DNA of 64,000 bases from Tetracentron sinense (Eukaryota; Streptophyta; Magnoliopsida; Trochodendrales; Trochodendraceae), in the NCBI GenBank assembly GCA_015143295.1, contig CM026571.1:27804505-27868504 (forward strand), in the 5' to 3' direction. Shown here piece by piece: positions 1 to 64,000 of this stretch. The stretch's first letter is position 1. Each line of letters starts with the position of its first letter. The notes below the pieces were generated by a model. The model did not search any database, was not told the origin of the DNA, and saw only the letters and a list, made by a program, of their open reading frames with translations. Made by a program: the position numbers and the translations under genes.

Positions 1-63
1 GGTTATGAAACCGATCGATCGGTAGGCAACCGATAGCTCGGTATCGACCACCGATCGATCGGT
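1..63. promoter_or_regulatory. TCGA-centred palindrome cluster of LTR C
   Basis: Two perfect 14-bp palindromes ACCGATCGATCGGT at 10-23 and 50-63, with an imperfect copy (ACCGATAGCTCGGT) between them. They lie just upstream of the presumed transcription start. The cluster continues left of the window and is complete in the 3' LTR at about 9765-9935. Confidence 0.7.
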
Positions 64-1385
64 GTATCGTGTTTTGTAGAAATTTCAGTAAGGGTGTTTC
101 GGTCTTTTGGCATTTCACTCTTTACTCTTAAGGGTCGCCCGAACCTTTAGGGCTCATTTACAACACTTAGAGACATTTGAGAGTTAGAGAAAGAGGAGAG
201 GGCGATTTCTAACCTAGGGTTTCCATTTGGGGAAGAAATCAAAAGGGGTGAAGACTTAGATCAACCTCAAGAACTCGTGGAGCTCGTGTTCCAAGCTAGG
301 GTAGGGCCTCACGAGCGTTTTTGGAGGATTTTTCTTCCTCATTGATCAAGGTCGGTACTTCTTGCTACCCTCCTAGTCATAGTTCCTCTTTTCCTCCATG
401 TTTCTTTGTTTTCCTTCATCTATGCTTATGCTATGAGTTGGGATGTGTGGATGTTGTGAATGGAGATGGAATGGGCGATTGGATGCCAATGGTTGTGTTG
501 TGATAATTGAAATGGGGAGGGCATTGTATCCATAATGAACAAACATGTATGATGGAATTATAACCCACCTAGAAAAGCATGTTGTAGGGTTAACAAATAA
601 TGAACATACCATGTTTGATGGAATGCCGAGGTGAATAAAATGAATAATAAATTAAGAAAATGCATGCTCAAAGTTTATGGAAATAGTTTGGGTTATGATA
701 GTGTGTTTTCGTGCTTTCCCTAAATTGTTTAATTTGTTACTTGTTTAAATGATGATGTGCAATGTATTGTGAAATCCCCAAACATGTCATATTTAAATTC
801 AATTGCAAGTATGCACACGACTTCCATGAGCATGGCATGCATGACATGATTTATCGTATTTTCAAGAACATGATTAGAGGTGGGACATATCCTACGATAT
901 GTTTTACCTCGCTTTTCACAAGAAAACAATAACAAACATTCCACGAGGGGTCTCCCCTCACTCACAAGTGCATAGCATAAAGAAGGGCCTCCCTTCTCTT
1001 GCAAGTACATACATATCATGAAGAAGGGTCTCCCTTCCCTCTCAAGTCATCTCACAAGGGCATCTCACAAGTACATCTTACAAGTGTATCTCACAAGTTA
1101 CATGATCACAAGCAAGCATGCATAACATGCATGACATGACATGATATACAAGAATCAAGCAAGATAGACAAGACAAGTTTTCAAGCACGAAAGTGGTACT
1201 TTAAGTCAAGTCAAGTGCACGGTATTTTCAAGGGTTTTATCGGCTTTTATGAATGCAAGAATGATTATATACTGCTTTACTTTATTGTTATGATATGAAT
1301 TATTCCTGCTTTATTAGTGTGAATTGTTTCCTGCTCTATGTATCGCTATCTGTATGCTATGACTGTTGGTTAGTATTTGGTACAC

Positions 1386-1406
1386 GCTGAGTATTCCTTG
1401 CTCAGC
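1386..1406 (+). other. Conserved LTR hairpin
   Basis: Stem GCTGAG/CTCAGC with a 9-nt loop TATTCCTTG. The same stem-loop sits at the same place in LTRs A, D, E, I and C-prime, about 20 nt before the candidate splice acceptor and the small reading frame. Confidence 0.65.
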
Positions 1407-1414
1407 CGTCGTTT

Positions 1415-1543
1415 ATGTCGACAGGTTCTGAGGGAGCAACTACTCCATTTGATGTCTGTGCTCCGAGCCCTTGGGTGGAGGAGGAGTACGTCGAGGAACC
1501 TCCAGTAGAGGGTTACCATTTGGTGGGTGTAGATTCTGAGTGA
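1415..1543 (+). CDS. LTR-embedded small reading frame (C, 5' LTR copy)
   Basis: A 42-codon frame from ATG to TGA inside the LTR. It starts MSTG, has PFDVC at residues 11-15 and PWVEEEY around residues 19-25, and is rich in Glu. Related frames occur at the matching place in LTRs C-prime, A, A2, D, E, I, J and L. Between families the differences fall mostly at third codon positions, which argues for past or present coding. I know of no named family for it. The start is uncertain: splicing at the CAG|GT at 1424 would remove the ATG. Function unknown. Confidence 0.55.
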   Translation: MSTGSEGATTPFDVCAPSPWVEEEYVEEPPVEGYHLVGVDSE

Positions 1544-1832
1544 CATAGCTGTGGGTGAGTTGAGAGAGATATGTCCATGTATTTTGGCGGGCATGTCCGG
1601 ACTTTCTTTTGGTTTCCATTTTGTATAAACTTGGATTTACGTATGTATATACATAGAGGTTTGGTAGACTTCCGCTGTACCATGTTAGAGTATGTTTCCA
1701 CTGTTTTTATCCTCTATTGTATATGCTCTGTGGGTTTTGCAGGTTGGTTTGTCAAGTAAGTCATGCAAGCCAGGATTAGTCGTCCAAGATTCACTCTAAC
1801 TCCTAGGGTGGGTCTCGGGTCGCGACAAAAAG

Positions 1833-1844
1833 TGGTATCAAAGC
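1833..1844 (+). other. Primer-binding site, element C
   Basis: TGGTATCAAAGC five bases after the LTR end. It is complementary to the 3' end of plant initiator Met tRNA, the usual primer of plant LTR elements. Confidence 0.85.
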
Positions 1845-2186
1845 TTAGGCTTTAGGTGTCTAGGGTCACTTAGAATCTAATACTGTCGCGACCCGAAACC
1901 CACCCTAGGAGTTAGAGTGAACTTTGGACGACTAATCATGGATTACATGTCTTTCTTGACAAACCAACCTGCAAAAACCCACAGAGCATATACAATAGAG
2001 GATATAAACAACGGAAACATAATCTAACATAGCACAGCGGAAGACTAACAACCCCTATGTATATACATACTTAAATCCAAGTTTACACAAAAAGGAATCC
2101 ATAAGAAAACGCGGACATGCCCGTCAAAATACATAAATCTAACTCTCATCTCACCCACAGCTAATTCACTCAGAATCTACAACCAC

Positions 2187-2306
2187 CTAATGGTAACCCT
2201 CTACTGGAGGTTCCTCCAAAGGTTCCTCGGCGTACTCCTCCTCCACCCAAGGGCTTGGAGCACAGATATCAAATGGAGCAGCTGCTCTGCCATCACCTGC
2301 CGACAT
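2187..2306 (-). CDS. LTR-embedded small reading frame (C-prime)
   Basis: A 39-codon minus-strand frame, ATG at 2306 and stop at 2187-2189. It starts MSAG, with PFDIC at residues 11-15 and PWVEEEY at 19-25, and ends EGYH. It matches the frame in LTR C with one in-frame 4-residue duplication-like addition (LEEP). Frame kept despite substitutions. Function unknown. Confidence 0.55.
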   Translation of the reverse strand: MSAGDGRAAAPFDICAPSPWVEEEYAEEPLEEPPVEGYH

Positions 2307-3717
2307 AAGAAGTACGGCTGAGCATGGAATACTCAGCGGGTACTAAGCACTAACCAACAGCCATAGGATACAGATAGCATACATAAAGCAGGAACAATTC
2401 ATATATGTTAGAAGGAAACAATTCATATCATACGAGGAAGCAAAGAAATTTATAATCATGCTTGTATTTCGTAGAAACCGATAAAACCTCTTGAAAACAT
2501 CGTGCACTTGACTTGGCTTGAAATATCTTTTCGTACTTGAAAGCTTGTCTTGTCTATCTTACTTGATTCTTGTATGTCGTGTCATGTCATGCATGTCATG
2601 CGTGCTTGCTTGTGATCATGTAACTTGTAAGATTCTCTTGTGAGATATCCTTGTGAGATGCGCTTGAGAGGGAAGGGAGACCCTTCTTTATGCAATGCAC
2701 TTGCGAGGGAAGGGAGACCCTTCTTCATGATATGAATGTACTTGCGAGGGAAGGGAGGCCCTTCTTCATGATATGCACTTGTGAGTGAGGGGAGGCCCCT
2801 CGTGGAATGTTGGTTCTTGTCTTCTTGTGAAAAGCGAGGTAAAACATATTGTAGGATATGTCCCACCTCTAACCATGTTCTTGAAAACCTCGATATATCA
2901 TGTCATGCATGCCGTGCTCGTGGGAACCGTGTACATACTTGCATTTAAATTTAAAGATGACATTTGGGTAATTTCACAACACAAATAGCATCAATGATTG
3001 AGCAATGTAATATTCATAACATTTAGGGGAAAGCAGGAAACACACTATCATAGGCCCTAGCAATATTCATAATTTATTAGGCATGCATTTCCGAATTTAC
3101 AACTCACTGTATTCACCTTGGCATTTCATCAAACATGGTGTGTTCATTATGGATTTACCCTACGACATGCTTTTCTAGGTGGGTTTCACTCAGTCATACA
3201 TGTATGTTCATTATTTGGAACAATGCCCTTCCCCATTTATTCATCACACAAAACCATTGGCATCCAGTCGCCCATTCCATCTCCATTCACCATTCACGAC
3301 CATCCATCACATAATACATGTGTAAATAAAGAAAATAAAGAGAAAAGGAGGGAAATGAGGAACTATAACTAGGAGGGTAGCAAGAAGCACCGACCTTGAA
3401 GAGATGAAGAAGAAATCCCTCTTCCAAACGACTGTAAATTGCTGTCCTAGCTTGGAACACGAGCTTCGCACGAGCTTGGGCCGAGATCTTGAAGAAAACC
3501 GGACTGGGAGTGATCTAGGGTCTCAAAACCCCTTTGATTTCTCTTCCAAAGACAAACCCTAGGTTTGGAATCGCCTTCTCCCTTGTTTCCTAATCTCTCA
3601 GACTCTCTAAGTGTCGAATGATGCCCTAAAGACTCGGGTTAAATTCTTAAGGTAAGAGTGGACCGACAAAAGACCATAATACCCTTACTGGAATTACTGT
3701 ACAACCACGAATGCTGA

Positions 3718-4078
3718 ACACGTTGTGCTGTGAATAGTGCCGAACCCGTGGTGCTGTGAACAGTGCCACTCGTTGTGCTGTGAATAGTGCCAACTCGTCG
3801 TACCGTGAATAGTGCTGACTCGTTGTGCCGTGAATAGTGCTGAACACGTTGTGCCGTGAGCAGTGCCGAACCCGTGGTGCTGTGAACAGTGCCACTCGTT
3901 GTGCCATGAATAGTGCTGAACACGTTGTGCCGTGAACAGTGCCGAACCCGTGGTGCTGTGAACGGTGCCACTCGTTGTGCTGTGAATAGTGCCAACTCGT
4001 TGTGCCGTGAATAGTGCTGAACACGTTGTGCCATGAACAGTGCCGAACCCATGGTGCTGTGAACGGTGCCACTCGTTG
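3718..4078. repeat. 25-bp tandem array in solo LTR C-prime
   Basis: About 14 units of 25-27 bp built on CGTTGTGCYGTGAATAGTGC, with unit types alternating in a loose higher-order pattern. Because the period is not a multiple of three and stops are rare, all three minus-strand frames stay open for over 140 codons. This is a repeat artefact, not a gene. It fills the place where other LTRs carry TCGA palindromes. Confidence 0.85.
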
Positions 4079-4099
4079 TCCGTTGACTCATGTACCACG

Positions 4100-4332
4100 T
4101 GCCCATTGTTGTTGCACAACGTACCCGTTGTTGTTGCACAACGGATGCACAACGCATACGTTACCAGAGCTCGAGCTACGTTCTCAGAGTACGTTGTTTG
4201 TGCTACGTTATCAGAGTACGACGTCAGAGCACGTCCTTAGTGCCTTCCGAGCTACGTCCTTAGTGACAACCGAGCTACGTCCTTAGCGCATAACCGAGCT
4301 ACGTCCTTAGTGACAACCGAGCTACGTCCTGC
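4100..4332. repeat. Second short-repeat array in solo LTR C-prime
   Basis: GTTGTTGTTGCACAACG units that can fold on themselves (about 4107-4160), followed by at least four copies of a 23-bp unit containing GAGCTACGTCCTTAGTG (about 4220-4332). It lies next to the conserved LTR block that reads, in reverse complement, as AGTTGAATCGTCAAAATCGG. Confidence 0.75.
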
Positions 4333-4845
4333 CTGCAGGCCCAGACTGTTTTGGCCATATCTCTTGACTCGTTCATCCGATTTTGACGATTCAACTTGCG
4401 TTGGGTTCGTACTTCGAAAAGGAACATTTCTGACATTTCAAAATTTCCAATTTCTTCCTTATTTATTAATTATACCTCTTTAAGGGCAAACTGGCAACGA
4501 AAATGCCAAGTATTAAGCATGAAAAAGTCTGGGGCTCTACAAATACCAAGGCTTGACAAAAGCATATGTTAGTAAACAAGTTGGGAAGGAAGGAAGTCGG
4601 AACCGAGTCATGATCCAAGTGTAAGACTAAACTTTAGTCTTAGTCAAAATGGTTTTTTCAACCAAGTACGAGTCTTAGGAACGCTAGAACACCAAGGTAT
4701 AATATTATAAATACACTGATGGTTGTGATGCGATGTATATTAGTTTTATACAGTTAATACAATTGAATTATTATGAACTGGAATTGTGAGAAATTGTGGT
4801 TTCAAGTGAGACTAATGTGGTGCTATTGTTCTCAGGGCTTTAGTC

Positions 4846-6094
4846 ATGAGGCAGGGCACACGGGGTCGTGGACCACACACCAGAGCTTCATCTTCTTCTA
4901 GAGATGAGGATGAGCAGCCGGACCTCTCACAGGTCTTAGGCTCTATTGCTGAGACTCTCGCCATCCTGGCGGCTCGGCATGCTATACCTTCTTCAGCGGC
5001 ACCTACTCCACCGCCTATGGCTCCAGTACATCGTACAGCTGGGGTTGAGGCATTCAAGAGATTGAGGCCTCCATCAGCCCATGGGAGTGTGGACCCTCTT
5101 GCTGCGGAGGCGTGGATCCTCCAGATGGAGAAGATCTTTGCGGTCCTCTCGCCCACAGAGGAGGATAGAGTAGCATGGGCAGTTTTCATGCTAGAGGGCA
5201 AAGCCCACCATTGGTGGTTGTCCGAATTGAGGATGCGAGATTTGACCATGCAGGGTCAACCTTGGACTTGGGAGGAGTTCAAGGATACTTTTTATAAGAA
5301 GTACTTTCCTGTTGGAGCACGGGAAAAGAAAGAAAGAGAGTTCATTGACCTAGAGCAAGGTTCGATAACCGTGGCAGCTTATGAGGCTAAGTTCTCGAAA
5401 CTCTCTAGATTTGCGCCTCACATGGTTGCTACTGAGGCAAGGAAGGTGAGGAGATTTAAGCAAGGGCTTAAGGATATCATTATGGAGAAAGTATCGGCTT
5501 TCAGGCACGCTACTTATCCGGAAGTAGTAGACAAAGTCTTATTGATCGAGGTAAATTCTGAGGCAGTGTCCAAGAAGAGGCAGTTGGCGAGAGGCCAAGC
5601 CAGTAGTTCAGCACCTCCAGAGAGGCGGGATCGTACCGGCCCTTATCAGTACATGTGGCCAGCACCACCTATAAGGCCATCATATGCGCCTCCAGTTCCA
5701 TGGCCATACATGCCTCAGGCGCCGTGACCTCAGGCTCTTCCAGCTCCATGGCCAGTTGCACCTCAGACGGTGAGGTATACTCCACCTCTGGCCCCTCCGA
5801 CCTATACACACGAGGTCTGCACTTCGTGCGGCCGAAGGCACCCAGTAGGAGATTACCGAAGGGCATCGGGTCGATGTTTTCATTGTGGTTGCCAGGGCCA
5901 TGTGATCAGGGATTGCCCCAGTCGGCATTTACTAGGCCAGTCTCAGGGGATTAGGCCCCCAGCACGCCTAGCAGGATCATACCAGGCGTCATCCCAGACT
6001 ACCCGGTCTACACCTCCGCCTCACCAGGTGAACCAGGGGCAAGTTTTTGCCTTGACAGAGGGTGATGCACTTGCATCTGATGATGTGGTGCAAG
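4846..6094 (+). pseudogene. gag: Element C gag (Tekay type)
   Basis: Gag polyprotein of element C, about 416 codons, starting MRQGTRGRG as Tekay Gags do. The capsid-like domain (about residues 60-220) includes the HHWW and TWEEF-type motifs. A Cys/His-like segment is followed by the CCHC knuckle CFHCGCQGHVIRDC near residues 342-355. One in-frame TGA at 5725-5727 separates the capsid part from the knuckle. It is followed by a candidate intron with donor CAAG|GTACG at 6094|6095. If that is not spliced, the frame runs to a TGA ending at 6198. Role: particle formation and RNA packaging. Confidence 0.88.
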
Positions 6095-6236
6095 GTACGC
6101 GTTTAGAGTTATTCTTTTATCCGCAATTGTCATGTTATGCTTTACTCCTTGTGTACGTATGTGGCCTGCTATATATCTATCTACCTATATACATATGATG
6201 TGATGCATGGATTGACGTAGCTAGTTGAAATTTCAG
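6095..6236 (+). other. Candidate gag-protease intron, element C
   Basis: A 142-bp AT-rich stretch with GT...AG ends: donor CAAG|GTACGCG, acceptor TTGAAATTTCAG|GA. It is phase 1. Removing it joins VVQ-G to [15 protein letters not shown], the protease start, in one frame. A TTGAC branch-point-like motif lies about 25 nt before the acceptor. Elements A and A2 have the same arrangement; L has the same donor. Confidence 0.7.
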
Positions 6237-8660
6237 GAACCCTACTAGTCAACAAATGTTTGGCTAGAGTATTGATTGATACTCGGTCTACTCATTCATT
6301 TGTCTTACCAAGCTTTTCAGAAGGCTTTTCTGTGGAGCCTAGTTAGCTAGAACCGGAGTTAGCCATTTCGACTCCTCTCAGCAAAACAGTATTGACAGAT
6401 AAAGTGTGTCGAAATAGTGTGGTTCAAGTGGGAAGCCACGAGTTGGCGGTTGATCTAATCGTTCTCGGATTTCAAGACTTTGATGTTATATTGGGAATAG
6501 ATTAGTTAGCAGCGCATCATGGGCATGTAGATTGCTTTGAGAAGATAGTACTCTTCCGGTCAGTGGAAGGCAAGTCATTTCATTTTCGGGGGTTGAGAAG
6601 TAGAGATATTGCCCGTTTTCCAGCGTTGAGTATAGTGAACCCCAAGGCAAAGGACTCTTTGACTATTCCAGTCGTGAGTGAATTCCTAGATGTATTTCTA
6701 GAGGAGTTACCAGGGTTGCCTCCAGACAGGAAGATTGAGTTTGTGATCGAGCTTGCACCAGGCACAGCTCCTATTTTCAAGGCTCCGTATAGAATGGCCC
6801 CGATTGAACTCAAAGAGTTGAAGACTCAATTGGAGGAATTGCACGGTCTTGGTTTCATTGGACCAAGTGCCTCACCATGGGGTACCCCGGTTTTGTTTGT
6901 CAAGAAGAAGGATGGCTCGATGCGACTCTGCATCGATTACCTGCAATTGAACAAAGTCACTATAAAGAATAGGTATCCATTACCTAGAATTGATGACTTG
7001 TTCGATCAGTTAAAGAGAGCGAAATTTTTCTCTAAGATTGATCTTCGGTCGGGTTACCACCAGTTGAAGATCAAGGTGGAAGATATTCCCAAAACTGCTT
7101 TCCGGACTCGGTATAGGCACTACGAGTTCTTGGTGATGCTTTTTGGTCTCACAAATGCGCTGGCAGCTTTTATGGACTTAATGAACCGGGTGTTCCGGCC
7201 ATACCTGGATCGATGCGTGATCGTGTTTGTTGATGATATTTTGGTGTATTCCCAGACACGGGAAGATCACATGTGAGACCTTCGCCTTGCTTTGGAGATG
7301 CTGAGAGAGCACAAGTTGTATGCTAAATTAAGCAAGTGTGAGTTTTGCTTGGAAGAGGTGGCATTCCTAAGCCACGTTGTATCTGCGGAAGGTATTTCGG
7401 TAGATCCGAAGAAGATAGAGGCAGTCATGATTGGGCGAGGCCCAAGAGTGTCACGGAGATACGCAGTTTCCTTGGGTCGGTAGGCTATTACAGGAGATTT
7501 GTGGAGGGTTTCTCCAGCCTTGCGGCACCGCTCACTTACCTAACAAGGAAAAATGCAAAGTTTGTATGGAGTGACAAGTGCGAGATCAGTTTCACGGAAC
7601 TGAAGAAGAGGCTTACCACAGCCCCCGTCCTTACTGTGCCATACGGACCTTATGGGTATGAGGTGTATAGTGATGCCTCGCACGTTGGACTTGGGTGTGT
7701 ACTCATACAGCACAAGAAAGTCATTGCCTATGCATCAACGCAATTGAAGGAGCATGAGAAGAATTACCCCACGCACGACTTAGAGCTTGCCGCAGTCGTG
7801 TTTGCACTCAAGATTTGGTGACACTACCTTTACGGGGTAGAATTCTATATGTATACGGATCACAAGAGCCTCAAGTATCTCTTTTCCTAAAAAGAGCTAA
7901 ATCTAAGGCAACAGCGTTGGATGGAATTTTTGAAAGACTATGATTGTACTATTCAATACCACCCCGGGTAAAGCAAATGTAGTGGCGGATGCTTTGAGTA
8001 GAAGACCTCCGGGGTTATTAGCACACATGTTGGTGCAGGAATGGAAGCTACTTGAAGATTCGGCAAATCTGGACATCAGTGTGAATGACTCTGTCCGTAG
8101 TCCTATCTTGGCAAATGTCACGGTTCGGCCATACATTATAGATTTGATCCAAGAATACCAAGCCACAGATGCTGAATTATTGGCTTATCGGGGCAAGGAA
8201 GTTGCCAAGGGTAGTGAAGACTTTTCTCTCACTAGCCGAGGTGCTATCACATTCAAAGGAAGGCTGTGTGTTCCGGCCAATGCAGATCTTCGACGAGAGA
8301 TCATGGATGAAGCACATCGTTCGAAGTACATAATGCATCCTGGGGGTACAAAGATGTACCGGAACCTCAAGATTCACTTTTGGTGGCAAAATATGAAGAG
8401 GGATGTTGCGGAGTATGTGCCACGGTGTTTGGTGTGTCAGCAGGTGAAAGCAAAGCACATGCGGCCCGCAGGCCTATTACAGTCTCATCATATTCCCGAG
8501 TGGAAATGGGAGAACATATCCATGGATTTCATAGTTGGCTTGCCAAAGACGGCAAGGGGCTCAGATGCGATATGGGTAGTAGTGGATCGTTTGACAAAGT
8601 CCACTCATTTCCTACCCTACCGAACTACTTTCAACTCTAGCCAGTTGGCCGTGCTATACT
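6237..8660 (+). pseudogene. pol: Element C pol, PR-RT-RNaseH-IN (N-terminal part)
   Basis: Protease, reverse transcriptase, RNase H and the first part of integrase. The protease catalytic motif reads DTR rather than DTG. RT has [15 protein letters not shown] and FVDDILVYS (about 7222-7250). RNase H has VYSDAS and DHKSLKYLF. Integrase has its HHCC zinc region and the first DDE segment (MDFIVGLP). Breaks: stops near 6344 (TAG), 6502 (TAG), 7274 (TGA), 7819 (TGA) and about 7888 (TAA), plus frameshifts near 7430 and 7965. The reading stops at an inversion breakpoint at about 8660; the rest of integrase is on the other strand next door. Confidence 0.9.
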
Positions 8661-8722
8661 TTAAAGGCAAAATGGCCACGAAAGTGCCATGCATTAAGCA
8701 TGAAAAAGTCTGGGGCTCTACA

Positions 8723-8737
8723 TCCTCCCCCACTTAC
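8723..8737 (-). other. Polypurine tract, element C (inverted)
   Basis: GTAAGTGGGGGAGGA in reverse complement, immediately before the LTR start TGTAGAG. This is the plus-strand primer site of the element. Confidence 0.75.
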
Positions 8738-8803
8738 AAAAAATTTCATCCTCGAAATTTAGACGATACTTGCAGTACAAACCAAAACAAAATTACAAGT
8801 CCA

Positions 8804-9694
8804 TTCAAACAATTCTGGGTACTGCGCTTTGACTTCAGCTTCACGCTCCCATGTAGACTCTTCTTGAGCATGATGTTACCACTGCACGAGAACCAACGGA
8901 ATCGTCTTGTTGCGAAGAACTTGATCTCTCTGATCCAATATATGAACCGGCCTCTCAACTAAGGGGAGATCCTTCGAATTTCCAACGGCTCCAAGTCTAT
9001 GACATGCGAAGGATCCGCAATGTACTTCCGAAGCATAGACATATGGAAAACGTTGTGAACCACGGCCATGTGAGGTGGAAGAGCTACCCTGTAAGCAACC
9101 TCACCAACTCGCGTGTTGATCTCGAACGGGCCAACATATTGAGGACTAAGCTTGCCTTGCCTGCCAAATCTCATATCCCCTTGCTAAGAGATACCTTCAC
9201 AAAGACTTGATCCCCAACCTGGAATTCCAAGTCCCTGCGGCGTGTGTCCGCATAGCTCTTTTGACGATCTTGAGCAGCTTTCAACCGATCCCAGATGATC
9301 TTAACTATACTTGCAGTTTGCTCAATCAACTCCGGACCAAGTACTTTTCTTTCTCCTACCTCATCCCAGTAGAGAGGAGACCTGCAACTTCGCCCATACA
9401 AAGCTCGAATGGAGCCATTTGGATGCTCGCCTGATAGCTATTGTTATAGGCAAATTCAACCAAAGGCAAGTGTTCTTCCCAACTGCCCTTGAAATCTAGC
9501 ATACAAGCTCGAAGCATGTCTTCTATAACTTGGTTCACCCTCTCGGTTTGTCCATCCGTTTGTGGATGAAAAGCAGTGCTTAAATCAAGTCGGGAACCCA
9601 TAGCTTCCTGAAAGCTTTTCCAGAATCTTGACGTGAATCTTGGATCCCGATCTGACACAATACTGACTGACACCCCGTGTAGCCTAACCACTTC
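8804..9694 (-). pseudogene. pol: Element C integrase C-terminus and chromodomain (inverted)
   Basis: Minus-strand continuation of integrase: [29 protein letters not shown] (the DDE region), the GPFEI-type GPY/F module, then a degraded chromodomain with WEREAEVK near the end. The frame is broken near 9370-9400 (Ser/Gly region) and near 8970, with a stop in the chromodomain. It is separated from its own N-terminal half only by the inversion. Confidence 0.87.
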
Positions 9695-10715
9695 CAACGT
9701 AAGTTGAATCGTCAAAATCCGACGAACGAGTCAAAAGATATGGCCAAAACAGTTTGGACCTGCAGACCACCGATCGCTCGGTCCATAGAGCGATCGATCG
9801 GTAGCTATCGACTGGTCAAGATTTTTGTATGGGGAAATTTTTCAGAGAGTAGATTTTTAACCGATCGCTTGGTTATGAAACCGATCGATCGGTAAGCAAC
9901 CGATAGCTCGGTATCGACCACCGATCAATCGGTGTATCGTGTTTTGTAGAAATTTCAGTAAGGGTGTTTCGGTCTTTTAGTGTTTCACTCTTTACTCATA
10001 AGGGTTGCCTGAACCTTTAGGGCTCATTTACAACACTTAGAGACATTTGAGAGTTAGAGAAAGAGGAGAGGGCGATTTCTAACCTTTCCATTTGGGGAAG
10101 AAATCAAAAGGGGTGAAGACTTAGATCAACCTCAAGCCCATTTTCTTTAAGATTCAAGCTCAAGAACTCGTGGAGCTCGTGTTCCAAGCTAGGGCAGCGC
10201 CTCACGAGCATTTTTGGAGGAGTTTTCTTCCTCATTGATCAAGGTCGGTACTTCTTGCTACCCTCCTAGTCATAGTTCCTCTTTTCCTCCATGTTTCTTT
10301 GTTTTCCTTCATCTATGCTTGTGCTATGAGTTGGGATGTGTGGATGTTGTGAATGGAGATGGAATGGGCAATTGGATGACAATGGTTGTGTTGTGATAAT
10401 TGAAATAGAGAGGGCATTGTATCCATAATGAACAAACATGTATGATGGAATTATAACCCACCTAGAAAAGCATGTTGTAGGGTTAACAAATAATGAACAT
10501 ACCATGTTTGATGGAATGCCAAGGTGAATAAAATGAATAATAAATTAAGAAAATGCATGCTTAAAGTTTATGGAAATTGTTTGGGTTATGATAGTGTGTT
10601 TTCGCGCTTTCCCTAAATTGTTTAATTTGTTACTTGTTTAAATGATGATGTGCAATGTATTGTGAAATCACCAAACATGTCATATTTAAATTCAATTGCA
10701 AGTATGAACATGACT
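9695..10715 (+). repeat. Element C 3' LTR, first part
   Basis: Forward LTR sequence beginning at the conserved block AAGTTGAATCGTCAAAATCC, through the palindrome cluster (about 9765-9935), and on to the insertion site of element A. It continues at 19618. Compared with the 5' LTR it carries an extra 25-bp-scale stretch near 10135-10160 and lacks a few bases near 10082. It ends with the duplicated target TGACT (10711-10715). Confidence 0.92.
9765..9935. promoter_or_regulatory. Palindrome cluster of C 3' LTR
   Basis: Repeated CGATCGCTCGGT and CCGATCGATCGGT half and full sites, including ACCGATCGATCGGT at about 9880-9893. They are split by the spacer TTTTTGTATGGGGAAATTTT followed by CAGAGAG. The same spacer occurs in LTRs A, E, I, J and, in looser form, in the copia-type LTR F. 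Confidence 0.65.
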
Positions 10716-10949
10716 TGTAGAGCCCCGAAATTTCATTTCACTAAGAATGAATAGTGTGTGAATAGTGCCCAAGTGTGGTTTCGTACACTTATGGGTCTTA
10801 TGTTAATATATGTGTTTGGAATTATGGCGTATATGTTCCAATGGGTCTATATGTCCTTAGGGAATGTGTTGAAAGCATAAAAGAGTGTTGGAAGTGCATT
10901 GGGGAAGATTCGAGTGGTGTAAACAAGGTTTTTCAGCAAAGCAGGGGTC

Positions 10950-11198
10950 GACCGATCGCTCGGTCATTACCTGCGATCGATCGGTCAACTACCGATCGCT
11001 CGATAGCTATCGCACGGTCAACTTTTTTGTATGGGGAAAAATTCCAGAGAGTGTGTTTTTGACCGATCTCTCGGTCATAACACCGATCGACCGGTAAGCC
11101 ACCGATCGCTCGGTCCATACCACCGATCGATCGGTCATACGCAGATTTTCTTCATTAAGGGTGTTTAAGACTTTAACCATCACCCTTTGCCTATAAAA
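10950..11198 (+). promoter_or_regulatory. Palindrome cluster and TATA box, LTR A
   Basis: Several 13-15 bp sites around ACCGATCGATCGGT (perfect copy at 11122-11135; variants with GCTCGGT and GACCGGT), split by a TTTTTTGTATGGGG spacer. About 55 bp further on is the TATA box TATAAAA at 11192-11198. The layout marks the LTR's RNA polymerase II promoter; a role for the palindromes is inferred. Confidence 0.72.
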
Positions 11199-11404
11199 GG
11201 GCAGGGTTCGTGCCTTAGGGTTTCACAAACCCTTTGTGCATTGTTTTTGAGGGATTTGAAGAAGAGAAGGAGGAGAGGACCTTGGTGATCGTTCAAGCTT
11301 GTGGAAGATCAAGTTCTTCCTTTCCATTTGGTGTTTTCCAACCAAGAACTCACTGTTCTTGCTTGTTCCAGCCATTGGGAGTCAAACTCATTGATTTCTC
11401 TAAG

Positions 11405-12154
11405 GTAGATACACTCTACTACAATCTTGCAATCCTACTAGTTACTAATTATGATTCTTCTTATCTATGCCCTATCTATATGTATTGATTTTATGTATGA
11501 AAAGGTGTGATTATATACTTGGATGAAGGTTACTATTATGATGCACTCTAAGTGTTTGATAAAATACCTCTAAGGGATTCTATGCTTAAATACGATGATT
11601 TCTCTTATTAAGTGCATATGCTCGCATGTCTCGCATAAACCGATGGTTTCCATGGATTTCTCCAAGTACAAACAAAGGTTTTTCACGAAAAGACGAATAA
11701 TGAATGATTCTAAGTAACTCTATGATTTCTCTAAGATCATTTCACAAGCTCTAAGGATCATACCATGCTCACAAGGAAACTCTATGATAATGCTCTAAGA
11801 TCGTCTCACAAGCTCCACGGATCACAATGAAATGCTCTAAGATCTCTAAGGTTATGCTCTATGGAAATGCTCTAAGGTTATTGCTCTATGCTCTATGTCT
11901 CTACGGATCATAATGACTCTAAGTAACTCCATGAACTCACAAGAACTCATAAGGCTATGATTATCGATTGACTCACACGGTTACAGTTTTGGTTTCGAAT
12001 ATTATCTCACATACGTTTTCACGGTTTCCATGCTTTAAGGAATTTACGGATTTCATTCTCCATGTCTTGTATGCTCCATGCCTAACCGCTTTATTGTTAT
12101 TAGTTTGTATACACTGAGTATTCCATGCTCAGTCGATATTGTTATGATCGGCAG
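11405..12154 (+). other. Candidate leader intron, LTR A
   Basis: Donor TCTAAG|GTAGAT about 200 bp after the TATA box; acceptor ATCGGCAG|GT at 12154; 750 bp. The matching donor and acceptor are kept in the Tekay LTRs C, C-prime, D, E, I, J and L although the sequence between them has diverged strongly. Splicing would remove a long leader with many ATGs. Confidence 0.55.
12113..12133 (+). other. Conserved LTR hairpin (A)
   Basis: Stem ACTGAG/CTCAGT with loop TATTCCATG. The outer pair is A-T here but G-C in LTRs C, D, E and I, a compensatory change that supports the RNA fold. Confidence 0.65.
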
Positions 12155-12288
12155 GTGCTCGGGTTCCATTCGATTTGTGTGGCGAAGAACCTTGGGTCGA
12201 GGAAGAGTACCGTGACCCGGAGCCTTCCATGGATCACTATCATGACGATGGTGCTTTAGATAGGAGTCGTGACTTCGATTTCTGTTGA
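12154..12288 (+). CDS. LTR-embedded small reading frame (A, 5' LTR)
   Basis: A 44-codon frame ending in TGA at 12286-12288. It contains VPFDLC, PWVEEEY, PSMDHY, DDGALD and ends DFDFC. LTR J keeps the same length and pattern; L keeps EPWIEEEY and DDGALD and ends DYC. There is no in-frame ATG at its start: a TGA lies three codons upstream, so it must be entered by splicing or non-AUG initiation, or it is a relic. The coding signal is therefore better supported than the start. Confidence 0.5.
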   Translation, partial: GARVPFDLCGEEPWVEEEYRDPEPSMDHYHDDGALDRSRDFDFC

Positions 12289-12594
12289 TCGACCGACTTA
12301 GAACTTGTGTCTTTTGTTATGTGAGTGTGGGGTTTGTCCACTCCACTTTTGGGTTTCTCACACATGTATACTTGTTGGTTCTTACTTGAGCCAAGTTATA
12401 GGAGTATTCATTTTGCTTCCGCTATGTTAGTATTTTATTTTCCGCTGTGCATTGTATTTCGTTTCCGCTATGTATATTCAGGTACTCTGACAGGTTTCCA
12501 CGTGTGCCTTATGTATCATACTTGAGGTATGATATGGCGGTCACGAGTCAAAGTACCCTTAACTCCTAGGGGGTATTTTGGGTCGCGACAGACT

Positions 12595-12606
12595 TGGTAT
12601 CAGAGC
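12595..12606 (+). other. Primer-binding site, element A
   Basis: TGGTATCAGAGC four bases after the 5' LTR, complementary to the 3' end of initiator Met tRNA. Confidence 0.9.
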
Positions 12607-12958
12607 TAGTTATGTCTAACGACAGACTTAGTTAGGTCACTCAGGCTTGGCCCAAGCGGAAGTAATTCCTATGAGTTGAACTTAGAACTCAGAAGGACTC
12701 AGTTGTCTTAGGCTTGTTACCACGACATAACCGGTACCAAGTGAATCCTTAGGTCAGTATAGGATCCGAGATCGATGTGATCCTATGCGAGGTTCTAGTA
12801 TAGGCTCTAAAGTATGATTATATGATGATATATATATACCTCGATGTATACTATGTGCGGTATAGCATTTCATGATTATTGAATTGCTATATGATATGTG
12901 AGGTTTGGTATCCAAGTTAGACTCATGTTTTGCCAAATTGATCTCAGGATTCGATATC

Positions 12959-14175
12959 ATGAGACGTGGCAATCGGGGTCGAGGGTTACCATACTCGGAG
13001 GGCCGAGAGTGAAGTTCTGAGAGAAGAGGAACTGTTGTATTTCACAAATGCTATGGACTCCATAGCCGAGACTTTGGCATTGTTGGCAGCGAGGCCTATG
13101 CCTACCCCACCGTCCACGCCTGTGCCTACACCGGTGCAGCACACCGCGGGGCTCGAAGCTTTTAGGAGACTGCGGCCTCCTACATTCTATGGCACTCTGG
13201 ACCCTATGGTGGCCGAGTCTTGGATTATGCAGCTGGAGAAGACCTTCCGGGCTCTCCGTTGTACCGATGAGCAAAGGGTAGAATGGGCTTCCTTCGTGAT
13301 GGAAGGTGAAGCCGAACACTGGTGGAGAGCTGCCCAAAGGCAGAGGGATGTTGCTAAGGCAGGTGTGCCCTGGACTTGGGCGGAGTTCTTAGAGACTTTC
13401 AGGGAACAGTACTTTCCCAGGTTTATTCGGGAACAAAAGGCGAGAGAGTTTATGCTTTTGGAGCAAGGGTCGATGAGCGTAGCCGAGTATGAGGCTAAGT
13501 TCACCGAGTTGTCTAGGTTTGCTCCGCACTTGGTGGCTACTGAAGATCTACAGGTCAGGAAGTTTGAGATGGGCTTGAAGGCTTTCATCCGAGATCGGGT
13601 GTCCATTCTCCAGGTAGAGTCTTGGAGAGAGATAGTAGGGAAGGCGAAGATCGCCGAAAAGAATGCGGAAGACTTTGTGAGAAGAAGAGACAGTGGCTTC
13701 GGGAAGAGCATGTCTCGGGGTCAGTCGAGTAGTTCTTCAGAGAAGAGGACTAGGACTGCACCGTACCAGTTCTCCCAGCCGATGTCAGCTCAGAGACCTT
13801 CTTTTGCGCCTCAGGCACCGCGTCCTACGGCATCGCAAGCTACGAGGGTTATGCCTCCGGCTTCCTCCGCATCGCAGACATTTGAGGAGTGCGCCGTATG
13901 TGGTCATCGGCATAAGACTGGAGATTGCCGAAGAATGTCAGGTGGATGCTTCCACTGTGGCGAGATGGGCCATATGATTCGAGATTGCCCGCGCAAGCAG
14001 TCACAGTCTGGATCACAGGGAGTTCGGCCTCCAGGCAGGCAGAATTCACTTCAGGGGTCTTCATCTCAGGCCTCTAGATCCTTGCAGCCTACCCAGTAGC
14101 CTCGTCAGGCGAACCAGGGCAGAGTCTTTGCCATGACTGATAGAGACGCACAAGCATCTGATGATGTTGTGCAAG
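12959..14175 (+). pseudogene. gag: Element A gag
   Basis: Gag of about 405 codons with the start MRRGNRGRG. The capsid-like region spans roughly residues 50-215 (motifs EHWWR and PWTWAEF), followed by a Ser-rich linker and a knuckle region with CFHCGEMGHMIRDC near residues 330-343. One extra G near 12986-12988 relative to the sister copy A2 shifts the frame after nine codons; beyond it the frame is open to a TAG at 14097-14099. Downstream codons continue to a candidate splice donor at 14175|14176. Role: virus-like particle formation and RNA binding. Confidence 0.92.
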
Positions 14176-14313
14176 GTACGCGCGAACTAGTCTTTGTCGA
14201 AGTTCTAATATTGCCATGATATGTTCGTATCTATATATATCCTATGTGGTGTTTTACGATGTTTGTATCTATATGTATAGTTGTGTTATAACTGGGAGGA
14301 TTCAAATTCTCAG
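14176..14313 (+). other. Candidate gag-protease intron, element A
   Basis: 138 bp, GT...AG: donor GCAAG|GTACGCG, acceptor AAATTCTCAG|GT, with TTATAACT as a possible branch point about 20 nt before the acceptor. It is phase 1; removal joins gag (VVQ-G) to pol ([16 protein letters not shown]) in frame. If retained, the frame ends at a TGA about 16 codons into it. Confidence 0.75.
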
Positions 14314-17300
14314 GTTCGTTGCTCGTAAATGAATGTTTGGCAAGAGTGTTGATAGACACAGGATCCACTCACTCGTTCGTTTCACCAAGCTTTGCCAAAA
14401 GCTTTACGTCCGAGCCAAGCAAGCTACCTAGGGAGTTGTCCATTTCGACTCCATTGGGAAAATCTATTGAGACAGATAAAGTGTATCCGGATAGTGTTGT
14501 ACAAGTCATGCAGCACGAGTTGCCAGTCGACTTGATCCTTCTGGGATTTCAGGATTGGGATTTCGATGTCATCCTAGGTATGGATTGGCTCTCAACTCAC
14601 CATGGACACGTGGCGTGTTTCGAGAAGGTGGTGCATTTTAAACCCATGGGGTTAAAGCCGTTTCATTTCAGGGGACTTCAGAGAAGAGACATTGCCCGCT
14701 TTGCAGCTCTTAGTCTCGAGGGTGTAGAAGTGCGAGACTCCACACCCATTCCGGTGGTATGTGAGTATATGGATGTTTTTCCGGAAACCTTGCCGGGATT
14801 GCCTCCCGATCGTGCAATCGAGTTTGCGATTGAGCTAGCTCCAGGCACAGTTCCGATTTCAAGAGCTCCGTATAGGATGGCCCCTATTGAGCTTAAGGAG
14901 TTAAAAGAGCAGTTAGAAGAATTGCAAGGCCTTGGTTTTATCCGGCCAAGTGTTTCACCTTGGGGAGCTCCGGTTCTCTTCGTGAAGAAGAAAGATGGAT
15001 CAATGCGTATGTGCATTGATTACAGGCAATTGAACAAGGTCACGATCAAGAATCATTATCCATTGCCTCGGATAGACGACTTGTTTGATCAATTGAAGGG
15101 TGCGCAGTTTTTCTCCAAGATTGACCTTCGATCTGGTTATCATCAGTTGAAGATCAAGAAAGAGGACATTCCGAAGACAGCATTCCGAACTCGATACGGT
15201 CATTACGAGTTTTTGGTCATGTCTTTTGGACTAACTAACGCGCCGGCAGCATTCATGGATTTGATGAATCGGGTGTTTAGATCGTCTCTCGATCAATGTG
15301 TGATCGTGTTCGTAGATGATATCCTTGTGTATTCACAGTCACAGGAGGATCACACGAGAGATCTCCGTCTGGTATTGCAGACACTTCGAGAGCATAGTCT
15401 GTATGCTAAGTTGAGCAAGTGTGAGTTCTGGCTGAACAAGGTGTCTTTTCTTGGACACGTGGTATCTGCTGAAGGTATTTCAGTTGATCCTGCAAAGATT
15501 GAAGCGGTGATGAATTGGGAAAGGCCGAAGAGTGTCACCGAGATTCGTAGTTTCCTCGGGTTGGCAGGATATTACAGAAGGTTTGTGGAAGGATTTTCAA
15601 GTTTAGCAGCTCCGCTTACTTATCTCACACGGAAGAACATGAGGTTCACTTGGAGTGATAAGTGCGAGGCTAGTTTCTTGGAGTTGAAAAAGAAGCTTAC
15701 TTCGGCTCCTGTTCTCACAGTTCCATCTGGGAGCGGTGGTTTCAAAGTCTATAGTGATGCTTCACTAGTGGGACTTGGATGTGTTTTGATGCAGCATAAA
15801 AAGGTGGTCGCCTATGCTTCCCGTCAGCTGAAGGAGCATGAGCAGAATTACCCCACACATGACTTAGAGCTCGCTGCGGTCATTTTTGCACTGAAACTTT
15901 GGCGTCACTACCTCTACGGAGAAGAGTTCGTGGTGTTCACAGACCACAAGAGCTTGAAGTATCTTTTCCTCTAGAAGGAGTTGAATATGAGGCAGCGTCG
16001 TTGGATGGAGTTCATGAAGGACTACGACTGTTCCATCCAGTACCACCCGGATAAGGCTAACGTGGTAGCCGATGCTCTTAGCAGAAAACCTTACGGAGTT
16101 ATGGCTCAATTGAGAGTGCAAGAGTGGAAGTTATTACATGATATGTGTCATTTGGACACTACTCTCAGGCATGTCACCTATGGGCCGATAATGTCCAACG
16201 TGGTGGTTAGGCCACAGATCCTGAGCCAGATCAAGGTGTTACAGAATTCAGATGTTGAGTTGCTTGCTTACCGAGACAAGTCGGTGAGTAACGGCAATCA
16301 GGAGTTCGCTTTAAATGATGATGGTGCTATCACATTTAAGGGCAGGTTGTGTGTCCCCGCCGACACAGTTTTGAGGGATGAAATTTTGAATGAAGCTCAC
16401 CGATCAAAGTACACGGTACATCCGGGAGGTACTAAGATGTACCAGAATCTCAAGAAGCACTACTGGTGGCGGAACATGAAGAGGGAAGTCGCTGAGTACG
16501 TCGCCAGATGTTTGATTTGCCAGCAGGTAAAAGCCGAACATCAAAGGCCGGCAGGTCTTTTGCAGTCTCTTCCTATTCCGGAGTGGAAATGGGAGAACAT
16601 CTCGATGGATTTCATTGTGGGTTTGCCGCGAACGGCGAAGGGCTCCGATGCTATTTGGGTGATTGTGGACAGGTTGACTAAGTCTGCAGATTTTATTCCG
16701 TACCGAACTACTTTCAATGCAAATCAGTTGGTAGCCCTATATGTTAAGGAGGTGGTTCGACTGCACGGTGTGCCAGTTTCTATCGTGTCTGATCGAGATC
16801 CTCGGTTTACTTCCAGGTTTTGGAAAACTTTCCAGGATGCTATGGGTTCTCGTTTAGAATTCAGTACCGCCTTCCATCCTCAGACCGATGGACAAACGGA
16901 GAGGGTGAATCAAGTAGTGGAGGATATGCTCCGAGCTTGTATGCTGGATTTTCAGGGTAGTTGGGAGGAACAGTTGCCGTTGGTTGAGTTTGCCTACAAC
17001 AATAGCTATCAGGCAAGCATCCAGATGGCACCTTTTGAAGCTCTGTATGGTCGGAGTTGTCGATCACCGCTATACTGGGATGAAGTTGGTGAGAGGAAAA
17101 TTCTTGGTCCTGAGTTGATAGAGCGGACCGCAGAAAGGGTCAAAATTATCCGGGAGCGATTGAAAAGTGCTCAGGATAGGCAGAAGAGCTATGCGGATAT
17201 ACGCCGCAGAGATTTAGAGTTCCGAGTTGGAGATCGGGTCTTTGTGAAGATTTCGCCGAGTCGGGGAATCATGCGATTCGGGAAGAAGGGAAAGCTCAGT

Positions 17301-17645
17301 CCTAGGTACGTGGGACCATTTGAGATCGTCACAAGGGTTGGTGAGGTTGCTTACAGGGTAGCACTACCGCCTCACATGGCAGCGGTCCATAATGTATTTC
17401 ACGTCTCTATGCTTAGAAAATACATTTCGGATCCGTCTCACGTCATCGCTCTTGATCCTGTTGAGATTCGAGAGGATCTTACGTTGGTTGAGCAACCAGT
17501 TCAGATTCTGGATCGTCGAGATCAAGTGTTGCGAACCAAGACTATCCCTTTAGTCCTAGTGAAGTGGCAGCATCATTCCAAGGAAGACGCTACATGGGAA
17601 CGAGAAGCGGAAGTGAAGGAAAAGTACCCTCACTTGTTTGAGTAG
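14314..17645 (+). CDS. pol: Element A pol: PR-RT-RNaseH-IN-chromodomain
   Basis: About 1,110 codons in one frame, broken only by a TAG at 15972-15974 in RNase H. Protease [10 protein letters not shown] begins at residue 12. RT shows [15 protein letters not shown] and FVDDILVYS near residue 332. RNase H has [11 protein letters not shown] and DHKSLKYLF. Integrase has the HHCC zinc region ([10 protein letters not shown] ... CLICQQ), [22 protein letters not shown] and a [14 protein letters not shown] module. The chromodomain (about residues 1050-1108, [16 protein letters not shown]) places it in the Tekay/Del chromoviruses, which integrate into heterochromatin. Ends with TAG after 17642. The internal TAG is shared with A2. 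Confidence 0.95.
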
Positions 17646-17721
17646 TTTTCCTTGTTAGTTTTGTGTGTATTTTGTTCTTGTTATGTTTTTGGCATCGTTC
17701 TAATTTCGAGGACGAAATTCT

Positions 17722-17737
17722 TGTAAGGGGGGAGGGA
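17722..17737 (+). other. Polypurine tract, element A
   Basis: TGTAAGGGGGGAGGGA directly before the 3' LTR start at 17738; primes plus-strand DNA synthesis. Confidence 0.88.
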
Positions 17738-19612
17738 TGTAGAGCCCCGAAATTTCATTTCACTAAGAATGAATAGTGTGTGAATAGTGCCCAAGTGTGG
17801 TTTTGTACACTTATGGGTCTTATGTTAATATATGTGTTTGGAATTATGGCGTATATGTTCCAATGGGTCTATATGTCCTTAGGGAATGTGTTGAAAGCAT
17901 AAAAGAGTGTTGGAAGTGCATTGGGGAAGATTCGAGTGGTGTAAACAAGGTTTTTCAGCAAAGCAGGGGTCGACCGATCGCTCGGTCATTACCTGCGATC
18001 GATCGGTCAACTACCGATCGCTCGATAGCTGTCGCACGGTCAACTTTTTTGTATGGGGAAAAATTCCAGAGAGTGTGTTTTTGACCGATCTCTCGGTCAT
18101 AACACCGATCGACCGGTAAGCCACCGATCGCTCGGTCCATACCACCGATCGATCGGTCATACGCAGATTTTCTTCATTAAGGGTGTTTAAGACTTTAACC
18201 ATCACCCTTTGCCTATAAAAGGGCAGGGTTCGTGCCTTAGGGTTTCACAAACCCTTTGTGCATTGTTTTTGAGGGATTTGAAGAAGAGAAGGAGGAGAGG
18301 ACCTTGGTGATCGTTCAAGCTTGTGGAAGATCAAGTTCTTCCTTTCCATTTGGTGTTTTCCAACCAAGAACTCACTGTTCTTGCTTGTTCCAGCCATTGG
18401 GAGTCAAACTCATTGATTTCTCTAAGGTAGATACACTCTACTACAATCTTGCAATCCTACTAGTTACTAATTATGATTCTTCTTATCTATGCCCTATCTA
18501 TATGTATTGATTTTATGTATGAAAAGGTGTGATTATATACTTGGATGAAGGTTACTATTATGATGCACTCTAAGTGTTTGATAAAATACCTCTAAGGGAT
18601 TCTATGCTTAAATACGATGATTTCTCTTATTAAGTGCATATGCTCGCATGTCTCGCATAAACCGATGGTTTCCATGGATTTCTCCAAGTACAAACAAAGG
18701 TTTTTCACGAAAAGACGAATAATGAATGATTCTAAGTAACTCTATGATTTCTCTAAGATCATTTCACAAGCTCTAAGGATCATACCATGCTCACAAGGAA
18801 ACTCTATGATAATGCTCTAAGATCGTCTCACAAGCTCCACGGATCACAATGAAATGCTCTAAGATCTCTAAGGTTATGCTCTATGGAAATGCTCTAAGGT
18901 TATTGCTCTATGCTCTATGTCTCTACGGATCATAATGACTCTAAGTAACTCCATGAACTCACAAGAACTCATAAGGCTATGATTATCGATTGACTCACAC
19001 GGTTACAGTTTTGGTTTCGAATATTATCTCACATACGTTTTCACGGTTTCCATGCTTTAAGGAATTTACGGATTTCATTCTCCATGTCTTGTATGCTCCA
19101 TGCCTAACCGCTTTATTGTTATTAGTTTGTATACACTGAGTATTCCATGCTCAGTCGATATTGTTATGATCGGCAGGTGCTCGGGTTCCATTCGATTTGT
19201 GTGGCGAAGAACCTTGGGTCGAGGAAGAGTACCGTGACCCGGAGCCTTCCATGGATCACTATCATGACGATGGTGCTTTAGATAGGAGTCGTGACTTCGA
19301 TTTCTGTTGATCGACCGACTTAGAACTTGTGTCTTTTGTTATGTGAGTGTGGGGTTTGTCCACTCCACTTTTGGGTTTCTCACACATGTATACTTGTTGG
19401 TTCTTACTTGAGCCAAGTTATAGGAGTATTCATTTTGCTTCCGCTATGTTAGTATTTTATTTTCCGCTGTGCATTGTATTTCGTTTCCGCTATGTATATT
19501 CAGGTACTCTAACAGGTTTCCACGTGTGCCTTATGTATCATACTGGAGGTATGATATGGCGGTCACGAGTCAAAGTACCCTTAACTCCTAAGGGGTATTT
19601 TGGGTCGCGACA
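17738..19612 (+). repeat. Element A 3' LTR
   Basis: 1,875 bp, same length as the 5' LTR, with about five substitutions seen (for example TTCGTAC against TTTGTAC near the start and GACAGG against AACAGG near the end). Palindromes at about 17970-18162, TATA box at 18214-18220, candidate intron 18427-19176. Followed by the duplicated target TGACT. Confidence 0.96.
19176..19310 (+). CDS. LTR-embedded small reading frame (A, 3' LTR)
   Basis: Same as the 5' LTR copy at 12154-12288: VPFDLC, PWVEEEY, DDGALD, end DFDFC, TGA at 19308. No in-frame ATG at the start. Confidence 0.45.
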   Translation, partial: GARVPFDLCGEEPWVEEEYRDPEPSMDHYHDDGALDRSRDFDFC

Positions 19613-20619
19613 TGACTTCCATGAGCACGGCATGCATGACATGATTTATCGTATTTTGAAGAACATGATTAGAGGTGGGACATATCCTACGATATGTTTT
19701 ACCTTGCTTTTCACAAGAAAACAAGAACAAACATTCCACGAGGGGTCTCCCCTCACTCACAAGTGCATAACATAAAGAAGGGCCTCCCTTCCCTCGCAAG
19801 TACATACATATCATGAAGAAGGGTCTCCCTTCCCTCTCAAGTCATCTCACAAGCGCATCTCACAAGTACATCTTACAAGTGTATCTCACAAGTTACATGA
19901 TCGCAAGCAAGCACGCATAACATGCATGACATGACACGATATACAAGAATCAAGCAAGATAGACAAGACGAGTTTTCAAGCACTAAAATGGTACTTTAAG
20001 TAAAGTCAAGTGCACGGTGTTTTCAAGGGTTTTATCGGCTTTTATGAATGCAAGCATGATTATATACTTCTTTACTTTATTGTTATAATATGAATTATTC
20101 CTGCTTTATATGTGTGAATTGTTTCCTGCTTTATGTATCGCTATCTGTATGCTATGACTGTTGGTTAGTATTTGGTACACGCTGAGTATTCCATGCTCAG
20201 CCGTACGTTTATGTCGGCAGGTTCTGAGGGAGCTGCTACTCCATTTGATGTCTGTGCTTCGAGCCCTTGGGTGGAGGAGTACGTCGAGGAACCTCCAGTA
20301 GGGGTTACCATTAGGTGGGTGTAGATTCTGAGTGACATAGCTGTGGGTGAGTTGAGAGAGATGTCTCCATGTATTTTAGCTGGCATGTCCGCACTTTCTT
20401 TTGGTTTCCTTTTTGTATAAACTTGGATTTACGTATGTATAAACATAGAGGTTTGGTAGACTTCTGTTGTACCATGTTAGAGTATGTTTCTGCTGTTTTT
20501 ATCCTCTATTGTATATGCTCTGTGGGTTTTGCAGGTTGGTTTGTCAAGTAAGTCATGCAAGCCAGGATTAGTCGTCCAAGATTCACTCTAACTCCTAGGG
20601 TGGGTCTCGGGTCGCGACA
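19613..20619 (+). repeat. Element C 3' LTR, second part
   Basis: Continuation of LTR C after element A (first five bases TGACT are the target duplication). Ends GGGTCTCGGGTCGCGACA at 20619. Contains the CTCACAAG-rich stretch, the hairpin GCTGAG/CTCAGC near 20181-20201 and the small reading frame. Confidence 0.93.
20211..20324 (+). CDS. LTR-embedded small reading frame (C, 3' LTR)
   Basis: ATG at 20211, starts MSAGSEG, has PFDVC and PWVEEY (one Glu codon lost in frame). A small deletion shifts the tail after EEPPV, ending at a TAG at 20322. A decaying copy of the frame at 1415-1543. Confidence 0.4.
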   Translation: MSAGSEGAATPFDVCASSPWVEEYVEEPPVGVTIRWV

Positions 20620-20742
20620 CGTACTCTGATTCATGTCATATTATGGTATGTTCACCTTGTTCATTACAGGATGATTTTTTAGGTACGAATAGTCACCTCT
20701 AAAGTATCCCTTAACTCCTAGGGGGTATTTTGGGGCGCGACT
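20620..20742 (+). repeat. End of element D 5' LTR
   Basis: Last 123 bp of an LTR that also ends at 34242 (shared CTGATTCATGTCATATTATG and TAACTCCTAGGGRGTATTTT). The rest of this LTR lies left of the window because element C inserted into it. The terminal CA has become CT. Confidence 0.88.
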
Positions 20743-20746
20743 GAAG

Positions 20747-20758
20747 TGGTATCAAAGC
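20747..20758 (+). other. Primer-binding site, element D
   Basis: TGGTATCAAAGC five bases after the LTR end, complementary to initiator Met tRNA. Confidence 0.82.
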
Positions 20759-21063
20759 TCTAGGCATTAGAGTCCCTAGGGTCACTTAGAATCGATACTA
20801 GGATTTAACAAAGCATTAGAGTCACCTTAAAGAGTTGTATTCCACTTATAGACTAACAAGTTAGTCTTAGTCGAAACCGGTTGAGGCTCAACGGAACTTA
20901 GTGATCTATGGTAGGAACACGGATTGTATGTTATTTCATTGCTATGTATACCATGTGTGATTTATTCTGTGCTTAGTGAATATGCATTGAGTGAATTGTG
21001 AAATTGTTACTAAATGTGTATCCAAGTTAGACTCATGTTGTACTGTTATCCTCAGGAGTAATC

Positions 21064-21534
21064 ATGAGGCATGGTGCAAGGGGTCGCGGATACAATACTA
21101 AAGGTAATGGAGGTGATGTTCCATCGGGTGATGATCAACCTAACTTTGCCCAAGCTTTCACATCCATAGCTGAGGCTTTGGCTATGCTAGTGGCGAGGCA
21201 ACCTGCTACTCCTCCTCCTAATGCCACACTTATAACTACTCCTCCAAATCAAGCACAAGCCAGAATAGAAGCATTTCGTAAGATGAGGCCTCTAGTCTTT
21301 GTGGATGTATTGACCCGTTAGTCGTTGAAGGATGGATCCGGTAACTTGAATAGATCTTCTCTGTGTTGACGCCTACTGAGGCAGAGAGGGTCACTTGGGC
21401 CACCTTTACGCTTGAAGGCGAGGCCGATCATTGGTGGAGGTCCGGGCTTAGGACCTGAGCTTTGACCCAACAGGGTCAAGAGTGGTCATAGGGTGAATTC
21501 TTGGACGTTTTCTACAAGACGTACTTCCCCATTG
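21064..21534 (+). pseudogene. gag: Element D gag fragment
   Basis: Tekay Gag start MRHGARGRG and the capsid region with ADHWWRSG and FLDVFYKTYFP. Broken by a frameshift near 21310 and several stops. It ends abruptly inside the capsid at about 21534, where integrase sequence begins: the knuckle, protease, RT and RNase H are all deleted. Confidence 0.85.
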
Positions 21535-21646
21535 GTGGACAGACTAACTAAGTCCGCCCACTTCTTGCCTTACCGAACTACATTCAACTCAAATTAGTTA
21601 GCTGCATTGTGCATTAAGGAAATAGTCCGATTACACGGGGTACCAG
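21535..21646 (+). pseudogene. pol: Element D integrase fragment, left of solo LTR E
   Basis: Reads [17 protein letters not shown] and ends EIVRLHGVP, with one TAG in between. It is joined on the left directly to gag and cut on the right by solo LTR E. It continues at 24044. Confidence 0.85.
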
Positions 21647-21935
21647 TGTCACGCCCCAAAATACCCCATAGGAGTTAAAGGATACTTTAGAGGTGACTAT
21701 ACGTACCTGCCAAACCATCCTATAATGAACAAGGTAAATATAATCCTAAAACAATTGATAATCAGAGCACTGAAGCTAAACATAGATGCGGAAGAGTGAA
21801 TTAACTTTTTGTTTTCTTCTATAATACCGAAATAGTATTCCAAGTGAACATATACACAACATATCTAAGTCTAAAGTGGATAGGCCCACCTATCAAAATA
21901 TCATAATAAACAAGAAACTCTCTCGTGCTCTCCCC

Positions 21936-22076
21936 TCAACAATAATCGAGGTACGGCCACACATCAAGGTCTCTATCCACTTGAGACTGTAATGGGATAG
22001 ACGGCTCTCTCTCCTCCACGTACTCTTCCTCGACCTAAGGCTCAGAGTCGAGGGCTTCCCCGGTACCTGCCGACAT
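21936..22076 (-). pseudogene. LTR-embedded small reading frame (E)
   Basis: Minus-strand frame from ATG at 22076 (MSAGTGEAL) to TGA at 21936-21938, ending VWPYLDYC. An in-frame TAG at 22035-22037 replaces the Trp of the PWVEEEY motif. The tail REPSIP...VWPYLDYC matches LTR D, with many synonymous-looking differences. Confidence 0.5.
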
Positions 22077-22352
22077 AAAGGTACGGCTGAGCATGGAATA
22101 CTCAGCGAGTACAAACTACTAGCTAACTATAGCAATAATAAAGCACAACAAGGGTGAACACAATACAATGTATCAATTCAAGCAACAGTAGCATCATAAG
22201 ATAAACAGTATTGAACATAAAACAATATCATTATCTTGACATGCGTGCATGAATGCGAAAACCCCGATAAAACGCATGCTTGAAAAACTCGTTTCATGTC
22301 TCGGTCATGCTTGTGAAAATCATGTATGCGTGTCTTATCATCATCTTGTATA

Positions 22353-22635
22353 CTTGTGAGCCAGAGGCTAGCACCCGAACATCCCTGGGCTACCAACCTC
22401 CTTGACAAGCAATATTTTCATTTTCTTGTGAGCCTTTCCTTATGAACTTATTCTTGTGAGCCAGAGGCTAGTACCCTTCACTTGGGCTACCAACCTCCTT
22501 GACATATTTCATTTACTTGTGAGCCAGAGGCTAGTACCCGAACATCCCTAGGCTGCCAACCTCCTTGACATATGGTTTTCTTGTGAGCCAGAGGCTAGTA
22601 CCCGCACATCCCTGGGCTACCAACCTCCTTGATAT
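22353..22635. repeat. 62-bp tandem repeat in solo LTR E
   Basis: Four copies beginning CTTGTGAGCCAGAGGCTAG at 22353, 22453, 22516 and 22578, each ending near CAACCTCCTTGA, with a partial copy at about 22430. The unit carries the reverse complement of the CTCACAAG motif common to these LTRs. Confidence 0.85.
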
Positions 22636-23619
22636 GCAATGTTTTCTTGTTTGATTTATTATATTCTTACACTCTTGAAAACTCAGTTCATGCATGCATG
22701 CTTGTTTCTGTGCGTGTCAATTGTGATAACCATGATGACATGCTTGGATAAGAAAATCACATGGGTATAGCATTTCCATTTCGAATATAAACATAAGGGA
22801 ATGTAGATAATATGTAGGGCATTTGATCAAGGTAGGGAATTTAAAAGGAATAACTACATTCATGCTTTCATAATTCGAGTTCATGCATTCGCATTGTCAT
22901 TTAAGCATTTTGTCAAACACTTGGTGAGCAATCACATTCATAGTCATTTCGTTTCGATTTCTTAATGCATATATTTTCCTCACACCATACAAAATGTGTT
23001 CATTATGTATATATGCCCATCCACCTTTTTCCAATAGACATTCACATCATACATCATGGCATCCAATCGCCTCAACCAACGTCCCATCCACACATCCATA
23101 CATTTTTCTTATCTTGTTTATATTTAGTGGAGATGTTACATTTCATAAGGAAAGAAAGCATAATATCAAGAGTCACCATTCACAATAGAATACCTAGTTT
23201 ATTGCTAAGGAAGTTAGGAGGGTGTACTAACCTTAAATCAAGGGTTGATCTTGGGTGGAAACCTTGATTGAAGCTCCAACTTGGAAGAAGGAGGACCCTT
23301 GCTTGAAGAAGGCTTGATTTGGGAAGGAAAACCCCTTGCAAAATGTCGTAGGATCGCTACCCTAGCTTGAAAAGGGGACACCACACGAGCTTGAGGCTTG
23401 GCTTTGAGAAATCCAAGCAAAAGGGAGGATTGTGGGTCTTGAAACCCTTGATTTCTTCTCTCCCAATGATGCCCTAGGAAAACCCCCTTCTCTTCTCTCC
23501 TTTTCTCTCTAATTTCTCTAAGTGTAGTGAATGGGGACCCAAATGGTCAAGCAAACCCTTATAGGCAAGGGTTTAGTGCCCAAAAGATGAAACAGCCCTT
23601 AATGAAATTTCTGCAAAAG

Positions 23620-23835
23620 GCGATAGACCGAGCGATCGATCGCCTACCGATCGGCCGGTGTTCTTGGCCAAGCGATTGATCAAAAATATATTCTCTGAAA
23701 AAATTTCTCATACAAAAAAGTTAACCAGTTGATAGCTACCGATCGATCGGTTTTGGATCGATTGATCACTAAAAATGACCGAGTGATCGGTTGTGAACCG
23801 ATCGATCGCTACACTGGACCGAGCGATCGGTGCTC
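23620..23835 (-). promoter_or_regulatory. Palindrome cluster of LTR E
   Basis: Perfect palindrome ACCGATCGATCGGT at 23738-23751 plus variants (GCGATCGATCGC-like, ACCGATCGGCCGGT), with the TATGAGAAATTT...CAGAGAA spacer between blocks. Same arms as LTRs A and C. Confidence 0.68.
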
Positions 23836-24043
23836 TGTAGGTCCCTACTGTTTTGGCCATATCTTTTGACTCGTTCGTCAGATTTTGACGATTCAACTTG
23901 CGTTGGATTCGTCTTTCGAAAATGAACATTTATGACATTTCATAATTTTTAATTTCTCCTTTATTTATTAATTAGACTACGTGAAAGGCCAATTGGCTTC
24001 GAAAGTGCTATTCATTAAGGATGAAAAAGTCTGGGGTGCTACA

Positions 24044-24915
24044 ACTGGTAAGCATTGTGTTAGACAGGGACCCTAGATTCGCTTCCAGGTTCTAAAAGAG
24101 CTTTCAAAGTGCCATGGGTTCCCAGTTGGACTTTAGCACGGTATTTCATCCACAAAGCAATGGGCAAACCGAGAGAGTGAATCAGATTATTGAGGATATG
24201 CTCCGAGCATGTATGCTAGACTTCAAGGAAAGTTGGGAAGACCACTTGCCTTTAGTGGAGTTCACTTATAATAACAACTACCAGGCAAGCATTCAAATGG
24301 CGTCTTTTGAGGCATTGTATGGGAGAAGTTGTAGATCCCCTCTATACTGGGATGAAGTCTGGGAGAGAAAAGTGTTGGGCCCTGAATTAATTGAACAGAC
24401 AGCGGATAGGGTCAAGCTTATCCCGGAGAGGTTGAAGACCGCACAGGAGCGACAGAAGAGCTACGCCGACAGCCAAAGGAGAGATCTTGAATTTTGAGTT
24501 GGCGATTTGGTTTTTGTTAAGATTTCACCGACCAAGGGTGTTATGAGATTCAGGAAGAGAGGCAAGCTCAATCCGAGATACGTGGGTCCATTCAAGATCA
24601 TCACTAGAGTCGGTAAGGTGGCTTACCGTGTTGCCTTGCTCGCTCATATGGCAATGATTCATAATGTGTTCTATATTTCTATGCTTCGGAAATATATCAC
24701 GGACCTATCCCATGCCATCGAACTTGATCCGGTAAAAATCCAGGAGGATCTCTCACTAATTGAGCAACCAGTGCAGATCTCGGATAAGCGAGATCAGTCT
24801 TGCGTAACAAGACCATTCCCTTAGCCTTGTAAGATGGCAACATCATTCGATAGAAGATGCTACATAGGAGCGTGAGGTCAAAGTGAGAGACAACTGTCCT
24901 CAATTGTTTATTTAG
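24044..24915 (+). pseudogene. pol: Element D integrase end and chromodomain
   Basis: Resumes VSIVLDRDPRF after solo LTR E. Contains [28 protein letters not shown], the GPFKIITRVG GPY/F module and a degraded chromodomain ending near a TAG at 24913. Stops at about 24095 and 24495 and a frameshift near 24798 disable it. Confidence 0.88.
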
Positions 24916-24991
24916 AACTTTGGCACTCTTTTGTATTTTCTTACAATTTTTTACATGTATGTATCGTCCAATTTTTTAGGACGAAATTCTT

Positions 24992-25005
24992 GTAAGGGGG
25001 GAGAA
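24992..25005 (+). other. Polypurine tract, element D
   Basis: GTAAGGGGGGAGAA directly before the LTR start TGTAGCACCCC at 25006. Confidence 0.8.
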
Positions 25006-25244
25006 TGTAGCACCCCAAAACTTTTTGTACCTAATGAACAGTGTTTTCATAGCCAATTGGCCATTCACTTAGTCCAATTAATAACCCATGAGGAATTCAA
25101 ATATTCTAAATGGCCAGAATTGTTCCTTTTCGAATGATGAGTCCAACGTAAGTTGAATCGTCAAAATTCGACAAACGAATCAAAAGTTATGGCCGAAATA
25201 CCCCAAGGGGGGTTTACAAGTGAAAAGAGAGGAAAAATTGGGTT

Positions 25245-25550
25245 TGACGATCAATCTCCACATGGCGACGATGGATCATTACGAGCCTAGAAACCTGGAC
25301 AATGTACTGGAACTTAGATGATCGATCATCCAAAACTCAACGATCGATCGCCCTGAACCCAGAAATTTGATGGCTTTCAGGAAGCTGGACGATAGATCGC
25401 CTGACGATCGATTGTCTGGAGATAGGAATCTGGGCAAGTTTACGAGAGTGTGGACGATCGATCATCCCAAGATCGACGATCAATCGTCATCGCGGAACTC
25501 TGTTTTTTTTAAGACCCGAAAATAAGGGTTTCCACCCTTTCCTATATATA
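25245..25550 (+). promoter_or_regulatory. Palindromes and TATA box of LTR D
   Basis: Repeated GACGATCGATCATC/GCC sites, with a perfect core CGATCGATCG at 25341-25350, followed by the TATA box at 25543-25550. Arms (ACGA-TCGA-TCGT type) differ from those of A and C. Confidence 0.65.
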
Positions 25551-27037
25551 GAAAGCATTTGAGGCTTTTGGGGGGTTTAACCTAAACCTAAGGGAGAGGA
25601 AAGGAGCGAAAGAAAATGAGAGATTTGGGGATTCCAAGAAGGGTTTGGATTGAAGAAGAAGGAGGATTTCATCCAAGATCAAGGGAGAAGAGGGTTTGAT
25701 CTACCCCAATCAAGCATTCTTCAACCAAGGGTTCTCCTCTACTGTTGGGGTTTCCAATCCAAGGTTTTTCTTCAAGATCAAGCCTTGATCTCAAGGTTAG
25801 AACACCCTACTAACTCACCTAGCAATAACCTAGGGTTTTCTTTTGAGAATGATGAATGATTCTTGTGTTCTTTCCTTTTCTTGCAATATACCATCTTCCC
25901 TAAATATAAACAAGATAAATAAAAAAGTAGAGGATGTAGGGATGGATGTGGTTAAGGTGATTGGATGCCGTATTATGTGGTGAATGTTGTGTGATAGAGA
26001 ATTGTGGATGGGCATTTCAAGCATAATGAATACACTTTATGTGGTTTGATGAAAGGTATGTACTAAGAAAGTGAAATGAAATGACTATGAATGTGTTGCC
26101 CGCCATGTGTTTGACAAAATACCTAAACGAGAATTTAAGGGATTTAAGGAAAAAGATGAAAGTAGGCTTTATGTAATTTTTCCTAAAAATGATAAGTTGA
26201 TCAAATGCTCTACATGTTATCTACATTCCCACATGCTTATATTAGAAATTGAAATGTTATACTCAAGTGATCCTTTTACTCAAGCATGTCATCATGTTTA
26301 CTACAAATGTTACACACAGGCACACATGCATACATGAATCGGTTTTCTAAAGTATATGTATATGCTAAATCAAACAAGAACAAGAATTGTGATTCACGTT
26401 ATGAATGATAAAACCAGACATCGGGCCGGTCAAGGGTAGGGCATATCGCAAGTTATGTCATACCTGGCTCACAAGGAAAACAAGCATGAATGATAAAGCC
26501 GGACATCGGGCCGATCAAGGGTAGGGCATATTGCAAGATATGTCATACCTGGCTCACAAGAAAACAAGACAAGGAGGTTGGTGTACCATTTTCTATATAT
26601 ATATTTCGTTGAAGGAAACTTACGTTCCCGACTCACAAGTCGCTTCAAGGGCACTAACCTCTGACTCACAAGTATACAAGCAAGTCAAGTCAAGAATATG
26701 ACAAGAACAAGCGAGACAAGTTATTCCAAGCAAGACAAGATACATGTGTGATTCTTACGAACGAGACCAAGATAAGAACAAGTTTTCAAACATGACACAC
26801 AAGTTTTGAAATTAACACGAAAGACTACTTTCAAGACTAAAACATGACTTTCAAAGTATGAGTTTTACCGGAGTTTTTGCATTCATCCAAGTATGTCAAG
26901 ATTATTACATTGCTTTACTTTTAATGCTATGAATGTCATATCTTGCAATTATATCATGTTGCCTTTGTGTGATTGTTATTACTATGGTTAGCTAGTAGCT
27001 TGTACTCGCTGAGTATTCCATACTCAGCTGTACTTTT

Positions 27038-27175
27038 ATGTCGGCAGCTACCAAGGATGCCCTCAACCCTGAGCCTTGGGTTGAGGAGTGTGTAGAGGAG
27101 AGAGAACCTTCTATCCCAAAGCAGTTGCAGGAGGATAAAGATCCCGACGTGTGGCCGTATTTAGATTACTGTTGA
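27038..27175 (+). CDS. LTR-embedded small reading frame (D)
   Basis: ATG at 27038 (MSAATKDAL), EPWVEE, REPSIP, end VWPYLDYC, TGA at 27173; 45 codons. Closest to the frame in LTR E. The acceptor here is GGCAG|CT rather than CAG|GT. Confidence 0.5.
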   Translation: MSAATKDALNPEPWVEECVEEREPSIPKQLQEDKDPDVWPYLDYC

Positions 27176-27194
27176 GCATTGTAGGCTCGATATC

Positions 27195-28703
27195 TGTAAA
27201 GTCCATGTTTTTGTATTGGCATATTCCGATGTCAAAACAAGTGAGTCTAGGTGTTTAGGTGTGTATCTTTTGTCATTACCTTCAAGCATCCATGCCAAAG
27301 CGAAGATGAAGACCAAAGAAGACAGGTTGATCCACTCGGTTGATCATTTCCTTCATAGGATGGTAAGTGACATAGATACCATACTACCATAGGTGGGATT
27401 TGACCTAGAATTATCCTAACATGATGCCTTAGGTGGTAAGTGGTCTACTCTAACCACATGGACCCTAAGTGATGAGATAAACAGTGCAAAACTTGTTTTA
27501 AATTCTAAAAGTTTTCATAAAACCAAGGTTGCTTGTTTTGAGCGTATCTCAAAAACCGTAGCTCAAATTTTGCTCCATAATATGTCAAAACGACCGCGTC
27601 AAAAAGAGCTACAACTTTTGTGAAGGGTACGAGACCCAAAAAAAAAATTTGAAATTCAAGTTGGCACCTCAGGGTCGACCCTGACCATTTTGGGTCGACC
27701 TTGGGTATAGAAAAGTTTGTATGAAAAATTTGGGCAGAGAGTTGGTTTTGTGAGGGTCAACCCTAGAGGACCATCAAGTCGACCGAAAGGCACCATCCGG
27801 TCGGCTGAATGTGCCCCATGGGTCGACCCTGGTATGGGAGTTTTGCTAATAACGTTTCCTTTGCTTTCCTCTTTGTTTTTCAACCTATTTTAGGAACTTC
27901 TAAACATGTTTTTTGATTCCCTTTATATATAGAACCCTTCCACTTCGTAGAGAACAACCTTGGGAGTGGGTAGAGAGGTTTTTTAAGTTTCTCCAAAGGT
28001 TATAAAACCTATGGAAATTGGTGCTCTCCTCCCCTTTTGTTAATGCTTTTAACCTAGAGTTTGCAAGCCCAAAGTTTCACTTTTGCTTGTTTGGACTTGT
28101 GCATTGAAGGAGTCCATCTAGGTGATGATTCTTATCAAACCATCAACCTTTTCTGGATAGAACACCTTGGCCAGAGTATCCCGGAGCCTTTTCGAAGGAG
28201 ATCGATCCTAGAAGGATCGTGGTAGAGTGATTTGGTCAATGGATTCCGAAGTCGTCATTGATGGAGATCGATCGGAAGATTGTAGACTATTTTCGAGGCA
28301 CAAAGAGAAGTACAAGCGGCTGTGGTTGATCACGGGACTTGAGAGTACGTGATGACTTTTCGAGGCGTGGAGGACTAAGAACTGAAGGATCGTGGTATCG
28401 AGTCCAAAAGAGTCAAGTTCGAGTCTTGTAAGTTCTTGTTTACTTTTTTTTAGTGGATTCTCATGGCTGGACTAGGTCCTGTGGTTTTTCCCAGAAGGGT
28501 TTCCACGTAAAAATCCTTGTGTTGTGGTTTTGCTTGATTTTCCTTATTCCGCACTTAAATTTTATCATCCCTTAACTAAATAACTTAATTGTTAAAATCA
28601 TAAAAAGGGTTGATAGAATTTTAGGGAAACCTAACCATCCCCTCGAACTTGTAGATTCTCAACTCAAACTATAGATTTGGGATTCACCGAATTTGATTTT
28701 TCA
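27195..28703 (+). repeat. Element F 5' LTR
   Basis: Starts TGTAAAGTCCATG, ends GATTTTTCA. Has palindromes around GGGTCGACCC (27671-27682 and following), a TATA box at 27924-27931 and the block GAGCTACAACTTTTGTGAAG at about 27607-27626. Confidence 0.92.
27665..27931 (+). promoter_or_regulatory. GGGTCGACCC palindromes and TATA box, LTR F
   Basis: AGGGTCGACCCT at 27671-27682, further GGGTCGACC and GGTCGACCCT copies to about 27832, a TTTGTATGAAAAATTTGGGC spacer followed by AGAGAG, then TATATATA at 27924. The same architecture as the gypsy LTRs, in an otherwise unrelated copia-type LTR. Confidence 0.65.
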
Positions 28704-28705
28704 AT

Positions 28706-28717
28706 TGGTATCAAAGC
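28706..28717 (+). other. Primer-binding site, element F
   Basis: TGGTATCAAAGC two bases after the LTR end; initiator Met tRNA primer site. Confidence 0.88.
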
Positions 28718-28765
28718 CAGTTCACTAAGCTTTTAGTGTGATCTTGTTTCATCTTTTCGGTGAAT

Positions 28766-30691
28766 ATGAATCTCCAAAGAGAGGGAGGATCCATCTCTTG
28801 TTACCCATTATTTGATGGGAATAATTATGCCAATTGGAAAGCTCGAACGAGAGCGTTTCTAAAATCATTAGACGAGAGAGTATGGTTCTCCAATGCACAA
28901 GGTTGGATCCATCCAACAAAGACCATAGATGACCAGACCATCCTTAAACCTTCGTCTGAATGAACCAATGGGGAACTTGAAAGTTGTAGATGGAATAGTA
29001 AGGGTCTAAATGCAATCTTCGCTGCTGTCACACTCAAAGAATTTCGACATATTTCTAAATGTGACACTTCGAATGAGGCATGGGTCATTCTTCAAATTAC
29101 ACATGAAGGGACTACAATTGTCAAGATCTCTAAACTTCAAATGCTTACCTCTAAGTTTGAAAAATTGATGATGGATGATAATGAAACCTTTGACAGTTTT
29201 TATGCTAATCTGTATGACATTGTCAATTCTAGTTTCAATCTAGGGGAAAGAATTCTAGAGTCCAAAATTGTGAGAAAAATTTTGAGATCTCTACCTGAGA
29301 TATTTCGATCGAAGGTTACCGCCATTGAGGAGAGCAAAAATGTTGATGCTTTCAAACTTGAAGAGTTGGTTGGTTCTCTCCAAACCTATGAGTTAAATCT
29401 TAATCCATCTAAGAAACCAAAATCCATTGCCTTGAAGTCCGTCAAGGAATCCATAGATGGTTCAGATAGTGACTCTAAGGATGAAGAAGAAGAGTTGGCT
29501 TTGTTTGCTAAGAAATTCAGAAAATTTTTGAAACTGAATAAGAGATTTAATTCGAAAGGATAAAAATCTTTTGAAAAGCCCAAGTCCAAGCACTTTGAAA
29601 ACAAGAAACATTTTAAAAGTGTGGACAAGAAATCCCAAGGTGTTCAATGCTATGAATGCCAAGGCTACGGCCATATTGCCGCTAAATGCTCCAATAAGAA
29701 AAGATTTAAGGGCAAGGCAAAGGATGACAGTGAATCTGAATCTGAGGAATCAGATAGTTCTTCTTGTGCGGAGACTAGGGGGTATGTGGCCTTCACTACA
29801 TCCTTATATGGGATTGAGGAATCTTCTTCAAATGATGTGAGTAACCAACATTGTAGGGATGGTGAGGAGGATGATGTGAGTCAGAATGACTCAGATTCTG
29901 AGGGAGACCTTGAGGCAGCCTATGATAAACTATTTCAGGAATGCCTAAAGCTGAAAAAGGTTCAGTTTTCCATGTCCAAAAAGATCAAATCTATTGAAAT
30001 GGAAAAAGATGCCTTAGACCAAGTGGCTTCAAGGTTGAGAGCTCTTGTGTCACTGCTTGAGGAAGAGAAGGCTTCCCTCCTTGCCAAGACTCAACTACTT
30101 GAATCTGATTTACATGTTTGTCTTGATGAAAAGAGAAGTCTTGAAATCAAGTTGGCTAAACTTGAGCAAAACCAGAGGTGTGGAGACGTGAAAGGAACTC
30201 CATCCACCTCGAACACTGAGTTTGGTGCTAAAAGGTGTCCTCCTGCTAAAGGGAAAGACCCTTCTACTCAGAAATTCATTCCTACATGTCATAACTGTGG
30301 AGTGAAGGGTCATATTAAGCCTCGATGTCCTAAACTTCAAAGAATACCCAATCATGGTTCAAGGAACCAACACAACTTTAATGGGAATCTTCAAATGAGA
30401 GTTGAGGTCCTAATGGAGAAGTCTAGGAGTTTGTGTGAAGATGTGATGAAAATTGCTCACAAATCTAGACAGTGGCATGGTCATGACACTCCTCATGCTA
30501 GATATAGAGGAGGTAACAGGGAGAACCAGAATGCCCACCATAATTCTAGGACTCAGTCCTGGAAAAGGAGGAACAGGAGGAAGAGGCAAGAGGTCATACC
30601 TACCTCAACTGAAATGGTTAGAGACCATAGGGTCAATCAAACTTCTAAAACCGTTTGGGTGAGAAAGGAAGACCTGAAGGGCTTCACTTAG
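28766..30691 (+). pseudogene. gag: Element F gag, Sirevirus type with two knuckles
   Basis: About 641 codons in one frame with two stops, TGA 28961-28963 and TAA 29561-29563; otherwise intact. The N-terminus has the copia Gag motif DGNNYANWK. The middle carries a UBN2-like capsid region. First CCHC knuckle CYECQGYGHIAAKC at 29648-29689, then an acidic Ser/Glu-rich stretch, a coiled-coil-like Leu/Glu/Lys segment (about 29900-30170) and a second knuckle CHNCGVKGHIKPRC at 30287-30328. It ends VRKEDLKGFT and a stop, where autonomous Sireviruses would go on into pol. Role: particle protein; enzymes would have to come from another element. Confidence 0.9.
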
Positions 30692-32464
30692 CCCGTACCT
30701 GTCATAGCTTAGGGTGTGCTGTCAGTGATATTTCTTATCCTAGTGCTATGCTATCTGTGTATACTAGTATACTTTTTCTTTCTTACTAGTGTTTATTTGC
30801 TTTGGTATGTTTTTCTGTTTTATTTATTTTGAAAAATCCAAAAACATTGAAACACCATAAAATTCAAAAAGATTTTTTTCATGTTGCCCCTATTTGACTT
30901 GCATGATCAACATTCCTTGTGTGATCTGTATCTCTATACTTGTCCAGGGTTGAACATGAGTTTGTTGCTGATTGAGGATATCTCACCTGCATAGTCTCTT
31001 GGTTAGGCTGAAAATTAGACCGGTTTTACCTTAAACAGTTAGAGACTTATTCATGTGTGTATACTTTATAAACTTCACATGCACTCTGACTGATTCTATT
31101 GAGAGGTCTATTTTCCAATCTGTAGGTGTTTGAATTATCTCTTAAGTGTGACCTTGGATGACCAATCTAGAATGATCATATTTGTTAGTCATCCCCATTT
31201 TGTGTATCCTCCATGAGCTTATATTGTTGCAATGAAAAGGGCTACCTACTGGGATAGTGTGAAAGTCACTATTAGATGCAAACAGTATGAAATGGCTACC
31301 TAGGCGGACAATAGGTATCTATCTAGGTCACTAGAGTGAAAGCCCCTGCTGCTAACAGCTAGGACTACCTACCTAGATAGTGTGAAAGCCATCATTGCAT
31401 GAAAAGATATAATCAAATAAAGATCATCAAAAGAAATCTTACAAACTGGAGGTATTTACCCAAAAATAAAAGAAAAATATTGAGTCAACTAAAATGGATA
31501 AAGGAGCACTAAAATGTAAAAAAAAAAAAAAACATCATATTTGGATCTAAGTAGGTTTGACTTCTAAAATTTATGTCTTCGGGAGTCCCCTTGGTGGTTA
31601 ATGTCATATCCTTGGAAAGGGAAAGAAACCTTGATCTAGTATCTTGTCAGACCACCACTACACACAATGCTTCACTTTTGAACTGCTCACTAAATGTGTT
31701 TAAGTGAATTGGCTATACTTTAGCATTCCATGAGATTTAGTTAGATGGGTATCCTCAGTCAGACTAACTAATCATGTTCTTCATTGGATTTGTAATTTTA
31801 AATTACTACTACTTGGAATGTTTTTGATGCATGTTTGTGTGGCACATGATATTTTTTTGTATTATTATGCCGTCTCTTATTGGTTTGGCATGGGCCTTTC
31901 TAGCATAAGTGCTCGATTTTTTGGTGATATCTTTGATCTTAAGGGGAGAAGATCAAGTTGAGTTGTTGAGGGCGAGTTCTGTGCTTGAGTAGTTGAGGGG
32001 GAGTTTGTGCTTTATATTTCTATTTTGTTCCCTGGTTTTTAGTCCCTCATTGTCTGTTTTGATTGGTTGTACTGTGGTTGCCTTGATATTTCACTTTTGT
32101 TAAATTGGTATATTTTTTTTGAATATTGGCTTCCTGCCTTCCTTTGGCAATTGTGCCAAAAAGGGAGAGAATGTTACGGTAGTATTTCCCTCGTTCAGTA
32201 CATTCCTTGCTTCACCTGTGATTACTTATTTTCATATCCCACACATGCTTCACTGGGTAGTTTGTTTTTGAGCATGTGCAGGTGCAAGGTTGCAGCAGAC
32301 TGATTTTTCTTGGCAAGAGCTTAAGTGTCTTAAATTAAGATAATTTTTCGATTGATGTCATGTGAGAGTGTTGGAGTCATGTAATGTCCTAATTCACCGT
32401 TTTGATGTTTTTGGGTGAGTTTGTGTCAAGTCATGTACTTCAGTTTGGTTTTTCCACGGAATTG
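30692..32464 (+). other. Non-coding 3' interior of element F
   Basis: About 1.8 kb with no sustained coding frame. It contains a conserved repeated-motif block (31239-31400) shared with element G and several polypurine-tract-like runs (31941-31951, 31993-32005, 32158-32170). Sireviruses are known for multiple polypurine-like motifs before the 3' LTR. Confidence 0.75.
31239..31400 (+). other. Conserved GGCTACC/GTGAAAGYC repeat block (F)
   Basis: Three units in which CTACCTA or GGCTACC is followed, 11-37 nt later, by GTGAAAGYC. Element G has the same three units in the same order at 40833-40992 although the two gags are strongly diverged. It is non-coding; candidate RNA signal such as packaging or dimerisation (inference). 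Confidence 0.6.
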
Positions 32465-32478
32465 CCAAAGGGGGAGAT
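32465..32478 (+). other. Polypurine tract, element F
   Basis: CCAAAGGGGGAGAT directly before the 3' LTR, the usual form in copia-type plant elements. Confidence 0.85.
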
Positions 32479-33984
32479 TGTAAAGTCCATGTTTTTGTAT
32501 TGGCATATTCCGGTGTCAAAACAAGTGAGTCTAGGTGTCTAGGTGTGTATCTTGGGTCATTACCTTCAAGCATCCACGCCAAAGCGAAGATGAAGACCAA
32601 AGAAGACAGGTTGATCCACTCAGTTGATCATTCCTACATAGGATGGTAAGTGACCTAGATACCATACTACCATAGGTGGGATTTGACCTAGAATTATCCT
32701 AACATGATGCCTTAGGTGGTAACTGACCTACTCTAACTATACGGACCCTAGGTGATGAGATAAACAGTGCAAAACTTGTTTTAAATTCTGAAATTTTTCA
32801 AAAAACCAAGGTTGGTTGTTTTGAGCGTATCTCACAAACCGTAGATCAGACTTTGCTCTATAATATGTCAAAACGACCGAGTCAAAAAGAACTACAACTT
32901 TTGTGAAGGGTACAAGACTCAAAAATAAATTTTGAAATTCAGGTTGGCACCTCAAGGTCGACCCTGACCATTTTGGGTCGACCCTGGGTATAGAAAAGTT
33001 TGTATGATAAAATTGGGCAGAGAGTTGGTTTTGTGAGGGTCGACCCTGGAGGACCATCCAGTCGGCCGAAAGGCACCATCTGGTTGACCGAATGTGCCCT
33101 ATAGGTCGACCCTGACATGGGAGTTTTGCTAAAAACGTTTCCTTTGCTTTCCTCTTTGGTTTTCAACCTATTTTAGCAACTTCTAAACATGTTTTTTGAT
33201 TCCCTTTATATATAGAACCCTTCCACTTCGTGGAGAACAACCTTGGGAGTGGGTAGAGAGGTTTTTTAAGTTTCTCCAAAGGTTATAAAACCTATGGAAA
33301 TTGGTGCTCTCCTCCCATTTTTTTAATGCTTTTAACCTAGATTTGTAAGCCCAAAGTTCCACTTTTGCTTGTTTGGACTTGTGCATTGAAGGAGTCCACC
33401 TAGGTGATGATTCTTATCAAACCATCAACCCGTTCTAGATAGAACACCTTGGTTGGAGTATCCTGGAGTCTTTTCGAAGGAGATCGATCCAAGAAGGATC
33501 GTGGTAGAGTGATTTGGTCGGTGGATTCCGAAGCAGTCATTGACGGAGATCGATCGAAAGATCTAGACTATTTTTGAGACACAAAGAGAAGTACAAGCGG
33601 CTGTGGTTGATCACGGGACTTGAGAGTACGTGATGACTTTTCGAGGCGTGGAGGACTAAGAACTGAAGGATCGTGGTGTCGAGTCCGAAGGAATCAAGTT
33701 CGAGTCTTGTAAGTTCTTGTTTACTTTGTCTTAGGGGATTCTCATGGCTGGACTAGGTCCCGTGGTTTTTCCCCGAAAGGGTTTCCATGTAAAAATCCTT
33801 GTGTTGTGGTTTGTTTGGTTTTCCTTATTCCGCACTTAAATTTTATCATCCCTTAACTAAATAACTTAATTGTTAAAATCATAAAAATGGTTGATAGACT
33901 TTTAGGGAAACCTAACTATCCCCTCGAACTTGTAAATTCTCAACTCAAACCATAGATTTGGGATTCACCGAATTTGATTTTTCA
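32479..33984 (+). repeat. Element F 3' LTR
   Basis: 1,506 bp, matching 27195-28703 with scattered substitutions and small indels, clearly more than between the LTRs of element A. Palindromes at about 32955-33112 (GGGTCGACCC at 32975-32984), TATA near 33206. Confidence 0.92.
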
Positions 33985-34242
33985 ATATCCCTTTTGTATT
34001 TTGATAGGTGGGCATGTCCACCTTTGCTTTTATCATGTTTTGCATATCAAACTTGGAAAACAGACCACCTTATACAGAAAAGAAAAAGTTGTTTATGCTG
34101 CCGCACTCATGTTGTAGCTCCGCACTCTGATTCATGTCATATTATGGTATGTTCACCTTGTTCATTATAGGATGGTTTGTCAAGTACGAATAGTCACCTC
34201 TAAAGTATCCCTTAACTCCTAGGGAGTATTTTGGGCGCGACA
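33985..34242 (+). repeat. Element D 3' LTR, second part
   Basis: Starts with the duplicated target ATATC and ends GGGCGCGACA at 34242. It matches the D 5' LTR end at 20620-20742, which defines the right end of element D. Confidence 0.9.
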
Positions 34243-34614
34243 AAAATAGTGTCCCAATAATTACCAAATTACCCTTTTACTGTTCATTCCGACCTCCCTC
34301 TGCGCATTTTAAAAATATCTAAGGGAGGGCGCTAATTCAAGTAGTGCCCTCCCCTGCTTACACCTCTTTGCCACCTCACTGTTCACCAACGCCTTGCTTT
34401 TCAGGAAAATATCCAAAAATGGGCACTACTAGAAGTAGCGCCCCCTGTTTTTGACCCCTATAATTACCCCCTCACTTCTCTTTTATTTCTCATTTCCTTT
34501 TCCACTCTCTTCTCTGTTTTTCCTCTTTCAAAAACCCTTGTTAGCGTCTTGGTGATCCCGGGAAGTTGATTTCGAAGAATCATTCTCGGGAGCACTTATT
34601 TCAAAAACCTTTTT
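34243..34614. other. Unclassified stretch between D and H
   Basis: No gene seen. Two short GC-rich inverted motifs (GGGAGGGCGCTAATTCAAGT near 34323 followed by AGTGCCCTCCCC, and GGGCACTACTAGAAGTAGCG near 34417) and a pyrimidine-rich stretch (34480-34530) resembling a promoter/leader. It may be the tail of another repeat. Confidence 0.4.
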
Positions 34615-35568
34615 TGTAGAGACCCAAACTTTCTTTCATGTCATCAATACGATAAATATGGGTTTAAATTGTCAAGGATGCGTTTTAATATATGTGATGC
34701 CTTATTCCTTAATGATCTTAAGTAAAAATTTAAAATGACTAAGTCCAGGAATGTCAGAAATTCTAGAAAAGGGTGTGGTTTTAGCAAAAACATAAATTGT
34801 TGAATTTTGAGATGATTTTTCTCGGAAATGATTGTTTAAAAGTTAAATAAAGGTATGTGATTTTATGAGATTTTATTATTAAGTATAGAGTGGTTAACTC
34901 GATTATCGAAAATCTTACGACGACGAGATTTTCAATTTTTAGCCTAAAACTGGAAAATGAGATTTTGATTTATTAAGAATTGGATTTTCTAATATTTTTA
35001 TTGAATCCAAATAGGGGGTACTTCCTTATTTAAGTAAATGAAATGAAAAGTTAAAGTTAAAAACATTTACTTAATTATTTTAAAGGAAAATAAGTATGCT
35101 AATGGGCTGATGCTGAAGAGGAAAGGGTATTGGTGTTGTTGAGAAAACAGGAACTGTGCCAGCGGCGATTGATCGCAGGTAAGCTACGGTCGATGGCACT
35201 GAACCCAGAAATTTTGAAAAATCCCTGTGCCATTTGCGACAGATGGCACCTGTGTGTGATCGATCGTAGGTAAGCTACAATCAATCGCAATGTATGTGCG
35301 ATCGATCGCAGTCCCGCACAGAAATTTTTAAAAAGTTATGAAAATCAAGGTTTTAAAGCCCTAGGCTATAAATAGAGGTTCTATTTTAAGGTTTTTAGGA
35401 TTCTAACTTTTCTAAACCTAAATTGACAAAGAGGTTAGAGAAAACCTAAGGTTCTAAGGAAGAGATTGTTTGAAGAGGAAGGAGAATTTTTGGAGATTGA
35501 AAGGAAAGCTTGAAAATCAAAATTAAACCTTCTTAGGAGCGTTTTTGATTGAAGGGAACGATCCTAAA
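34615..35568 (+). repeat. LTR H, first part
   Basis: Starts TGTAGAGACCC. Contains GATC/TCGA palindromes (35165-35315, perfect TGCGATCGATCGCA at 35297-35310) and a TATA box at 35367-35374, as in the other LTRs. Interrupted by solo LTR I; continues from 37871. Confidence 0.75.
35165..35374 (+). promoter_or_regulatory. Palindromes and TATA box, LTR H
   Basis: Units of the type TGCGATCGATCGCA (perfect at 35297-35310) and GGCGATTGATCGCAGG, alternating with GTAAGCTACRRTCRATGG/CG, followed by TATAAATA at 35367-35374. Confidence 0.65.
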
Positions 35569-35909
35569 TGTAGAGCCCCGAAACTTTTTGTAAATTTCTT
35601 GGAACGTATGCCAAGGCTTTATACCTTGGTAGCCTCCCATATCTATGAAATGAGATTCCTAAGTCGGATATGTCAAAAAAAAAATTCCGGTTTGCTTAAC
35701 TCTATTTTCAGATCAGTCAACTTTGAGGATAATTTGGTCCATCAATAAAGCTGAAATTAGAAATTCTAAAACACCAGGAATGTTCCCCTTCGAAAGACGA
35801 ATCCAACTCAAGTTGAATCTTCAAAATCCGTCCAACGAGTCAAAAGTTATGGCCAAAACACCGAAGTAGGAAAAAATGAGGAAAATCAGCAAAATAGGCA
35901 AAACACAGA

Positions 35910-36168
35910 TCGACCGGTCGACCGCTCTAAGGACCGATCGACTGGTGGCTTACCGCTCGACCGCTGATATGACCGATCGACCGCTGGCCTACCGGTCGAC
36001 CGCTCTAACCACCGGTCGACCGCTATCGTACTAACTATGTATGGGGTTATTTTCCAGAGAGGGTCTTTTGGACCGATCGACCGCTCCCTTACGAATTTGC
36101 TTGGTTTGGTCTTTTTAAGCAGATCACTAAGGGTATGATGGTCTTTGACCTCCCCTTTTCTATATAAA
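35910..36168 (+). promoter_or_regulatory. GGTCGACCG palindromes and TATA box, LTR I
   Basis: Seven or more GATCGACCG/GGTCGACCG sites between 35910 and 36085, two of them perfect CGGTCGACCG, split by a TATGTATGGGG...CCAGAGAG spacer, then TATATAA at 36161-36167. Confidence 0.66.
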
Positions 36169-37468
36169 CCCAATTTCAGGGTTGAGGGTTTCACAAACCC
36201 TCAATCATGCATTTTAGAAGAGTGAGAGAGGAGAAAAGGAATTTCTAAACCTAGGGTTTGCATTTGAGGATAAATCAAAGGGTTTGAAGACCCTAGATCA
36301 CCTCAAGCTTGGATTTCTTCAAGTTCACGGCTCAAGCACTTGAGGAGCTCGTTCTCCAAAGCTAGGGCAGCATTCAACCTTGGCTCTTGCAAGGGTTCTC
36401 TTCTTTCTTCAAGGTCGGTACCTTTTGCTACCCTCCTAGTCATGGTTTTCTCTTTTCCTTCCTTATTCCTTGTTTTCCCTCATCTATACCTATGCTATGA
36501 GTTGGTATGTGCAAAAGGAGATGGTTGTTGGGCGAAGGATGCCAAGTGAATGTGATGTGATGAATGAAATGGGGAGGGTATTGTGCCAATAATAAACATA
36601 CATGGATGTTGTGAATATAAACCCACCTAGAAAAGCAAAGTGTAAGATTTAACAAATAATGAACACACCACTTGTTTGATGAAATGCCAAGGTGAAGAGA
36701 ATGGGTTGTAAATCTAGAACTGTATGCTTATGGAATTTCTAGGGCTTATGATAGTGTGATTGTTTGCTTTCCCTAAATTGCATGAATAATTACTTGCTCA
36801 ATAAATGATGTTCTATGTATTGTTAAAATCCCCAAATGTCATATTTAATTTCAAATGAAAGTATGCACACGATTCCACGAGCATGGCATGCATGACATGG
36901 TTTACCGAGGTTTTCATGATTCAGGTTTAGAGGTGGGACATATCCTATGATATGTTTTACCTCGCTTTTCACAAGAGGACAAGAAAAAATATTTCATAGG
37001 AGGGGGTTTACACTTCCCTCCATCCCATGAGGGGTCCCCCCCTCTCACAAGAGCATATCATGAAAGAAGGGTCTCCCTTCCCTCTCAAGTGCATATCATG
37101 AAAGAAAGGTCTCCCTTCCCTCTCAAGTGCATCTCACAAGTACATGAGCATGTTAAATCCCAAGCAAGCACGCATGACACACATGGCATGACACGCTAGA
37201 CAAAACCAAGCAAGATAAACATGACAAATTTTCAAACACGCAACGAGTATTTTAAGTCAAGTCAAGTACACAATGATTTCAAGAGGTTTATCGGCTTTTA
37301 TGTGATGCCAGCATGAATATAAAATGCTTTACTTCCTTGTTATTATATGAATTGTTTCCTGCATTATAATATGAATTGTTTTTTGCTTTATATTTTGCTA
37401 TTGTTATGCTATAACTGTTGGTTAGTATTTGGTTCCCGCTGAGTATTCCATGCTCAGCCGTACTTCTT

Positions 37469-37576
37469 ATGTCGGTAGGTGATAACGGAGCGGCTGTGCC
37501 TTTTGATATTTGCGTGTCAGGCCCTTGGGTAGAAGAAGAGTACGTTGAGGAACCTTCGGTAGAGGGCTATTACTAG
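37469..37576 (+). CDS. LTR-embedded small reading frame (I)
   Basis: ATG at 37469 to TAG at 37574; 35 codons. MSVGDNGAAVPFDIC then PWVEEEYVEEP, end EGYY. Close to LTRs C and C-prime at the protein level, with different third positions (for example GTA GAA GAA against GTG GAG GAG). Confidence 0.55.
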   Translation: MSVGDNGAAVPFDICVSGPWVEEEYVEEPSVEGYY

Positions 37577-37870
37577 GTGGTAGATTCTGAGTGAGTGATC
37601 TGTGGGAGTGAGCTTGAGAGGTTATATGTATGTATTTTGGCAGGCATGTCCGCACCTTCTTTTGGTTTCTTTTTGTACAAAACTTGGATCATGTATATAT
37701 ACTTAGAGGTTTTTGGTTAGACTTCCGCCGTGCTTTGTAGTTTATGTTTCCACTATTATTGTCCTCTTTGTATATGCTCCAGGTATTTTTGCGGGTTGAT
37801 TTGTCAAGCTAGTCATGATAAGTAGTCCAAGATTCACTCTAACTCCTATGGTGGGCTTTGGGTCACGACA

Positions 37871-38294
37871 CTAAAGGTCGATATACTATCCAAATCACTT
37901 CTATTATGAACTTATGTATGTTTAAGATGGTTCAAGCTAGAAATAATGGATTATTGATATGATTATGATAAGAATATTATGGATAATGATATGAGGATTA
38001 TGGGTTATTATGAATGGGTATGACTATATGAATATATTATGGAGTTTTCTTATTAAATTGATGATGTTTAGCTTTAAGAATGGAGTAAATGGAAGATGAG
38101 AATGTATGTGGATGGATTTATGGTTTTATACGGTTGTTGAATTGTGTACAAATGGAGGATGTGAATGTATATGGATGGATTCATGGTTTATATGGTTGGT
38201 GGAATGTGTACAAAAGGAGTAAGGGTATATATATATTATGAATGATGAGTATTGTTAAAGATTGATTATGAAATATGCTAAGAATTATGATAAG

Positions 38295-38326
<32 letters not shown>

Positions 38327-38343
38327 GTGTGTGTGTGTGTGTG
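37871..38343 (+). repeat. LTR H, second part, with microsatellite
   Basis: AT-rich sequence with many TATGAT/ATTATG runs, no coding frame. It ends in an (AT)n-(GT)n microsatellite (38295-38343) at the junction with element G; the right end of H is not recognisable. Confidence 0.55.
38295..38343. repeat. (AT)n(GT)n microsatellite
   Basis: An AT dinucleotide run followed by GT repeats, at the point where H sequence changes to the gag of element G. Confidence 0.9.
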
Positions 38344-40215
38344 ATTTTTTGTCTAAAATTGTGAGAAAAATCCTTAGATCTCTACCTGAGAGATTTTAAT
38401 CTAAGGTCATTGCCATAGAATAGAGTAAGAATGTTGACTCTCTCAAGATTGAGGAATTGGTGGGGTCCCTCCAAACCTTTGAGCTCTATCTGAGGTGATC
38501 TAAGAAAAATAACACTCTAGCCTTGAAATCTGTCAAGGAAACCTTTGATGAAGATGACAGTGACCCTGAGTTGGGAGAGAAGGAATTAGCTCTATTTGTT
38601 AAGAAATTTCAGAAAATTTTTAAATCAAATAGGAGATTTAATCCTAGACAAGGAGGAAAAACTGGAGAAAAGCTAAAGTCAAAACCTTGGAAAAATAAGA
38701 AAACTTTTAAAGGTGAAAACAAAAAATCTTGTGGCATCCAATGCTATGAATGCAAAATATATAGTCACATCTCACTTGAATGCCCTAATAATTAGAAAAG
38801 AAAGGATAACGTGATGAATGCCACATGGGATGATAGTGAAGCTGAAAGTGAACATTCTAAAAGCTCCTCTTCAAGTGAAGAATCTGCCAATCACATGACC
38901 TTCACTGTTTCTCTATTTGAGATTATTGAGTCTCTTCCTTTGATTAATGAAAAGGAGAAAGATGATGATGACCATGAGAGCGAGACTAGTGAGGATTTTA
39001 AAAGAGTCAAAGTGACTCTAAAACAGATGAGGATATGGATTCAGCTTATCAGAAGTTGTATTCAGAAAGCCTAAAGCTGAAGAGGCAAAAATCTCTTTGA
39101 ATAAAAAACTGAAACTAATTCAATCTGAAAGAGAAGATTACAAGCTAGAAGCAGAAGGGAAGAGTGCTGTAGTCTTTCACCTTGAAAGAGAAAAAGCTGA
39201 TTTTTTGGACAAAATAGAGTGTCTTGAAGAAGAAAATGTTGCATTGACCGAGTGGGTTAAATTTTTAGAAAAAGACACCTCTAGGAATGAAATTAAAGAG
39301 TCCAAGACTCTTATTTTAGAATTGGAAACTGAGAGAGATAACCTCATTGAGAAGGTTAGGATTTTGGAAATGGAATTTCTGAATATCCTTAAAGTGAAGG
39401 ATGGGTTAGCTAAGAAAGTAACCGAATTTGAGAAAGAAGCTAGACTGGTTAACAATTCTCAAATCCTGGATGGATTAGCTAGGATGCAATGTTCAGCAGT
39501 CAACATGACCGGTATAGGGCATTCTAATAGGCCACCAATTCACATGAATGTTGGTACCATGGCATCTGCTACTTTTGAGCCAATTCATGCTAATCCAAGC
39601 CATGATGATCCTTCTACCTCAGCCCCTAAAGAGAGAATTCCAGATACACATGGTCAACCAAATGTGAATTCATCTCCTCCTCAATTATAGCAACACTTTG
39701 TTACTGCTGGTTGTGGTAAGAATTTTGCTTCTGATGAAGCAAAGAGGACTCATGTTCATGCTCCTACAGGTAGCTCCCCTCCTCCTCCTAGATTCATTCC
39801 TACTTGCTTTCAGTGTTGAGTGAAAACAAGACCTCGATGTCCTGTTTTTAGGAGAAATCCTCGAAAAGGTTCATGGAATCAACATTCAATTCAAGGGAAT
39901 CTCCGAAGGCAAATTCAAGTCTTGGCTGAAAAGTCTAGAAGTTTGAGCAAATAAGTGATGAAAATAGCTCAATTGTCTAGTACTAGACTCGGTATGGACA
40001 CTTCTTATGCTTATCATGAGGAAGGTAACAGGACAAACCAAAATGTTAGGGGTCCTTAAAGGAGAAGAGAGAATGGGAAGAAGAAGAAGGTGATCTTTAC
40101 ATCTTCTCATGAAATGAATAAAGATCAAAGGGTCAACAAAAAGCCAAAATTCATCTACGTAAGAAAGGATGACCTTAGAAGCATTACCTCCCGCACCTCC
40201 TTGAAATTCCAAAAC
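38344..40215 (+). pseudogene. gag: Element G gag fragment, Sirevirus type
   Basis: Starts mid-Gag at KIVRKILRSLPER, matching element F at about 29262. Knuckle CYECKIYSHISLEC (about 38742-38783), acidic region, long Glu/Lys/Leu coiled-coil-like segment (39097-39440), a damaged second knuckle near 39805-39840 and a tail matching the end of F gag (VRKDDL). Multiple stops and frameshifts. The N-terminal part is missing. Sequence is strongly diverged from F. Confidence 0.85.
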
Positions 40216-41739
40216 CCTATTAGGTGTGAGGGAGAGTGATTATGTGTTGTTTGATAGACTAGGTTGTTCTTAATGCCTATTATGTCCTAGTGATATCTAT
40301 GTGATGTATATTAGTAGGTTTTGTACTTTCTTATTTGTTTCACTCTTTGATTTTGTTTTTTGATTGGTTAAAATAAAAACTCCAAAAAGATTTTGTGGTT
40401 CTTTTAGATAGGCTGTTTTTCCTTCATATATTAAAAAATCCAAAAACATTAAAAAAATCAAAAATTCAAAAAGATGTTACTTGGGCTTACTCTCCTATCA
40501 TATTGTGCATGTTTCAATTTTCTTGCATTCATAAATCTTATTTCATGTCAATGTAAAAATATTGAATAGGATTGAGTTCATGAGGATATTATACCTTTCA
40601 AAGTCTTTTGGAAAATTGAAAAATAGACAGCTTCTAAATCACAATTAGAGTTGGTTAAACAATTTTGCTAAAGTGTCATGCACATGTACTCTGACTTACT
40701 CTAGAAGATGGTCTAATAAAGGTAATGCTATTATTCATGATGATCTTTTGGTTGACTAAATCTGGATTGACCATTATGTTAATATCCTATTTGCTTGTGC
40801 CCCTGCTTTAAAATAGATTGAGACAATGGAAAGGGCTACCTCTAAGATAGTGTGAAAGTCACTATTCAATGCAAACAATATGTAATGGCTACCTATGCGG
40901 ACAATAGTTATCTACTTGGGTTGCTAGTGTGAAAGCCTCTACTACCAATAGCTAAGGCTCCCTATCCAATCAATGTGAAAGCCGCCATTGCAAGAAAAAA
41001 TTGAAAAAATCAAGAAAAGATCTCCAAAATATGGCTATGTTTGTCATGAAAAGAAAAGAAAAGACAAATTGCATAAAAGATGAACAATTGTGAAAATTAC
41101 CACATGTTCTTCAAATGCTAAAATTCATGATTTAACAGGTTTGACTTCTAGTGTATGAGTCATCTTGAGTCCCTGCAATAATATCATAACCTTAACCATG
41201 GGTTGAAACCTCCAAAAGAGTCAAGTCAGAAACCTCACTACACACACTATGCTTCAAAGTGAAACTTTTCGCTAAATGTGTCTTGGTTGTTGTGTGTGTT
41301 ATTATCGCCCATGTAACTAGTATAGGTGGACATATCCTCATTTAGTCAAAACTTAATGATATAAGACTTGGGTGAACAATCTTTGGCTCCTTAGAAATTG
41401 GTTCATACATATGTGATTATGTTGTGGCTAATGCAAACTTGTTTTGAGGGGGAGTTTCTGTTTTTGACTAATTTGAAATTGGACTTAATTGTGCTTTGCA
41501 AATGAATTATAGTTTCAAATGGTCTTGAATTAAGGGGGAGCTACATGTTTCAAATCTTGGTATATCTTTTATGCATTTAGGCTTAAAATTTCTCCCTAAA
41601 ATTGGTTTTGATTTATATGGAAAATTCTATGTGGTATGATTTGATGGGGAGAGTCATTAAAACGTGAAAAAAATCAATTTTCCAGTCCAGGTGTTCGAAC
41701 TGATTGCCAACCGTTTTTAGCCTTTCGAATGGCCTTAAT
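40216..41739 (+). other. Non-coding 3' interior of element G
   Basis: Collinear with the non-coding interior of element F, including AAAATCCAAAAACATT-like runs, the repeat block at 40833-40992 and polypurine-like GAGGGGGAGTTT and AAGGGGGAGCT runs (about 41447 and 41533). No pol here either. Cut on the right by element J. Confidence 0.75.
40833..40992 (+). other. Conserved GGCTACC/GTGAAAGYC repeat block (G)
   Basis: Same three-unit arrangement as 31239-31400 in element F: GGCTACC ... GATAGTGTGAAAGTC, GGCTACC ... GTGTGAAAGCC, GGCTCCC ... ATGTGAAAGCC. Confidence 0.6.
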
Positions 41740-42009
41740 TGTCGCGACCCAAAATACCCCCTAGGAGTTAGGGATACTTGGCTCGGACCACCGTATCATA
41801 CCATTATGTATGACACATAAGGCACATATACTTACCATCCTGTCAAAGTAAACCAGTTGTAAAACATAGCGGAAGCGATTCATAATAAAATACTCCTATA
41901 ATTCATTCCAAGTCTAGACTAACAGAACATATACAAAATAAGGAGTGGACATGTCCCACTCTCAACATATACAAAATCACAAAATATCAGTAGCATCTCT
42001 CTCATTTTC

Positions 42010-42144
42010 TCAACAAAAATCAAAGTCAAGCCTTTTATCCAGTGATCCATCATCCTGATAATGGTCCATAGAGGGCTCCAGATCATAGTAGTCTTCCTCT
42101 ATCCAAGGCTGCGTGCCACAGACATCAAATGGAATACGTGCACC
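42010..42144 (-). CDS. LTR-embedded small reading frame (J)
   Basis: 44-codon minus-strand frame, same length as in LTR A, with IPFDVC, QPWIEEDYY, EPSMDHY, DDGSLD and end DFDFC, TGA at 42010-42012. Differences from A are mainly synonymous or conservative. No ATG at the start. Confidence 0.5.
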   Translation of the reverse strand, partial: GARIPFDVCGTQPWIEEDYYDLEPSMDHYQDDGSLDKRLDFDFC

Positions 42145-43072
42145 TGCCGAAGTCAATAGTTAGCCTTGCATGGAATATTCAGTGATATACAAACTACTAA
42201 CTAACAGTGGATAATATCATGAACATGCATAAGCTTAGAGAATAACATTCGTGAAAGTAGTTACCAAAACCTCTTTCTTAGCAGTATTCGTGTGAAAACA
42301 AAAACAGATAAATCTTGTCATGTGATAATCATATTCTTGTGAGTTCTTGTGAATTCTTGCGAAAGTTGGGATTCCTTGTGAGCATGCGAGGATCTGAGTA
42401 TGCATGATTTCTTACGAACTTGCGGCTTGTGAACTTGTGAGCTTGTGAGACATGACTACTAGTGAGTCCATGTATAGTGGGATTCCTTGTGAGCTTTGAA
42501 ATGATCTTAGAACTTGCCACTTACCAACCCATAGTTTGGCCTTATCTCTTGTGAGCTTGTGAACTTTCTTTTAATCAAAACCTTGCTTATGAACTCTTGG
42601 AAAAACCCTTTTCTTGTGAGAAAACATCGGATCATGCGAGACTTGTAAACATCATGCTATACTTTGTGAACATAAGGTGCATAAAGTACTTGTGAATATC
42701 ATGGTGATCTTGGAAAACTTGTAAACATGGCATCATATTCATAGAATTTCAATACTAGTGATAGCTTACATCTTATATCCAAATCATCATCCAATCCATT
42801 CAAGAACAACCTTAAACATAGTGATTTACTTTAAAAATAATAGCACAAGGTAGGTAGTAGAGTGTAGCTACCTTTCTAGATCAACCCTTTGATCTAAAAC
42901 GCTTTAGAATGGTTAAGAAGCGCGGAGAAACACCTTTGTAGTTGAGAAATCGACTCAAGAACACCCAACAATCAAAACCCTTAAGCTCCTCCTTCTTCCT
43001 CTTTCTTTTCTTCAACTTCCTCCCAAAAACTTGCTCTAAGGGTTGTGGTAACCCTAGCCCATGAAATTGGGC

Positions 43073-43270
43073 TATTTATAGCCAAAGGGATTGAGTTAAA
43101 GACTCAAACACCCTTGAAAATATCCTAGGAGGTCGGCCACAGGCAAAATCAGCATGATCGGTCGACCGGTAGAGATGATCGGTCGACCGGTCAAAAATCA
43201 CCTCTCTATCCAAAATCCCCATACAATTTTTCGAGCATCCGGTCGACCGATAGCAAATTCGGTCGACCTG
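43073..43270 (-). promoter_or_regulatory. CGGTCGACCG palindromes and TATA box, LTR J
   Basis: Palindromes at 43159-43168 and 43180-43189 plus CGGTCGACC half sites near 43242 and 43260, with a TATGGGGATTTTGGATAGAG spacer in reverse complement; TATAAATA on the minus strand at 43080-43073. Confidence 0.65.
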
Positions 43271-43713
43271 ATTTGCCTGTTTTTCCCCTGTGCTTTGTTC
43301 TTTTTCCCTTTCCTTCCTCTACACATATACTTATTTTACTTTAAGTTAATGTTTTTAACCTTTCATTTCATTAACTTTAAGTTAATGTTTAACTTTAAGT
43401 TTTAAATTAAAATAAGGAAGTACCCCCCATTTGAATCCAATAAAAATACTTAGAAATTCCAATTCCTCATAATTCAAAATCTGAATTTCCAGTTTTAGGC
43501 AAAATCCGATAAATCCGGTTCATCATAACTTTTCCCATTGTTCGAAAACCATTCTAACCATATGCATAAAATCCCATAAAATCAACTAAGCTTAGTTAAC
43601 CTATAAACAACCATTACCGGGACTTTTTATCTCAAAATTCGTAAATTTACATTTCATGGTTACTATTCACCAAACTATTCACAGGCTATAAAAATGAGAT
43701 CCGGGGTTCTACA

Positions 43714-43737
43714 TCCTCCCCCCCCCCCCCCCTTATA
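43714..43737 (-). other. Polypurine tract with 15-G run, element J
   Basis: Plus strand TCCT followed by 15 C (43718-43732), so the tract reads as a run of 15 G next to the LTR. Other Tekay elements here have 5-6 G. Confidence 0.75.
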
Positions 43738-43814
43738 GAAATTTCATCCTCGAAATTAGGATGATCCTACATACAAAAGAAAACATAACACCTACTTTAC
43801 ATACACAACAAATA

Positions 43815-46515
43815 CTAATCAAGCAAGTGAGGGTATTTCTCCTTCACTTCAGCCTCACTCTCCCAAGTAGCTTCCTCTACAAAATGGTGCTACCACTTCA
43901 CGAGACTAAGGGGATAGTCTTGGTACGTAATACTTGATTTATACAATCCAAAATCTGAGCTGGTTGCTCTACTAGTGTAAGATCCTCTCAAATCTCTACA
44001 GGATCAAGGTCAATGACATACGAAGGGTCCGACACATATTTCCGAAGCATGGAAATATGAAAAATGTTATGGACCGCCACCATGTGAGGAGGTAAAACCA
44101 CTTTATAAGCGACCTCTCCAACACGTGTGATCACCTCAAAAGGTCCAACATACCTCGGGCTGAGCTCCTCCCTCTTGCCAAACCTCATAATTCTTCGGCT
44201 CAGAGAAATCTTCACAAAGACTTGATCCCCAACCTGGAATTCCAAATCTCTGCGGCAAGTGTCCACATAGCTCTTCTGCCTGTCCTAGGCAGTCTTCAAC
44301 CTCTCCCGAATGACCCTGACTATTTCGGCAATCTTCTCGATCAACTCAGGACCCAAAACCTTTCTCTCTCCAACCTCATCCCAATAGAGAGGAGACCGGC
44401 AACTTCGCCCATACAAGACCTCGAAAGGTGCCATCTGGATGCTCGCCTGATAATTGTTGTTGTAGGTGAACTCAACCAAAGGCAAATGATCCTCCTAACT
44501 GCCCTAGAAGTCTAGCATGCAAGCTCTGAGCATATCCTCAATCACCTGGTTCACCCTCTCGATCTGCCCATCAGTCTGAGGATGAAAGGCGGTGCTGAAA
44601 TCTAATCGAGAACCCATAGCACTCTGAAAGCCCTTCCAGATTCTGGAAGTAAACCTCAGGTCCCGATCAGAGACAATGGTCACTAGTACACCGTGCAGCC
44701 GAAGCACCTCCTTGGTGTACAAAGCCACAAGCTGACTCATGCTATAGGTAGTCCGATATGGTAAGAAATGCATAGATTTTGTCAATCGATCTACGACAAC
44801 CCAGATAGAATCAGAGCCCCTTACCGTCCTTGGCAAACCAACTATGAAATCCATCGAGATATTCTCCCATTTCCATTCTGGAATGGGGAGGGACTGTAAA
44901 AGACCTGTTGGGCTCTAATGCTCGACCTTCACCTGGTGGCACACCAAACATCTAGAAACGTACTCTACCACTTCCCTCTTCATGTTCCGCCACCAGTAGT
45001 GTCTCTTGATATTCTAGTACATCTTAGTACCTCCAGGATGTACCATGTACTTGGACTAATGAGCCTCGTCCAAGATCTCACTCCTCAACACCACGTTGGT
45101 AGGGACACACAACCTGCCTTTGAATGTGATAGCACCATCACCATTCAAAGCAAACTCTTGGCCGCCACTGCTAACCGACTTGTCTCGGTAAGCAAGCAAC
45201 TCTGTATCCGAACTCTGCGATTCCTTAATCCGAACCGGGATATAAGGCTTGACTGCATGATTAGCCATGACTAGCCCAAAAGTAGGAATGCTGAAGCTAG
45301 CATCGAGGTTCGCCATCACCTCCAACATCTTCCACTCGTGAACCTTCATGTGACCTAAATGTCCAGGAGGCTTCCTGCTAAGAGCGTCTGTTACCACATT
45401 CGCCTTACCCGGGTGGTATTGGATAGTGCAGTCATAATCCTTCAGAAACTCCAACCATCTACGCTGCCTTAGATTCAGCTCTTTTTGGGAAAACAAGTAC
45501 CTTAAGCTCTTGTGGTCCGTAAACGCATCGAACTGCTCACCGTAAAGGTAGTGACGCCAAATCTTCAGTGCAAAGACCACTACAACAAGCTCAAGATCAT
45601 GCATAGGATAGTTCTTCTCATGGTCTTTTAACTACCGGGAAGCATAGGCTATGACTTCCCATACTGTATCAGAACACATCCTAGGCCGATAAGTGACGCA
45701 TCACTGTAGATTACAAAACTGCCGCTCCCAGATGGAACTGTGAGAACAAGGGCTGTAGTAAGCCTCTTCTTCAACTCCATGAAGCTTGCCTCGCACTTCT
45801 CACTCCAAGTAAACGTCGCGTTCTTCCTCGGAAGGTAGGTAAGCGGAGCCGCTAAGCTGGAGAACCCTTCCACAAACCTTCTGTAGTACCCTGCCAGGCC
45901 AAGAAAACTGCGAATCTCGGTAACACTCTTCAGCCTCTCCCAGTTCAACACTGTATCTATCTTCGCGGAATCGACTGAGACACCCTCGACAAATACCACG
46001 TGGCCAAGGAACACCACCTTCTCCAACCAGAACTCGCACTTGCTCAACTTCGTATACAAGCTATGCTCTCGAAGAGTCTGTAACGTAAGGCGGAGATCTC
46101 TCACATGATTATCCCATGTCTTGGAATACACCAGGATATCATCTACGAACACGATCACACATCGATCGAGAGATGATCTGAATACCCGGTTTATCAAATC
46201 CATGAAAGCAACTGGCGCATTCGTCAGACCAAGGCATGACCAGGAACTCGTAGTGCCCATACCGAGTCCTGAAGGCTATCTTGGGAACATCTTCAGCCTT
46301 GATCTTCAACTGATGATACCCAGATCGAAGACCAATCTTCGAGAAGAACTTCAATCCCTTAAGCTAGTCGAACAAGTCATCTATCCGAGACAATGGATAA
46401 CAATTCTTGATCATGACCTTGTTCAGCTGCCTATAGTCAATGCACATCCGCATCGACTCATCCTTCTTCTTCATGAAGAGTGCTGGACATGATGCCCAGA
46501 AAAGTCATTTAGATT
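43815..46515 (-). pseudogene. pol: Element J pol, RT to chromodomain
   Basis: Starts inside RT ([17 protein letters not shown] near 46470) with [11 protein letters not shown], then FVDDILVYS (46160-46130), RNase H ([28 protein letters not shown]), the integrase zinc region, [24 protein letters not shown] and a chromodomain ending before a TAG at 43815-43817. At the RNase H codon where A, A2 and C have a stop, J has Gln. Several stops and frameshifts elsewhere. Confidence 0.9.
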
Positions 46516-48475
46516 GTTAGAACCTTATTAACTTGATTAATAAATGCTTCTTCTTAATCTATTGTGTATTTATTATGGGTAATTGACCATGATCATGAGA
46601 TGATTTATACGATATGAGATATCGATAAAGATCCATAGGATATATTGTAGGAAAGTTATGTGATTAGATTATCACGGGTAAATATAACTTTCCGGTTCCT
46701 TATACCTTATATAGTCACAGTTGTGGGTGAAGCTGGGCACTTCACTTATATGGCTGCCAGAATGCTAAGATGTTCTCAATAGTTGAGATGTAGTTCTATC
46801 TCGAATTATTGAAGTGAAGACTACACATCAGCATATGGGTGCTTAAATGTACACTGACTGATTGCATTCAATGAGATATCTCTTGCATAAACATACTATC
46901 AGATAGTTGGTCTCTCATTCACAGTGAATGGTTTCGATGATCCTTAGATCTGATGAGCTTATATATGACTGGGCAGTGATCTGACTGTTTTGATTCTACC
47001 AACGTATTTTCTAACTTAGGGAATACAATACAGTGACAGTTGGATAGTCAGAAAGTTGTTCGAGTCATGATGAATTTCAAACCAGAAATCCATGCTCATT
47101 AATTTGAGAGATTATCCAAGTTTCGGGTAAGACAGTTGATTAAGTTCAAATCCTGCGCAAGCGATTTTGAAAACAAAATAAGTTTTGAAATATACTTTTA
47201 TTAAAAGGTAGTATACTTATAAAAGGATTTTTTTCAAAAAAATTTTCATGAGAAATTGTTTCTCATGGCTTAATCATAAGTCTTGGAAACCCGGATGATT
47301 TGCAATGGGCTATGGGTTAGATAGTATGTCAATCTCGAAAGCCCATTAGGGATAATGTATTTGGACGGATAAATCGAATTTAAAAGTTCATGTGGCGGGA
47401 TCCGTAATGGTTAATGTTCATACACTGGGATTCAATTGCAACATGGATATCTCACGTCACTTGCAATTCCTGTTTAGGGTCAATGGGATAACATTGGATA
47501 AGCCAGGGTAAGAATGTCCCAGAGCAATCTATGGAGGTGCTCACATAAGAAATACAAGCTCAATAATTGATTAAAAGTTAATCAATTATTTTAAGTGATT
47601 AAAATTTAATCATTTAATTAAATAGATTAATTGTTAATCTATTGTTTAAATTAATTGTTAATTTAAACTAAGGGATTATTTTAGTAATTATTTGATTAAC
47701 ATAATTAAAGGGGAAATGGGTTTGACCCATATCCATAAACCCATTAAAATGGACCTTTAATATGGGCCAAAGCCCATGGATTTAAACCCTAGGGTGGGGC
47801 GCCCACTTGAGGAATCCTAATTGGATAGGATTTGTTTAATTGAATAATTATTGAAATATAATTCCTTTTATTATGGAATTAAAATTCAAGTGTTGGATTG
47901 CAATTAGGATTAAGATGTTATTGTAATTAGATTAAAATAAGGAGTTTTAACTCCTCAAATCCCATGCACCATAGAAGCTCACGCCCCCCTTGTGGATTCC
48001 TAGTTTGACTAGGATTCCTACTTTGGTGTAGGATGTTGACTTACCCCTTTTAATTAAGGAATCCTCTTTTAATAGGGACTCTTTAATTAATAGGATTACT
48101 ATAACTAAAGTAGTTATAGATTAAGTAGGAGTTTATTTAATTAATAATAAGAGTTATTGTTAATTAATAAATCATATTAAATAAGATTAAGTTGGAGTAG
48201 GATTAGGATAAGATCCTAGTCTATAAATACCCCAACACCCTAGAACATTAAGTAGAATTCTCCAGAATTTTTTCTCTCCTCTCCTCCTTCTCTCCAAACC
48301 GTGAGCCCTAAGGGAGACCCCTAGGGATTTTCGTGAGCTATATTGGTGGTTCTAGTTGGGTTTTGCAAATCTAGGGTTTTGAACCTTAGTATTACTGCTG
48401 ATAGAAGGTCTACACCATTGATCCATCTTCTTCCTCTTGCTTCTATAATTCCAAAGGAGATTCTAAAGCTTCATG
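46516..48475 (+). repeat. Element K 5' LTR, first part
   Basis: Starts TGTTAGAACC; no similarity seen to the Tekay LTRs. TATAAATA at 48222-48229 marks a promoter, followed by a pyrimidine-rich leader. Interrupted at 48475 by A2; continues 55249-55460 and ends TCCCCCTTCA. Total about 2.17 kb. Confidence 0.8.
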
Positions 48476-50350
48476 TGTAGAGCCCCGGAATTTCATTTCA
48501 CTAAGAATGAATAGTGTGTGAATAGTGCCCAAGTGTGGTTTTGTACACTTATGGGTCTTATGTTAAAATATGTGTTTGGAATTATGGCGTATATGTTCCA
48601 ATGGGTCTGTATGTCCTTAGGGAATGTGTTGAAAGCATAAAAGAGTGTTGGAAGTGCATTGGGGAAGATTCGAGTGGTGTAAACAAGGTTTTTCAGCAAA
48701 ACAGGGGTCGATCGATCGCTCGGTCATTACCTGCGATCAATCAGTCAACTACCGATCGCTCGATAGCTGTCGCACGGTTAACTTTTTTGTATGGGGAAAA
48801 ATTCCAGAGAGTGTGTTTTTGACCGATCTCTCGGTCATAACACCGATCGACCGGTAAGCCACCGATCGCTCGGTCCATACCACCGATCGATCGGTCATAC
48901 GCAGATTTTCTTCATTAAGGGTGTTTAAGACTTTAACCATCACCCTTTGCCTATAAAAGGGCAGGGTTCGTGCCTTAGGGTTTCACAAACCCTTTGTGCA
49001 TTGTTTTTGAGGGATTTGAAGAGGAGGAGGAGAGGTCCTTGGTGATCGTTCAAGCTTGTGGAAGATCAAGTTCTTCCTTTCCATTTGGTGTTTTCCAACC
49101 AAGAACTCACTGTTCTTGCTTGTTCCAGCCATTGGGAGTCAAACTCATTGATTTCTCTAAGGTAGATACACTCTACTACAATCTTGCAATCCTACTAGTT
49201 ACTAATTATGATTCTTCTTATCTATGCCCTATCTATATGTATTGATTTTATGTATGAAAAGGTATGATTATATACTTGGATGAAGGTTACTATTATGATG
49301 CACTCTAAGTGTTTGATAAAATACCTCTAAGGGATTCTATGCTTAAATACGATGATTTCTCTTATTAAGTGCATATGCTCGCATGTCTCGCATAAACCGA
49401 TGGTTTTCATGGATTTCTCCAAGTACAAACAAAGGTTTTTCACGAAAAGACTAATAATGAATGATTCTAAGTAACTCTATGATTTCTCTAAGATTGTTTC
49501 ACAAGCTCTAAGGATCATACCATGCTCACAAGGAAACTCTATGATAATGCTCTAAGATCGTCTCACAAGCTCCACGGATCACAATGAAATGCTCTAAGAT
49601 CTCTAAGGTTATGCTCTATGGAAATGCTCTAAGGTTATTGCTCTATGCTCTATGTCTCTACGGATCATAATGACTCTAAGTAACTCCATGAACTCACAAG
49701 AACTCATAAGGCTATGATTATCGATTGACTCACACGGTTACAGTTTTGGTTTCGAATATTATCTCACATACGTTTTCACGGTTACCATGCTTTAAGGAAT
49801 TTACGGATTTCATTCTCCATGTCTTGTATGCTCCATGCCTAACCGCTTTATTGTTATTAGTTTGTATACACTTAGTATTCCATGCTCAGTCGATATTGTT
49901 ATGATCGGCAGGTGCTCGGGTTCCATTCGATTTGTGTGGCGAAGAACCTTGGGTCGAGGAAGAGTACCGTGACCCGGAGCCTTCCATGGATCACTATCAT
50001 GACGATGGTGCTTTAGATAGGAGTCGTGACTTCGATTTCTGTTGATCGACCGACTTAGAACTTGTGTCCTTTTGTTATGTGAGTGTGGGGTTTGTCCACT
50101 CCACTTTTGGGTTTCTCACACATGTATACTTGTTGGTTCTTACTTGAGCCAAGTTATAGGAGTATTCATTTTGCTTCCGCTATGTTTAGTATTTTATTTT
50201 TCCGCTGTGCATTGTATTTCGTTTCCGTTATGTATATTCAGGTACTCTGACAGGTTTCCACGTGTGCCTTATGTATCATACTGGAGGTATGATATGGCGG
50301 TCACAAGTCAAAGTATCCTTAACTCCTAGGGGGTATTTTGGGTCGCGACA
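48476..50350 (+). repeat. Element A2 5' LTR
   Basis: 1,875 bp, TGTAGAGCCCCGG to GGGTCGCGACA. Small compensating indels against A (3 bases lost near 49020, single bases gained near 50070 and 50190). Palindromes about 48710-48900 (perfect copy 48882-48895), TATA 48952-48958, candidate intron 49162-49911. The hairpin stem is broken (CTTAG). Confidence 0.95.
49911..50045 (+). CDS. LTR-embedded small reading frame (A2, 5' LTR)
   Basis: 44 codons, same as A: VPFDLC, PWVEEEY, DDGALD, end DFDFC, TGA at 50043. Confidence 0.45.
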   Translation, partial: GARVPFDLCGEEPWVEEEYRDPEPSMDHYHDDGALDRSRDFDFC

Positions 50351-50354
50351 GGCT

Positions 50355-50366
50355 TGGTATCAGAGC
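50355..50366 (+). other. Primer-binding site, element A2
   Basis: TGGTATCAGAGC four bases after the LTR end; followed by CCAG, extending the match to initiator Met tRNA. Confidence 0.88.
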
Positions 50367-50724
50367 CAGTTATGCTAGTCATGTCTAACGACAGACTTAG
50401 TTAGGTCACTCAGGCTTGGCCTAAGCGGAAGTAATTCCTATGAGTTGAACTTAGAACTCAGGAGGACTCAGTTGTCTTAGGCTTGTTACCACGACATAAC
50501 CGGTATCAAGTGAATCCTTAGGTCAGTATAGGATCCGAGATCGATATGATATGCGAGGTTCTAGTATAGGCTCTAAAGTATAATTATATGATGATATATA
50601 TATACCTCGATGTATACTATGTGCGGTATAGCATTTCATGATTATTGAATTGCTATATGATATGTGAGGTTTGGTATCCAAGTTAGACTCATGTTTTGCC
50701 AAATTGATCTCAGGATTCGATATC

Positions 50725-51940
50725 ATGAGACGTGGCAATCGGGGTCGAGGTTACCATACTCGGAGGGCCGAGAGTGAAGTTCCGAGAGAAGAGGAACCGT
50801 TGTATTTCACAAATGCGATGGACTCCATAGCTGAGACTTTGGCATTGTTGGCAGCAAGGCCTATGCCTACCCCACCATCCACGCTTGTGCCTACACCGGT
50901 GCATCACACCGCGGGGCTCGAAGCTTTTAGGAGACTGCGGCCTCCTACATTCTATGGCACTCTGGACCCCATGGTGGCCGAGTCTTGGATTATGCAGCTG
51001 GAGAAGACCTTTCGGGCTCTCCGTTGTACCGATGAGCAAAGGGTAGAATGGGCTTCCTTCGTGATGGAAGGTGAAGCCGAACACTGGTGGAGAGCTGCCC
51101 AAAGGCAGAGAGATGTTGCTAAGGCAGGTGTGCCCTGGACTTGGGCGGAGTTCTTAGAGACTTTCATGGAACAGTACTTTCCCAGGTTTATTCGGGAATA
51201 AAAGGCGAGAGAGTTTATGCTTTTGGAGCAAGGGTCGATGAGCGTAGCCGAGTATGAGGCTAAGTTCACCGAGTTGTCTAGGTTTGCTCCGCACTTGGTG
51301 GCTACTGAAGACCTACAGGTCAGGAAGTTTGAGATGGGCTTGAAGGCTTTCATCCGAGATCGGGTGTCCATTCTCCAGGTAGAGTCTTGGAGAGAGATAC
51401 TAGGGAAGGCGAAGATCGCCGAAAAAAATGCGGAAGACTTTGTGAGAAGAAGAGACAGTGGCTTCGGGAAGAGCATGTCTCGGGGTCAGTCGAGTAGTTC
51501 TTCAGAGAAGAGGACTAGGATTGCACCGTACCAGTTCTCCCAGCCGATGTCGGCTCAGAGACCTTCTTTTGCGCCTCAGGCACCGCGTCCTACGGCATCG
51601 CAAGCTACAAGGGTTATGCCTCCGGCTTCCTCCGCATCGCAGACATTTGAGGAGTGCGCCGTATGTGGTCGTCGGCATAAGACTGGAGATTGCCGAAGAA
51701 TGTCAGGTGGATGCTTCCACACTGGCGAGATGGGCCAAATGATTTGAGATTGCCCGCGCAAGCAGTCACAGTCTGGATCACAGGGAGTTCGGCCTCCATG
51801 CAGGCAGAATTCACTTCAGGGGTCTTCATCTCAGGCCTCTAGATCCTTGCAGCCTACCCCGCAGCCTCGTCAGACGAACCAGGGCAGAGTCTTTGCCATG
51901 ACTGATAGAGACGCACAGGCATCTAATGATGTTGTGCAAG
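50725..51940 (+). pseudogene. gag: Element A2 gag
   Basis: Starts MRRGNRGRGYHTRR in the intact N-terminal frame. Stops: TAA at 51199 (A has CAA) and TGA at 51745 (A has CGA). The knuckle has lost a Cys and a His (CFHTGEMGQMI), so RNA binding would be impaired even with readthrough. Ends at the splice donor 51940|51941. Confidence 0.92.
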
Positions 51941-52078
51941 GTACGCGCGAACTAGTCTTTGTCGAAGTTCTAATATTGCCATGATATGTTCGTATCTATA
52001 TATATCCTATGTGGTGTTTTGCGATGTTTATATCTATATATATAGTTGTGTTATAACTGGGATGATTCAAATTCTCAG
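51941..52078 (+). other. Candidate gag-protease intron, element A2
   Basis: 138 bp with the same donor (GCAAG|GTACGCG), branch-like TTATAACT and acceptor (TTCTCAG|GT) as in A; internal bases differ at a few places. Confidence 0.72.
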
Positions 52079-54264
52079 GTTCGTTGCTTGTAAATGAATG
52101 TTTGGCAAGAGTGTTGATAGACACAGGATCCACTCACTCGTTCGTTTCACCAAGCTTTGCCAAAGGCTTTACGTCCGAGCCAAGCAAGCTACCTAGGGAG
52201 TTGTCCATTTCGACTCCATTGGGAAAATCTATTGAGACAGATAAAGTGTATCCGGATAGTGTTGTACAAGCCATGCAGCACGAGTTGCCAGTTGACTTGA
52301 TCCTTCTGGGATTTCAAGATTGGGATTTCGATGTCATCCTAGGTATGGATTGGCTCTCAACTCACCATGGACACGTGGCGTGTTTCGAGAAGGTGGTGCA
52401 TTTTAAACCCGTGGGGTTAAAGCCGTTTCATTTCAGGGGACTTCAGAGAAGAGACATTGCCCGCTTTGCAGCTCTTAGTCTCGAGGGTGTAGAAGTGCGA
52501 GACTCCACACTCATTCCGGTGGTATGTGAGTATATGGATGTTTTTCCGGAAACCTTGCCGGGATTGCCTCCCGATCGTGCAATCGAGTTTGCGATTGAGC
52601 TAGCTCCAGGCACAGTTCCGATTTCAAGAGCTCCGTATAGGATGGCCCCTATTGAGCTTAAGGAGTTAAAAGAGCAGTTAGAAGAATTGTAAGGCCTTGG
52701 TTTTATCCGGCCAAGTGTTTCAACTTGGGGAGCTCCGGTTCTCTTCGTGAAGAAGAAAGATGGATCAATGCGTCTGTGCATTGATTACAGGCAATTGAAC
52801 AAGGTCACGATCAAGAATCGTTATCCATTGCCTCGGATAGACGACTTGTTTGACCAATTGAAGGGTGCACAGTTTTTCTCCAAGATTGACCTTCGATCTG
52901 GTTATCATCAGTTGAAGATCAAGAAAGAGGACATTCCGAAGACAGCATTCCGAACTCGATACGGTCATTACGAGTTTTTGGTCATGTCCTTTGGACTGAC
53001 TAACGCACCGGCAGCATTCATGGATTTGATGAATCGGGTGTTCAGATCGTCTCTCGATCAATGTGTGATCGTGTTCGTAGATGATATCCTTGTGTATTCA
53101 CAGTCACAGGAGGATCACACCAGAGATCTCCGTCTGGTATTGCAGACACTTCGAGAGCATAGTTTGTATGCTAAGTTGAGCAAGTGTGAGTTCTGGCTGA
53201 ACAAGGTGTCTTTTATTGGACACGTGGTATCTGCTGAAGGTATTTCAGTTGATCCTGCAAAGATTGAAGCGGTGATGAATTAGGAAAGGCCGAAGAGTGT
53301 CACCGAGATTCGTAGTTTCCTCGGGTTGGCAGGATATTACAGAAGGTTTGTGGAAGGATTTTCAAGTTTAGCAGCTCCGCTTACCTATCTCACACGGAAG
53401 AACACGAGGTTCACTTGGAGTGATAAGTGCGAGGCTAGTTTCTTGGAGTTGAAAGAGAAGCTTACTTCGGCTCCTGTTCTCACAGTTCCATCTGGGAGCG
53501 GTGGTTTCGAAGTCTATAGTGATGCTTCACTAGTGGGACTTGGATGTGTTTTGATGCAGCATAAAAAGGTGGTCGCCTATGCTTCCCGTCAGCTGAAGGA
53601 GCATGAGCAGAATTACCCCACACACGACTTAGAGCTCGCTACGATCATTTTTGCACTGAAACTTTGGCGTCACTACCTCTACGGAGAAGAGTTCGTGGTG
53701 TTCACAGACCACAAGAGCTTGAAGTATCTTTTCCTCTAGAAGGAGTTGAATATAAGGCAGCGTCGTTGGATGGAGTTCATGAAGGACTACGACTGTTCCA
53801 TCCAGTACCACCCGGGTAAGGCGAACGTGGTAGCCGATGCTCTTAGCAGAAAACCTTACGGAGTTATGGCTCAATTGAGAGTGCAAGAATGGAAGTTGTT
53901 ACATGATATGTGTCATTTGGACACTACTCTCAGGCATGTCACCTATGGGCCGATAATGTCCAACGTGGTGGTTAGGCCACAGATCCTGAGCCAGATCAAG
54001 GAGTTACAGAATTCAGATGTTGAGTTGCTTGCTTACCGAGACAAGTCGGTGAGTAACGGCAATCAGGAGTTCGCTTTAAATAATGATGGTGCTATCACAT
54101 TTAAGGGCAGGTTGTGTGTCCCCGCCGACACAGTTTTGAGGAATGAAATTTTGAATGAAGCTCACCGATCAAAGTACACGGTACATCCGGGAGGTACTAA
54201 GATGTACCAGAATCTCAAGAAGCACTACTGGTGGCGAAACATGAAGAGGGAAGTCGCTGAGTAC
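52079..54264 (+). pseudogene. pol: Element A2 pol, protease to mid-integrase
   Basis: Protease [12 protein letters not shown] with FVDDILVYS, RNase H with [11 protein letters not shown], integrase zinc region to REVAEY. Stops: TAA 52690 (A has CAA), TAG 53281 (A has TGG), TAG 53737 (shared with A). One frame throughout. Everything after the zinc region (DDE core, GPY/F, chromodomain, PPT) is deleted. Confidence 0.93.
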
Positions 54265-54270
54265 CAGAAT

Positions 54271-55243
54271 CTCGCATGTCTCGCATAAACCGATGGTTTT
54301 CATGGATTTCTCCAAGTACAAACAAAGGTTTTTCACGAAAAGACTAATAATGAATGATTCTAAGTAACTCTATGATTTCTCTAAGATCGTTTCACAAGCT
54401 CTAAGGATCATACCATGCTCACAAGGAAACTCTATGATAATGCTCTAAGATCGTCTCACAAGCTCCACGGATCACAATGAAATGCTCTAAGATCTCTAAG
54501 GTTATGCTCTATGGAAATGCTCTAAGGTTATTGCTCTATGCTCTATGTCTCTACGGATCATAATGACTCTAAGTAACTCCATGAACTCACAAGAACTCAT
54601 AAGGCTATGATTATCGATTGACTCACACGGTTACAGTTTTGGTTTCGAATATTATCTCACATACGTTTTCACGGTTTCCATGCTTTAAGGAATTTACGGA
54701 TTTCATTCTCCATGTCTTGTATGCTCCATGCCTAACCGCTTTATTGTTATTAGTTTGTATACACTGAGTATTCCATGCTCAGTCGATATTGTTATGATCG
54801 GCAGGTGCTCGGGTTCCATTCGATTTGTGTGGCGAAGAACCTTGGGTCGAGGAAGAGTACCGTGACCCGGAGCCTTCCATGGATCACTATCATGACGATG
54901 GTGCTTTAGATAGGAGTCGTGACTTCGATTTCTGTTGATCGACCGACTTAGAACTTGTGTCTTTTTGTTATGTGAGTGTGGGGTTTGTCCACTCCACTTT
55001 TGGGTTTCTCACACATGTATACTTGTTGGTTCTTACTTGAGCCAAGTTATAGGAGTATTCATTTTGCTTCCGCTATGTTTAGTATTTTATTTTTCCGCTG
55101 TGCATTGTATTTCGTTTCCGCTATGTATATTCAGGTACTCTGACAGGTTTCCACGTGTGCCTTATGTATCATACTGGAGGTATGATATGGCGGTCACGAG
55201 TCAAAGTATCCTTAATTCCTAGGGGGTATTTTGGGTCGCGACA
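54271..55243 (+). repeat. Element A2 3' LTR, right half only
   Basis: 973 bp matching 49378-50350; the first 902 bp, including promoter and palindromes, are deleted. Contains the hairpin, acceptor and small reading frame. Confidence 0.93.
54804..54938 (+). CDS. LTR-embedded small reading frame (A2, 3' LTR)
   Basis: 44 codons identical in pattern to the other A-type copies; TGA at 54936. Confidence 0.45.
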   Translation, partial: GARVPFDLCGEEPWVEEEYRDPEPSMDHYHDDGALDRSRDFDFC

Positions 55244-55248
55244 TCTTG

Positions 55249-55460
55249 GGGATAGCGAAGAACAAGGATCGGACTTCTAGTATTTTTTCGGAGAAATCTC
55301 TACAAAGAGTTCTGACAGTTCGAGTGGATTAAGCTTCACCAGTGAAAAACATTCACTAAGGTGATATGACTAAAACTCTTAGATATTTTTGATGCTTTTT
55401 ATGGTGTTAAGATCTAGGGGATCCAGTTTCCGCATAAATTTTTATTCGGATCCCCCTTCA
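55249..55460 (+). repeat. Element K 5' LTR, second part
   Basis: Resumes after A2 and ends TCGGATCCCCCTTCA, directly before a primer site. Confidence 0.8.
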
Positions 55461-55462
55461 AT

Positions 55463-55474
55463 TGGTATTAGAGC
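55463..55474 (+). other. Primer-binding site, element K
   Basis: TGGTATTAGAGC, one mismatch to the initiator Met tRNA primer site, two bases after the LTR end. Confidence 0.78.
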
Positions 55475-57248
55475 TCATGGTTAAGAGTATTTTTTGTTTA
55501 TTTTGATAAGGTAATTAAATGGATGATTTATTCATGAGATGAATTAATTTAGATCTATTTAATATTGCTAGTGGTTTTTATTATTTTATTTGTTCATAAG
55601 ATGAATAGATAAATATTTATTATATTATTGAATGAGATTTGATAATTAAATAAATTTTAAAAACTAGTATTATATGTGATATAATTAAATTCAAAACAAA
55701 GAGTTTATTTTAAAATTCCTTTTAAATGAATTGATCATTAATTAATAATTCTCATGGTGTTTGACACCCTTCCTTAAGCGTTCTTGGAGATTAAAGCTTA
55801 TTTCGATTTAAATTGATTCATGGATTTTCGGATTTGTATTTGATGAGAAGAATCGATATAGTTTTGGTATTTTGACCATAACTTTATGACCGTAAGTCTG
55901 ATTTAGGTCCATCAGTACATCGTTTCGAAGCCGTCGAAAAGATCTACAACTTTTGTGAAGAAAGTTCTTCCAGAATCAATTCTTTTGAGGGTCAAAACTT
56001 GAGTCAAAAATTTAAAGCGGGAAAAGGAGTTTTCTAAATTAATTTTCCAAGAGGCTTTCAAATTTTTCCTAAATTAGTTATTTGATTATGAAAATTTTTT
56101 TATGGAAAATATAATTGTTTTATTTTTTCTGGGGTTTCATCTATATAAGATACAGATTTTTATCGGGCGATCTGATAATTGTTATCAAATTTTAAATCCT
56201 TTTTGAAATAAGAAAAAGTACTCCATCAGCATGTAGCATCTTTTTTATATGAGATTATAGTTATGGGTCATAGTATATGATAAATTGCTTATCATTCATG
56301 CATTCATACTAGAGGTTAATATGTAGTAGGTTTTGACAATCTGTAAAGGGAAGATGCATTCGGTTTTCTTGAAAATGGCGAATGGAATACTGGTTTCCCT
56401 AATGCCATTTAAATTCTATTTAATGAATTGGTGGACATACTGCGAAGGAGGATGTTGCGATGTGATCTAAATAAGATGATAAAGGAAGGGATCGTGAAGG
56501 ATTTTGCGAGCTACCTTTGTTCTTATTACATTCCCTTGCATCCATGGATTTTAATTTATTGACCCATAACGATTAATCTTGTATACTAATGTTTTATTTG
56601 TCATGAGATGATATCTATTTATATGTTTAAATTATTCTGTTGAAATAATTGCTCTTGATATATCATGTGTATATAAGACTGGGGACAAGTCCCTAAGTAT
56701 TATGATTTTCTACCATACACTATGTGATCCTATAGTTGGGAGTGTGAGTAAGCTGACAGGCCAAAGCCGGGCCCAATTCCTCTCACCTATGAGTGAACAT
56801 GGTGAAAACTGAATAAGCAAATAGTGGGAGCAATAACGCCAAAGCGTGAGCTTTCATTAGGGGTTTATTAGGTTCATGGTAGGTGGGCACATGAATAAGA
56901 GATATTATACAATAACGCCAAAGCGTGAGTATAACATCCCTTATAGATCAGACAGTAGATCGAATACTCCAAAATTCATAAGATGAGATCTGTGAAATTG
57001 GAGAAGATAGTTTCTATCTGCCTATTCAAGGCGATGTGATGATGTGCCCAAAGGCAGGATCACATCAAGCCAGTGTCTAGGTTTTCGATGTCAATTACTT
57101 ATTCCCAAATTGACAATACCATTAGAAATAGATCCATAATCTAATTGGTATTAATGAATACAATAGATCCCTAATACTGTCTTATTTGTCATTTGATTAG
57201 ATCATGACAGGCCTACACCCATTAACTGAAATTCTTCGTGATGAAAAG
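55475..57248 (+). mobile_element. Element K interior, non-coding (LARD-like)
   Basis: About 1.8 kb of AT-rich sequence with no gag or pol motif in any frame. A 19-bp motif AATAACGCCAAAGCGTGAG occurs at 56832-56850 and again at 56911-56929. The arrangement (long LTR, primer site, conserved non-coding interior) fits a large non-autonomous derivative. It continues at 63949 and beyond the window. Confidence 0.65.
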
Positions 57249-57869
57249 TGTAGAGCCCCGGAATTTAGGTTCATTGTTCATGTGAATAGTGCTATGAATA
57301 GTGTATGAATAGTGCTATGAATAGTGCCTTCAAGGCCTAAAGCCTTAATGAAATTGTGGGTTCATATTTTATAATGAAAAGAGGTATTGAGTGAATCAAA
57401 ATATGTATGGAAAGTGTTTTGGGGGTTTGGGATAAATGAAAAGTGATAGTATGGTATACTCTAAGTGTCAAAGAAAGGAATGCATAAACATACCCTCAAC
57501 TTTGAAGAGCTATAGAATTCTCACTGCTGATCCGAATTGAGTGATTCTTGAATTTTGAGAAAGGTATTGAAACCCTCTTCGAGGTTCATGTTTACCACTT
57601 TTCCAGATTTTGAGTAAAAGTTGGGTCAAATGTCAGATTTCCACAAACTAGTCTGCTGTAAATTTTGGTCTGCTGAAAGTCATCCCAGGACCAGTCCACT
57701 TGTGGGCCCATTTAGATCACTTAGAACTCAAAATTAGGCTTTGTACAAAACAAGAAAGTTGTATCCCTTTGAAATTCGAATCCAACTCAAGTTGAATCGT
57801 CAAAATTAGATAAAGGAGTCAAAATTTATGATCAAAATACCAAAGCAGGAAAACAAGGCCCAGGCAGAG

Positions 57870-58032
57870 TGCCATTTCGGCGACGAAGTGTGCCGGGGGG
57901 ATTGATTTCGTCGACGAATTCAACTCGAAAATGGCCAAAAACGTCCAGTAATGAGCTGTAACTCAACACCAACCTTGGGGGATATTTTTCTAAGATATTT
58001 TGAGATATTTGGCAGCCTTTAGGCTATAAATA
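57870..58032 (+). promoter_or_regulatory. TTCGTCGACGAA palindrome and TATA box, LTR L
   Basis: One perfect 12-bp TCGA-centred palindrome (57907-57918) and a related GGCGACGAAGTG site near 57879, then TATAAATA at 58025-58032. In the 3' LTR the palindrome is broken by one transition. Confidence 0.55.
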
Positions 58033-58741
58033 GGGTCTAAATTTCGTGTATAAGGGTTACCAAATCATTGAATGTCATTGAGAGAGAGATTGAAGAACAA
58101 GAAGAAGAGAAACCTTGTTCCATTCCAACTGTTCTGCCCCAAGCTCAAGTGAGGTTTCAACCTTGTCAAGCTTTCTTCCTTTAGTGTTCTTGAAGAAGGG
58201 GGTTTTCGAACCCAGATTTTCCCAAGCTTCAACCAAGCTTTCCTCAAGCTTGATTCTGATCCACAGAAGTGTAAAAACTTCCTTGTAAGGTAGATATAAT
58301 CTACTATCTAGCAATGTTATGAATTCACTTTGTTATTCACTTTATGATGTTTCCTATAAAAGAAATCCTCTATGTTTAAGAAAGTTTAGATTTCTATGAT
58401 GTATGATACTTTATACATATGCCTCAATGCTATTAAGGTATTTTATGATTTCCATGATACTCACAAGAGATATATGTTATGTTTAAGAGATTCTAAGTCT
58501 AACATGATACTCAAAGTTCTCACATGTTATATTCCAAGTCTTCAAAGGATTACGCTATTATGTCAAAATGTTTTCTAAGTCTATCAAGATGTTCACAAGT
58601 CTCATATGTACACTAGTCTCGCATGAATCGGATTTCTCACAAGTTGGATGTTTTCAAAATTCTTAAGAAATGTTTAAGAAAACCTCATAAGAACTCACGA
58701 GTGATTTTACGGGATCATAGATGCTCACAAGTATCTCAAAA

Positions 58742-58940
58742 GCTCATGCATATCTCACAAGGCATTATTCATATCTCACAAGGCATTCATATCTCGCAAG
58801 GCATCATTCATATCTCACAAGGCATTCATATCTCGCAAAGCATCATTCATATCTCACAAGGCATTCATATCTCACAAGGCATCATTTATATCTCTCAAGG
58901 CATTCATATCTCACAAGGCATCATTCATATCTAACAAGAC
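58742..58940. repeat. 18/21-bp tandem array in LTR L
   Basis: Ten units of CATATCTCACAAGGCATT with or without ATT, roughly alternating in length so that pairs make a 39-bp unit. The 3' LTR has eight units (about 63090-63250). It is an expanded form of the CTCACAAG motif found in the other LTRs. Confidence 0.88.
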
Positions 58941-59206
58941 ATCATATGTGGCTCACACGACTCATAAGAACTCATAAGTACTCATAAGCACTCTTAAGAT
59001 ACGTTTTGTTTTTACAAAAGCTCAAAAGATAAGGTTTAAAAAGCTATGCACTTGTAAAAGTATGATTTTCAAGTTCGGTTTAAAGCATGAAATATAAATT
59101 GTTAACCCTCTATTTGCTCGCATTATATTGTGACTTTATGACACTGTTAGCTAGTATTTTGTACCCACTGAGTATTCCATGCTCAGCCGAATTGTTGACT
59201 TCGGTA

Positions 59207-59332
59207 GGTTTTGTGGACTCACCTGCTCCTGAGCCTTGGATAGAGGAGGAGTACTATGAGCCTGAGCCTGCTATGGTTCACTACCAAGATGATGGAGCTC
59301 TAGATAGGGGGGCCTATCTAGACTATTGTTGA
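59207..59332 (+). CDS. LTR-embedded small reading frame (L, 5' LTR)
   Basis: 41 codons from GGT to TGA at 59330: EPWIEEEYYEPEPAM, DDGALD, end AYLDYC. The frame is open upstream to an ATG at 59087, reading through the hairpin. Combines the tail of D/E (YLDYC) with the middle of A/J (DDGALD). Confidence 0.5.
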   Translation, partial: GFVDSPAPEPWIEEEYYEPEPAMVHYQDDGALDRGAYLDYC

Positions 59333-59642
59333 GGGAAGTGAAGGAGAAGGTCTTGTATTTTGAAAATGGGAAATGTCCACTTTAGATTATATATTTTGAG
59401 AGTATTGAGGGTGGGACTTGTCCACTTCATACTTAAAGTTACGGTGTTCTATGGTTCAAACTTGAACCTAATGATAGGAGTACATTATGTTGAATTGCTT
59501 CCGTTTATCTCCATTGCGTATATATCGATGTATTTTATCATGTGGTATGTATACCTTATGTGTCATACAGGATTGTATGATACGGCGGTCACGAACTAAA
59601 GTATCCCTAACTCCTAGGGGGTATTTTGGCTCGTGAAAAACT

Positions 59643-59654
59643 TGGTATCAAAGC
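59643..59654 (+). other. Primer-binding site, element L
   Basis: TGGTATCAAAGC shortly after the LTR end; initiator Met tRNA primer site. Confidence 0.85.
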
Positions 59655-60106
59655 TTAGGCTCTAGACTCCCTCGAGTTAGGGTTGTTGTTTTAAGGTATT
59701 CATGTCTCCTTCGAGTTGGAGTATGTTCTATTCTAGGCATTAGAACGATATGGGTAGAATTTGTTCTTTGAGTTAAATTTAAAACTCAGATGAACTCATT
59801 TATAGGTTGATACCGCGACAAATGTGGTATCTAGCTTAAGGACTAGGTTTTCTTTTGAGCGAAAGTTGGGAGTCATATTCCAGTGTAGACTAGTATTTAG
59901 TCTTAGTTTGAAGTTGGGTTAATGTCATAACAAAACGTGAGAACTTAGCATCGCTAGGAAACCAAGTTGTATGATTATATTATTATGTGTATACCTTGAT
60001 GTATACAATATGCCTATATAGGCAAGTTATGCTCATTGAATTGATATGTCAACTGAGCTTGATTTCCGTTAAACTCACGCTTCGCTCTTGTCATCAGTAT
60101 TTGATT

Positions 60107-61326
60107 ATGAGGCGTGGCATTCGAGGTAGAGGGTATCAGAACTGAGGGAATAGGGGTGAGATTCCAGTGGGAGATGAGTAACCAGACTTGACTCAGATCC
60201 TTGGGGCTATAGCAGCGACTATGGCTATGCTTGCAGACAGGGCTAATACTCCTGTTGCAGCTACTGCGCCTATACCTCCTCTTGTACATCACACAGCAGG
60301 ACTTGAAGCATTCAGGAGATTGAGGCCACCTACCTTCTATGGGACTCTTGATCCCACGGCTGCAGAAGCATGGATCATGCAACTGGAGAAGACTTTCATA
60401 GTGCTCCACTGTACTGATGAGCAGCCCGTTGAGTGAGCTTCCTTCATGATGGAAGGTGAAGCCGAACACTGGTGGAGAGCTACCCAGAGGTAGAGGGATA
60501 GTGCAAAGGTAGGGGTACCCTGGACATGGGGAGAGTTTTTGGATACGTTCTATGAGCAGTACTTCCCTAGGTTTATCAAGGAACAGAAGGAGAGAGAATT
60601 TATGCTTTTGGAGTAGGGGGAGATGAGTGTAGCCGCGTATAAGGCTAAGTTTGTCGGCTTGTCACGATTTGCTCCGCATATGGTCACTACGGAGGGTATG
60701 CGGATCAGAAAGTTCGAGACGGGGCTAAACTCTTCCATTCGAGATCGGGTTTCCATTCTCCAGGTAGAAACCTGGAAGGATATTATGGGCAAGGCAAGGA
60801 TTGTCGAGAGGAATTCAGAGGAGTTTCTCAGGAGGAGAGACAGTAATCTAGGGAGAGGCATGTCTGAAGGACAGTTCAGTGGCTCAGTATTGCTTTAGAA
60901 GAGGGCCAAGACTGCTCCCTTTCAGATTTCTTCACCTACACAGGCTCAAAGGCCTCATTTTGTTCCACAGACACCTCGCCCCGCTATGACGCAAACCACT
61001 AGAAATGTGCCGGCCGCATCCTCATCATTTTCATTAGAGGCTTGCAGGTCTTGTGGCAAGAGGCACAAGGTTGGAGACTACCGTAGACTCTCTGGTGGTT
61101 GTTTCCACTATGGTGCTTCGGGGCACATGATCAAAGTGCCCAAGGAGGCAGTTGCAACCAGTCCAATCTCAGGGAAGTAGGCCCCCAGTTCGACAAGCCA
61201 CACAACAGGGGTCTTCTCAGACTTACAGACCACTACAGCCCACCCAGCCGCCTCAATAGGCGAGTCAGGGCAGAGCCTTCGCCTTATCTGGGAGAGATGT
61301 ATATGCACTTGAGGATGTTTTGCAAG
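60107..61326 (+). pseudogene. gag: Element L gag
   Basis: Start MRRGIRGRGYQN, capsid region with LEAFRRLRPPTFYGTL, EHWWRA and PWTWGEF, SMSVA-like linker region, then CRSCGKRHKVGDYRR and a damaged knuckle (CFHYGASGHMI). Stops near 60146, 60180, 60434, 60494, 60615 and 60897, plus a frameshift at the knuckle. The end keeps the LQG-GTAC splice-donor context (61326|61327). Confidence 0.87.
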
Positions 61327-61521
61327 GTACTCTCAAGTCAAAGTTGTTAAACTATATATTATCGATAGATGTGATATATGTTGCTATGTGTGTAAGAACA
61401 TACTACTTATAATCTATGGATGTTGTTATACGTTGGTTGACTTAGTTATAGATAATAAAGTGTGGAAAAAGTATCCCAGCTTGATTTTATGTCGTCCTAA
61501 TTTCGCGGACGAAATTCTTAT
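61327..61521 (+). other. Gag-pro intron donor joined to post-pol sequence (L)
   Basis: Donor GCAAG|GTACTC and about 110-150 bp of AT-rich intron-like sequence, then directly the post-pol sequence before the polypurine tract (GCGGACGAAATTC). The deletion therefore starts inside the candidate intron and removes all of pol. Confidence 0.6.
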
Positions 61522-61533
61522 AAGGGGGGAGGA
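61522..61533 (+). other. Polypurine tract, element L
   Basis: AAGGGGGGAGGA directly before the 3' LTR start. Confidence 0.82.
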
Positions 61534-63943
61534 TGTAGAGCCCCAGAATTTAGGTTCACTGTTCATGTGAATAGTACTGTGAATAGTGTTGTGAATAGCG
61601 CCTTCAAGGCCTAAAGCCTTAATGAAATTGTGGGTTCATATTTTATAATGAAAGGAGGTATTGAATGAATCAAAATATGTATGGAAAGTGTTTTGGGGGT
61701 TTGGGATAAATGAAAAGTGATAGTATGGTATACTCTAAGTGTCAAAGAAAGGAATGCACAAACATACCCTCAAATTTGAAGAGCTATAGAATTCTCACCG
61801 CTGATCCGAATCAAGTGATTCTTGAATTTTTTGAAAGGTATTGAAACCCTCTTCGAGGTTCATGTTTACCACTTTTCTAGATTTTGAGTAAAATTTGGGT
61901 CAAATGTCAGATTTCCACAAACTGGTCTGCTGTAAATTTTGATCTGCTGAAAGTCATCCCAAGACCAGTCCACTTGTGGGCCCATTTAGATCACTTAGAA
62001 CTCAAAATTAGGCTTTGTACAAAACATGAAAGTTGTAGCCCTTTGAAAGAAAAATCCAATACAAGTTGAATCGTTAAATTTGGATAACTGAGTCAAAGGT
62101 TATGGTCAAAATACCAAAATAGGAAAACAAGGCCCAGGCAGAGTGCCATTTCGGCAACGAAGTGTGCTGGGGGGTTGATTTCATCGACGAATTCAACTCA
62201 AAAATGGCCAAAAACGTCCAGTAATGAGCTGTAACTCATCACCGACCTTGAGGGATATTTTTCTAAGATATTTTGAGATATTTGGCACCCTTTAGGCTAT
62301 AAATAGGGTCTGAATTTTCTGTATAAGGGTTACCAAATCCTTGAATGTCATCGAGAGAGAGATTGAAGAAGAAGAAGAAGAGAAACCTTGTTCCTTTCCA
62401 CCTGTTCTTCCCCAAGCTCAAGGGAGGTTTCAACCTTATCAAGCTTTCTTCCTTTAGTGTTCTCAAGCTCACAAATCATCACTAAGGTGATTTCAAAGTT
62501 TGGAATTTCTCCACAGGAATTCTGTTCGTGTCCTTGAAGAAGGGGGTTTTCAAACCCAGATTTTCCCAAGCTTCAACCAAGCTTTCCTCAAGCTTGATTC
62601 TGAGCCACAGAAGTGTAAAAACTTCCTTGTAAGGTAGATATAATCTACTATCTAGCTTTCTTATGAATTCACTTTGTTATTCACTTTATGATGTTTCCTA
62701 TAAAAGAAATCCTCTATGTTTAAGAAAGTTTAGATTTCTATGATGTGTGATACTTTATACATATGCCTCAATGCTATTAAGGTATTTTATGATTTTCATG
62801 ATACTCACAAGAGCTATATGCTATGTTTAAGAGATTCTAAGTCTAACATGATACTCAAAGTTCTCACATGTTATATTCCAAGTCTTCAAAGGATTACGCT
62901 ATTATGTCAAAATGTTTTCTAAGTCTATCAAGATGTTCACAAGTCTCATATATACACTAGTCTCGCATGAATCGGATTTCTCACAAGTTAGATGTTTTCA
63001 AAATTCATAAGAAATGTTTAAGAAAACCTTATAAGAACTCACGAGTGATTTTACGGGATCATAGATGCTCATAAGTATCTCAAAATCTCATGCATATCTC
63101 ACAAGGCATTCATATCTCGTAAGGCATCATTCATATCTCACAAGGCATCATTCATATCTCACAAGGCATTCATCTCTCGCAAGTCATCATTCATATCTCA
63201 CAAGGCATCATTTATATCTCTCAAGGCATTCATATCTCACAAGGCATCATATGTGGCTCACACGACTCATAAGAACTCATAAGTACTCATAAGCACTCTT
63301 AAGATACATTTTGTTTTTACAAAAGCTCAAAAGATAAGGTTTAAAAAGTTATGCACTTGTAAAAGTATGATTTCCAAGTTCGGTTTAAAGCATGAAATAT
63401 GAATTGTTAACCCTCTATGTGCTCGCATGATATTGTGACTTTATGACACTGTTAGCTAGTATTTTGTACCCATTGAGTATTCCATGCTCAGCCAAATTGT
63501 TGACTTCGGTAGGTTTTGTGGACGCACCTTCTCCTGAGCCTTGGATAGAGGAGGAGTACTATGAGCCTGAACCTGCTATGGATCACAACCAAGATGATGG
63601 AGCTCTAGATAGGGGGGCCTATCTAGACTATTGTTGAGGGAAATGAAGGAGAAGGTCTTGTATTTTGAAAGTGGGAAATGTCCACTTTAGATTATATATT
63701 TTAAGAGTATTGAGGGTGGGACTTGTCCACTTCATACTTAAAGTTACGGTGTTCTATGGTTCAAACTTGAACCTAATGATAGGAGTACATTATGTTGAAT
63801 TGCTTCCGTTTATCTCCAGTGCATATATATCGATGTATTTTATCATGTGGTATGTATGTCTTATGTGTTATAGAGGATTGTACGATACGGCGGTCATGGG
63901 CTAAAGTATCCCTAACTCCTAGGGGGTATTTTGGGTCGTGACA
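61534..63943 (+). repeat. Element L 3' LTR
   Basis: 2,410 bp, TGTAGAGCCCCAG to GGGTCGTGACA. Differs from the 5' LTR by an about 71-bp segment present only here (about 62462-62532), two fewer array units and scattered substitutions. Candidate intron 62634-63512. Confidence 0.93.
63512..63637 (+). CDS. LTR-embedded small reading frame (L, 3' LTR)
   Basis: 41 codons, EPWIEEEYYEPEPAM, DDGALD, end AYLDYC. Differs from the 5' copy at a few codons. Confidence 0.5.
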   Translation, partial: GFVDAPSPEPWIEEEYYEPEPAMDHNQDDGALDRGAYLDYC

Positions 63944-63948
63944 AATAG

Positions 63949-64000
63949 AAAAGAAAGATTAGAATTGTGTTTACCGTGGATAACCTTAACCTATGTCTTA
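63949..64000 (+). mobile_element. Element K interior, continuation
   Basis: Sequence after the L target duplication; too short to interpret and cut by the window end. Confidence 0.5.

Follow-up and report, generated by a model that had tools for sequence, protein, structure and literature searches.

A short acidic reading frame conserved inside the LTRs of Ty3/gypsy retrotransposons of Tetracentron sinense as a probable terminal coding exon

Judged from codon-level comparisons, a short acidic reading frame inside the long terminal repeats (LTRs) of several retrotransposon families of Tetracentron sinense is under purifying selection as a protein, from just past a conserved YAG to the stop codon and not beyond. 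Our preferred reading, which we hold with moderate confidence, is that the frame, within the LTR, forms the final coding exon of a small acidic accessory protein belonging to a chromodomain Ty3/gypsy lineage (presumably the one labeled Tekay/Del-like). Such an exon would be terminal because it ends at TGA in families A, J, L, D, and E and at a TAG that comes sooner in Cm and I. The exon appears to fit better than a stand-alone micropeptide because A and J lack an in-frame ATG and because constraint begins at the acceptor-like YAG. The original prediction proposed a micropeptide or an exon; that reading is supported, with the exon half now favored, and we note that in C, D, E, and I the frame could instead start at an ATG three codons before it.

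The window, meaning the whole 64,000-nucleotide stretch that was analyzed, holds 13 copies of the frame in the following putative exons.

1424..1543 (+), C1 exon, running beyond the stop position of Cm and I
2187..2297 (-), Cm exon
12155..12288 (+), A1 exon, from GT GCT CGG.. to TGA, the G at 12154 being the final YAG base
19176..19310 (+), A2 exon, in the 3' LTR of element A
20220..20324 (+), C2 exon, with deletions and a shifted end
21936..22067 (-), E exon, a decayed copy with an in-frame stop
27047..27175 (+), D exon
37478..37576 (+), I exon
42010..42144 (-), J exon, giving with A a clean ungapped contrast
49911..50045 (+), A3 exon
54804..54938 (+), A4 exon, in a truncated LTR
59207..59332 (+), L1 exon
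63512..63637 (+), L2 exon

All 13 frames first listed for this DNA read back and translate as claimed. The list is also complete for the window: a 245-column nhmmer model of the LTR block, trained on 11 of the 13 LTR copies, returned exactly 13 matches in the 64 kb (E 1.3e-56 to 1.1e-44), at the same 13 sites and none extra. The frames do share one LTR position, the distance from frame end to LTR end being 272-309 nt in the eight LTRs measured; for D, where the LTR ends is uncertain, as the match to the end profile is weak (E 1.5e-5). The claim that several distinct LTR families are involved agrees with nucleotide identities between family LTRs of only 58-81% (A/J 58%, E/D 61%, C1/I 75%, C1/Cm 81%). 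The long tail of C1 (HLVGVDSE) lies past the position at which Cm and I have their stop. One C-type LTR is split into 9871-10716 and 19610-20619 by the insertion of element A (10716-19612), and the C1 and Cm LTRs end head to head with ∼50 bp between them (1833-1881).

The case for selection is carried by three independent between-family contrasts, A/J, D/E, and C1/I. Third codon positions account for 53 of the 93 differences inside the frame (p 2.4e-6 over the three contrasts), versus 13/36 in the 66 nt before it and 23/67 in the 66 nt past the stop, so that divergence across codon positions is unequal, as anticipated for a coding sequence in the original prediction. In the ungapped A/J comparison, the exon differences fall 8, 5, and 22 on the first, second, and third positions. 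By the NG86 method, dN is 0.16 with dS saturated for A/J, and dN and dS are 0.20 and 1.89 for C1/I and 0.17 and 1.03 for E/D. A ratio near 1, which had been named as evidence against the idea, is therefore not what is seen between these families; it is near or above 1 only in the closest copies (L1/L2 1.04, C1/C2 1.08, C1/Cm 1.67, with few changes each). This is as expected of dead copies, selection being visible between families. The NG86 ratio is higher in some distant-lineage pairs, with a maximum of 0.73 (C2/J). When alignment columns were permuted (7 family representatives, 141 columns), the observed third-position excess was reached in 0 of 100,000 trials. A blind 90-nt scan of whole LTRs placed the frame as the top window in 7/9 family pairs, the exceptions being C1/Cm, whose best windows are tied elsewhere, and L/E; the scan found no further coding exon elsewhere in the LTR, though short exons would escape it. 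The other two sense frames are interrupted by stops in 8/9 copies, and one frame of E is open. Periodicity and the dN/dS signal are thus confined to the frame and its ends, which bears out the earlier claim of coding selection on an acidic peptide or exon. The accompanying claim that the surrounding LTR is far less conserved stands for the 66 nt downstream (40% differences vs 25% in the frame) but not for the 66 nt upstream, which differ by only 18% and do so without codon periodicity.

The same pattern is found beyond the window. A peptide search of the 1.16-Gb assembly with L, A, and I queries (150 scored matches each) gave 15,945, 25,440, and 25,078 first-look candidates, respectively, which are not equivalent to confirmed copies; the D, E, J, and Cm results are those of the window copies alone. 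Among loci chosen by protein score, a choice that biases dN low and makes the window contrasts the cleaner evidence, dN/dS of the frame is 0.124 in the I type vs 1.32 and 1.14 in the other frames (29/30 loci, one dropped for length) and 0.307 in the L type vs 0.64 and 2.06 (27/30 loci, three dropped for length). The proposed genome-wide comparison with the other two frames accordingly favors the frame in both types. Differences among the 29 I-type loci fall 44/39/185 on the three codon positions. The 150 A matches listed have a 100% identical peptide, and in 148 of them the open frame is only 46 codons long.

The sequence immediately before the frame has two features, given here for the A1 LTR.

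12113..12133 (+), palindrome with a 9-bp stem and a 3-nt loop, ∼20 nt before the acceptor-like site
12145..12154 (+), acceptor-like TGATCGGCAG/GT (slash, putative junction), with an in-frame TGA two codons upstream

A YAG precedes the frame in 13/13 window copies, followed by GT in 12 of them and by CT in D, and YAG/GT stands at the frame start in 87/90 genome loci, the 30 A loci among these being near-identical. It is at this conserved YAG, a 3' splice-site signature, that constraint on the frame begins. Nothing before it is held in frame, because codon periodicity is lacking upstream and because the phase of the ATG in the hairpin formed by the palindrome varies (offset from the frame modulo 3: A 2, J 0, L 1, E 0, C2 0, Cm 1, I 1). 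A YAG/GT with no held phase upstream looks like a 3' splice site at a phase-1 exon; by eye, the polypyrimidine tract and branch point at this acceptor look weak. The palindrome-bearing 66 nt adjoin the YAG, and the stem is broken in J. Pair counts for covariation in the palindrome are not above those of shuffles, and an RNA-family search gave no match. A start codon in the hairpin, or a frameshift from it, was considered and is ruled out by the varying phase between families.

An in-frame AUG start is not common to all members. Family A has no in-frame ATG in 4/4 window copies and 30/30 fetched loci, and J has none, with a stop five codons upstream of the frame; as the original prediction had it, these are the only two window families that lack one. 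In C1, C2, Cm, D, E, and I, an in-frame ATG stands three codons ahead of the frame; in L1 and L2, the distance is 23 codons. At the genome level, an in-frame ATG lies within the open frame in 27/30 I loci and 15/30 L loci, being absent from the other 15/30 L loci. Direct translation is therefore excluded only for A and J. The sequence MSAG, which we considered as a universal start, is impossible for A and J and could serve C, D, E, and I; even there translation may begin elsewhere, given that the families do not keep a common reading phase ahead of the YAG. The missing ATG of A and J and the stop within E had been raised as objections to coding. Both facts hold, but as objections they are answered by the exon reading and by the decay of E, respectively.

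Promoter-like and 5' splice-site-like sequences are found farther upstream in the LTRs.

11192 to 11405 (+), A1 LTR, TATA box at 11192 to 5' splice-site-like AAG/GTAGAT with its GT at 11405, a candidate untranslated first exon
43080 to 42871 (-), J LTR, TATA box at 43080 to 5' splice-site-like AAG/GTAGCT at 42871
58025..58290 (+), L1 LTR, TATA box to 5' splice-site-like AAG/GTAGAT
62298..62634 (+), L2 LTR, TATA box to 5' splice-site-like AAG/GTAGAT
25543..25796 (+), D LTR, TATA-like CTATATATAG to 5' splice-site-like AAG/GTTAGA
36161..36414 (+), I LTR, TATA-like CTATATAAA to AAG/GTCGGTACC

A canonical TATA box lies in the 5' third of the LTR in A, J, and L and a TATA-like sequence in D and I; none was found at the corresponding place in the E LTR, and the C1 LTR is cut by the window edge. 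Because these TATA boxes are upstream in the LTR, transcription probably starts ahead of the frame. The 5' splice-site-like sequence follows 209-336 nt past the TATA, as AAG/GTAGAT in A and L and as variants in J, D, E, and I, and its GT is kept in 29/30 A loci and 26/30 L loci. From TATA+25 to this sequence, A1 has no ATG. Taken together, the TATA box and the conserved 5' splice-site-like sequence in the A, L, J, D, and I LTRs imply a long R/U5. It is possible, though we put it forward only tentatively, that each LTR is a self-contained spliced microprotein gene, with a TATA promoter and a leader exon poor in AUGs, followed by an intron several hundred bases long and the acidic exon. If so, many LTRs, solo LTRs included, could make a trans-acting regulator, which could aid expression of the family or its escape from silencing.

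In the preferred exon reading, a transcript from the LTR promoter would be spliced into the YAG acceptor, and an upstream exon ending in phase 1 would supply the start codon. For the I and C type, the best candidate for that exon would be an ATG four-codon run at a conserved 5' splice-site-like motif ∼790 nt upstream, at the positions below.

36679..36692 (+), I candidate start exon end, ATG of the four-codon run plus G^GTGAAG, in phase 1 with the exon
618-631, counterpart in C1
10511-10524, counterpart in the second C LTR
3129-3116 (minus), counterpart in Cm

This candidate site is 788 nt upstream of the exon and is present in 23/30 I loci, or 24/30 by a looser pattern. In a conservation scan of ∼1.57 kb of the I type, it is the fifth most conserved non-overlapping 17-mer, ranking behind two windows in the palindrome block, one at the acceptor, and one where the exon begins. 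Three points count against this candidate: it would need an acceptor before it, and none was identified; a related motif in A, D, and E lacks both the GT and an ATG at the matching position; and in another frame the site spells a short VFD-like string. The motif around 36676-36692 is close to TGTTTGAYRAAATRC and is common to several families, including the A, D, and E LTRs; one of its frames reads VFDKIP, a string that we take to be reminiscent of PPR repeats. Among 15 diverse L/A/J sequences, no place upstream is conspicuous (the highest value more than 100 nt upstream is 0.79, vs 0.96 at the palindrome), and in a scan within L the copies are too alike (median 0.93). No start exon conserved across all families was found. 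A start exon in R/U5 with the initial residues ML was promising in C1, in L1, and in some A copies and failed in the 30 A loci, where its phases are 2, 1, and 0 in 15, 6, and 2 loci, with 2 lacking a start and 5 lacking a donor. A search for spliced retrocopies of A gave 0 matches with one pattern that covers part of the possible junctions.

For A, J, L, D, and E, a gag-start exon spliced into the 3' LTR is a possible start. An acceptor-like block ending in YAG stands 8-11 nt before the gag ATG in A, L, C, and K.

12948..12959 (+), A1 stretch from acceptor-like CTCAG/ to the gag ATG (12959)
60098-60107, 4836-4846, and 21056-21064, the counterparts at the other gag ATGs

Because an acceptor-like YAG precedes the gag ATG in these four families, the sequence suggests that a leader intron, PBS included, is spliced out for the gag mRNA.

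A coding start within gag, in which the RG-rich gag start is spliced to the 3' LTR acceptor to give a Gag-headed acidic protein, is a sub-case of the preferred explanation that we consider improbable. It has a parallel in retroviral accessory genes read from the 3' end, and the Sag protein of mouse mammary tumor virus illustrates that an LTR can encode protein (PMC11998498). The Gag start MRxGxRGRG in A, L, C, and K offers, at its Gly codons, phase-1 G/GT sites of the phase that the exon needs; this phase, however, is automatic from Gly codons, and no strong 5' splice site common to all families was found at the gag start. A less improbable reading, but still an unlikely one, is a conserved-peptide uORF in an unspliced leader, translated before gag from a nearby ATG (non-AUG in A and J) and exerting its effect either in cis, on ribosomes, or in the form of a free micropeptide. 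The frame is downstream of the LTR TATA boxes, so a leader placement is possible, the in-frame ATGs of C1, C2, Cm, D, E, and I and of many I and L loci would provide starts, and the hairpin adjoins the frame, uORFs and stem-loops in plant pararetrovirus leaders serving ribosome shunting (PMC5902531). Set against this, A and J have in-frame stops 2 and 5 codons upstream in place of an ATG, and the ATG-less A is an abundant family with identical peptides. The variable phase of the hairpin ATG and the lack of codon periodicity upstream of the YAG also argue against it, and the hairpin precedes the frame, whereas a shunt uORF ends ahead of its stem.

We regard as very improbable that the constraint is on nucleotides, as an RNA or DNA element, with the protein pattern as a by-product. 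The adjoining 66 nt are even more conserved than the frame and have the palindrome within them, but in-frame differences fall on third positions, stops interrupt the other sense frames in all but one copy, and the I type has dN/dS >1 in those frames. That the pattern comes from ascertainment, or from a single capture of a host-gene fragment that is now decaying, is scarcely credible. The copies do form one sequence family, and the genome loci were found with protein queries; the window set, however, was tested without protein ascertainment, and the frame is kept between families that are 58-75% identical, with no Pfam or PDB relative.

The carrier is best defined for element A, whose ORFs match Retrotrans_gag, RVP_2, RVT_1, RNaseH, Integrase_H2C2, and Chromo (27.5 bits, cut-off 25.1), with an rve match below the cut-off; the other families are linked to A by DNA similarity only. 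A primer-binding site TGGTATCA[AG]AGC follows directly after frame-bearing LTRs at 1833, 12595, 50355, and 59643, and we take its tRNA to be tRNA-Met. The exon part of the predicted product has 32-44 residues and a pI of 4.05-4.11, with a PW(V/I)EE core, aromatic residues among Asp/Glu, and a C-terminal Asp-aromatic-Cys in A, J, L, D, and E. AlphaFold gives the exon peptide a mean pLDDT of 64, mostly disordered with one short helix. Searches of Pfam (8 members, E<=1) and the PDB gave no match, no homologous proteins were found in a database that may hold few plant proteins, and viral contigs yielded no relatives. By analogy, and tentatively, the product might work in trans as an accessory regulator through short-motif binding, for example, to transcription or silencing machinery.

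Plant retroelement RNA splicing is reportedly documented, with leader or gag introns in Ogre and BARE; splicing would be shared with these elements, for which the accounts consulted show no protein exon inside the LTR. The exon peptide is much shorter than Sag, and Pfam (E<=1, 8 members) and PDB searches revealed no Sag homology. In position, Sag is the nearest precedent, being an LTR-encoded retroelement protein under purifying selection (PMC11998498), and it differs in being a type II membrane protein from an animal retrovirus, compared with an exon of 32-44 acidic residues here. Plant pararetrovirus leaders likewise combine a short frame and a hairpin in the RNA of a reverse-transcribing element; in contrast to their shunt uORF, which ends before the stem, the frame here comes after the hairpin and has no AUG in two families (PMC5902531). 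Searches of open-access literature turned up no plant LTR protein like this frame, and the earlier statement that no Tekay LTR protein of this kind has been described agrees with that literature and with the accessible part of the review PMC7264820. That part does describe additional ORFs (aORFs) of plant LTR retrotransposons, for example, Grande gene23, RIRE2, Retand, and env-like ORFs, which are placed internally, in most cases after pol and before the 3' LTR; spliced expression is described there for the env-like ORF of Bagy2. Like the aORFs as presented in that part, the frame is conserved at the protein level beyond gag-pol in a plant LTR element, with a function that we can here only propose; unlike them, it is inside the LTR rather than the internal region, so that it is present in both LTRs, and it is apparently an exon and not a whole ORF.

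LTRs are usually annotated as regulatory DNA. If the protein exon is real, a gene is being overlooked in repeat annotation, solo LTRs may be sources of protein, part of LTR conservation is coding, and the exon would give a direct handle on self-regulation of an abundant plant retrotransposon lineage.

Other LTR sequences recur as well. Units of CTCACAAG are scattered in the presumed intron, at -386, -349, and -218 from the exon in the A LTR and in other families too. The LTR 3' end (12478-12592 and counterparts) is conserved, with a second palindrome of the GTATCATAC..GTATGATA type and an acceptor-like GACAG/G ∼100 nt before the LTR end.
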